A stretch of DNA of 41,362 nucleotides, taken from positions 1-41,362 of the forward strand of contig JAFGQA010000159.1 of assembly GCA_016935885.1 (NCBI GenBank), given 5' to 3'. Shown piece after piece: positions 1 to 41,362 of the stretch. Numbering within the stretch: position 1 is the first letter of the stretch; each line of letters begins with the position of its first letter. The translations under genes and the position numbers were made by a program. The notes beneath the pieces are model-generated. The model did no database searches and was not told where the DNA came from. It saw only the letters and a program-made list of their open reading frames with translations. The stretch is from Phycisphaerae bacterium (lineage in GTDB: Bacteria > Planctomycetota > Phycisphaerae > UBA1845 > UTPLA1).

Positions 1-2
1 GG

Positions 3-386
3 GTGGTTTTGGACGGGCGTACCGGCTTGGTGCACGTGCGAGAGAAGGTGACGGAAGACGAGTTGTCAGATCCGGAGTTCTACGTCGAGCGGGAGAAGCT
101 CGAGCTGCCGGACGACGTGGACGTCGACGAATTGACGTTCCAGGTTGGTGATTCGGTACCGGTGGATGATGGGGGGGATGCGTACGGGGACGATTACAGC
201 GACATGGGGGGGGGCGGCGAGTCCGGATCGGAACAGTACGACTTCGGCGCCAGCGGGAGTGGTTCAGGCGCGGAGGAGCGATCTTCCGGCGGCACGTCGG
301 ACTGGGACGGGAAGCTCGACGAATCCAATCTGACCGAGGAGGAAAAGGAGAACGTGCGCGGCTGGATGGGCGGCACGCGGAGGTGA
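3..386 (+). CDS. C-terminal end of a probable GspH-like pseudopilin (5' partial)
   Basis: The reading frame is open from the window edge to a TGA at 384-386, so the true start lies upstream; the GTG at position 3 is only the first usable codon. The first ~50 residues (VVLDGRTGLVHVREKV, then a mixed acidic segment) look like the last beta strands of a minor pseudopilin. The rest is a Gly/Ser/Asp-rich acidic tail ending in a short charged helix (NLTEEEKENVRGW). The N-terminal helix and prepilin signal, which would settle the identity, are outside the window. The call rests mainly on position: gspI, gspJ and gspK follow in the classical order, which puts gspH here. It could also be another pseudopilin or an unrelated operon member. 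Confidence 0.4.
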   Translation: MVLDGRTGLVHVREKVTEDELSDPEFYVEREKLELPDDVDVDELTFQVGDSVPVDDGGDAYGDDYSDMGGGGESGSEQYDFGASGSGSGAEERSSGGTSDWDGKLDESNLTEEEKENVRGWMGGTRR

Positions 387-1017
387 GCCAGGTTTGGGGG
401 AGCCTCCAGTTATCCGGTATCCACTTTCAGCCGTCAGCCTGCGGTGATCAGCTCCGATAGCGCCATATTGGCTGCCGAACATCGGTAGCTGGGTTGGAAT
501 CGCGGCTTGACCAGGCCATGGATGGCCATTCTCGCCTTCGCCCACAGCTTGACGAGACCGGCGTGGCGATACTGGAGGCGGGCCTTTCCACCGCGGAAGG
601 ACCAGTCTCGATCCCGGTTCGCGGCCGCGCTATTCGCCGCGGCGGCCTCGTCCCACTGAAGATCACGATGATGTGGGAAAGGCTCAGGGTCGCTGTCAGT
701 GGCTTCAATCCACGGCTGCGAGGGTTGGGCTGCGACATTCGGTGTGCTTCTGCGTAGAAGGGTCTAGCAGCCCGTGGCGAGACGGAGGGCAGCGGTTCGG
801 AAACGCCGTTCCTGACCGCGCGAACCATCGGCTTTGGCGCCGGTGCCACAGTCTTGCGACGGGCTCCTAGACGTTCGCCAGCGTCCGGTGAGCGGTTCGG
901 CGTGACTGGTTTGGGAGTCCCACGGTGAGCGAAGTGACGGTCGAGCACGCCCGCGGAGGCCGCCGTGGTTGTTGCGCCGGCGCGGCGGGCCGAAGGGGAG
1001 GGCGCGCCACTGGGTGC
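387..1017. other. 631-bp gap in the secretion operon, no convincing gene
   Basis: Pseudopilin genes in such operons normally touch or overlap, but here about 630 bases separate the GspH-like gene from gspI. Short open frames exist on both strands, but their products are Arg/Pro/Ala-rich and unlike any family I recognise. Bases ~395-445 resemble the decayed 'cagtt-atc-agc' low-complexity sequence seen again near 23450. Bases 765-870 are a palindrome-ended repeat annotated separately. I see no clear promoter or terminator. Confidence 0.6.
765..870 (+). repeat. Palindrome-ended dispersed element, copy 1 (family A)
   Basis: A 106-bp block starting TAGCAGCCCGTGG and ending GACGGGCTCCTAG. It aligns along its whole length with 32550-32654: shared words include CAGCGGTTCGGAAACGCC and CGCCGGTGCCACAGT. 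The ends form an imperfect inverted repeat; in copy 2 this is 13 bp with one mismatch. This copy is degraded in the inner hairpin (TCGGCTTTGGCGCCGGT). No coding capacity. It looks like a small non-autonomous element (MITE- or REP-like). Confidence 0.75.
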
Positions 1018-1914
1018 ATGGCGCGCGAGAGCAGGGGGGCGCTGCGGCGTGGGGCGGCGCTGCTGGAGGTCGTCCTGGCGCTGAGCATCCTGTTGCTGGC
1101 GATGTCGGTGGTGGGTGGCGTGTTCCGCAACGGCCAACGGAGCATCGAGTTGACCGAGCGGATGTCGCGGGCCCAAGTGATGACCGAGCGGCTGGTGGTG
1201 GAGATGGACACGGGCATCCTCGAGATGGAGGAGCGTGAACAGACAGGCTGGTTCGGCGAGGAATCGATACCGGGCATGTCGTGGCGCGTGGAGATCAACC
1301 CGCACGAGACGATCGACCGGCTGTTGGAGGTGGACATCGACATCTACATGGGCGATCCGAACGGTTCCGAGGAGGAGCGCCAGCAAATCCTGTCGACCCG
1401 CATCCTGCGTGTCGAGCCACGGGGCCTCGATTTGGAGGAGGACTTCGGCCTCGATGAGGAGCAAATCCAGCAGTTGACGGAGGCGATCCCAGGTGGCGCG
1501 GCGATCTTCGACCCCACGGACTTCGATCCCCGGATGATCGCGCAGTTGGATTTGGAGCAGTTGGCGGAGTTGCTGCCAACACTGATTCAGGCGTTCGGTG
1601 CCAACTTCCTGGGCGGGCAACTCGGTGATGTTCTTCAGGCGGTGGAGAGCGGCGATATGGGCGCGTTGCAGGACGCGGCCCAACAGGCGGGTGATGCCAT
1701 GCAGGGCGCGGGCGATGCCGGCGCCGCGTCTGGGGGGGAGCAGGCTGGGCAAGGCGGCCAGCGTAATGAGGGCAGCGAAACGGGGAGCGACCGCGGCACC
1801 AGTGGGGGCAGCGGGACACGCGGGGGCACGGGGACTCGCGGCGGCAGTGGGACGCGCGGCGGTGGTGGCACGCGGCAGGGTATCGGCGATCGCCGGGGAG
1901 GTGGGAGGTCGTGA
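1018..1914 (+). CDS. gspI: Type II secretion minor pseudopilin GspI-like
   Basis: Minor pseudopilin of the periplasmic pseudopilus tip, processed by prepilin peptidase in the inner membrane. The product (298 aa) starts with a 12-residue basic leader ending RRG, then AALLEVVLALSILLLAMSVV: Gly at -1, Glu at +5 and a ~20-residue hydrophobic helix. I chose ATG 1018 because it gives a normal leader; the frame stays open to a GTG at 925, which would make an unlikely 43-residue leader. Purine-rich AGGGGAGG lies ~15 bases upstream. After the pilin core (to ~residue 130) come an Asp/Glu/Gln-rich region and a Gly-Thr-Arg repeat tail. It is about twice the usual GspI length. Its end overlaps gspJ. The I assignment rather than another minor pseudopilin rests on order before J and K. 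Confidence 0.75.
   Translation: MARESRGALRRGAALLEVVLALSILLLAMSVVGGVFRNGQRSIELTERMSRAQVMTERLVVEMDTGILEMEEREQTGWFGEESIPGMSWRVEINPHETIDRLLEVDIDIYMGDPNGSEEERQQILSTRILRVEPRGLDLEEDFGLDEEQIQQLTEAIPGGAAIFDPTDFDPRMIAQLDLEQLAELLPTLIQAFGANFLGGQLGDVLQAVESGDMGALQDAAQQAGDAMQGAGDAGAASGGEQAGQGGQRNEGSETGSDRGTSGGSGTRGGTGTRGGSGTRGGGGTRQGIGDRRGGGRS
1804..1875 (+). repeat. Four 18-bp units encoding GGSGTR repeats
   Basis: In-frame tandem repeat in the 3' end of gspI. Each 18-bp unit encodes Gly-Gly-(Ser/Thr/Gly)-Gly-Thr-Arg. Third codon positions differ between units, so the array is not brand new. It gives the pseudopilin a flexible, positively charged tail. Confidence 0.8.
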
Positions 1915-2780
1915 TGCGGCAGGGGCTCGAGACATCGCGACGCGGCATGACGCTGATCGAGCTGCTGTTGGCGATCGGCCTGATCGTCATGGTCTCGGCG
2001 ATGATGTTCATGTTCTACAACTCGACGTTGCGATCGCGCGACGAGGGAATCAAGGCGATGACCGATGGCCAATTGGCGCGCGTGATCGCCATGAAGATCG
2101 CCGACGAGATCCGCTCCGCGAACGGCTTTGTCCGAGACCTCGGGCCGGGCATCAGCGGGGACGAGCGGATGATCACGATTCAGACCATCGCGCTCGTTGA
2201 CAAGGAGGTGGTACTGCGGCGGTCGGTTCAGGACGAGCCGCTGCCCGGGCAGTGTGACATCCGCCAGGTTCAGTATTACCTGGCGTACGACGAGGATGAG
2301 CCTTACGTCTATCCGGATGGGACCGATTCGTTCGCGCCGATGGGATTGGTGCGCCGCGAGGTCAGGACACCGTATCAACCGGCATTGGGTGGGAGCCAGT
2401 CGGAGGAGACGGTCATCGTGGACCGTCTCGCGAAGGATTTGGACCTGCTTGCTCCCGAGATGAAGTACGTCCGGTTCCGTTACTTCGATGGCGTGGATTG
2501 GGTGGACGATTGGGACATCGCGAAGGACATCGAGGGCCAGATGGGCAACTCGTTGCCACAGGCGGTGGAGGTGACCGTCGGCTACAAGGAGCTTCCGCCT
2601 CGGGAGGAGGAGGAGGAGGACCCCGATGAAGACAAGGACCTGATTCCGTCGGAGCCGGAGCTGTATGACCGGCGGACGTTCACCGTTGTGGTGCGGCTCT
2701 CGCAGGCGGACCCGTTCCTGGGGTCCCGGCTGATGCGGGCCCAACGGCGATCGCGACTCAGCAGCGGCGAGGGCGGCTAG
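1914..2780 (+). CDS. gspJ: Type II secretion minor pseudopilin GspJ-like
   Basis: Minor pseudopilin expected to form the pseudopilus tip complex with GspI and GspK. The leader MRQGLETSRRG is followed by MTLIELLLAIGLIVMVSAMM, a textbook type III (prepilin) signal with Gly -1 and Glu +5. The core that follows (STLRSRDEGIKAMTDGQLARV) fits GspJ. ATG 1914 is preferred to GTG 1911 because GGGAGGT sits 6 bases before it; the start overlaps the gspI stop, which indicates translational coupling. The protein (288 aa) is somewhat long because of acidic inserts such as the EEEEEDPDEDKD stretch near residue 230. It is followed directly by gspK with no gap. Confidence 0.8.
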   Translation: MRQGLETSRRGMTLIELLLAIGLIVMVSAMMFMFYNSTLRSRDEGIKAMTDGQLARVIAMKIADEIRSANGFVRDLGPGISGDERMITIQTIALVDKEVVLRRSVQDEPLPGQCDIRQVQYYLAYDEDEPYVYPDGTDSFAPMGLVRREVRTPYQPALGGSQSEETVIVDRLAKDLDLLAPEMKYVRFRYFDGVDWVDDWDIAKDIEGQMGNSLPQAVEVTVGYKELPPREEEEEDPDEDKDLIPSEPELYDRRTFTVVVRLSQADPFLGSRLMRAQRRSRLSSGEGG

Positions 2781-4532
2781 ATGGGCGCTGAATGGAAACG
2801 GTCGGCTGCGTTCGGGCGTATCCGCCCGCGACGCGCGCACGGACACGGCCCGCCGGGCAGGCGTTGCCGTGGGCTGATCCTGGTGGTTGTCTTGGTGATG
2901 GTAGCCCTGCTAGCCCTGCTGGCGGCGGGTTACACGTTCGTGGTCCACTGCAATCTCAACACTGTGATGGGGGAGCACTATCGGTTTCAGGCCCGGATGG
3001 CTGCCGAGAGCGGCGTGCAGCGGGTCATCGTGATGCTCCGCAGGAATCCGGACGAGCAGGAGCATGTTGCCGATCTCGACGAGTGGTATGACAACCCGGT
3101 GGCGTTTCATGGGGCGATCGTCTACAGCCGTGAGGGCAGCGAGGGCGCGGAGACCTTCCGTGAGTTCGCGGAGACGGACACAGACGAGGATGCCACGTAT
3201 GACCCGCACGCGCAGCCGGTGTGGCGGTTCAGCCTGATCGCGCCGAACCTCGACGAGCCGGAGAAGGCCCGCTACGGGGTCACGGACGAGTGTTCGAAGT
3301 TGGATTTGAACCTGGCGACCGAATCACAGCTTCGTGATCTGTTCGAGATGGTGATCCCCGATGACGCGGAGAATGTGATTGATGTTAACGTCTTGGTGCA
3401 TTCGCTCCTCGATTGGCGTGACGGGGACTCAACGGCGCTGGAATATGGCGCCGAGGGTACATACTACATGTCGCTCGATCCGCCGTATCAGTGCAAGTCG
3501 GCCGACTTCTCGACGGTCGAGGAACTGCTGATGGTGCGGGGCTTCACCGGTTGGGTGGTGTTCGGCGAGGACTACAACCGCAACGGGCTGCTGGATCCGA
3601 ACGAGGACGACGGGGACGAGTCGTTTCCGCCAGACAACGGGGACGGAGTGCTGTTTCCGGGCGTGGCGGCGTTCTTGACAGTCTGGTCGCGCGAGATGAA
3701 CACGTCGAACGACAATCGGCCGCGCATCAACCTGAACATGCAGGACACAGAGAAGCTGCAGGAGAAGCTGGAGGAGTATCTCGATGGCAGCATTGTCAGC
3801 TACATCCTTGACGTTCGGGCTTCGGGAAAGGCGTTTAACAGTGTTATGAATCTGCTTCCCGTGCCGCCTCCTCCTGAAGAAGAAGAGGAAACGGAAGGAG
3901 AAGCGTCTCCTGAATCAACACAGGGAGAAGGGGAAGGGGCGACTTCTCAGCCCGACAATGAAAATGGTGAGGCATCGGAGGAGGATTTGTCCGATCTAGA
4001 CCAATCGGGAAGTGCGTCCGAAAACGTGCCGTCATCAAGCCGGCCGGTGTATCAGAACCTGACGGAGGAGGAGCCGCCGTGCAGCTACGATGACCTGCCT
4101 TTGATCCTGGACCGGTTGACAGTTGAAGTGGTGCCGATGTTCCGTGGCCGGATCAACGTCAGCACGGCGCCTCGCGAAGTGCTGGCGATGCTCGATGAGC
4201 TGACGGACGAGGAGCTGGACGCGTTGGCGGATGCCAGGCCGGAGGTGACGGGCAAGGAGAAGGCCACGCCGGCGTGGCTTGTGACGCAAGGCGTGCTGGA
4301 CGAGTACAAGTTCCGGCAGATCCTGGACAAGATCACGACGAAGTCGTCGGTCTATCGGATTGAGTCGGTTGGCTACGCGGATCACGTGGGAGTGGTTGAG
4401 AGGTTGAATGTGGTGCTGGAGATGAGCGGGCCCATCGCGCAGGTATTGTACTACCGGAACCTGCGTGGCTTGGGGCCGGCGTACACGCCGCACGGAGAGG
4501 AGCGGCGTGGGCTGAGAAGTCGTTCTAATTAG
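2781..4532 (+). CDS. gspK: Type II secretion protein GspK (pseudopilus tip)
   Basis: GspK caps the pseudopilus and is the one pseudopilin lacking Glu at +5. Here a long basic N-terminus (~residues 1-32) leads into RGLILVVVLVMVALLALLAAGYTFVV, then AESGVQRVIVMLRR, as in GspK. The helical 'SAM-like' part is visible: SKLDLNLATESQLRDLF, the SLLDWRDGDS motif, and later GRINVSTAPREVLAMLDELT, the usual repeat of the same fold. Length is 583 aa against roughly 320 in Proteobacteria. Much of the excess is an acidic Pro/Glu/Ser stretch around residues 360-425 and an EF-hand-like DYNRNGLLDPNEDDGDES segment near 270. ATG 2781 abuts the gspJ stop. Confidence 0.85.
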   Translation: MGAEWKRSAAFGRIRPRRAHGHGPPGRRCRGLILVVVLVMVALLALLAAGYTFVVHCNLNTVMGEHYRFQARMAAESGVQRVIVMLRRNPDEQEHVADLDEWYDNPVAFHGAIVYSREGSEGAETFREFAETDTDEDATYDPHAQPVWRFSLIAPNLDEPEKARYGVTDECSKLDLNLATESQLRDLFEMVIPDDAENVIDVNVLVHSLLDWRDGDSTALEYGAEGTYYMSLDPPYQCKSADFSTVEELLMVRGFTGWVVFGEDYNRNGLLDPNEDDGDESFPPDNGDGVLFPGVAAFLTVWSREMNTSNDNRPRINLNMQDTEKLQEKLEEYLDGSIVSYILDVRASGKAFNSVMNLLPVPPPPEEEEETEGEASPESTQGEGEGATSQPDNENGEASEEDLSDLDQSGSASENVPSSSRPVYQNLTEEEPPCSYDDLPLILDRLTVEVVPMFRGRINVSTAPREVLAMLDELTDEELDALADARPEVTGKEKATPAWLVTQGVLDEYKFRQILDKITTKSSVYRIESVGYADHVGVVERLNVVLEMSGPIAQVLYYRNLRGLGPAYTPHGEERRGLRSRSN

Positions 4533-4540
4533 GCGTGGCA

Positions 4541-6346
4541 ATGGGGCTTTCAAGCAAGAAACTGCTGGCGATTGACTGGGACAGGAAGAATCTGCGCTTG
4601 GTGCTGGTCCGGCCGCACGCGGACGGAGTTGACTTGCTCAAGGCGGTGTCTGTTCCGATCCCGTCGGATGTGGTGATGGACAGCGCCGAGTCGCTTGGCG
4701 TGTTTCTGCGGGAGGCCATGCGTCAGGCGAAGGTCGGAGCCAAGCGCGCGATCTTGGGCGTTCCGCGCGATCAAGTCGTGCTGAATACGCTGAACCTACC
4801 GGCCAGCCCGGCGGAGCAGCTGGCGTCGATCGTGCAGTTTCAGATCGTCAAGGAGTTGCCGTTTGCCGCCGATCAGGCGACGCTCGATTTTGCGGTCTGC
4901 GGGGAATTCGACCCGAGGGAGCCGTCCAGGGTGCTCGTTGCAGCCGTTCGCAACGATCAGTTGGAGTTCTACCGGAAGGTTGCGTACGAGGCCGGTTTGA
5001 CGATTGAGCGTGTCGGTCTTCGTCCGCACGCCAACCTGATCGCGGTGATGACGCGGGCGCCGGAGTTGGAGAAGAAATCCGTGCTGGCGGTTGAGGTCGG
5101 CCCGCAGTTGACAGAGATCGACATCATCAATGACGGGGTGTTGGCGTTCAGCCGGGCGGCTTCGGTCTCGTTGCCGGATTTTGAACGTTTGCAGACGGAG
5201 CGTCTGCGGGACAGCCGTATCGAGTCGGTTCGGCTTGAGGAGCGTGAACCGGACGAGGCCAATCGCAAGGCGGTCGGCGCCATGATGGTCGAGGTGATCC
5301 GTTCGTTTGAGGCGTACCGGGCGACGGAGTCGACGGCGAGCGTGGATCAAGTGATCGTTTGCGGTGCGACGGGGATCGAGCCCCAGTTGGCGGAGTCGTT
5401 GGCCGGGCGGTTTGCGGTCGGGGCCGGGCTGTACGCACCGGATCGGGCGTTGAACCTCACACCGCAACGGGCCAAGGAGCTTCGCGGTTTCAGCGCCGCG
5501 CTGGGACTGGCGCTCGGGCACGGGGGCCAGGGTCTGTCGCATTTTGATTTTTTGCATCCCAAGAGGCCGGTCAGCAAGCGCTCGATACGGATGAAGAAGG
5601 TGCCGACGGCCGTGCTGGCGGCGGCGTTGGTGGTTGCGTCGGGTGCGACGTTCCATTTCAAGTACATTTCGCCGGAGCAGAAGAAGCTGGCCGCGTTGAC
5701 CGAGCAAGTCAACTCGCTGAGGAAGCAGGAGCGGATCATCCTGGATTTCAAGGACCAAGTGGAGGCGATGGAAGACTGGCAGAAGTCCGAACAATACTGG
5801 CCCGAAGTGTTGGTGGAGGTGACCGAGGTGTTCCCGTCTGACCAGGAGGCGTTCGTCATGCGCCTGACGGGCGAGACGAAGCGGCCCAAGAAGAAGGGCA
5901 CGATCCGCCCCAGCACGATGACGATGAAGCTGCACACGTCGGACCTGGCCAAGGTCAACGAACTGGCCGAACGATTGAAGAAACTGTGGTCGACGGAGGT
6001 GGAGGTCGGCAGGGAGACGCCGTTGGGGCGGCGCAGCGAATCTTCCTACAGCTACGATACTAGTATCGAGGTTGAATTGCCCCTGCGCAAGAGGCCGGAA
6101 GCTGCTGACCAACCCGAGGAGTCTGTCGACGAGGACGCCAACGGGTCGGCGACGTCTGGGGCTGGCGAAGCCGGCAAGCCCAAGTCCGGGAAAGGGATTG
6201 GGACGGGTGCCGGGGCGGCGCCCGCGTCCCAAGCCGGAGAAAGCACGGTTGCGTCCCCCGAGCGCCCCGCCGGGCCTGTCAAACCGCCGGGCACCAGTTC
6301 GTCCAGGCCCGCTGAGGGGGCCGTCGGGCCGAAAGGGGGTGCATGA
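4541..6346 (+). CDS. PilM-PilN fusion, GspL-like assembly platform protein
   Basis: A cytoplasmic actin-fold domain joined to a membrane segment and a periplasmic domain, the architecture of GspL. Residues ~8-330 are PilM-like: KLLAIDWDRKNLRLVLVRP, VPRDQVVLNTLNLPASPAEQ, and SFEAYRATESTASVDQVIVC. A single hydrophobic span follows (TAVLAAALVVASGATFHF, about residue 350). Then come a coiled coil (LAALTEQVNSLRKQERIILD) and a PilN-like ferredoxin fold up to ~530. The last ~70 residues are Pro/Ala/Gly-rich. In pilus systems PilM and PilN are separate; GspL is the fused equivalent. ATG 4541 is preferred to GTG 4535, which is only two bases after the gspK stop. It ends in an ATGA overlap with the next gene. 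The family is clear; the gspL symbol would be by analogy. Confidence 0.8.
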   Translation: MGLSSKKLLAIDWDRKNLRLVLVRPHADGVDLLKAVSVPIPSDVVMDSAESLGVFLREAMRQAKVGAKRAILGVPRDQVVLNTLNLPASPAEQLASIVQFQIVKELPFAADQATLDFAVCGEFDPREPSRVLVAAVRNDQLEFYRKVAYEAGLTIERVGLRPHANLIAVMTRAPELEKKSVLAVEVGPQLTEIDIINDGVLAFSRAASVSLPDFERLQTERLRDSRIESVRLEEREPDEANRKAVGAMMVEVIRSFEAYRATESTASVDQVIVCGATGIEPQLAESLAGRFAVGAGLYAPDRALNLTPQRAKELRGFSAALGLALGHGGQGLSHFDFLHPKRPVSKRSIRMKKVPTAVLAAALVVASGATFHFKYISPEQKKLAALTEQVNSLRKQERIILDFKDQVEAMEDWQKSEQYWPEVLVEVTEVFPSDQEAFVMRLTGETKRPKKKGTIRPSTMTMKLHTSDLAKVNELAERLKKLWSTEVEVGRETPLGRRSESSYSYDTSIEVELPLRKRPEAADQPEESVDEDANGSATSGAGEAGKPKSGKGIGTGAGAAPASQAGESTVASPERPAGPVKPPGTSSSRPAEGAVGPKGGA

Positions 6347-7914
6347 TGACGCCTCGAGAGAGAATCCTCGTGATTCTGGTGGGCACGGCCATCGTCTTGG
6401 GCTTGGGCTACAAGGGCGTAGGCGTCCTGCTGGTCAAACCTCTCGATGAGGCCAAGAAGGGGATCGTGAGCCTGGAGGGCGAGAAGACGGAGCTCGAGGG
6501 CGTTATCCGATCTCGCATGTCGCTTGCCAGGCGCTGGCTGAACTACACGGGTCGCACCTTCTCGTTCGAGGAGGCCGAAGCCAAAAGGGGGTTCGGCAAG
6601 GAACTGAAGGAACTCGCCAAGCGGCATGGTTTCGATCATGCGGTCTTCGGCCTCAGCAGCGGTACGGCGATCGGGCGCGGGACGAACATCCGGACGGTGG
6701 GACACCGGATCACGATCGAGGGCGGATTCAGCCAGGTGATTGCCTTCCTGCGCGACCTGTACGAGACGCCTTACTTGTGCCAGATCACCAAGCTGGGCCT
6801 GTCGCCGTTGGGCGCGAAGGGCGGGCGCGGCGACGTGAAGCTTGAATTCACAATCGAGTCGCCGCTGCTTCCAAAGCTGGACTCGCAGAAGATACGCGAA
6901 GTGGCAAATGCGGCGCCAATGCCTGCCGAGCCCAAGCAACCGCTGGGCCCGGCGCGTAAGTATGTCGGGGGCGACGATCGCTATGATCTCCTGGCCAGGC
7001 GGAACATCTTTCGATCGTATCTGCCGCCACCACTGAATCTGGTGCTGATCGACAACCAGGACCGGAAGACGGTTGGCCTGAAGATCAGGTTCTTCTGGGA
7101 GGACGAGGTAAACCAGCAACTGAAGGAGTCGGTCGCGGGTACAAGTTCCTTGCCGGTCAAAGGCAACGGGGACCTCGTGGAGATAGAGGGGATCTACGCG
7201 GATGGCACGACATTTGGGCCGAAGCGGTTGGCCTTTGACGGCAAGAAGGACCAGCACTATGTGGTCAGGTCTCACACGCCCGCGCCCCCGCCGACGGTGA
7301 TCGATTTGGCCGTGGACAACCAACACTCGGAGGCGGTCTACCTGGAGGTTGTGGTGACGACCGGGGAGGGCGGCCAGAGGAACGAGCCGTTGATGATGTT
7401 TGAGCCTGGTGTTTCGGACGTTCGAGAGTACGAGGACGTCAAGTCGCTCACGGTTGCCGCGATGTATGCCTCGGACAAACGGACGCGCAGCCAGACGTTC
7501 ACGCCCGGTGAGGGCAAGCAGACGTTTGTTGTAGGGCCGGAGCCGGCTGAAGAGGTTGCCGTCGACGATCAGGGTGAAGGAGACGCCGAGCCGATCGATC
7601 CGCCGGCTGACCCGGCCTTCACGGTGACTGGTTTGGTGTACTACCCCGATCCGCTCGAGGGCGAGCGGATGGCGCAGGAGATGATCGTGAGCCGGCAAGG
7701 CGAGCGCACGATCATCCGAGTCGGGGCTGAGGGCGACGTCGACGGCGGGACGCTATTGGCGGTCGTCCCAGCACTGGGGGGCCTTGTGAGGATGCCGGAG
7801 ACGGGGAATTACTACATTTATCCATTGGGAAGGCAGTTCACGGGGCGCGTCAAGCTGGACGCCAAGGTGGATGATGATCTGCCGGCGGCCATCGACGCGT
7901 GGACTCGGCGGTGA
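6343..7914 (+). CDS. PilO/GspM-like inner-membrane protein with extra C-terminal beta domains
   Basis: Residues 1-35 hold a membrane anchor (ILVILVGTAIVLGLGYKG). A coiled coil (PLDEAKKGIVSLEGEKTELE) and a PilO/GspM-like ferredoxin fold follow, including HRITIEGGFSQVIAFLRDLY. A motif RYDLLARRNIFRSYLPPP (~residue 208) resembles the 'NLF' linker before GspC/PilP domains. Beyond it are two similar ~75-residue beta units, each ending in a 'YVV'/'FVV' strand. A last segment starting FTVTGLVYYPDPLEGE and reading NYYIYPLGRQFTG looks PilP/GspC-like. At 523 aa it is about three times a typical GspM, so it may combine the M and C jobs of linking platform to secretin. ATG 6343 overlaps the previous stop by four bases and has AGGGGGTG just upstream. 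Confidence 0.7.
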   Translation: MMTPRERILVILVGTAIVLGLGYKGVGVLLVKPLDEAKKGIVSLEGEKTELEGVIRSRMSLARRWLNYTGRTFSFEEAEAKRGFGKELKELAKRHGFDHAVFGLSSGTAIGRGTNIRTVGHRITIEGGFSQVIAFLRDLYETPYLCQITKLGLSPLGAKGGRGDVKLEFTIESPLLPKLDSQKIREVANAAPMPAEPKQPLGPARKYVGGDDRYDLLARRNIFRSYLPPPLNLVLIDNQDRKTVGLKIRFFWEDEVNQQLKESVAGTSSLPVKGNGDLVEIEGIYADGTTFGPKRLAFDGKKDQHYVVRSHTPAPPPTVIDLAVDNQHSEAVYLEVVVTTGEGGQRNEPLMMFEPGVSDVREYEDVKSLTVAAMYASDKRTRSQTFTPGEGKQTFVVGPEPAEEVAVDDQGEGDAEPIDPPADPAFTVTGLVYYPDPLEGERMAQEMIVSRQGERTIIRVGAEGDVDGGTLLAVVPALGGLVRMPETGNYYIYPLGRQFTGRVKLDAKVDDDLPAAIDAWTRR

Positions 7915-8023
7915 GGCAGCCGATCGCGAGAGCGTCGGTGTGAAGGAATGCGGCTGAGTAGGCGGCAAGTCGACCGACTAAGGACCGGGGGGGCGTGGTA
8001 TCAGCGGTCGGTGCGGAGGCACG

Positions 8024-11000
8024 GTGATGGTTTCGTTGAATAGTCAGGATAATCGAGCAACGTGCCCGAAGCGGATCTGCGGGATCTGTTGGGGTCTGCT
8101 GCTGGCGGCGTTTGTCGGTGGAGCGATTTGCGCCTCAGCGGGGGCGGAGGATCCGCCCAAGAAGAAGCCAGTCACGACGACGAAACCGGCCAAAGAGGAC
8201 AAGGAGGCGTCCAAGGAATCGGGCCAGGAGGAGAAGGCGGCATCTGAAGGACCCGTTAAGGAGGACAAGGGCTCGTCGCAGGAACCGGCCAAGGATAGGA
8301 AGGAGACGTCCGACAAGCCGGCTGAGAAGAAGGAAGACGCCAGTGATGCGCTGGAGGAGGCAAGGCGCAAGGCGATGGCATCGATTGGGAAGCACGGCGC
8401 CGCCAAGCAGGATGCGCCTACTACTCAGGAAGCCGCCAAGGAAGAAGTTGCGAAGAAGGAATCATCGAAGAAGGAGCCCGTAAAGGGCACTACGGCCGAG
8501 GGCAAGGCGGGCAAGGGCGCACCGCCACAGGGCGAGGCACCAAAGGGGGAAGCGGCCAGGGAGGCTGATCCACCGCCGCGCCGGGAGGCCAAGGATGAAT
8601 CGGGCAAGGCCGGTGCCCGCGACGTTTCACCGGGGGCAGGCGGGGCCGAATCCAAAGGCGCCGGCAATATCGAGAAGTCGCCCGAGGTCTCGCCGCAGAC
8701 CCGACGGAGTGCCACGGCTGTGGCACCTGAGCGCCGGGACGATACGTCGCGGGCTGGCCCCAGGGTGGTGGGGCCGAAGCACGTCGGCGGCAAGAGCGTG
8801 GCTGGTGTGAAGGAGCGAGGCGGGGTTCGGAGGAGCGCGGCGAAGAAACTGAGCAGTCCTGACCGGCAGAGCCCGAGTCGTGATCGCAAGTTGGGCGGAC
8901 AAGAGCCGCGGCGCAAGCTGCGTCCGCTGAAGGGTGCTGAGCCCAAGATGCCGGTACAGGCCGATTCGGCGGAAGACGAAGCGGACGAGACCTCACTGGC
9001 ACCTTTGACGGACACCTCGACCACGATGATCAAGTTCGAGGTGACGGCGTCGAATCCTGAAGACTGCCTGTACCGCTTCGACTATGACAGGACGCCGTGG
9101 TCGGATGTGTTGGCGGATTTTTCCCGCATGAGCGGTCTGTCCTGGTTGAGCGAGCCGGATCCGCCGGTATCGGGCGACGTGACGTTCCGAAGCCCGCGTG
9201 ACTTCACCTACAAGGAGGCGATGCGTCAACTCAATGAGCTGCTGCTGGCTCGGGTCTTGGATAAGTACCTGATTCAGCGGAGGGAGAACTACCTGGAGAT
9301 CAAGCGGCTTGCGGATTGGATGCGGGACATCCCGCCGGAGAAGATGTTCAGTGACTTCGACGCCATGGAGGCGACGAATCCAGACGATTTCGACATCGTG
9401 CTGGTGTACATCGACGTCCCGGAGGGGTGGACCGGGTACGACGTGATCGAGGCGTTCCGGCCGATGTTTTCCGACACGTACGGCACGCAGGTTCGAGGCG
9501 ACAAGATCGAGTTGACCGGTCTCGTGCGGGAGCACCGCCGATGGCGGGACGTGATAGGGAGGATGGTGAAAATCGGGCCGCAGGAAGGACCTCCGCAAGA
9601 CGACATGCGCGTCACGCTGACGATTCCGTTGAAGTCGGTGAGGGCCGCCGACGCCCAGACGACGTTGAAGCAACTGTATCCTGTCAGCGCACCCGTGCGC
9701 GTGGGAAAGCGGGGGACGGGACCGGGCATCGATCACAACCAGGACATGAACAACAAGATCGAAATCGTCCCGGACATACAGAACAACAGGTTGTTGATCA
9801 AGGCGGCGCGGCACAAAGCGGCGGAGATTGCTCAGATGGTTGAGAATCTCGACAGCGGCTCGCCGCCGGCGCCGCCACAGATGAAGGTGATCAGGCTTGA
9901 ACACGCCAGCGCGGCCGACGTGCAGGCGCAGTTGAAGCCAATCTTCCAGAGCCAGCAGGCCTCGACGGGTGGTGGCAAGCGAGGCGCCGGGCCCTGGGTG
10001 CCGGAGGAGATCGAGAGGGCCCTGGATCGCGACATCATCGCTGAACCGGGCAGCAACTCGGTCATCCTGATCGGTAGCCCGGAGGGCATCGCCAGTGCCG
10101 AGCAGTTGGTCAAGGAGCGAGACGTGCCGGACTCGAATTGGGTCAACGAGATCATCGAGTTGCAGCACGCCAAGGCCGATCACATCGCCGCGATGGTAAC
10201 GGGTGCCGTGTCGTCGGGTGTCAGGGGCCCTGGGGGCAAGATCGTCGCGGGCGGCCGCGAGCGTGAGATCGTGCCGCGGACGAGCACAACGCTGCTGGTG
10301 TCGTGCGGCAAGCACGAGCTGCCAGAGATTCGTGAACTCGTGGCCAAGCTCGACGTGCCGCAGGACGACGAGGCCGTGGAGCACCTGGTCAGGCTACAGG
10401 CGGCCACGCCCAGCGTGATAGCGCCGATTCTCCAGCAGCTTTTCGCCGAGAGTAACGCGCCGCGTGTGACGCCCCGAAAGGGCCAGCCCAGCCGTCCGCC
10501 GATCGGCGCAAGGACGCGGTTTATCCCCGTGGACGCGACCGGTCACCTGATCGTCTATTGCAGCGACGAGGAATGGGAGCGGGCCGAGCCACTGATTGAG
10601 GAGCTTGACAAGCAGGAACAAGGCAGTCAGCCGGTCCTGCGGACCTTCACGCTGAACAACGCCGACGCGTCGGACGTGGCGGGCATGTTGGAGAGCATGT
10701 TCCCGCCCCCGCCGATGGAGAAGGGCCAGATGCCATCGCGGCAGCAGATCACGGCCGACCCGTACCATAACACGGTCCAGATCTTCGCCGGCGCGGACTT
10801 CATCGAGAAGGTCTCGCCGCTGATCGAGCAACTGGACATTCAGACGGAGGAGCTGACGGTCATCCACTTGCAACACGCCAAGGCCGTGGACGTGGCACCG
10901 GTTCTGACACAGATTTTCGGTGGCAGGGGGGGCGCCCCCGTGGTGTCTCGCCCGAGGGTCAAAGGCCGGCCGCAACCGGCGAGCCCCGCTTCATCCGGCG

Positions 11001-14000
11001 GGTCGGACGTGAGTATCGTGGCCGAGCCGATCACCAACTCGCTGCTGGTGACCGCACCGCCGAAGGAGCTCGAGCGGATCCGGGATCTTGTGGCGCAGAT
11101 GGATGCAGGAGCAGAGGTGGCGCGTGTCATTCTTGAGGCCGAGAATCGCCCCGCGGCGGAGGTGGCCGAGACGTTGCAGAGCCTGATGGGCCCGGCAGCG
11201 CCGAGCCGCGCGGTCGGCAAGCCGGGCGTCGTTCCCGGGGCATCGAGTGTCGGCGGCGAGGGTTTGAAGATCCTTGCCGATGGCAACCGCGTCATCCTGG
11301 AGGGCACGCACGAGGACGTGGCGAAGGCGGTGCAGTACTTCGACATCATCGATGTGCTCGACCAGAAGCCGATCAGCAAGAAGTACTACGTGATGGACGC
11401 GGAGGAGGATGAGAGGAAGCTGCGGGGGCTTCTGGGCAGCCCCGTTGCGGGGAAACCAGCGGCCGGCCCAGCCGGCGGAAGGCGGGGCAGGTCCGCACCT
11501 CCGTCGGCGCCCACATCAAGCGCGGTCCAGATCGTGGCGGATACGTACGAGAACACGCTGTTGATCCGGGCGATGCCGAGCGAGTTCGTCGTCATCGATG
11601 AGCTGCTGACCATGATGCTGAGCGATCCTCAGAAGATCCCGGGATTGGCTGAAGAAATTGAGCCGCTCGAGGGATTCTTCGTCTATCCGCTCAAGTACGT
11701 GAAGGCCTTCGACATCGCGTGGACGCTCGAGGACTTGGTGAACACAGGCCCCAAGAGCACGATTCAGTTCGACGAAGGTCCGGATGAGCGGATCCTGCTG
11801 GTCCGCGGGTGCAAGCCGGCTCAACGGGAGATGGTTGAGAAGTACATCGAGATGTTCGACATCCCGAGCGGCACGGCCCTTCCCGCGGATACGTTGGTGA
11901 TCGAGACGGACAAGATGTCGGGCGAGCACATGATGCAGATGATCCTGACGCGCTACCCGAATCCGAACAAGCGGCAGATTCGCGTATTGGATACGGGTTT
12001 CACGACGGGCAGGGTCCAGATCATCGACGTTCACGAAGGGGAAGAGGAGAAGGAGGAACAGAAGAAGGAACAAGATAAGAAAGAAGAAGAGAAGAAAGAC
12101 GAAAGGGAACCGGAAGCCGTTCCCGTCAGCTTCGCCAATCCCTGCGTGCTGCCATTGAGCCTGCTGAACAGTCTGCCGGCGCTCGTTCTTGGCCAGTCGA
12201 TTGCGGCCGGCCATGACAAAGAACCGGCTGATCCGCCGGTCGCGGCTGCTGACGATGAGCATGCCGGTCCGACGGCGGCACCCGCCGAGGAACCGGTCGC
12301 ACGGCCGGTGCCGAATGAGGGTCGCCGGTTACAGGCACCGCCTGTTCAAGCCGCGGATGCTCCGACCACAGCCCCAGAAGATGATGCGGGGGCGATCAAG
12401 ATGTTTGTCGATCCGTTCACCGGCAAGTTGATTGTGGAGGTACCGGAGGACGAGAAGGACTTCTTCCAGAACTGGCTCGATGATCTCACGGGCGGCAAGG
12501 CCCCGACGGTCTATTGCCAGTTCCCGCTCAGGTATGCGGACGTGAGCGCTGCCGCTCAGCTTCTGAATGACATCTTCAACCAGCCGCAGGCGCGGGTGCA
12601 GCGGCAGCGGACGCCACGGCAGCAGCCGGCGCAGCCCGGCGCCCAGGGAGCGAAGGGCGATCAAAGGGGTGGGAGGCCGCAGCCGCAACAGCCGGTTGCG
12701 CCTGAACCGGTTCCGACGCGGATCAAAGTCGTGCCCGATTCGCGGACGCGGAGCCTGTTCGTGGTGGCACCTTTGTCCGACATTCCAGCGATCAGCGAAG
12801 TGCTGAAGATCTACGACAGTCCGGTGGAGGGCGTCAGGACCATCAAGTTCTTCAAGTTGGTCAACCTTGACGCGACGCAGGTTGTGGAGAACCTGCGAGA
12901 GATACTTGGTCTGGGCGCGACCGGCCGCAGCCGTCGAATGCTCCCCCAGCCCCGTGGTCGTGGTCAGCAGCCTTTGACGCCGCAACAGCAGCAGCAGATG
13001 CTGCAAATGCAGGGCCAGCAGGGTCAAGGCACGATGGTGTCATCCGAGAACGTGAAGCTGACAGCCGAATCGCAGACCAATTCGATCATCGCCCAGGCCC
13101 CGCCGGACACGTTGGAGCTGATCGGCAGTCTGATTGCCGAATTGGAGAAGGAGACCAACACCACCAGGATCGAGATGAAGCGCGTGCAGTTGGTGCGTGC
13201 CCGGGCGACCGAGGTGGCCACGATCGTCAAGGACGTTGCCGGCCAGATGGTGTCGGGCGCCGGTCCTGGCGCAGGTGGTGGCGGGCGGCGCGGAAGCGGC
13301 AGGGTGTCGGTCAACGCCGACGCGAGGACGAACAGCGTTATCCTCGCCGGGGAAGTCAAGGACCTCGATCGCGTAGAGGGGATCGTCAAGGATCTCGACG
13401 TGGATGACGGCAGCGGTTCGGCGATTAAGCAGTTCGCCGTCAAGGGCGATCCGAGGGCGACGGCCGACACGTTGAGGGCGCTCTTCGCGGGGCGCGGCAC
13501 GCAATCGGACATCGTGATCACGCCGAACGACGCGACCGGCGTCGTGCTGGTCAAGGCCCCGTTGCCGCTGATGGCCGAGATCGAGAAGCAGATCGTCGAG
13601 ATGGACGCGAAGGTGGAGGCCGAGAAGGCCCTCCGCGTGATCAAAATGGAATACGCCGACGCCGAGGTGGTCGCGAGGAACTTGCAGACGATCTTCGGCG
13701 AGTCCGGCGCCAGGCGGGGCCGATCCGGTCAGAAGATCAACATCAGTGGCAACAAGGCCAACAAGACGCTGTACGTGCAGTGCCCTGACGACCGGTTCGA
13801 GGAGATTAAGCAGGTCGCGTTGGGTATGGATAAGGCCCCGGAGGCCCTGCAAGTCAAGCCGTTCCAGCTCAAGTACGCCTCCGCGATCGCCGTCCACAAG
13901 CAGCTCGAGACGTTGATGATGCAGGCGGCGAGAACGCACGGGATGGGCGATGTTCAGTTGGACCTGATTGGCGTTCTGCCTGACGCGCGAACGAACTCGC

Positions 14001-17000
14001 TGATCGTCAGCGGCGGGCCGCTGACGTTTTTGCTGATCGACCAGGTGCTGGCCGCGGTGGACGTGGAGCCGGAGACGCCCGTCAAGATCGAGACGAAGAC
14101 CTATACGCTGGCGCGATCGCTCAACGCAGGGGACGTTAAACGAAACATCGACGAGCTATTCCGGAACGAGGACCCCAGGACCACTGGCGTGGAGAAGCCC
14201 GTCGTGACCGCGAACCAGGCGGGCAACGTCGTGACCGTGAAGGCCAACAAGACGCAGCACGAGGAGATCCTGAAGAACATCATCGAGCCGGTGCAGACCG
14301 CGGTCGGGGAGCCGCTCGAGGATTACCAGGTGAAGCTGCAATATGCCCGGGCGGACGAGATCAAGCCGACGCTCGAGGAGTTCATGAACAAGTGGCGGCA
14401 GAGCCGGGGCAATAAGCCACAGGACGGTTTCACGATCACGGCGGACCCCAACAGCAACCTGCTGCTGCTCAACTGCTCGCCAAGCACGAAGGCGGTGTTC
14501 GACAAGCAGCTTGCCGAGCTTGACACCGAAGTCAGGAAGGGGCGCGACCGGATCGTCCGGCGGTACTCCTTGAGGTTCGCCAACCTTCAGACCGTCGTCA
14601 ATGCCGTGACGCAGGCCTTCCGGCGGCCGGGGCGCGTGTCGCCGCGCGACCAGGTGGACGCCAGCCTGGATTGGGACACGAGTTCGGTGGTTGTGCTGGC
14701 CAGCGAGGAGAACCACGAATCAGTCGCGGAGATGGTCGCCGCCATGGATGTGGAGGTTGCGGCTGGCGGCCGCTTGACGCGGACGTTCACGTTCAAGTAT
14801 GCGGAGCCGTGGCAGATTCCGAGGGTGATCAACGAGCAATTTCGAACAAGGAGCAAGAATCCGAATGACCAGGTGACCGCGAGCTATATCAACGGCACGA
14901 TGTCGGTCGTCGTCTCGGCAGACGAGCTGAGCATGGAGAAGGTGGCAGAGTTCATCGAAGGGGTGGACGTGCCCTCGGAGGACGAGAAGATCACCAAGTA
15001 CATGCGACTGAAGAATGCCCGAGCGGACACGGTGGCCAACGTTCTGAACCAGGCGCACCGAAACTCGACGCCGCGGACGCCGACCGGTGTGTACCCCGAG
15101 AACTACGCCGCGGAGATGAGCACGAACACGTTGATCGTGACGGCGCCGCAGAACCGGTTCGAGGAGATCGAGAAGACCATCGCCGAGTTGGACGTGGTCG
15201 ACAGCGGCGGGCGCGTCACGCGGACGTTTACGCTCAAATACGCCGAGCCGTGGTACATGCCCGGCATCATCAACGCCCAGTTCGCCAATCGGTTCAGCAA
15301 GAACCCGAATGACCAGGTGAACTGCAGCTACATCAACGGCACGATGTCGGTGGTGGTGACAGCCAGCGAGGATAACATGCAGAGAGTCGCGACGTTCATC
15401 GAGGAGGTGGACGTGCCGTCGGCCGAGGGCGAGAAGATCACTAAGCTGTTCAAGCTGAAGAACGCCCGCGCCGACTCACTGGCCAACATTCTGAACCAGG
15501 CGCACCACAACTCGACACCGCGGCCTCGCGACGGGATTTACCCAGTTACGTACGCCTGTGACATGACCAGCAACATACTGATCGTGACGGCGCCAGCGGA
15601 CAGGTTTGAGGAGATCGAGGCCCGCGTCGTGGAGTTGGACGTCGAGGACGGCACCCGAGCTACCCGGACGTTCAACGTTCGCTATGTGGCTCCGTGGACG
15701 ATGGCCAACATCATCAACCAGCAGTTCCGCAGCGGGAGCCGAAACCCAAACGACCAGGTCCTCGCCAGCTTCGAGGACGGCACGATGTCCATCATCGTCA
15801 CGGCCAACGAGCGGAACATGGCCCAGGTGGCCTCCCTGATCGAGGAGGCTGACAAGATGCCGGCCTCCGGCATGAAGGAGACGCGGTTCATCAAGCTGAA
15901 GAACGCCCGGGCAGACGAACTGGTGCGGCCGTTGACCGAGGCGGTTCAGGCCAAGACGACGCCGGACCGCCGAGGCCGTTACCCGGTGACCATCACTGCC
16001 GACGTGGCCTCGAACAACCTGATCGTCACGGCGGTGATGGACATGTTCCCGGAGATCGAGAACATGGTCGCGGGCCTGGACGTGGACCAGGGCGATCGGC
16101 TCCGCAAGGTGTTCAAGCTGACCTATGCTGATCCGGGCTCGGTCTCGCAGATGATTCAGAACGTCTTTCGGCCTGTGGGCCGGAATCCCTCACCGCGCGA
16201 CCAGGTGGCCAGTTCGGACGACTGGACGACCAACAGCGTGATCGTCACGGCGTCCGAGGAGAACATGGCCGAGATCGAGAAGCTCCTCGAGGAGATGGAT
16301 GCGCCCGGCGATGAGATGCGCACGCACCACGTGATCGAGGTGGCCAATTCCAACGCAAACGACGTGGCGCAGAGCTTGCAGCAGATCTTCGACGCCGCCA
16401 ATCGCGGTCGGCGCGGACAGCGAGCCTCGGCCACGATCCGGGCGATTGGAGGCACCACGAAGCTCGCCGTCTATGCCAACGCGGAGGAGATGAAGCAGAT
16501 AGAGACGCTCGTGCAGCAGATCGACGTCGAGGGCGGCAAGATCGTGCACGCCGTGCCCATGCCTGAACTGGTGCCCGCCAAGAGCATCGCGGAGAACATC
16601 AACAAGATCTACGGTTCGAGCCGTGGGCAGGACGGCATCCGGGCCGAGTTCCATGAGCCGACCAACACGCTGCTGGTCTTCGCCACCGATTCGGAGTTCG
16701 ACCGGATCAACGAGCAGGTCATCAAGGTGCTGAGCGAGCGGCCCACCATCGGCGAACTGAAGATCCACAAGATTCCGCTGAAGAACGCCGTGGCCGACGA
16801 GGTGGCCCGGACGTTGCAGGATTTCTTCGACAAGAAGGCGGGCGTTCAGCGCGGTGGGGGCTCCAGGCCGTGGTGGACCGAGCAGTCCGCCGAGAAGCAA
16901 CTGGAGAATCAGGTCACCGTCATCGCCGAGCCGGCGAGCAACATGCTGATCGTCTATTGCACCGACACGACCAAGGAGATGATTGACGATCTGCTGGCCG

Positions 17001-20000
17001 ACATCGACAGCGATGAGCCTCTCAACGAGCGGGTCATGAGAATGGTCGCCCTGAAGTACATGGACGCCAGCGAGATGCTGGACATCCTGACCGAGTACCT
17101 GAAGGTGTCGAAACGCACGAAGGAGGACACGAGCAGCAATCTTCCGTGGTGGATGCGCGGCCGTGGGAGCCAAAACCAGGAGGAGAAGGTCGTGCTGGTG
17201 GGCGACATGCGGCTGAAGGCGGTCGAGTCGTCGAACTCGATCATCGTCGTCGGCCGGCCCGATGGCGTCGCAGACGTGCTGGCGAAGATCGAGGAGATGG
17301 ATGTCGAGGACGCCCAGGGCGCGAACGAGCCGCAGACGATCGTCTTGAAGAACGCCAACGCGACCGAGATGGCCGACACGCTGGAGCGGACGTTCTGCGA
17401 TCCGAGTAGGACGAAGACGCGTGGCAGCAGCTACGTGGCACCGACGATCGTGGCCGTCGAGGCGACGAACAGCATCATGGTCGTGGCGAAGCCGCAGGAA
17501 TTCAACCTGATCAAGAAGGTGGCGGAGGATCTGGATTCCGAGATGGTGGATACGAGCGGCGTGCAGTTGCTCCGCGTGCCGGCCGGACGGGACGTGGAGG
17601 AACTGGCCCGGATGATCGAGGAGCAGATCAACGAGGCCGAGGACAACAAGAAGTCGGTCAACAAGAACTACCGGCCGAGCCACGTGAAGATCACAGCCGA
17701 CGCGATCTCGAGTACGCTGCTTGTCGCGGGCGCCAAGGCCCAGTTCGAGGATGTCGAGCGGCTGGTGAACGAACTCGTCGCGAGGGGCCCCGCGGGCGGC
17801 AGGGTGCGGCAGGTGATCCCGCTGGAGAACATGTCGCCGGAGAAGGCCAAGCAACTGATTGAGCAGCTTCAACAGGGCAGTTCCGGCTCGAGCAGCCAGG
17901 GCAGCCGGCGGACCGGCGGCGGGCGTGGGCGCCGCGGCGACGCCGGCTGGACGCAGCATCGGCGGTATGAAAAGAGCATTGGGTGCGAGAAGGGATTCTC
18001 GCACCAGCATGTGTGTTCATGCGGTTGCCTCCGGCCTGGGCGCCCCCCGGCCAAGGCCGGGGGCTCTTGGGGGCAGACGGCGTGTGCCGCGACGCTGCCG
18101 GGCTTCTTGGCCCAGGTCTCGTTGAGCACGGCGATTGCGCAGACGTCGACCACGCAGCCGGCCGAGAAGGCGAAGAAAACCGCGCCCGTGGTCAGCAAGA
18201 TTCGCCCGAGGAAGAAGGCGGGGCAACCTCCCAGCGGTGAGCAGGAGACGGCGCAACGGGGCCGGCGCTCGCCTGGAGGCCACGCGGAGCGAGTGCCGCC
18301 TATGACACCCGAGGAGCGGATTCGCGCGACGACGCAGCCGGCCGGCGTGGCCAGCTTGTCGGACTCCGCAAAAAACGCGATTCAGAAGCGTTTATCCGGC
18401 GCGCCGATCGATATCGCCGAGGCGGGCCCCGGTGCCATCATCTTCGAGGGAAACGCGGAGGATCTGGAGGTTGTCCAGTCCATCCTCAAGATGCTCGACA
18501 CGGCGATTCCGGAGAAGTCGATCGAGTACGTCAGGCTGGAAAGCGCCCGGGCGACGGACCTGGCCCAGACGTTGCAGGACGTCTTCAAGAAGATCGAGAA
18601 GGTGGGCGACCGGGCGGTTCAGCCTGAGGACATCGTTGACGTGATCGCCGACGCGCGGACGAACGGCATCTACATCGCGGCGACTGAGGACAAGATGGCG
18701 CAGGCGTTGGCTTTGATCGAGCGCAATGAGGCGGCGGCTGCCGACGTTACCAAGAACGTCCGCCGATTTGTGTTTGAGAATCGCCGCGTGTCGGAGGCCG
18801 GCGAGACGCTCAAGAAGATGGTCACCTCGTATCTGAAGCAGAAGAAGCTGCCGGTGGATGCCATCGGCATCGAGGTGGACCCGCAGACGAACTCGGTCTT
18901 TATCACTGGCGGCGAGAACGATCTGGACTTCGTGGAGCAGCTCCTTGATGGCCTGGACGCGGAGTTGCCGGACGAGGCGGACCTGAAAGAGGGGGCCAAG
19001 CGGTCGATGCAGGAGGCCGACATCATGATCGTTCCGCTCCGCGTGGCCGACGCGAACGCGCTGGGCGGGTTGCTCAACGACCTGTTGCAGAAGGCCGCCA
19101 CCGGCGACACGCCGATGAAGGACTTCATTCGGCGGATGCGGATCTTGGACGAGAACGGCGAGCCGATTGCCCAGATCGACCTGAACCGTCCCATCGTCGT
19201 GTTCGGCGACCCGGATAGCAATTCGGTGGTCATCGCCAGCAGTCGGGATAATTGCCTGATCATGAAGCAGGTGGCCAAGGCGTTCGACAAGGAGCCCGCC
19301 CGGGCGGAGGTCCGCCACGTGGTGATGGACCTTGAGTATGCCGACGCGACCGAGGTGGCCGAGCAACTGGGCAACCTGTTGCAGGAGAGCGAGTCGCTGA
19401 CGAAGCGGCCCGGCAAGAGCGAGACGTTCGGCGTGCCGGAGGGCGTGTCGGGGGCGTTGGTTTATTCAGCGGTCGTGAAGCCGGACGCCCGGACGAACCA
19501 GGTGATGATCGTCGGCCGGCCGGACTCGGTGGAGATCATCGAGGGGCTGGTCAAGGAGCTGGACGTCAAGGGGCTGGACGTGATGCCGTTCGAGATCGTG
19601 AAGCTGGAGTTTGCCAGCGCGACGGCACTGGAGGAGGCCCTGACGGACATGATGGAGAAGCGGGCGGAGGCCCTTCCCAAGGGATCGGGCCCCAACGCCG
19701 AGAACGCCGAGAAGGTCATCATCCGTGGCGACCCACGGACCGAATCGTTGATCATCGCGGCCAAGCCGGCGCGGATGGAGGAGCTTCGCGGGCTGGTCAA
19801 GAAGCTGGACATCCCCGCGTCGGCCCTGATCGAGAACATTCGCACGATCACGCTGAAGGAGTCCAGCGCGACCGACCTGGCGGACAAGTTGAAGGACCTT
19901 TGGGAGCAGCGGAAGAACCAGCGCGAGGGCGGCACCGGGTCTCTGAAGCTTGAGATTCCCGCCATTGTGCCGGACGAGCGCAGCAATTCGCTGATCGTCG

Positions 20001-23000
20001 CGGCGAACAAGGCGGACTTCGATGCGATCAAGGCCGTCGTGGACAAGATCGAGGCCCTTGAACTGAACCCGATGGCCAACATCTACATCGTGCGGCTTCA
20101 GTACAACTCCGCCAAGCAACTGGCCACGGCGTTGAGCGCGCTGTTCCAGAAGCGTGCCGAGATGCGGACCGTCGACAGCAAGCCGCGGCCAGAGGACGAG
20201 GTCGAGATACAGGTAGACGAGGTGACGAACTCGCTGTTGGTGGCCGCGTCGAGGGAGAACTACGAGGTGCTGGTGCAGAAGGTCGAGGAACTCGATCGGG
20301 AGATCGGCGTGCCCGGTCAGGTCGAGTTCTTCGTCTGCGACAACGTCGGCGCCTACCGGATCAAGGAGACGATCGACGAGTTGTTCAAGGACGGCGTGTT
20401 CAAGTCCGGCGGCACGGGGGAGAGCGAGATCGCCAAGGAGCGAGAGAGAGTGACGATCAGTGTCGACGATCGGTCGAACATCCTGATCGTTTCGGCCAGT
20501 CCGGAGAATATGGAACTGATCCGCGAGATCTACAAGCGGATGAACAGCGTCACCATGCCCTGGGACGTGGCGATTACGAAGCTGATCGTCATCGAGCACG
20601 GCGATGCGGTGAAGATCGCCGCGCAGGTGGATGACTACTTCGAGAAGCTGAAGGACATCCGTCAATCGGGCGGCGACAGCGGCACGAGTAAGTCCGGCTT
20701 CGAGATCACCGTCTTCGCCGACGAGCGGAGCAACCGGATCATCGTCGGCGGGACCAAGGACGGCATCGACAGCGCGGTGGAGATGGTCCGCAAGCTGGAC
20801 GTGCCGCCAGGCGTGCCGGGTCAGATCGTCGAGGTCTATACGCTGACGACGGCCCCGGTCGCCAAGATCGGCGAGATGATCGACAACGTCTTCCAGGAGC
20901 GCAACAAGAGCCGCTCTGGCGCGACGGGTCCCAACGTGGAGCCCGTCAAGGTCACCGTGGAGCCCAATGAGACGAGCAACAGTCTGCTGGTGAACGCCAC
21001 GAAGGAGGACCACATCCTGATCGCGGACCTGATCAAGCGATTGGATTGCCCCAGTGCCTTGCTCCAGATGGTAAGAGTTTTCCCGTTGGAGAAGGCCCGG
21101 GCGGAGAAGCTCAAGGAGATCATGGACGAGCTGTTTCAGGCGGGACGCGCCGGCGGCACCGGGAGCAGCGGTCAAACCATCGCGGTGGTTGCCGACAAGC
21201 GGACGAATGCGGTCGTCGTGGCCGCCCCGGCCGGCGAGTTGGAGAACATCGGCCAGCTCGTGGCACGCCTCGATCAGGCTGACATCAAGGTCAACGCCGA
21301 GGTGGGCATCTTCCCGTGCGAGAACGAGGACGCCGAGAAGATGGTGGATCTGCTCAACGGCATCATGTCCGGGGATGTACAAGGTGGCGGCGCGAAGGAG
21401 GATGAGGAGATCCCGGGCGTCGATTCCATGCTGATCTCCTTTCAGACAGAGGACGAGCGCGGCAGGAAGCTGCTGCTCGAGACCATCCGCGAGAACGTGC
21501 AGATCACCTACAATGTGCGGTCCAACAGCGTGGTCGTGATCGCCCCGCCGTCGTCGCTTCGTTTGATCGAACAGTTGGTCCGCAAGCTCGACCGGATCCA
21601 GAAGCGTTCGGTGGTAGTTAAGGTCTTTCAGCTTGTCAACGCCGACGCAACGCGAATGATCGAACTGCTGGAGGACATGTTCGCTTACGAGGAAGGCTCG
21701 GAACAGGAGCGCGAGTTCCAACGTGGCCGCGAGATGCAGGTCGAGGGTGGAGTCAGTGGGACGGGAGGCGTTCCGTCGGCGGCGTCGCAGGAAGGCCCGA
21801 CGCGGCAGGGCACCTTCGGCCGGCCGAAGACCACGTTTGTGGCCGACGAGCGGACGAACTCGATCATCTCCGCCGGTTGGCCGGAGGACATCGACGTCGT
21901 CGCCGACATCATCGACCAGCTCGACTCCCGCACGATCCAGGAGCGTGACAACGTGGTTTATACGCTGGTCAACATGGAGGCGGAGGACATGCAGACCGCC
22001 CTGGATTCATACTTCCAGGCCGAGCAGGCACGGCTCGATCGTCTGGGCGATTCGCTCTCGCCCCAGCGTCGCATGGATCAGGAGGTTTCGATCGTCGCCC
22101 ACAAGGAGTCGAACCAGCTCATCATCTCCGCCAGCCCCCGGTACAGGTCGCAGATCTTATCGGTGGTCGAGCAGCTCGACCTGCCGCCGCCCCAGGTCAT
22201 GATCCGGGTGTTGATCGCCGAAGTGCAGCTCGACGACCGGTTCCAGATGGGTCTGGAGTTCGCCCTGCAAGAGCTTCGCTTCAGCGAAACGGCGGTCCCC
22301 GGCGGCAACGGGGTCCTGCAAAGCAGCCATTTCGACGTCGTCGGCGGGACGGACCTGGGGGCTGCTGGGACCGGCGTGGCCGGCTTCAGTTTCACCATCA
22401 CGGGGGAGGATTTCAACTTCCTCGTCCGCGCGTTGCAGGCCGACTCCCGCCTCGAGATCATCCAGCGGCCGATGATCATGTGCCAAGACAATCAGGAGGC
22501 CAGCATCGACCTGGGGCAGAAGGTCCCGTTTGTTCGTGGCACGCAGGTTACCTCAACCGGTCAGGTGACCAGCCAGGTCGAGTACGAAGACATCGGGATC
22601 AAGCTCGAGATTGAGCCAAACATCAATCCGGATGGTTTTGTGTATCTGCATGTCGTGCAGGAGATCTCCTCGATTGCCGAATCGACGATAGATATCGGCA
22701 ACGGCGTTTTGGCACCGGTCTTCAACAGCCGCATCGCCGATACGTGGGTGGCGGTGAAGGACGAGGAGACGGTTGTCATCGGCGGATTGATCGAGACGAT
22801 CGAGAGCGAGAGTGAGAGCAAGGTGCCCTTCCTGGGTGACATTCCCGGTTTGGGTGTGCTCTTCCGGACGACCAGTCGCCTGAAGAACAGGAGGGAGCTG
22901 CTGATCGCCATGACGCCGAGGATCGTTCGCACCGTCGAGGACGGCCGGCGGCTCTCAATCGAAGAACGTGACAAGGCCGGCATCATCACGGACAACATGA

Positions 23001-23251
23001 AGCAGAGCCCGCTGTTTGAGCGGTTGCAGGTGTTGCCGGAGGACGAGCAGGAATTATTCGACATCGAGGCGCCGCCGGATGCCACCGAGCCGGCGGGGCG
23101 ACCAAGGCGGACGGAGCCGACCGAGTCCAAACCCGAGAAGAAGTACGGTCCCAAGGCCCCGCGGTACGGTCCGCTGGCGCCCGCGGGCGAGGACGTGATC
23201 GCACGGCGTGGCCGTGGCCGGGCGACGGCGAACGTCGCTGTCGGCCCGTAG
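8024..23251 (+). CDS. gspD: Giant secretin (GspD-like) with ~45-49 N1-type modules
   Basis: Outer-membrane secretion channel, 5,075 codons against ~650-700 for GspD. Order: signal peptide (residues ~1-41, ICWGLLLAAFVGGAI, ASA-GA cut); Lys/Glu/Pro-rich stretch to ~330; N0-like domain (~335-425); then a continuous array of ~70-110-residue secretin_N (NolW/N1) modules to ~4720. Each module reads roughly as hydrophobic strand, 'LxxAxAxxVAxxLxxLF' helix, variable loop, 'ADxRTNSLIVxA', helix, 'LD'. The array ends in one intact secretin domain (~4721-4970) with IIQRPMIMCQDNQEASI, LGQKVPFV and VPFLGDIPGLGVLFRTT, followed by a Pro/Lys-rich tail. Two long insertions split modules (~1337-1452 and ~3284-3459). 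GTG 8024 or ATG 8027 starts it, behind GGAGG. It is the last T2SS gene here and has no internal stop. Family certain; the oligomer's shape is unknown. Confidence 0.95.
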   Translation: MMVSLNSQDNRATCPKRICGICWGLLLAAFVGGAICASAGAEDPPKKKPVTTTKPAKEDKEASKESGQEEKAASEGPVKEDKGSSQEPAKDRKETSDKPAEKKEDASDALEEARRKAMASIGKHGAAKQDAPTTQEAAKEEVAKKESSKKEPVKGTTAEGKAGKGAPPQGEAPKGEAAREADPPPRREAKDESGKAGARDVSPGAGGAESKGAGNIEKSPEVSPQTRRSATAVAPERRDDTSRAGPRVVGPKHVGGKSVAGVKERGGVRRSAAKKLSSPDRQSPSRDRKLGGQEPRRKLRPLKGAEPKMPVQADSAEDEADETSLAPLTDTSTTMIKFEVTASNPEDCLYRFDYDRTPWSDVLADFSRMSGLSWLSEPDPPVSGDVTFRSPRDFTYKEAMRQLNELLLARVLDKYLIQRRENYLEIKRLADWMRDIPPEKMFSDFDAMEATNPDDFDIVLVYIDVPEGWTGYDVIEAFRPMFSDTYGTQVRGDKIELTGLVREHRRWRDVIGRMVKIGPQEGPPQDDMRVTLTIPLKSVRAADAQTTLKQLYPVSAPVRVGKRGTGPGIDHNQDMNNKIEIVPDIQNNRLLIKAARHKAAEIAQMVENLDSGSPPAPPQMKVIRLEHASAADVQAQLKPIFQSQQASTGGGKRGAGPWVPEEIERALDRDIIAEPGSNSVILIGSPEGIASAEQLVKERDVPDSNWVNEIIELQHAKADHIAAMVTGAVSSGVRGPGGKIVAGGREREIVPRTSTTLLVSCGKHELPEIRELVAKLDVPQDDEAVEHLVRLQAATPSVIAPILQQLFAESNAPRVTPRKGQPSRPPIGARTRFIPVDATGHLIVYCSDEEWERAEPLIEELDKQEQGSQPVLRTFTLNNADASDVAGMLESMFPPPPMEKGQMPSRQQITADPYHNTVQIFAGADFIEKVSPLIEQLDIQTEELTVIHLQHAKAVDVAPVLTQIFGGRGGAPVVSRPRVKGRPQPASPASSGGSDVSIVAEPITNSLLVTAPPKELERIRDLVAQMDAGAEVARVILEAENRPAAEVAETLQSLMGPAAPSRAVGKPGVVPGASSVGGEGLKILADGNRVILEGTHEDVAKAVQYFDIIDVLDQKPISKKYYVMDAEEDERKLRGLLGSPVAGKPAAGPAGGRRGRSAPPSAPTSSAVQIVADTYENTLLIRAMPSEFVVIDELLTMMLSDPQKIPGLAEEIEPLEGFFVYPLKYVKAFDIAWTLEDLVNTGPKSTIQFDEGPDERILLVRGCKPAQREMVEKYIEMFDIPSGTALPADTLVIETDKMSGEHMMQMILTRYPNPNKRQIRVLDTGFTTGRVQIIDVHEGEEEKEEQKKEQDKKEEEKKDEREPEAVPVSFANPCVLPLSLLNSLPALVLGQSIAAGHDKEPADPPVAAADDEHAGPTAAPAEEPVARPVPNEGRRLQAPPVQAADAPTTAPEDDAGAIKMFVDPFTGKLIVEVPEDEKDFFQNWLDDLTGGKAPTVYCQFPLRYADVSAAAQLLNDIFNQPQARVQRQRTPRQQPAQPGAQGAKGDQRGGRPQPQQPVAPEPVPTRIKVVPDSRTRSLFVVAPLSDIPAISEVLKIYDSPVEGVRTIKFFKLVNLDATQVVENLREILGLGATGRSRRMLPQPRGRGQQPLTPQQQQQMLQMQGQQGQGTMVSSENVKLTAESQTNSIIAQAPPDTLELIGSLIAELEKETNTTRIEMKRVQLVRARATEVATIVKDVAGQMVSGAGPGAGGGGRRGSGRVSVNADARTNSVILAGEVKDLDRVEGIVKDLDVDDGSGSAIKQFAVKGDPRATADTLRALFAGRGTQSDIVITPNDATGVVLVKAPLPLMAEIEKQIVEMDAKVEAEKALRVIKMEYADAEVVARNLQTIFGESGARRGRSGQKINISGNKANKTLYVQCPDDRFEEIKQVALGMDKAPEALQVKPFQLKYASAIAVHKQLETLMMQAARTHGMGDVQLDLIGVLPDARTNSLIVSGGPLTFLLIDQVLAAVDVEPETPVKIETKTYTLARSLNAGDVKRNIDELFRNEDPRTTGVEKPVVTANQAGNVVTVKANKTQHEEILKNIIEPVQTAVGEPLEDYQVKLQYARADEIKPTLEEFMNKWRQSRGNKPQDGFTITADPNSNLLLLNCSPSTKAVFDKQLAELDTEVRKGRDRIVRRYSLRFANLQTVVNAVTQAFRRPGRVSPRDQVDASLDWDTSSVVVLASEENHESVAEMVAAMDVEVAAGGRLTRTFTFKYAEPWQIPRVINEQFRTRSKNPNDQVTASYINGTMSVVVSADELSMEKVAEFIEGVDVPSEDEKITKYMRLKNARADTVANVLNQAHRNSTPRTPTGVYPENYAAEMSTNTLIVTAPQNRFEEIEKTIAELDVVDSGGRVTRTFTLKYAEPWYMPGIINAQFANRFSKNPNDQVNCSYINGTMSVVVTASEDNMQRVATFIEEVDVPSAEGEKITKLFKLKNARADSLANILNQAHHNSTPRPRDGIYPVTYACDMTSNILIVTAPADRFEEIEARVVELDVEDGTRATRTFNVRYVAPWTMANIINQQFRSGSRNPNDQVLASFEDGTMSIIVTANERNMAQVASLIEEADKMPASGMKETRFIKLKNARADELVRPLTEAVQAKTTPDRRGRYPVTITADVASNNLIVTAVMDMFPEIENMVAGLDVDQGDRLRKVFKLTYADPGSVSQMIQNVFRPVGRNPSPRDQVASSDDWTTNSVIVTASEENMAEIEKLLEEMDAPGDEMRTHHVIEVANSNANDVAQSLQQIFDAANRGRRGQRASATIRAIGGTTKLAVYANAEEMKQIETLVQQIDVEGGKIVHAVPMPELVPAKSIAENINKIYGSSRGQDGIRAEFHEPTNTLLVFATDSEFDRINEQVIKVLSERPTIGELKIHKIPLKNAVADEVARTLQDFFDKKAGVQRGGGSRPWWTEQSAEKQLENQVTVIAEPASNMLIVYCTDTTKEMIDDLLADIDSDEPLNERVMRMVALKYMDASEMLDILTEYLKVSKRTKEDTSSNLPWWMRGRGSQNQEEKVVLVGDMRLKAVESSNSIIVVGRPDGVADVLAKIEEMDVEDAQGANEPQTIVLKNANATEMADTLERTFCDPSRTKTRGSSYVAPTIVAVEATNSIMVVAKPQEFNLIKKVAEDLDSEMVDTSGVQLLRVPAGRDVEELARMIEEQINEAEDNKKSVNKNYRPSHVKITADAISSTLLVAGAKAQFEDVERLVNELVARGPAGGRVRQVIPLENMSPEKAKQLIEQLQQGSSGSSSQGSRRTGGGRGRRGDAGWTQHRRYEKSIGCEKGFSHQHVCSCGCLRPGRPPAKAGGSWGQTACAATLPGFLAQVSLSTAIAQTSTTQPAEKAKKTAPVVSKIRPRKKAGQPPSGEQETAQRGRRSPGGHAERVPPMTPEERIRATTQPAGVASLSDSAKNAIQKRLSGAPIDIAEAGPGAIIFEGNAEDLEVVQSILKMLDTAIPEKSIEYVRLESARATDLAQTLQDVFKKIEKVGDRAVQPEDIVDVIADARTNGIYIAATEDKMAQALALIERNEAAAADVTKNVRRFVFENRRVSEAGETLKKMVTSYLKQKKLPVDAIGIEVDPQTNSVFITGGENDLDFVEQLLDGLDAELPDEADLKEGAKRSMQEADIMIVPLRVADANALGGLLNDLLQKAATGDTPMKDFIRRMRILDENGEPIAQIDLNRPIVVFGDPDSNSVVIASSRDNCLIMKQVAKAFDKEPARAEVRHVVMDLEYADATEVAEQLGNLLQESESLTKRPGKSETFGVPEGVSGALVYSAVVKPDARTNQVMIVGRPDSVEIIEGLVKELDVKGLDVMPFEIVKLEFASATALEEALTDMMEKRAEALPKGSGPNAENAEKVIIRGDPRTESLIIAAKPARMEELRGLVKKLDIPASALIENIRTITLKESSATDLADKLKDLWEQRKNQREGGTGSLKLEIPAIVPDERSNSLIVAANKADFDAIKAVVDKIEALELNPMANIYIVRLQYNSAKQLATALSALFQKRAEMRTVDSKPRPEDEVEIQVDEVTNSLLVAASRENYEVLVQKVEELDREIGVPGQVEFFVCDNVGAYRIKETIDELFKDGVFKSGGTGESEIAKERERVTISVDDRSNILIVSASPENMELIREIYKRMNSVTMPWDVAITKLIVIEHGDAVKIAAQVDDYFEKLKDIRQSGGDSGTSKSGFEITVFADERSNRIIVGGTKDGIDSAVEMVRKLDVPPGVPGQIVEVYTLTTAPVAKIGEMIDNVFQERNKSRSGATGPNVEPVKVTVEPNETSNSLLVNATKEDHILIADLIKRLDCPSALLQMVRVFPLEKARAEKLKEIMDELFQAGRAGGTGSSGQTIAVVADKRTNAVVVAAPAGELENIGQLVARLDQADIKVNAEVGIFPCENEDAEKMVDLLNGIMSGDVQGGGAKEDEEIPGVDSMLISFQTEDERGRKLLLETIRENVQITYNVRSNSVVVIAPPSSLRLIEQLVRKLDRIQKRSVVVKVFQLVNADATRMIELLEDMFAYEEGSEQEREFQRGREMQVEGGVSGTGGVPSAASQEGPTRQGTFGRPKTTFVADERTNSIISAGWPEDIDVVADIIDQLDSRTIQERDNVVYTLVNMEAEDMQTALDSYFQAEQARLDRLGDSLSPQRRMDQEVSIVAHKESNQLIISASPRYRSQILSVVEQLDLPPPQVMIRVLIAEVQLDDRFQMGLEFALQELRFSETAVPGGNGVLQSSHFDVVGGTDLGAAGTGVAGFSFTITGEDFNFLVRALQADSRLEIIQRPMIMCQDNQEASIDLGQKVPFVRGTQVTSTGQVTSQVEYEDIGIKLEIEPNINPDGFVYLHVVQEISSIAESTIDIGNGVLAPVFNSRIADTWVAVKDEETVVIGGLIETIESESESKVPFLGDIPGLGVLFRTTSRLKNRRELLIAMTPRIVRTVEDGRRLSIEERDKAGIITDNMKQSPLFERLQVLPEDEQELFDIEAPPDATEPAGRPRRTEPTESKPEKKYGPKAPRYGPLAPAGEDVIARRGRGRATANVAVGP
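12033..12380 (+). other. Insertion 1 in the giant secretin, splitting a module
   Basis: About 115 codons without N1 character. First comes an almost pure Glu/Lys run (starting EGEEEKEEQKKEQDKK), then a hydrophobic, signal-like stretch (PCVLPLSLLNSLPALVLGQ), then a Pro/Ala linker (PTTAPEDDA). The half-module before it (ADTLVIETDKMSGEHMMQMI) lacks its second half. That half appears after the insertion as IKMFVDPFTGKLIVEVPEDE. The insertion therefore sits in the variable loop between the two halves. Confidence 0.6.
14770..16305 (+). repeat. Recent two-module tandem duplication inside gspD
   Basis: Two module types alternate here. Type A carries KNPNDQV and INGTMSVVV-like strands; type B carries LKNARAD and NQAHxNSTP. 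The GGACGTT start of type A recurs at 14781, 15222 and 15666, spacings of 441 and 444 bases (147 and 148 codons). The flanking modules (from ~14533 and to ~16305) share PRDQV and ASEEN, so the unit spread outward from this point. Elsewhere in the array neighbouring modules are much more diverged. Confidence 0.85.
17982..18005 (+). repeat. Perfect 10-bp hairpin inside the gspD frame
   Basis: GGTGCGAGAA, loop GGGA, TTCTCGCACC: a perfect 10-bp stem. It lies in insertion 2 and is translated. It has no T-run after it, so it is not a standard terminator, but it is out of place in a coding sequence. Confidence 0.75.
18043..18073 (+). repeat. GC-rich hairpin block, copy in gspD (family C)
   Basis: A 31-bp block whose core is CCCCCGGCC-AA-GGCCGGGGG followed by CTCTTGGGGG. 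It is identical to 39999-40029 in the molybdenum hydroxylase gene. Here it is read as PPAKAGGSWG; there it is read in another frame. Confidence 0.85.
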
Positions 23252-23502
23252 CGACGGTAGCGATCCGCTGAGGCGGTGACGGGATCGACAGTAGGCCGTA
23301 GGCTGTCGGCGGAGAGCAGTTGGCCGTTAGCCGCTGGCGGCTCCACCGCTGAAGCGATGGGACACCGGTCTCGGGGGGCCGCGCGGGCTGAAGCCCGCGG
23401 CTCAGAGTCTGCGGCAGACTGTGACATCGTGGCAAGCTGTGACATCGCGGCTGATTGCAGGCGGCTGATAGCTGATAGCTGCCAGCTTCTAAGAAACGCT
23501 TG
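23252..23502. other. Intergenic region after gspD with decayed repeats
   Basis: No gene seen. It holds imperfect palindromic words (CCGCTGGCGG, ATCCGCTGAGGCGG), the 22-bp hairpin at 23382-23403, a CTGTGACATCG direct repeat, and GCTGATA-type low-complexity sequence at ~23465-23490. No T-run terminator is visible. Confidence 0.55.
23382..23403 (+). repeat. Dispersed hairpin word (family D), copy 1
   Basis: CGCGGGCT-GA-AGCCCGCG followed by GCTC; the same 22 bases occur at 36261-36282 between ribH and nusB. An 8-bp perfect stem. Both copies lie between genes. Confidence 0.75.
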
Positions 23503-24180
23503 ATGATGTTGATGATGATGCTTGGGCGATTGCGTTGCGTGTCGTTGGTCCTCGGCGTGCTGGCGGTCTTGTGCGAGGCCGGTTGCACTGATCTGGCGAC
23601 GTGGGGTGGCCGCGGCGCTGGCCCCAACGATGCGCCAGTGAAGTCCAATATCATTCGTGTGAACAAGTTCTTCAGCCTTAATCCTTGGCTGTCGTTCAGT
23701 GGTGACCCGAGCGGGAAGATCGATGGCGTCCGTTTCACGGTTTATCTCGAGGACGCAGAGAGGCCCAGGGGTGTCTTCGGGACTGGCATCATCGTCGTGG
23801 AGATGTACCGTTTGGACCGAGATGCGCTCGGGCGTGAAAAGCCTGTCTTGATTCACACATGGGAACTGCCGCCGGAGAAGGCCTATCCCTGGCGGGCCAA
23901 GGAGGAGACGGCGATGGGTTGGGGATACGGCCCGCGCTTGTCGTGGGGCGAGGACCTGGATGTGGCAGGCCAGCAAGTTGCCTTCCTTGTCAAGTATATT
24001 CGCGAAGACGGCCGCGTGATTTCGTCGTCGCGACAGGTGCTGAAGGTCCCCGATCAAGGCGCAGCGGAAGTCGGGAAGGCGAAACGTCGAAACGTCGAAA
24101 CGTCAAAACGTCAAGACGTCAAAACGCCAGACCATCAGAACGTCGAATCGTCGGAACATCCAAACGGCGAGAAGGAATGA
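23503..24180 (+). CDS. Small lipoprotein-like exported protein with repeat-derived tail
   Basis: No recognised family. The N-terminus has a run of Met codons, then LRCVSLVLGVLAVLCEAGC, a hydrophobic signal ending in Ala-Gly-Cys; Glu at -3 makes it a poor lipobox, so lipidation is uncertain. Residues ~45-190 look folded (beta-rich, RFTVYLEDAERPRGVFGTG, WELPPEKAYPWRAKEETAMG). The last ~32 residues are four 8-residue periods (KRRNVETS, KRQDVKTP and so on) encoded by an 8-bp tandem array. Several ATG codons from 23503 to 23518 could start it; I give the first ATG. The next gene starts two bases after its stop, so the two are probably co-transcribed. Confidence 0.65.
   Translation: MMLMMMLGRLRCVSLVLGVLAVLCEAGCTDLATWGGRGAGPNDAPVKSNIIRVNKFFSLNPWLSFSGDPSGKIDGVRFTVYLEDAERPRGVFGTGIIVVEMYRLDRDALGREKPVLIHTWELPPEKAYPWRAKEETAMGWGYGPRLSWGEDLDVAGQQVAFLVKYIREDGRVISSSRQVLKVPDQGAAEVGKAKRRNVETSKRQDVKTPDHQNVESSEHPNGEKE
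24081..24168 (+). repeat. 8-bp tandem array (GAAACGTC), 11 units, in a gene's 3' end
   Basis: Eleven consecutive 8-bp units starting GAAACGTC three times and then drifting (AAAACGTC, AAGACGTC and so on). It supplies the last ~30 codons of the lipoprotein-like gene. The same unit occurs at 26488-26503 (reverse), 37838-37885 and 39870-39949. Confidence 0.85.
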
Positions 24181-24181
24181 C

Positions 24182-24853
24182 ATGGACCCCACGGAAGGAA
24201 TCAGTCGGGAGTTGTACAACGAGCATCTTGGCGCGTTGGATGTCCTGCGCCACGCGAAGAACGTCTTCTTCTGGCTGGCGGTGGTCGCGGTGGTCTTGCA
24301 CGCCGTCTCGTGGGTTATTGCCACCTACACGGACGCGCTTGAGCCGCTGAGTCCGGTTGCCGGTGATCACGACGGCGGCGCCGGCTTCGAGGCGGTCCCC
24401 ACCGAAGCGGAACTGAACGCGGCCAGGCGGTGGGAACTGGCCATCGAGTCGGCGCTGGTCCTGGGAGGCTTCGTCGGCCGGGCCTCGGCCCTGGTTTTGA
24501 CCGGCGTCTTCCTGCTCGCGATGCTTGTCAGCCTGTCCGTCAGACTTGGCGGAGCCACGAACCTGGCCAAGGCCTGCGTCTGGTCGCTCGTCGCGTTGGC
24601 CATGCTCGTGCCGTGGCTGCACGCTCCGGAGGAAGTGGTCGGCGCGGGCTCCGCGTTCTACGGTCTCGACGAGTTGAACAGGGCGGCCGTCTCCGAGCCC
24701 GGCACGGCTGGCGGCCTGCTGTCGGCTGTCCGGTTCCTGGTCTGTCCAATCCTCGTGGCGGTATTCCTGTTTATCGCTCTCGTCCGCTTCCACACCGCGT
24801 ACGGTCAGATTACGGCTGCTCCTGGCGCGAGACTTCCCATTCGCGAGGTGTGA
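24182..24853 (+). CDS. Four-helix membrane protein of unknown function
   Basis: 223 aa with about four membrane spans: VFFWLAVVAVVLHAVSWVIA (~30-49), ALVLTGVFLLAMLVSLSV (~103-120), KACVWSLVALAMLVPWL (~129-145) and FLVCPILVAVFLFIALV (~190-206). A ~50-residue polar loop lies between the first two. No catalytic motif is evident and I do not recognise the family. GAGAAGG lies ~7 bases before ATG 24182. It follows the lipoprotein-like gene by one base, which suggests a shared transcript and perhaps a shared envelope role. Confidence 0.75.
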   Translation: MDPTEGISRELYNEHLGALDVLRHAKNVFFWLAVVAVVLHAVSWVIATYTDALEPLSPVAGDHDGGAGFEAVPTEAELNAARRWELAIESALVLGGFVGRASALVLTGVFLLAMLVSLSVRLGGATNLAKACVWSLVALAMLVPWLHAPEEVVGAGSAFYGLDELNRAAVSEPGTAGGLLSAVRFLVCPILVAVFLFIALVRFHTAYGQITAAPGARLPIREV

Positions 24854-25151
24854 ATGAGAGTCTACGGCTGTCAGTTCTCTGTAGCGATCGGTTCTCGGTG
24901 AGCAGGAAGCTACCGAGCGAAGAGCTGATGACCGACGACGACATGTATCCAATAGCGAGTGGCGAATTGCGAATAGCGAAATCCTGCACTAGAGCACTTC
25001 ACGGTCGGATGCACCTGTGGCACCGCCGTCTCGGCGGTGGATTCGCGGGCGAGACGCCCGTGCCACAGTCGCAGGCAAGCGTGAACCGCTCTATCCTCGC
25101 GTCGCCATTCGCCATTCACCATTCGCAATTCGCTGCACCGGAAGCCCGGCC
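24854..25151. other. Intergenic region holding a nested palindromic element
   Basis: No gene. A reading frame in phase with the next gene is open from 25017, but its codons come from repeat sequence (RRWIRGRDARATVAG and AIRHSPFAIR types). Most of the interval is the element at 24962-25133. Confidence 0.6.
24962..25133. repeat. Nested REP-like palindromic element (family E)
   Basis: The outer ends are a perfect 13-bp inverted repeat: GCGAATTGCGAAT (24962-24974) and ATTCGCAATTCGC (25121-25133). Inside lies a second inverted pair, CTGTGGCAC (25015-25023) and GTGCCACAG (25060-25068). It encloses two short hairpins, ACCGCCG-TCT-CGGCGGT and GGGCG-AGA-CGCCC. The hairpin-plus-GTGCCACAG design is shared with family A (32615-32635). 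This looks like a REP doublet (BIME-like). No RAYT transposase gene is in the window. Confidence 0.7.
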
Positions 25152-26489
25152 ATGACGAACAGAGGGACATCGGTCGCCCTGCTGCGTGTTGGCCTGATCC
25201 TCCTGGCGTTGGCCGGGTGCGTCATCAGTGCCGTCCTTGTGCGATTGAGCGTGCCGAGTGAGGCACCAACCAGGATCTTTGGCGCGGAAGTGTGCGCCCC
25301 GTCGAACGCGGTCGATTGCGACTACGTCATCAGCAGCCGTTGGTCCGCGGTGGGGCCAATTCCTGCCGCCACATTGGGCGTGGCCTATTTCGCAGTCATT
25401 GCCGCGTGGTCCGCGGCCGTCGGCTTGCCCAATTACCGTGGCCGCCGTTGGCACGCGCTGCCGCTCGTGGTCGTCGCGGTGGGCTTCTGCACTTCCCTGT
25501 TCTTCATGTACGTGATGGTGTTTCGCTTGCCGATGTGGTGTACCTGGTGCGTGGCTGCGCACGTCGTCAACGCCGCAATCCTCCTCCTGATGCTGCTGGC
25601 CTGGCCGCGGCGGCAGAAGACCGGCGAGCAAACGATCGAGGCCCAGACGCCATACCCGTCGGGCACGCGCGTCCTGGCGGTCGTGGCGAGCTCCGTGGTT
25701 CTCTTGCTGCTGATCGTCGTGGCGGGCGTGGCGTACAAGGCCCAAGTAGTGGCATGGCAATGTCAGTCACGATATCTCGCGGTCACCAACGACATCGACT
25801 ACGTCGAATGGCGTTACCGGCAGGCGCCGTGGCACGAGTTGCCCACGCGCTCGGATGATCTTGCCTTGGGGCCTGCTGACGCGCCCTTCACGATCGTAGC
25901 GTTCAGTGATTTCGAGTGTTCGAAGTGCCAGGCGTTTTTCCTGAGCACCCCCAATCTTCTGGATCGCTTTCCCGAGAAGCTGCGCGCTGTCTTCAAGCAG
26001 TATCCGATGGCTTCGGCGTGCAATCCTTACGTTCCCGGAGGCTTCCACCACTTCTCGTGTGAGGCCGCGCTGGCTGCCGCTGCGGCGCAAGCCGTGGGCA
26101 GTCCGCAGCAGTCCATCGACTACCACAAGGCCCTGTACGCCAATATGGCGCGCCTGGATGAACGTCCGTACCGAGCGCTGGCCGCGAGCATCGGGATAGA
26201 ACAGGCGGTCTTCACAAGGGCCCTGGAGGATGGCATCGGGCGTGATCGGCTCGATGAAGACATCGCGCTGGGTCACAAGCTCGGCGTGGAGGGCACACCC
26301 ACGATCTTCCTGAACGGCCGCCAGTTGCCTACCTGGAAGATCGTGACGGCCGGTGTGGACGGAAAGATGGATGTTGACAAGACCATCGCGTTGTGGGAGC
26401 GACTACTCGGTGAAACGGCAAGACGAAGCCAGAACGATGAAGCGTTAGGAAGTCGGAATGGAGAGGGAGGCACGGCGTCCCGGTCTTGA
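25152..26489 (+). CDS. VKOR-DsbA fusion, periplasmic disulfide-bond formation
   Basis: 445 aa joining a quinone-linked vitamin K epoxide reductase (VKOR) membrane domain to a thioredoxin-fold oxidase. The VKOR part (~1-215) has the loop pair Cys48/Cys56 (VCAPSNAVDCDYVISSRWS), PIPAATLGVAYF, and the active CTWC at 130-133 (MWCTWCVAAHVVNAA), with about five spans. The DsbA-like part (~240-430) has FSDFECSKCQAF (CSKC at 256-259) and a cis-Pro loop GVEGTPTIFLNGR. In known fusions electrons pass from substrate thiols through CxxC to VKOR and then to quinone. ATG 25152 is chosen because the upstream extension encodes repeat. The last ~20 residues are low complexity. It lies near the T2SS operon, so it may oxidise exported substrates; that is inference. 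Confidence 0.88.
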   Translation: MTNRGTSVALLRVGLILLALAGCVISAVLVRLSVPSEAPTRIFGAEVCAPSNAVDCDYVISSRWSAVGPIPAATLGVAYFAVIAAWSAAVGLPNYRGRRWHALPLVVVAVGFCTSLFFMYVMVFRLPMWCTWCVAAHVVNAAILLLMLLAWPRRQKTGEQTIEAQTPYPSGTRVLAVVASSVVLLLLIVVAGVAYKAQVVAWQCQSRYLAVTNDIDYVEWRYRQAPWHELPTRSDDLALGPADAPFTIVAFSDFECSKCQAFFLSTPNLLDRFPEKLRAVFKQYPMASACNPYVPGGFHHFSCEAALAAAAAQAVGSPQQSIDYHKALYANMARLDERPYRALAASIGIEQAVFTRALEDGIGRDRLDEDIALGHKLGVEGTPTIFLNGRQLPTWKIVTAGVDGKMDVDKTIALWERLLGETARRSQNDEALGSRNGEGGTASRS

Positions 26490-26503
26490 CGTTTCGACGT
26501 CTC
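26488..26503 (-). repeat. 8-bp repeat units, reverse orientation
   Basis: GACGTTTCGACGTCTC is the reverse complement of GAGACGTC plus GAAACGTC, two units of the array at 24081 and 39870. It overlaps the stop codon of the VKOR-DsbA gene. Confidence 0.6.
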
Positions 26504-26873
26504 TGCCGAGGGCCCGTTCGAGAAGCTCCTGCGGCACGGGCGTCCCGCCGATTCTGTCCCGGAGAGATCGTACGAGCATGTATGGGGCATGGCAAAGGAA
26601 TCAGTGTGGCGTGGACAGGGCGGCACGGTCGAGCGGTGGGAAGAAGGGAGGGGCGAGCTGGTTGCGGGGGGGGTGCAGGGGTGTTTTTGGGATAGATTCT
26701 AAGCCAATAACCCTTGTGCAACCGATACTTACGTCTGATGACTTGGTGACCGTGCCATTGAGCGATCGATCGGCAGTGTGGCGCTGCGCTGTTGCCACCT
26801 GGGCGTGCTCGGCTGGTATAATGCAAGGACGAGCAGCAGAACAACCTCGTAATCAAGGGCTTGGAGAAGACCC
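26490..26873. other. 384-bp intergenic region before a secreted-protein gene
   Basis: No gene supported. It begins with a reversed pair of 8-bp repeat units (26488-26503, GACGTTTCGACGTCTC), overlapping the VKOR-DsbA stop. A G-rich run follows at ~26640-26685. A promoter is annotated at 26792-26822. Confidence 0.55.
26792..26822 (+). promoter_or_regulatory. Sigma-70-type promoter with consensus -10
   Basis: TTGCCA (26792-26797) and a perfect TATAAT (26817-26822) preceded by TGG, an extended -10. The spacer is 19 bases, long, but the extended -10 can compensate. It is ~50 bases upstream of ATG 26874 and is the clearest promoter in the window. Confidence 0.65.
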
Positions 26874-27338
26874 ATGAGGCTTCCATCGGACCGACAACTG
26901 AACGGACGCACGGCACTGTGCCTGATCGCGGCCCTCGGCATCGTTTTGCTGACCAGCAGCTTCGCCGTGCCCCAGGACGAGCCGCAGGTGCCCTCGTCGG
27001 GCACGCGGCAGACGATCATCACCAATCAGTTCAATGCGGCAACGGCCGGCTTGATCCAGGAGCGCCGGCCTGGGCTGTGGGTGCAGCAGGGAATCGCCGT
27101 GCACCAGGGCAGCACCACCTTCTTCACCGGCGTGCCCGATGAGGAGCCGAACTTCTTCAGGGACACGTTCAACCAGGTGGTCACTGACATCGTCAGTGTG
27201 ATCCAGGGCGCGATGGACGGGCTGAATCTCCTGGTTCAGAACCTGTTTCGCAGTGGCGGCTCCTCCGGAGGCGGTGTGTACATTCCGATACAGAACGCCG
27301 CCACCACCGGACAAGGGACCCGCGTTCCGATCGATTGA
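26874..27338 (+). CDS. Small secreted protein of unknown function
   Basis: 154 aa. A signal peptide is clear: basic start, ALCLIAALGIVLLTSSFAVPQ, likely cut after FAV or SFA. The mature part has a central region (TFNQVVTDIVSVIQGAMDGL) that could be amphipathic helix, and a Gly/Ser-rich segment before the end. No Cys remains after the signal and no family is recognised. ATG 26874 has GGAGAAG five bases before it and its own promoter, so it seems to be transcribed alone. It converges with the ABC permease gene; only three bases separate the two stop codons. Confidence 0.7.
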   Translation: MRLPSDRQLNGRTALCLIAALGIVLLTSSFAVPQDEPQVPSSGTRQTIITNQFNAATAGLIQERRPGLWVQQGIAVHQGSTTFFTGVPDEEPNFFRDTFNQVVTDIVSVIQGAMDGLNLLVQNLFRSGGSSGGGVYIPIQNAATTGQGTRVPID

Positions 27339-27341
27339 TCT

Positions 27342-29678
27342 TCAAGCGGCTGGTCCGTTTCCTGGGACTCGGGCGTGTGAGCCTCCGCGCCCCGCCGCCA
27401 CCAGCGCCAGCCCGATCAGGAACACGGCCAGAAATGCGGCCGTTCGCAGGTCAAACTGGACGGATGTCAGCTCGGCTTCGGTCTCCGATAAACCGAGGAA
27501 ATGCCCCAGTTCGCCGACCCGCGCCGAGGCCAGCGCCAGCCCGTTGATGGCGATGTGAAGCACCATCGCGGGGAAGATCGATCCCGACCGCAGGCAGACG
27601 AACGCCAGCAGCATGCCCGACAGACTGACGACCGGAATCTTCTCGCTGCTGACGTGGTACAGCCCGAAGACCAGGCCGACGACCACAACCAACGGCAGCG
27701 TGGCGAGCTTCCGCCGCAGGCCGGCCATCAGGAAACCTCGAAACAGCAGCTCCTCGCAGATGCCCGGCAGAACGGCGAAGACCAGCAGGATACCGGTGAG
27801 CGACCCGCTCATGAACCACTCCTCTTGCAGCCCTGCGATTTCATCTGGCATGGCCGCCGGCGGGAAGAAGGAGAATTGAATCTGTTGCATCAGATGGGAC
27901 ATCGGGATGACGGAGAAGGCCAACAGCAGCGTCCCGATCGACGGCAGCAAGCCGGGCAAGCGGAGCGAAAACGTCTGCCGCAAACCGACCTTGAGATACC
28001 AGCAAAGCAGAACGGCCGGTGCGGCGAAGATAAACACCTGCGCGGCGGAAATCACGGCCCGGAACCATGTGACGCTCGAATCCAGACCCACCAGATAAGA
28101 CTGCCAGTAGAAGTTCACGGGGAAGAGCACGGCCACCGTCAACAAGGCAGACGGGACCGAGGGATAGACCCGCGGTTGGAAGAACCGTCGCCGCAACAGC
28201 GTCTTGTAGCTGCCAACATCGCTGAACAGCACCGCCTCGTGCCCGTACAGCTTCGCGGCCACCGCCACCGCCGTCACCGCATATAAGCACGTCGACAGCA
28301 GGCAGATGGCCATCGCCGGCAGGTCGTATTGCCCCAGGAACAACTCCCGCATCAGGACCACGACGTTCGCGACGGGGATCACAAGAATGACGCCTTCCAG
28401 CTTAATCGTGGGCATGTATGACACGACCATCGCCGGAATGATGGCCGCCATCATCACCGGCATCATGTAGTTCTGCGCCTCCTTGAAGGTCCTCGCAAAA
28501 CTGCACGCCGCCAGCATCACGCCCCCGAACAGCACCGCAAACGGGATCATCGCCAACAACACGACCGGCGCGGCCGTGGTCAGGAAACCCACCTTTTGCT
28601 CCGCTTCCTGCTCGAGTTGTCGACGCTGCTGCAAGTAGCGATATTGAGAATACTGCGACGACGGCTGACTGCTGATCGCCGAAAGCTGAGGAGCAGCCGC
28701 CTTCGAGATCATCTCCTGCGTGACGAGTGATTCAACTTGACCCGATGATTGGGCCGACGACGCCAGTCGATCCAACCCGCTGAAATGAACCATGGCGGTC
28801 ATCGACCCCAGGTTCAGCGTCGTGATGATCATCGCGATCGAGACGATCACGCCGAACTTGCCGGCGACGATCTGCCCCACCGGCACCGGTGAGACCGCCA
28901 ACGTCTCCAGTGTTCCCCGCTCGCGCTCCCCCGCCGTCAGATCGATCGCCGGATACATCGCCCCCGTCACGGTCATCGTTACGAGCAAGAAGGGCACCAC
29001 CATCGCGATGATCTTGGCGAACTGCCTTTCCGGGCTGGCTGTCGAAAGGCTGCTTGTGGCCAGTGGACTCAGCAGCGCATCACCACCGGCAAGCTGCGAC
29101 ACCCGTGTTCGCACGACGCGGTCAGACTCGTTATGAAGAATGCGGCTGAGCTGCCCGAAGACGAACTCCGAGCGCGGATCGGTGTCGCAATAGATGATCT
29201 GGGCAATACGATTGGTTGCGTCGGCGGGGTTCTCCGGATCCGGCGGTGGCTCCAACACAAGCCCAGCGTGATACTTCTGTTGCTCCACCAAATCCCACAG
29301 CGACTCCCCCGATCGAACATCGATTGTGACGTGTTCGGCCTGCAGATAGGCCCGCAGTCCGTTGTCGAGATCCTCGACTTTCTCGCCCGCAGCCTCCGCT
29401 GCCTCCCGGTAGGCGGCGAGATCGGCCGCCCGCTCGTCATCATCCCGCTGAAGCACCGTCTCGAGCCACAGCCTGTGTGCCTCTGAAGGCACGCAAATCG
29501 AGTAGTGCTCGGCCTGACGCCGGCTCGTCTCCGTCCTCAACGCCTCGATCAGCACGACCATCAACACCGGATACAACACGAGGGGCACGACCACCATGGC
29601 GATCAGCGTGCGCCGGTCACGCAAGGTCTCGATCAGTTCCTTGCGGTAAACCACCCACACGCGCCGGTACCGGCTCAT
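27342..29678 (-). CDS. ABC-2 permease fused to a CPBP intramembrane protease
   Basis: 778 aa. The N-terminal half is a NatB/ABC-2 type exporter subunit: VYRKELIETLRDRRTLIAMV with the first span, a large extracytoplasmic loop, then a membrane block (TAGERERGTLETLAVSPVPV is the typical cytoplasmic motif). The C-terminal ~200 residues are a CPBP (CAAX-protease-like) domain with EELLFRG, FGLYH and HIAIN, the three conserved metal-site motifs. Between them lies an odd Gln/Ser/Tyr stretch (QLSAISSQPSSQYSQYRYL) that resembles translated intergenic repeat. ATG 29678 overlaps the stop of the ATPase gene (ATGA) and is preferred to the upstream extension. Its partner is the ATPase before it. The substrate is unknown. 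Confidence 0.88.
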   Translation of the reverse strand: MSRYRRVWVVYRKELIETLRDRRTLIAMVVVPLVLYPVLMVVLIEALRTETSRRQAEHYSICVPSEAHRLWLETVLQRDDDERAADLAAYREAAEAAGEKVEDLDNGLRAYLQAEHVTIDVRSGESLWDLVEQQKYHAGLVLEPPPDPENPADATNRIAQIIYCDTDPRSEFVFGQLSRILHNESDRVVRTRVSQLAGGDALLSPLATSSLSTASPERQFAKIIAMVVPFLLVTMTVTGAMYPAIDLTAGERERGTLETLAVSPVPVGQIVAGKFGVIVSIAMIITTLNLGSMTAMVHFSGLDRLASSAQSSGQVESLVTQEMISKAAAPQLSAISSQPSSQYSQYRYLQQRRQLEQEAEQKVGFLTTAAPVVLLAMIPFAVLFGGVMLAACSFARTFKEAQNYMMPVMMAAIIPAMVVSYMPTIKLEGVILVIPVANVVVLMRELFLGQYDLPAMAICLLSTCLYAVTAVAVAAKLYGHEAVLFSDVGSYKTLLRRRFFQPRVYPSVPSALLTVAVLFPVNFYWQSYLVGLDSSVTWFRAVISAAQVFIFAAPAVLLCWYLKVGLRQTFSLRLPGLLPSIGTLLLAFSVIPMSHLMQQIQFSFFPPAAMPDEIAGLQEEWFMSGSLTGILLVFAVLPGICEELLFRGFLMAGLRRKLATLPLVVVVGLVFGLYHVSSEKIPVVSLSGMLLAFVCLRSGSIFPAMVLHIAINGLALASARVGELGHFLGLSETEAELTSVQFDLRTAAFLAVFLIGLALVAAGRGGSHARVPGNGPAA

Positions 29679-30484
29679 ACGCCCCCCCCATCCGATTGCG
29701 GATCGACGATTGGCGATTGAGAATCGACAACCGGGCCATCGAGCACGTGCGCCTCCAGGCCGCAAAGGTGCAGGAAGATCTCGCTAAGCCGCTTGCGCCC
29801 GGACTGTTCGCGAAGCGCCGGCAGGTCACCCATGGCCATCAGCTTGCCCTCGTGCAGCAGGCCGAAGCGGTCACACAGCGTCTCCGCCTCGTCCAAATAA
29901 TGTGTCGAGAGAATGATCGCCTTGCCCCGTCGGCCCTCAGCGCGGATGAAGTCCAGCACGATCCGATTCGTCAACACATCCAACCCCAGCGTCGGCTCGT
30001 CCATCACCAGAATCGGCGGATCGCCCATCAGCGCCCGGGCGATGTTCGTCCGCTGCACCTGCCCCGTGGAGAGGCCCCCGCAACGAAGCTCCGCGAATGA
30101 CGACATGTCCAGCCAATCGATCAGGATCTCGATGCGATTCTTGACGGCCGCCCGATCCATGCCGATCAGCTCGCCGAAATATCGCAGCAACTCGCGCGGC
30201 GTCAGCCGTTTGTATAGCCCTGTGTTCGACGTTAGATACCCGAGCGACCGCTTCGCCGCCTCCCGTTGCGTCCGCGCATCACAGCCGTTCAGCCGGGCCC
30301 ACCCTGACGTCGGCGTCAACAGTCCGCTCAGCATTCGCAGCGCGGTGGTCTTCCCGGCCCCGTTCGGCCCCAGCAGCCCGAAGATTTCCCCCGCCGCCAC
30401 GCTGAACGAGACCCCGTCGACGGCCCGCTTCTCGCCGCCTTCGGTCTTCGGAAAGACCTTCACCAGTTCATGAACTTCGATCAT
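29675..30484 (-). CDS. ABC transporter ATPase (NatA-like)
   Basis: 269 aa nucleotide-binding subunit of the exporter encoded next. Visible motifs: Walker A GLLGPNGAGKTT, Q-loop region YLTSNTGLY (the usual Gln is replaced here), signature LSTGQVQR in place of LSGGQ, Walker B ILVMDEPTLGLD, and the H-loop STHYLDEAE. The ATG at 30484 starts MIEVHELVKVF; an upstream extension adds seven residues without support. The last ~18 residues (VVDSQSPIVDPQSDGGGV) look derived from low-complexity repeat. No Shine-Dalgarno sequence is seen and the candidate promoter is very close, so a leaderless transcript is possible. Confidence 0.9.
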   Translation of the reverse strand: MIEVHELVKVFPKTEGGEKRAVDGVSFSVAAGEIFGLLGPNGAGKTTALRMLSGLLTPTSGWARLNGCDARTQREAAKRSLGYLTSNTGLYKRLTPRELLRYFGELIGMDRAAVKNRIEILIDWLDMSSFAELRCGGLSTGQVQRTNIARALMGDPPILVMDEPTLGLDVLTNRIVLDFIRAEGRRGKAIILSTHYLDEAETLCDRFGLLHEGKLMAMGDLPALREQSGRKRLSEIFLHLCGLEAHVLDGPVVDSQSPIVDPQSDGGGV

Positions 30485-30494
30485 CCAGCGGGCT

Positions 30495-30522
30495 ACTGTA
30501 AGCACCTAGGACCAGGACGCAA
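30495..30522 (-). promoter_or_regulatory. Candidate promoter for the ABC exporter pair
   Basis: On the - strand TTGCGT, 16 bases, then TACAGT. The -10 lies only ~10 bases before the ATG, implying a leader of a few bases at most. Weak matches; listed because no other candidate is near. Confidence 0.3.
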
Positions 30523-30737
30523 CTGCTCGCAGGTATCCATCCTTCTCTTGAGAGGTGTATAGGACGGGTTGGCTCACCTGTGGCACTGCGGTTCCGGCCC
30601 GTGTGCCGCCGCTCCGTGAGCAGCGCATCCAGCCACACCACCGACCCTGATCTGGCCCTGCTGACACAGTGGCGGCGCACGGCAGAACACATCCCTCAGA
30701 CGATCCGTGACAGAGCACAAGGATGTACGGCGTCCGA

Positions 30738-30880
30738 GACAGTTCAGGCGGGAGCCACTGGCAGCTTGCCTGCCAGTGTGCATGGCCCCATGCGCCCACC
30801 GGAGAGACCGCACGGGCAAACACGTACAAGCCACCCGTGGCACGTGGAATCGAGTGCCACCGGAACTGTTACGGACCCGT
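30738..30880 (+). repeat. Dispersed element, copy 1 (family B)
   Basis: A 143-bp block starting GACAGTTCAGGCGGG and ending ACGGACCCGT. It aligns in reverse with 33486-33639. It contains a perfect 9-bp hairpin, CACTGGCAG-CTTGC-CTGCCAGTG. The near-terminal words GACAGTTC and GGAACTGTT form short inverted ends. Confidence 0.8.
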
Positions 30881-30963
30881 ATGTTTGCGCCGGGCGATCC
30901 CCGCCCTTCGCCTTGATCCTGAGTTGTGGTAAGCTCAATGGTAGACTCAAGCCAGGAGCAGGC

Positions 30964-32370
30964 ATGGCCATGAATATACAGTTTCTCGGCGCCACACGGC
31001 AGGTCACGGGCTCTCGGTACTTCCTGGAGGTCGATGGATTTCGGATGCTCGTCGATTGCGGGATGTTTCAGGAGCGCGACCACCTGGGGCGCAACTGGGA
31101 GCCGTCGCCGATCGCCGCGGATACGATCGACTACGTGTTGCTGACACATGCCCACCTGGATCACTGCGGCCTGCTTCCCAGGCTGGTGGGGAACGGATTC
31201 AACGGCACGATCCTGACGACGCCCGCGTCGAAGGACCTGGCCGAGATCATCCTCAAGGATTCCGCACACATCCAGGAGGAAGATGCGGCGTACAAGCTGA
31301 AACGCCACAAGAAGGAGAATCGCACCGGTCCCTATCCCGTCAAGCCGCTTTACACGGCTGCGGAAGTCCAAGCAACGCTGCCGCTGTTCGACACGGCGCC
31401 GTACGACAAGCCGACGATGCTGAGTGACAGCGTGACCGTGACCTACCACGACGCGGGGCACATCCTCGGCTCGGCGATGTTGGAGATGACCGTCCGCCGC
31501 AACGGCGACAAACGCACCGTCATCTTCTCAGGCGACGTCGGCGAGCGCGACAAGCCGATTGTTCGCGATCCTTCCGTCTTCGAGCGGGCCGACTACGTCG
31601 TCATGGAATCGACCTACGGTGCCAGGAACCACAAGGATGCGGGGCCCATCGAGGATCAACTTTGCGACATCATCAACAAGACCGTTCACGCGGGCGGCAA
31701 CGTCGTGATCCCGACGTTCGCCGTCGAGCGGGCCCAGGAGTTGCTGTATTACATGGGGCGGTTGGTCCGGGAAGATCGGATCCCGCACGTGCAGGTCTTT
31801 CTGGACAGCCCGATGGCCGTGGACGTAACCGAGGTCTTTCGGAGGCACCGCGAGTGCATGGACGACGAGGCGAGGCAGCTCGTCGACGCTGGCGAGCCGC
31901 CGTGCAGGTTCCCCGGTCTCAGACTGAGCCGCTCCACAAGCGAATCCAAGTCGATCAACTCCGTGAAGGGACCGTCGGTTATCATGTCCACAGCGGGCAT
32001 GTGTAACGCCGGACGTATCAAGCATCACCTGATCAACAACATCTCCCGGCCCGAGTGTACGATCGTCTTCGTCGGCTACCAGGCATACGGGACGCTGGGC
32101 CGCCAAATCGTCGAGGGCAAGAAGCGCGTTCGGATTCACGGCAAGCAGCGTCGCGTGAAGGCCCGGGTGGCCCAAGTCCATGGACTGTCCGCGCATGCGG
32201 ATCAAGACGGCCTGCTAGATTGGATCGGGCACCTCAACGACCCGCCGCGTCGCGTGTTCCTGACACACGGTGAGGAGAACGCGGCGACGGCCCTGGCGGA
32301 CCGGATTCGCTCGAAGTGGGACTGGGCAGTGGAAATACCCGGGTATCGCGATGAATACGGACTGGACTGA
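30964..32370 (+). CDS. Beta-CASP metallo-beta-lactamase RNase
   Basis: 468 aa RNA-processing nuclease family (KEGG-type 'RNA-metabolising metallo-beta-lactamase', related to eukaryotic CPSF-73/Ysh1). The MBL core shows the zinc motif HAHLDH (62-67), HDAGHILGSAMLE and FSGDVGERDKP. The beta-CASP part shows MESTYGARNH, VIPTFAVERAQELLYYMGRL, DSPMAVDVTEVF and STAGMCNAGRIKHHL. The C-terminal metal-site motifs are GLSAHADQDGLLDWI and VFLTHGE. The length is normal for bacterial members. ATG 30964 has CAGGAG five bases upstream; MNIQFLGATRQVTGSRYFLE is the expected first strand pair. It stands alone between repeat-filled gaps. The cellular RNA substrate cannot be read from the sequence. Confidence 0.92.
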   Translation: MAMNIQFLGATRQVTGSRYFLEVDGFRMLVDCGMFQERDHLGRNWEPSPIAADTIDYVLLTHAHLDHCGLLPRLVGNGFNGTILTTPASKDLAEIILKDSAHIQEEDAAYKLKRHKKENRTGPYPVKPLYTAAEVQATLPLFDTAPYDKPTMLSDSVTVTYHDAGHILGSAMLEMTVRRNGDKRTVIFSGDVGERDKPIVRDPSVFERADYVVMESTYGARNHKDAGPIEDQLCDIINKTVHAGGNVVIPTFAVERAQELLYYMGRLVREDRIPHVQVFLDSPMAVDVTEVFRRHRECMDDEARQLVDAGEPPCRFPGLRLSRSTSESKSINSVKGPSVIMSTAGMCNAGRIKHHLINNISRPECTIVFVGYQAYGTLGRQIVEGKKRVRIHGKQRRVKARVAQVHGLSAHADQDGLLDWIGHLNDPPRRVFLTHGEENAATALADRIRSKWDWAVEIPGYRDEYGLD

Positions 32371-32452
32371 GCCGTCGGCGGATTCGAGCCATTCCCCGAG
32401 CCACCAACGCATGCCGCGGTGGCTGCTCACAGAATCGAGTTCATCCATGCGC

Positions 32453-32506
32453 AAACACGTGCTCAGAGCCAAACACGCATTCAGAGCCAAACACGCATTC
32501 AGAGCC
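32453..32506 (+). repeat. 18-bp tandem triplet
   Basis: Three adjacent units of AAACACGCATTCAGAGCC; the second and third are identical and the first differs at three positions (AAACACGTGCTCAGAGCC). It is noncoding. Confidence 0.85.
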
Positions 32507-32549
32507 GGGCCGTGTCGGCCCGGTCCGGCTTGACACCCGCCGGCGCGGT

Positions 32550-32654
32550 TAGCAGCCCGTGGTAAAAGGGAAGACAGCGGTTCGGAAACGCCTTTCCCGA
32601 CCGTGAGAACCACCGGCGAGACGCCGGTGCCACAGTTCTGCCACGGGCTGTTAG
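32550..32654 (+). repeat. Palindrome-ended dispersed element, copy 2 (family A)
   Basis: 105 bp, starting TAGCAGCCCGTGG and ending CCACGGGCTGTTAG: a 13-bp terminal inverted repeat with one mismatch. Inside is ACCGGCG-AGA-CGCCGGT followed by GCCACAG. It matches 765-870 along its length and is the better-preserved copy. Confidence 0.8.
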
Positions 32655-32692
32655 CCGGGGCGTCTTTGGGAAGTTCCTTTACGGCCGCCGTC

Positions 32693-33412
32693 TCAAGCGG
32701 CCCAGCGGGTGAAGAAGGTGATCCCAGCCAGGGCGGCTAAGGCCTGGATGGCGAGGCCAGCCCAAAACAGCATGGGGATGGCCTGTGGAAACACCACGGC
32801 TGCGGCACCCGCGCCGACAAGGGTCAACACGAGCACGGCCGCGAGACCGACGAGCCATGTCGTCCAGCCAGCCAGGCCACTGGTAGACACCATCCGCCAC
32901 CCGGCCAAGGCTCCGAAGGCCCCGCCGAACATGGCGAACAGGGTGAGCGGCATGTAGGGCGCGTACCCGACGTCGCCACCCGCCACCAGGACTTCATGCG
33001 CGGCGGAGACAGGAGATCGCATCAAGTAAACCACCGCCACGAGAAGAACGGCGCCGATGACGAGCGATGTGATCATCGAGGGAACGGCGGTGGCCAGTCC
33101 TTCGCGCATCGCCTCGCGCTGGCGGGCGATTAGGGTCGCCTCGTCGATCTCCTTGGCCTTGGAGGGTCTGGTCGTATCCTTGGCTTCCGCGGATTCGGTT
33201 CTGTGCTTGGCCTTGGTGGGTCCGGTCGCGGCGTTGGGAAGCTCGCCGCTCTCGATTTCGTCCACCAGCGACGCGTCAAGTAGATCATCTACCGGCTGAG
33301 GGCTTGGGATGGCGAGGACGGCCCCACACTTGCACATGGCTCGCTTACCGGCCAAACGGTCCGGGGCATGGACGCGCTTACGACAAGCCTGGCATTGAAC
33401 AACGATAGACAC
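32693..33412 (-). CDS. Zinc-ribbon membrane protein, paralogue 1
   Basis: 239 aa, no known function. The N-terminus holds a zinc ribbon (CQACRKRVHAPDRL, then CKCGAVLAIP): Cys-x2-Cys and Cys-x-Cys, a planctomycete-style presumed metal knuckle. A charged linker (~40-100) follows, then about four membrane spans, including SMITSLVIGAVLLVAVVYL and TWLVGLAAVLVLTLVGAG. The first ~37 codons and the leader are near-identical in arrangement to the gene at 33756-34559, but the C-terminal parts are unrelated. GTG 33412 is the start, with TGAGG ~11 bases before it and a promoter just upstream. Confidence 0.75.
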   Translation of the reverse strand: MSIVVQCQACRKRVHAPDRLAGKRAMCKCGAVLAIPSPQPVDDLLDASLVDEIESGELPNAATGPTKAKHRTESAEAKDTTRPSKAKEIDEATLIARQREAMREGLATAVPSMITSLVIGAVLLVAVVYLMRSPVSAAHEVLVAGGDVGYAPYMPLTLFAMFGGAFGALAGWRMVSTSGLAGWTTWLVGLAAVLVLTLVGAGAAAVVFPQAIPMLFWAGLAIQALAALAGITFFTRWAA

Positions 33413-33432
33413 GGTGGGGCCTCAACCATCGT

Positions 33433-33461
33433 ATTATGCCCCATGTTGGCGCGAAGCACAA
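33433..33461 (-). promoter_or_regulatory. Promoter for zinc-ribbon paralogue 1
   Basis: On the - strand TTGTGC, 17 bases, CATAAT. It is ~21 bases before the GTG start, so the leader is short. The TGAGGCC between promoter and start is shared with the paralogue's leader. Confidence 0.5.
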
Positions 33462-33485
33462 GGAAGGACGAGCCTGGCTTGAGAT

Positions 33486-33639
33486 GGGTCCGTGATACTT
33501 CCGGCGGCATTCGATTCTGGGTGCCACGGGCGGCCTGTCTGCCGACAGGCAGGCTTGTCCGCCAGTGCGGTCCCTTCGGTGGGCGCGTGGGGCATACACA
33601 CTGGCAGGCAAGCTGCCAGTGGCACCCGCCCGAACTGTC
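33486..33639 (-). repeat. Dispersed element, copy 2 (family B)
   Basis: Reverse-oriented partner of 30738-30880. It has the same CACTGGCAG-CTTGC-CTGCCAGTG hairpin and GACAGTTC end, plus an extra inner palindrome (CTGCCTGTCGGCAGACAGGC on the - strand) absent from copy 1. Confidence 0.8.
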
Positions 33640-33755
33640 ATGCACCGGCTCGAGATCGTGTCAGCCTTCGGCGATCAGGATCAGCAGATGGGACAGATGC
33701 TCCGTCTTACGCCGGTCTGTCTCGATGCGTCATCGCCCCACGATACCCAATCGGC

Positions 33756-34559
33756 TTACATTCCGAGCGCCTTCATGGGGTCGTAGATTAAAGCCCGGTC
33801 CACTTCGCCATCGGGCGTGAAGAAGACGTGCAGGTTATGTCGCTCGCTATAGCGATATACGAAGTAGAAGCCGTACCGGAGGAGTTCCTCGTCGGTGGCG
33901 TTCATGAAATCATCCCGGTACACGGTTCGCCTCAGCTTGGGCATCAAGGAATCGGGCTCCTCCTGCCAGACCCACGTTTCCTGGGGCTTCTTGCCGTCCA
34001 GCGCGTCTACCACCTGCTGGACCGTCATACCAGGGTATATTTTCTTCTGAGCCTCCTCGGCTTGCTCGGCGGGGCTGAAAGCCAGCCCATCTTTGACCAT
34101 CCAGGCCAACCCGCCGACGGCACCTACAATGACCGACCACTTCATCACGGTGATCACGATGCCCACGACCCGCTGAGCGGCCACCGAGGATCGCTCCGGC
34201 CGGCGCGCAACGTCTCCGCGTTTGGCCTTGTCTGCGCGTTCTTCCGTTGCATCCGATGCCGATGGCGCGTCATCGACGGAGACGGCCAGGCGCCGACCGG
34301 ACTTCACGTTGAACCCACAGGATGTACAAAGCACCGAGCCTTCCGGCATCAGCGCCTGGCAGCTCGGACAGCATGCTCCCTCGATGGGTCCTCCGCTGTC
34401 GACGTCCTGCAATAAAGACAGACCCGCAATCTCGTTGACCCGTTCGGGGTCTGGGATTGCCAGGACCGCGCCACACTTGCACCTGGCTCGCTTACCGGCC
34501 AAACGATCGGGCGCTTTGACGCGCTTATGGCAGCTTTTGCATTGTACGCTGATGGACAC
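33756..34559 (-). CDS. Zinc-ribbon membrane protein, paralogue 2
   Basis: 267 aa, function unknown. The N-terminus (VQCKSCHKRVKAPDRLAGKR, then CKCGAVLAIP) is the same zinc ribbon as the gene at 32693-33412. A second ribbon follows at ~62-85 (CCPSCQALMPEGSVLCTSCG), typical of double zinc-ribbon proteins. One membrane span (VMKWSVIVGAVGGLAWMV, ~138-155) leads to a periplasmic or cytoplasmic tail that looks SmpA/BamE-like in outline (YPGMTVQQVVDALDGKKPQE). That motif is a hint only. The start is GTG 34559. It lies downstream of ftsY on the same strand but has its own candidate promoter. Confidence 0.75.
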   Translation of the reverse strand: MSISVQCKSCHKRVKAPDRLAGKRARCKCGAVLAIPDPERVNEIAGLSLLQDVDSGGPIEGACCPSCQALMPEGSVLCTSCGFNVKSGRRLAVSVDDAPSASDATEERADKAKRGDVARRPERSSVAAQRVVGIVITVMKWSVIVGAVGGLAWMVKDGLAFSPAEQAEEAQKKIYPGMTVQQVVDALDGKKPQETWVWQEEPDSLMPKLRRTVYRDDFMNATDEELLRYGFYFVYRYSERHNLHVFFTPDGEVDRALIYDPMKALGM

Positions 34560-34577
34560 GTCGCGGCCTCAGACACG

Positions 34578-34607
34578 ATAGTACGCCATCAGCGGTCTGA
34601 ATAGCAA
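34578..34607 (-). promoter_or_regulatory. Promoter for zinc-ribbon paralogue 2
   Basis: On the - strand TTGCTA, 18 bases, TACTAT, ~19 bases before GTG 34559. The leader contains TGAGGCC as in paralogue 1. It overlaps the spacer after the ftsY stop. Confidence 0.45.
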
Positions 34608-34618
34608 GGACAGGAAGA

Positions 34619-35533
34619 CTACATGGCGAACAAGGCCTCGACGAAGGACTCGGGGTCGAAGGGCTCGATGTCCTCGATGTGCTCGCCCAAGCCGACGAAC
34701 TTGACGGGGACGTTCAACTGGTCGCGGATGCCGACAACGATGCCGCCCTTTGCCGAGCCGTCCAGCTTGGCGAGGATGATGCCGCTGACGGTGACGTGAT
34801 CGCTGAAGCTGCGGGCCTGGCTGACGGCGTTCTGGCCAATGGTGGCGTCCAGGACGAGCAAGACCTCGTGGGGGGCGCCGGGGATCTTCTTCTCAACCAC
34901 GCGCTGGATCTTGTTCAACTCGCGCATCAGGTTGTCCTGCGTGTGGAGGCGGCCGGCTGTGTCGACGACGAGGACGTCGGCGTTGCGGGCGACGGCGGCC
35001 TCGCAGGCGTCGTAGGCAACGGCGCCGGGGTCGGCGTCCTGGTCGTGCTTGACAATGTCAACACCGCAGCGCCGAGACCATTCGGTGAGTTGCAGGACGG
35101 CAGCGGCACGGTAGGTATCGCAGGCGGCGAGAATGACCTTCTTGCCCTGCTCCTTCAAGTGGTTGGCGAGCTTGGCCACGCTGGTCGTCTTGCCGGAGCC
35201 GTTGATGCCGGCGACAAGGATGACCGTGGGGCCGGTCTCGGCCTTGGCAAGGACGCGGTCGGCTGGGGGCCACTTGGCAATGATGTACTGCTTCAAGTAC
35301 GCGATGATGTCCTGGGATTCGGTGATCTCGCCGGCCTTCCACGCGGCGCGAACGGCCTCGACGAGGCTGGCCGCGGTGGCAGGACCGAAGTCGTCCTGGA
35401 TCATCGTGTCCTGGACGTCGTCCAGGAGGTCCTCGTCGATCTTGCGGCCGAACGGAAGGACCGACTTGAAGCTGCTGACGACCTTGTCTCGGGTTTTGCC
35501 AAGGGCTTTCTTGAATCTATCGAGCAGTCCCAT
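34619..35533 (-). CDS. ftsY: Signal recognition particle receptor FtsY
   Basis: 304 aa GTPase that docks SRP-ribosome complexes at the inner membrane for co-translational insertion. N domain: MGLLDRFKKALGKTRDKV to ~80. G domain: G1 GINGSGKTTSVAKLANHL, the DTYRAAAVLQL insertion-box motif, G3 VVDTAGRLHTQDNLM, G4 region ILAKLDGSAKGG, and the closing VPVKFVGLGEHIEDIEPFD. The acidic A domain of Proteobacteria is absent, giving a short form as in many phyla. ATG 35533 follows GGAG by 7 bases. It is the last gene of the ribH-nusB-ftsY run, but 262 bases separate it from nusB, so it may have its own promoter. Confidence 0.97.
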   Translation of the reverse strand: MGLLDRFKKALGKTRDKVVSSFKSVLPFGRKIDEDLLDDVQDTMIQDDFGPATAASLVEAVRAAWKAGEITESQDIIAYLKQYIIAKWPPADRVLAKAETGPTVILVAGINGSGKTTSVAKLANHLKEQGKKVILAACDTYRAAAVLQLTEWSRRCGVDIVKHDQDADPGAVAYDACEAAVARNADVLVVDTAGRLHTQDNLMRELNKIQRVVEKKIPGAPHEVLLVLDATIGQNAVSQARSFSDHVTVSGIILAKLDGSAKGGIVVGIRDQLNVPVKFVGLGEHIEDIEPFDPESFVEALFAM

Positions 35534-35795
35534 GGGAGGCTCCGGAAGGATGAAGGATGAAGGATTAAGATCCAGCTACGAGAGTCTCTTCCCAAAGGCG
35601 ATGGCCTCTGTGTCTATTCAACGCCCCTCCCGCGTCGAGTTCGGTCTTGCGTGAGGGGGCCGCCAAACGGCAAGGCTCGCTTTCGCGGCTCGCGTGTTCG
35701 CAGCCGGGCACGCACGCGGCTGCTCCTCGCGTCGGTATTCGCTCTCCTTGCTTCACATCCCATCCATCCTTGCATTCTGTTCTTCATCCTTCGTG
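35534..35795. other. 262-bp nusB-ftsY spacer with low-complexity repeats
   Basis: No gene. GAAGGATGAAGGATGAAGGAT near the ftsY start is mirrored by ATCCTTC-type words at ~35760-35815 next to nusB, so the spacer has long, imperfect inverted ends. CCAAACGGCAAG at 35663-35674 is the core of the 38-bp repeat seen at 38417-38530. Confidence 0.5.
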
Positions 35796-36224
35796 CTATT
35801 CATCATCCTTCGTTTTTGTATTGGCTGCGTCAAGGATGCCGTTGATAAAGGCGGGGGATTCGGCAGTTCCGAAGATCTTTCCGATCTCGACCGCTTCGTT
35901 GATGGCGACGCGCCGCGGGATGTCGGGCCGGTGGAGCAATTCGCAGACCGCAACGCGCATGATGTTTCGATCGACCGGAGCCATGCGATTCAGATCCCAG
36001 TGTTCGGCAACGTCTTGGATGGCGCGGTCCAGCGACTGGCGGTCTTGCCAGGCGTCTCGGACGAGATCTCGGGCATAGCCGCGGACGGCGGGATCTGATG
36101 ATTCGTCGGTGAGAAAGCCGTCGAGTTGGGGGATGAAGTCCTCGGCCAGCACATCGAGTTGGCAGAGGGCCTGCATGGCAAGGATGCGTGCTTGGCGGCG
36201 GTCGATCATGTTGCCTTTCTTCAT
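35796..36224 (-). CDS. nusB: Transcription antitermination factor NusB
   Basis: 142 aa all-helical RNA-binding protein that, with NusE (S10), binds boxA in rRNA leader transcripts for antitermination. Diagnostic stretches: RRQARILAMQALCQLDV at the start, NRMAPVDRNIMRVAVCELLH in the middle, and VAINEAVEIGKIFGTAESPAFINGILD near the end. The length is normal. Two Met starts are possible: 36224, or 36209, which has GAAAGG four bases before it; the conserved part begins after both. ribH-nusB adjacency is common in bacteria and supports the call. Confidence 0.95.
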   Translation of the reverse strand: MKKGNMIDRRQARILAMQALCQLDVLAEDFIPQLDGFLTDESSDPAVRGYARDLVRDAWQDRQSLDRAIQDVAEHWDLNRMAPVDRNIMRVAVCELLHRPDIPRRVAINEAVEIGKIFGTAESPAFINGILDAANTKTKDDE

Positions 36225-36260
36225 GGTGGAGCTGGGATCTACCGGTTCCTTTCAAGTCCA

Positions 36261-36282
36261 CGCGGGCTGAAGCCCGCGGCTC
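36261..36282 (+). repeat. Dispersed hairpin word (family D), copy 2
   Basis: The same 22 bases as 23382-23403 (CGCGGGCT-GA-AGCCCGCG, then GCTC). It lies in the 85-bp ribH-nusB spacer, where it could affect readthrough. It is followed by GC-rich CGGCAGGCCTGCGG. Confidence 0.75.
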
Positions 36283-36309
36283 TTCGGCAGGCCTGCGGCT
36301 CGCCGGCAG

Positions 36310-36798
36310 CTACTTCGAGGCCTTACGTTTGGGGCTGATCTCGCGGAGAAGGTTGACCATCTCGACCGTGCTGAGGGCGGCGTCGGCACCCTTGTTGCCG
36401 GACTTCGTGCCGGCTCGTTCGATGGCCTGATCGATGGTGTCGGTGGTGAGCAGGCCAAACCCGACGGGAACGCCTGTCTCGAGGGAGACCTGGGCGAGGC
36501 CCTTGGTCGCCTGGCTGGCGACGTGTACGTGGTGGCTTGTCTGCCCGCGAATGACGCAACCGAGGCAGATGATGGCGTCGTAGCAACCGGTTTGAGCGAG
36601 GGCCTTGACGGTGAGGGGCAGTTCCCAGGAGCCGGGCACCCAGACTTCGTGTAGGTCCTTCTCCGCGGCGTTGTGGCGGATGAGGGCATCGCGGGCGCCG
36701 GCCAGGAGGCGCGAAGTAATGAACTCATTCCAGCGGCTTACGACGATAGCGAACCGCAGGTCAGTGGCGTCGAGTTTGGCTGAGATCGTGTTGGTCAT
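36310..36798 (-). CDS. ribH: 6,7-dimethyl-8-ribityllumazine synthase
   Basis: Penultimate enzyme of riboflavin synthesis: condenses 5-amino-6-ribitylamino-uracil with dihydroxybutanone phosphate; usually a 60-mer or pentamer in the cytoplasm. 162 aa, normal length. Motifs: [31 protein letters not shown] (substrate loop), [20 protein letters not shown] (phosphate and catalytic-His region), [20 protein letters not shown] and [15 protein letters not shown]. The usual Glu in GCVIRGET is Gln here and FDYV is replaced by HVHV, a variant seen in some phyla. ATG 36798. No FMN riboswitch is present upstream, so regulation by FMN is not indicated. Confidence 0.97.
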
Positions 36799-36996
36799 GG
36801 TGTGTGTAGTCTACCGCAAGTGTCGTGACGATGAAAGCCGAAACGGCAAGCCGGGAGCCCACGTTGAGTGGGAGTACGTAGGCCGGACGGCAGGGTTGTC
36901 GGGGGAAGTCTGCGCACCTATCATGCGCCTGGTGCCGTGAGGAGCACCGGGGGCCCGCACAGTTGTGTGATACGATCAGCGGGATTGGATTCGCGC
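36799..36996. other. Divergent spacer between ribH and the Mo-hydroxylase genes
   Basis: 198 bp that must hold promoters for both directions. On the - strand TTTCAT, 17 bases, TAGACT lies about 10 bases before the ribH ATG, and there is no Shine-Dalgarno sequence. On + a TGATACGAT word at ~36968-36976 could be an extended -10. AAACGGCAAGCCGGG (36841-36855) is the core of the 38-bp repeat of 38417-38530. Confidence 0.4.
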
Positions 36997-37887
36997 ATGT
37001 TCTACCAGCCTCGCCAGATAGAAGAAGCGCTAGGTATTCGAGCGGAGATGGGCGGGGACGTGACGCCGGTCGCCGGCGGGACGGATCTCGTGGCGGCGCT
37101 GAATCGAGAGGTGTCGGCTCCGGCGCGTTTCCTGGATCTGACGCACGTGGACGGTTATTCGGACGTTCGGCAGGAGAATGGCGGCTGGGTCGTGTCTGGC
37201 GGGGCGACGTTCGGCCAGCTGGGGCGGTTGCCGCTCGGGGCCTTGGCGGAGGCGGCACGGACGGTCGGGGGACCGGCGATCCGGAATCGGGGGACGATCG
37301 CGGGGAACCTCGGTACGGCGTCGCCGGCGGGCGACGGATGTGTGGCCCTGCTTGCGATGGACGCGGAGGTGGAGTTGAGCCACGCGACGCGAGGAGGCCG
37401 TGTTGTCCAGATTGACGAGTACTTCACGGGTTTCAAGCAAACGGCGCTGCTGGCGGACGAACTGATCACGCAGATTCGATGCAGAGATGACTGGGGCACG
37501 GCGTGGTACAAGATCGGAAAACGCGGTGCAACGAACATCAGCGTCGTTTGTTGTGCCATCGGCGTGTTACCATCGGGCGTGGTGCGGATCGCGTTTGGAA
37601 GCGTGGCGCCAACGGTGATGCGGGCAAAGAAGGCGGAGGTGATTGTTGCGAATGCCTTGTGCGGTTTCACACGTGATGTCGCCGGACGGGCGAGTGAAGG
37701 CGGGCTTTCGCTGGCGAACGACGTGATTGCGGCGGCAGCGACGGTGGCGATGGAGGAGGTATCGCCGATCGACGATCATCGGGCTTCGGCGGCGTACCGG
37801 CGGGCGATGTGCGGGGTACTGGTGCGGCGGCTATTGCGAGACGTCGAAATGCCCACACGCCGGGACGTCAGGGCATCAGAAGATTAG
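36997..37887 (+). CDS. Molybdenum hydroxylase FAD-binding subunit (CoxM/XdhB-like)
   Basis: 296 aa, medium subunit of a xanthine dehydrogenase/CO dehydrogenase family enzyme; FAD passes electrons from the Fe-S subunit to the acceptor. FAD motifs: VTPVAGGTDLVAALNRE (PCMH fold) and VGGPAIRNRGTIAGNLGTAS with SPAGD after it. The CO-DH-type C-terminal domain covers ~170-285. ATG 36997 begins MFYQPRQIEEAL, the usual start; the frame is open to 36868 without support. The last ~16 residues (RDVEMPTR, RDVRASED) follow the 8-residue period of the GAAACGTC repeat, so this gene's end also seems built from repeat. The 2Fe-2S subunit gene starts 16 bases later. Confidence 0.92.
   Translation: MFYQPRQIEEALGIRAEMGGDVTPVAGGTDLVAALNREVSAPARFLDLTHVDGYSDVRQENGGWVVSGGATFGQLGRLPLGALAEAARTVGGPAIRNRGTIAGNLGTASPAGDGCVALLAMDAEVELSHATRGGRVVQIDEYFTGFKQTALLADELITQIRCRDDWGTAWYKIGKRGATNISVVCCAIGVLPSGVVRIAFGSVAPTVMRAKKAEVIVANALCGFTRDVAGRASEGGLSLANDVIAAAATVAMEEVSPIDDHRASAAYRRAMCGVLVRRLLRDVEMPTRRDVRASED
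37838..37885 (+). repeat. 8-bp tandem array, six decayed units, at a gene's 3' end
   Basis: Six 8-bp steps: GAGACGTC, GAAATGCC, CACACGCC, GGGACGTC, AGGGCATC, AGAAGATT, running into the TAG stop. It shares the unit of 24081-24168, and more decayed steps follow the next gene at 38391-38413. Confidence 0.6.
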
Positions 37888-37903
37888 GAGACGCGCGGCT
37901 GCG

Positions 37904-38392
37904 ATGGGTGATATGGAGGATACACGCCGATGGTTGCTGAAGTGTACGGTCAACGGCGATCCTGTGGAGGTTGAGATCGAACAGGATGAGACGTTGCTGA
38001 CCGTCTTGCGCGAGCGGCTGGGGCTGACGGGGACGAAGGGGTCGTGCCTGGAGGGGGAGTGTGGGTCCTGCACGGTGATCGTGAACGGCCAGGCGGTCAA
38101 TAGCTGCCTGGTGCTGGCGGCGCAGGTGCAGGGCGGTGCGGTCGAGACGATTGAGGGACTGGCCCGTAGCGGCAAGCTACACGTCTTGCAGGAGACGTTC
38201 CTGTCGAAGGGCGCGGTGCAGTGCGGGTATTGCACGCCCGGTCTGATCATGGCGGCGAAGGCGCTGTTGGACGCGAATCCGGACCCGACGGAGGAGGAGC
38301 TTCTGGAAGGAATGGAGGGGAACATCTGTCGCTGCACCGGCTATGCGGCGATCCGGGAGGCGATCCGGGAAGCGGCTCGGGAGTTGAGATGA
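37904..38392 (+). CDS. Molybdenum hydroxylase 2Fe-2S subunit (CoxS/XdhC-like)
   Basis: 162 aa small subunit carrying two [2Fe-2S] clusters that link the Mo and FAD sites. Plant-type ferredoxin cluster: GSCLEGECGSCTV, with the fourth Cys in VNSCLVLA. The helical-domain cluster motifs are CGYCTPGLIMAAKALL and NICRCTGYAAI. Two Met codons (37904, 37913) are possible starts. There is no gap in the fold and the length is typical. Gene order FAD, Fe-S, Mo matches cox- and ndh-type operons. A 140-base repeat-filled spacer separates it from the Mo subunit. Confidence 0.95.
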   Translation: MGDMEDTRRWLLKCTVNGDPVEVEIEQDETLLTVLRERLGLTGTKGSCLEGECGSCTVIVNGQAVNSCLVLAAQVQGGAVETIEGLARSGKLHVLQETFLSKGAVQCGYCTPGLIMAAKALLDANPDPTEEELLEGMEGNICRCTGYAAIREAIREAARELR

Positions 38393-38416
38393 AGCGTCGA
38401 GCGTCGAAACACCGGG

Positions 38417-38530
38417 ATGTTGGGATCCGCCAAACGGCAAGCCGGGGCGATGGCATGTTGGAATCCACCAAACGGCAAGCCGGGGCGATCGAGTGTTGAC
38501 GTCTGCCAAACGGCAAGCTGGGACATGGAA
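38417..38530 (+). repeat. 38-bp tandem triplet abutting the Mo-subunit start
   Basis: Three 38-bp units (38417-38454, 38455-38492, 38493-38530), each containing CCAAACGGCAAGCCGGGGCG or a close variant. The last unit ends two bases before ATG 38532. The core recurs singly at 35663 and 36841. Confidence 0.85.
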
Positions 38531-38531
38531 C

Positions 38532-41165
38532 ATGGAGCCTGATTCGGGGATGTCCGTTGGGGGAAAGCCATTGGTTGAGGCTTCGACTACGCCGTATCGG
38601 GAGGTGCCTAAAGGGGCGGTCGGGCGGAGTGATCAGCGGGTCGACGGTGTGGAGAAGGTCACGGGGACGGCCCTGTATGGAGCGGACCTGTTCTTCAATC
38701 GGGCGGATTACTTCGCGCAGGTCGTGCGATCGGAGGAGGCGCACGCGAAGATCATTGATATTGACGCGACGGCGGCGCTGAAGGTGCCCGGCGTGCTGGC
38801 AGTCTACACGGCGGCGGACGCGACGGGGACGAATCGGCAAGGGTTGATTCTGCGTGATCATCCGGTGCTGGCGGAAGACAAGGTGCTGTATCGGGGTGAT
38901 GCCATCGCGATTGCCGTGGGGAGGACCGAGGCGGCGGCACGGCGCGGGCGGGATGTGGTGCGCGTCCGATATGAGCCGCTGCCGGTCGTAGGTGGAATTG
39001 ACGACGCGCTGGCGGCGGATGCGCCACGGCTGCATCCGAATGGGAACATCATGGGGGGCAAGCGGATCCGAAAAGGTGACGCGTGTGCGGCCCTGGCGGG
39101 CAAGCTGCCGGAGTCGCCCTGCGACGTCATCGTCAGCGAGACGTTTCAGACGCAGACGGTGGATCACGCGTTTCTGGATTTGGAGGCGGGGATTGCCGTC
39201 TGGGACGGGACGCTGCTGACGATCCACGCCTCCGGGCAGTGGGCCCACGAGGAGCGGCGGCTGGTGGCGTTGGCGCTGGGGCTGCCCATCGAGGCCGTGC
39301 GGATTGTCACGCCGGTGACGGGCGGGGCGTTCGGCGGGCGCGAGGATCTGAGCATTCAGGTGTATCTCGGCATGGTCGCGTTGAAGCACCCGGGCAAGAC
39401 GATTGCGATGCGCTACAGCCGCGAGGAGTCTATGCGGGCGCGCCACAAGCGGCACGCCGTACGCGTTCACTACACCATGGGGGCAAGCCGGGACGGGACG
39501 CTGTCGGCGGCGAAGGTGACAGTGTTCTCGGACGAGGGGGCGTACGCGTCCACGGGGCCGGCGGTGATGCGGAAGGCATCGAGCCATGCGACGGGACCGT
39601 TTCGCGTGCCGCACGTCTATGTCGACGTGTATGGGGTGTTTACGAACAACAATCCCACGGGGGCGATGCGGGGGTTTGGGGCGTGCCAGATGGCCATCGC
39701 CTACAACGGCGTTTTGGACCGGTTGGCGGCGCGGTTGAGAATGGACCCGGTCGAGTTGCGGCGAAAGAACCTGGTTCGGCCAGGCGATGAGGTGACGACG
39801 GGGCAGGTGCTTCCAGCCGCGACGGCAGTGGAGTGCATGGATGCGGCGTTGGAGCGGTTTTGGGGGGAGGAAACGGCGAAACGGCGAAACGTCAAAACGT
39901 CGAAACGGCGAAACGTCGAGACGTCGAAACGTCGAAACGTCGAGACGTCGGAGCCTACAGACGTGGCGGAATCTTTGCACCAACCGTGTGCGGAGGCACC
40001 CCCCGGCCAAGGCCGGGGGCTCTTGGGGGAGGTGAACGCGCCTAGCAGCCAAGGCCGGGGGCTTCTGGGGCAGGGGCGTTTGCCGGTTGACGACGAGGAC
40101 ACGGCGTTGGCACCGCATCTGCGGCGCGGGTGGGGCATCAGCAATATCTGCTTTGGCTTGGGCTACGGAGACGGATTCCCGGACGCGAGCCGCGCGCGCG
40201 TGAAGTTCGAGGACGACGGGCGACTGTGCGTCTATACCGGCGGCGTGGAATACGGGCAGGGTCTGGTGAACGTCGTGTCGCAGATCGCGGCCGAGGAGCT
40301 CGGCCTGCCGCTCGCGCGGGTCGATGTCGTCTGGGGGGACACGGGGCGGACGCTGGAATCGGGCTCGACATCGGCGACGCGGCAGACGTATTTCACGGGC
40401 AACGCGGTCAGGATCGCGGCAAGCGAGTTGCGGGAGCAGGTGTTGGACATCGCCGGGAAGATGCTGCACGTACACCCGCACGAGCTTGAGTTGGCCGACA
40501 GGAAGGTGGCAGGGCGGTTCGATTCGAGCTTGGTGTTGCCCATTGAGGAAGCCGTCGAGGCCGGGCGGAAGCGGGGACACTCGTTGGAAGGCTCGGGCAT
40601 CTTCAAGCCGCGGACCGTGTGTGAGGATTTCGACACGGGGCAGTCGCCGCGGGCGTTTGTGACGTACTTGTTCGCATCACACGTCGCACAGGTACTGGTG
40701 GACACCGAGACCGGGGAGGTTCGCGTCGAGCGGTACGTGGCGTGTCACGACGTGGGCAAGGCGATCAATCCACACGGCGTGATGGGGCAGGTGGCCGGCG
40801 GAGCGGCGCAGGGCATCGGGATGGCGCTGATGGAGGAAGTCGTGATGGACCGCGGGCGGATGATGAACCCGAACTTCACGGATTATATCCTGCCGACGAT
40901 TTGTGACGTGCCGGAGATCGAGTACGTAATCCTGGAGAACGACGATCCCGGCGGGCCGTTCGGCGCGCGGGGGCTCGGCGAGCCGACGCTGATCGCCTCG
41001 ACGCCGGCGGTGCTGTCAGCGATAGGGGATGCAATTGGGGTGGCACCCTACACGACGCCGTGCACGCCGCAGCGGATATGGGAGTTGTTGCACCCGGAGT
41101 CGGCGAACGTCCCGCCCGAGGCGAGGATGGCGACGGCCCCGGCTCATGCTCGGATGTCGCGATGA
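38532..41165 (+). CDS. Molybdenum hydroxylase large (Mo-cofactor) subunit
   Basis: 877 aa catalytic subunit of the xanthine dehydrogenase family, binding molybdopterin cytosine dinucleotide and hydroxylating an unidentified substrate. First domain: DQRVDGVEKVTGTALYGADL to ~150. Mo-binding regions: TPVTGGAFGGREDLSIQVYL, NPTGAMRGFGACQMAIAYNG, GGVEYGQGLVNVVSQIAAEE, SGSTSATRQTYFTGNAV, and near the end FGARGLGEPTLIAS with the catalytic Glu. There is no CoxL-type active-site loop (AYRCSFR), so it is probably not a CO dehydrogenase. Residues ~443-520 are a non-family insertion made of repeats. ATG 38532 or 38550 may start it; the frame is open to 38493 through the 38-bp repeat. XDH versus aldehyde or purine hydroxylase cannot be decided here. 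Confidence 0.92.
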   Translation: MEPDSGMSVGGKPLVEASTTPYREVPKGAVGRSDQRVDGVEKVTGTALYGADLFFNRADYFAQVVRSEEAHAKIIDIDATAALKVPGVLAVYTAADATGTNRQGLILRDHPVLAEDKVLYRGDAIAIAVGRTEAAARRGRDVVRVRYEPLPVVGGIDDALAADAPRLHPNGNIMGGKRIRKGDACAALAGKLPESPCDVIVSETFQTQTVDHAFLDLEAGIAVWDGTLLTIHASGQWAHEERRLVALALGLPIEAVRIVTPVTGGAFGGREDLSIQVYLGMVALKHPGKTIAMRYSREESMRARHKRHAVRVHYTMGASRDGTLSAAKVTVFSDEGAYASTGPAVMRKASSHATGPFRVPHVYVDVYGVFTNNNPTGAMRGFGACQMAIAYNGVLDRLAARLRMDPVELRRKNLVRPGDEVTTGQVLPAATAVECMDAALERFWGEETAKRRNVKTSKRRNVETSKRRNVETSEPTDVAESLHQPCAEAPPGQGRGLLGEVNAPSSQGRGLLGQGRLPVDDEDTALAPHLRRGWGISNICFGLGYGDGFPDASRARVKFEDDGRLCVYTGGVEYGQGLVNVVSQIAAEELGLPLARVDVVWGDTGRTLESGSTSATRQTYFTGNAVRIAASELREQVLDIAGKMLHVHPHELELADRKVAGRFDSSLVLPIEEAVEAGRKRGHSLEGSGIFKPRTVCEDFDTGQSPRAFVTYLFASHVAQVLVDTETGEVRVERYVACHDVGKAINPHGVMGQVAGGAAQGIGMALMEEVVMDRGRMMNPNFTDYILPTICDVPEIEYVILENDDPGGPFGARGLGEPTLIASTPAVLSAIGDAIGVAPYTTPCTPQRIWELLHPESANVPPEARMATAPAHARMSR
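39870..39949 (+). repeat. 8-bp tandem array, ten units, inside the Mo-subunit gene
   Basis: Ten 8-bp steps of GAAACGTC/GAAACGGC, well preserved. Translated as KRRNVKTS, KRRNVETS, KRRNVETS. It lies within the non-family insertion of the large subunit. Confidence 0.9.
39999..40075 (+). repeat. GC-rich hairpin block, copies in the Mo-subunit gene (family C)
   Basis: 39999-40029 is identical to 18043-18073 in gspD (CCCCCGGCC-AA-GGCCGGGGG, then CTCTTGGGGG). A partial second copy without the left arm follows at ~40048-40075 (CCAAGGCCGGGGGCTTCTGG). They are read as PPGQGRGLLG and SQGRGLLGQ, a different frame from the gspD copy. Confidence 0.85.
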
Positions 41166-41192
41166 TCGGCTATTACTGCTCCGAGCGATGCA

Positions 41193-41244
41193 GTTTGAAC
41201 GTTTTGGGCGCTACTTGTAGCATGTACGTGTTTAGCGTTCAAAC
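41193..41244. repeat. Inverted repeat after the Mo-hydroxylase operon
   Basis: GTTTGAACG (41193-41201) and CGTTCAAAC (41236-41244), a perfect 9-bp inverted pair 34 bases apart. It is followed at once by the larger hairpin at 41255. Confidence 0.55.
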
Positions 41245-41254
41245 GGTGTGGCAT

Positions 41255-41299
41255 GGGTAACGAACGACGCGCCCCACGGGGGCGGGTCGTTCATTACCC
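41255..41299 (+). repeat. Long GC-rich hairpin, possible operon terminator
   Basis: GGGTAACGAACGAC ... GTCGTTCATTACCC with one mismatch, enclosing GCCCC-ACG-GGGGC. The stem is ~20 bp. It lies ~90 bases after the large-subunit stop. There is no T-run, so intrinsic termination is uncertain; it may be another dispersed palindrome. Confidence 0.55.
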
Positions 41300-41329
41300 G
41301 TGAGGACAGGCTGGAATGGATGCCCACGG

Positions 41330-41362
41330 GTAAGCTCCGCCGCCGCTGGCGGCTCCGCTTAC
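41330..41362. repeat. Palindrome at the window edge
   Basis: GTAAGC (41330-41335) and GCTTAC (41357-41362) flank CCGCCGCTGGCGG-type sequence; the whole 33 bases fold on themselves. CCGCTGGCGGCTCC also occurs at ~23331-23344 after gspD. It may continue beyond the window. Confidence 0.5.

Follow-up and report, generated by a model that had tools for sequence, protein, structure and literature searches.

The window analysed here is a stretch of 41,362 nucleotides from a Phycisphaerae bacterium (contig JAFGQA010000159.1 of assembly GCA_016935885.1), and positions 8024-23251 in it form a single open frame of 5,075 codons. ATG 8027, one codon after 8024, is the better start, with GGAGG 7 nt ahead of it, and the database entry P0002 is identical to the 5,074-aa window protein. 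The gene and those directly ahead of it are:

925-1914, + strand: GspI-like pseudopilin (TIGR01707 E 1.1e-4 and NF047828 E 5.2e-7, both below cut-off; no Pfam match)
1911-2780, + strand: GspJ-like pseudopilin (PF11612 E 1.2e-4 and TIGR01711 E 3.2e-4, both below cut-off)
2781-4532, + strand: GspK-like pseudopilin (PF21687 E 3.9e-11, above cut-off; NF037980 78.4 bits, below cut-off)
4535-6346, + strand: PilM/GspL-like platform protein (PF11104 E 1.1e-21, above cut-off)
6343-7914, + strand: GspM-like protein (similar to L016:7866-9059, BLASTP E 2e-14, 23% identity; itself without Pfam match)
8027-23251, + strand: giant secretin

We confirmed that 8027-23251 is a real gene and that it encodes a GspD-type secretin with about 47 N1-type modules. 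The earlier note, written from the letters of this DNA and a list of its reading frames, had claimed an unbroken frame of 5,075 codons, and translation bears this out; in 30 sequences generated from a first-order Markov model of the window, no stop-free run was longer than 577 codons. G+C content within the gene is 84.5% at the third codon position versus 42% at the second, a pattern as in translated genes. A search for homologues longer than 3,000 aa, which the earlier note had proposed, was run against the database: 1,227 candidates of suitable length were scored, and 405 of them (2,791-8,881 aa) matched at the cut-off of E <= 1e-10, the window's own protein included, which leaves 404 others. 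Misassembly or a chance frame can be regarded as next to impossible, given the Markov control, the absence of any 25-mer present twice in the 15.2-kb gene, the 404 long matches, and the presence of giants, unbroken in frame, in assemblies that consist of a single contig of 3.9-4.3 Mb (L039 in CP070772.1; G124; G147).

At the channel end, the last 1,075 residues scored 460.1 bits against the GspD equivalog TIGR02517 (cut-off 351.35), and the score against PilQ TIGR02515 was 233.7, under its cut-off of 284.35. An AlphaFold2 model for the channel domain resembles GspD chains of type II secretion systems (T2SS), and its best solved relatives are GspD chains. Confidence of the models was middling (mean pLDDT 65.7 and 67.0; pTM 0.32 and 0.40) and multi-domain rmsd was about 8 Å or more, so that the orientation of one module to the next is not fixed by them. 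Regarding the neighbours, the protein that resembles the window's GspM-like protein, L016:7866-9059, lies directly ahead of the giant of locus L016; its PF10741 (GspM) match, at E 1e-4, narrowly clears the cut-off. Five of eight genomes (G001, G002, G003, G005 and G221; positions read by eye) have a GspF gene no further than about 15 kb from the giant, and GspC (PF11356) rises above cut-off in none of the eight, with weak matches (E <= 1) in four. By its predicted gene content, the neighbourhood of the giant is a type II secretion cluster. A VKOR-DsbA-like fusion (disulfide formation) is encoded a short distance downstream of the giant secretin, at 25017-26489 on the + strand.

The window protein, all of it on the + strand, is laid out as follows:

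8027-8149, +: N-terminal signal-peptide-like segment (sequence by eye; ATG 8027 with GGAGG upstream)
8141-9019, +: low-complexity linker of about 290 residues, charged and Pro-rich, between signal peptide and N0-like domain (translation)
9029-9319, +: weak N0-like domain (PF21305 below cut-off; region conserved in alignment with relatives)
9389-9577, +: possible divergent first module, residues 456-518 (translation pattern by eye; missed by the module profile)
9629-22180, +: N1-type (Secretin_N) array, residues 536-4719 (Pfam and own module profile)
11690-11860, +: weak module, residues 1223-1279 (own profile E 0.16)
11888-12487, +: joint 1, an insert-split module, residues ~1289-1488 (halves 11888-11959 and 12392-12487)
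17807-18499, +: joint 2, a module with a 186-residue insert, residues ~3262-3492 (β1-α1 17807-17875; β2-β3-α2 18434-18499)
18086-18139, +: hydrophobic signal-peptide-like stretch ending in TAIA, with a predicted cut before Gln 3373 (18140); pattern aligned in relatives
22430-22930, +: secretin (channel) domain PF00263 (E 3.3e-49, one stretch)

GspD usually carries the periplasmic N1-type modules N1-N3. When the two halves of the window protein were run against Pfam, Secretin_N matched 20 + 24 stretches (E up to 10) and Secretin matched once, which also settles the concern that only a few modules would match secretin_N. A search with a profile made from the modules of this protein itself detected 44 clear modules (E <= 2.2e-10), one weak one and two that are interrupted by inserts and seen as half-matches, 47 in total; a divergent 48th is possible at residues 456-518, by eye. 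The estimate of some 45-49 N1 modules and one channel domain in the earlier note thus proved accurate, and its N0-like domain held up less well: PF21305 reached E 0.26 in the window and E 0.01 in the relative L039, both under cut-off, and is precomputed for several distant giants. Spacing within the array is uniform: of the 44 linkers between adjacent modules, 38 are 12-18 residues long, and the median start-to-start distance is 81 residues; only two gaps exceed 200 residues, and both are joints.

To describe the relatives, sizes and module counts were taken from the best 120 of the 405 matching proteins, which span 4,044-6,165 aa and 34-64 modules by our own profile. Pairwise comparison with 10 relatives (43-70% identity) revealed that most modules pair reciprocally and in the same order in both proteins, with a variable zone at about modules 19-25; when modules of one and the same protein among these are compared with each other, the best matches reach a median identity of 28-34%, rising to as much as 48% in distant giants. 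Module order is mostly lost in relatives below 35% identity, save near the channel. Among 80 loci retrieved from named records, complete unsplit genes of Phycisphaerae type carry 30-50 modules, and the overall range of giants, which belong mainly to Phycisphaerae, is 30-64. A small number of giants titled Planctomycetales or Planctomycetia (L008, L024) or just Planctomycetota are also placed among the giants in the tree. A Planctomycetia-type clade of 17 loci (titled Pirellulales, Gemmataceae, Planctomycetaceae and similar, two of them just Planctomycetota) has 5-12 modules in 1,116-2,265 aa, and loci from other phyla have 1-4 modules per secretin frame in 460-873 aa; in two of the latter, the Verrucomicrobia loci L065 and L070, which stand outside the split set described below, an additional module ORF lies upstream of the secretin frame. 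Twelve loci fetched twice were dropped, and 5'-open loci were left out of complete counts. L034, a giant broken by an assembly gap (N runs/frame breaks), stands outside the split group and is "short" in the tree; L010 has N runs/frame breaks of the same assembly type and was kept, its middle break not being biology and its summed length including the gap.

Two whole classes were searched as well. In the class of G001 (148 genomes, including those of the Phycisphaerae loci L016 and L030) the window's channel domain matches 91 genomes at E <= 1e-30, and by our own count the best-match frame exceeds 3,000 aa in 35 of these, measures 2,381-2,816 aa in 6 and 1,556-1,843 aa in 15, and is shorter in 35, some of the shorter frames ending at contig ends. 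In the class of G004 (Gemmataceae), 41 of 59 genomes match, and the open frames there measure 655-3,269 aa. Giant size therefore characterises the lineage without being universal in it. Module counts of 49-51 recur in distant giants (L030, L037, L038, L039, L059, L123, L126, L128, L129, L130, L132 and L133), as if the length were near-fixed; their clade-mates L131, L036 and L041 have 30-32 modules.

At both joints the long insert interrupts a module in its α1-β2 loop. The typical joint 2 insert consists of a basic stretch, a hydrophobic stretch, a small-x-small motif and Gln, for example RKATVVASTLPVLMMQVAFSTAVA followed by QTT in P0030. A hydrophobic 15-residue segment is present at joint 2 in 96 of the 99 giants in which both flanks are found by profile in one chain. 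Scanning for hydrophobic segments proved inadequate as a joint test, as strands and helices of the modules pass it too, and it was replaced by a comparison with loop controls. By the refined test, which is our own rule and not a trained signal-peptide predictor, a hydrophobic stretch with small-x-small before Gln was found at joint 2 in 65 of 70 nearer relatives, the window included; these rows are kin, with at least four duplicates (P0022/L083, P0052/L082, P0062/L001 and P0050/L007), so that the 65 are not independent. Only 7 of 27 more distant fused rows pass, the stretch being mostly still hydrophobic there (both groups were defined by score thresholds and not by the tree). Among control loops of at least 30 residues, 2 of 1,388 pass, and both are joint-like: one is joint 2 of P0060 itself, the other a loop in the middle of the L038 array. 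Gln directly after the signal peptide is reported to be typical of Bacteroidetes (PMC5837995); Planctomycetota may differ. We also considered a separate internal translation start at joint 2, and rejected it: ten fused sequences share no conserved start codon ahead of the hydrophobic stretch (L087 has none within 60 codons, and the window has one GTG without a Shine-Dalgarno motif), which makes separate translation unlikely in the fused forms.

The joint 2 insert of the window also holds a 31-nt hairpin-like element, CCCCCCGGCCAAGGCCGGGGGCTCTTGGGGG, at 18043-18073 (reading RPPAKAGGSWG), which recurs at 39999-40029, and partially at 40048, inside a molybdopterin-dehydrogenase-like gene; the peptide PPAKAGGS occurs twice in the joint 2 insert of P0003. 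The element looks like a small interspersed repeat tolerated in protein loops.

In a sister clade the gene itself is divided at this place. Of its 20 rows, 17 score as split at joint 2 and 3 end at contig ends. In the split systems the upstream chain carries the first half of the joint module and stops soon afterwards, 11-52 aa further on in 15 of 17, often with an Arg-rich tail, and the downstream gene mostly opens with a signal-peptide-like segment (MLKRSILGWVLAGAVLLPQPLFA followed by Gln in L004) and continues with the second half of the module, as judged by eye; a few downstream starts, such as those of L003 and L017, are less clearly signal-peptide-like. For the downstream flank of joint 2, only 7 of 17 split systems have their best match close to the start of the downstream chain; in the rest another module scores higher. 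Summed over their chains, thirteen complete split systems of the sister clade amount to 4,149-4,759 aa with 35-45 modules; the figures for nine fused loci from the window's clade are 4,335-4,900 aa and 38-42 modules, and the window protein is longer (5,074 aa, 47 modules). L110 is cut at both inserts, into 9 + 14 + 15 modules, the first cut, after 9 modules, corresponding to joint 1 as judged from its position and by eye. In L135 the gene is independently cut midway along the array, leaving 19 + 24 modules, and L038 has a loop in mid-array (residues 2063-2180 of the giant ORF, after module 22) with a signal-peptide-like stretch ending in SAVLAASLAVMPAAA before Gln; as L038 and L135 share one more distant giant clade, joints of this kind may have evolved repeatedly. 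By a quick tree method, split versus fused cannot be rooted and the branching order of the three clades is unsettled, so that fusion is as possible as fission. On the basis that totals are similar in one-, two- and three-gene forms, we suggest that length matters and that the chains meet at joint modules.

Joint 1 was weighed as a possible second signal peptide. Its insert carries CVLPLSLL..LVLGQS at 12137-12199, of modest hydrophobicity. A motif C-x-L-P-xx-[LMI], located 24-30% of the way along the protein, is shared by 40 of 70 nearer relatives; it is also present in 3 of 103 further giants and, where the gene is split, in 10 of 18 upstream chains. L110 is the only locus whose gene is cut here, with a clear signal-peptide-like start (position and eye). 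The insert (11960-12391) also has a conserved Cys motif, PC-[VAM]-LP-x-SL, to which several relatives add CP[VI]C..xPC.

We favour, at a probability of roughly 0.6, the reading that the giant is the GspD of a planctomycetal T2SS of Phycisphaerae type, in which some 47 modules are stacked as one long periplasmic shaft made of up to three chains. The usual few N1-type modules would have grown to about 47 in Phycisphaerae-type GspD, and the modules would stack from the inner-membrane platform, at the N0-like end, to the outer membrane, at the secretin end. If every module made its own ring, 2.5-4 nm each (a range of our choosing), 47-48 modules would give a shaft of about 120-190 nm, which could guide a long pseudopilus or cargo. 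For scale, the PilQ of Thermus, with six rings plus the secretin, is 350 Å long and, according to its authors, among the largest characterised (PMC5745081). With less assurance, we propose that up to three chains contribute to each protomer and meet inside a shared module, and that in the window's clade joint 2 acts as an internal signal peptide after which signal peptidase I may cut once export has occurred; the two chains would then stay together through the completed joint module. That array length is alike despite the splitting into two or three chains favours one continuous structure.

How the chain is handled at joint 2 admits several answers. The most elaborate, in which one polyprotein is cut by signal peptidase I at a signal peptide within a domain, the two or three pieces stay joined through the half of a shared module that each contributes, a hollow shaft of more than 100 nm results and selection acts on length and not on chain number, we judge unlikely as a whole. 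An internal hydrophobic stretch could stop export rather than be cut, which counts against the preferred reading. Another possibility, which we take seriously while rating it below even odds, is that the chain stays whole and the joint 2 stretch is a fossil, left in a disordered loop when two or three separate genes with their signal peptides fused. In relatives one gene ends at this site and the next begins there with a signal-peptide-like segment, more distant fused rows show a degraded version (7 of 27 pass), and fusion fits the unsettled branching order as well as fission does. A fossil should decay, however, and the persistence of the hydrophobic stretch with small-x-small before Gln in 65 of 70 nearer relatives, while the rest of the insert varies much more, counts against it.

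The geometry of the array can also be read otherwise. The earlier note had offered three ideas as candidates, a very deep periplasm, a folded-back array and a sheath or scaffold; it had not picked up the two insert-bearing joints, one of which looks like an internal signal peptide. The array might not be a straight stack of rings at all, most modules forming a flexible or folded-back tether or a coat and the last few ringing under the channel; six genomes were searched whole, and in the four that have giants a further 19 secretin frames (442-1,704 aa) pass the Pfam cut-off, so that giant-bearing genomes do encode much shorter secretins, and the longest stack in the literature found is the six rings of Thermus PilQ (PMC5745081). 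We nevertheless think this arrangement somewhat improbable, because the uniform linkers, ordered modules and similar total length despite gene splits suggest a precise structure. The same 19 frames make a uniformly very deep periplasm unlikely, unless they serve elsewhere, and a shaft could instead span a local deep periplasm or membrane invaginations reached by the giant-secretin system alone. This is a plausible setting, short of even odds; work supporting deep periplasms covered Planctopirus, Gemmata and Rhodopirellula and not Phycisphaerae, and described Phycisphaeraceae lack crateriform structures (PMC8882080).

A search of open-licence PMC returned no paper on giant or many-module secretins among the matches listed ("secretin" also matches "secreting"), and passages of PMC3422733 and PMC11131199 and a term search of PMC11266412 yielded nothing about them; nor did titles and abstracts among the matches listed there yield fitting internal signal peptides. 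The parts are already known; what the literature matches listed did not show is so large a module number, joints placed within modules, or a signal-peptide-like segment inside the chain. Since the periplasmic part of a secretin must bridge two membranes, the series of 30-64 versus 5-12 versus 1-4 modules makes a link between secretin height and envelope testable. A gene boundary or internal signal peptide that is conserved in mid-domain would, if true, be an unusual route to a very long export channel, and such a split would let a 5,000-residue protein cross the membrane in pieces. The giants belong to a mostly uncultured class whose secretion is hardly treated in the literature found.

Among known systems, the T2SS secretin GspD (PulD, ExeD, EpsD; TIGR02517, PF00263 and PF03958) shares with the window protein the C-terminal channel domain, the N1-type modules and the T2SS cluster, and the window protein differs from it by about 47 modules, two of them with long inserts, and by the internal signal-peptide-like segment. 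The medium-long secretins of Planctomycetia type fall in the same tree, with about 4-9 times fewer modules than the giants. PilQ of Thermus thermophilus (rings N0-N5; PMC5745081) likewise has a lengthened periplasmic stack of β-α-β-β-α modules; unlike the window protein, it has six rings in 757 residues and serves type IV pili and DNA uptake rather than a T2SS.
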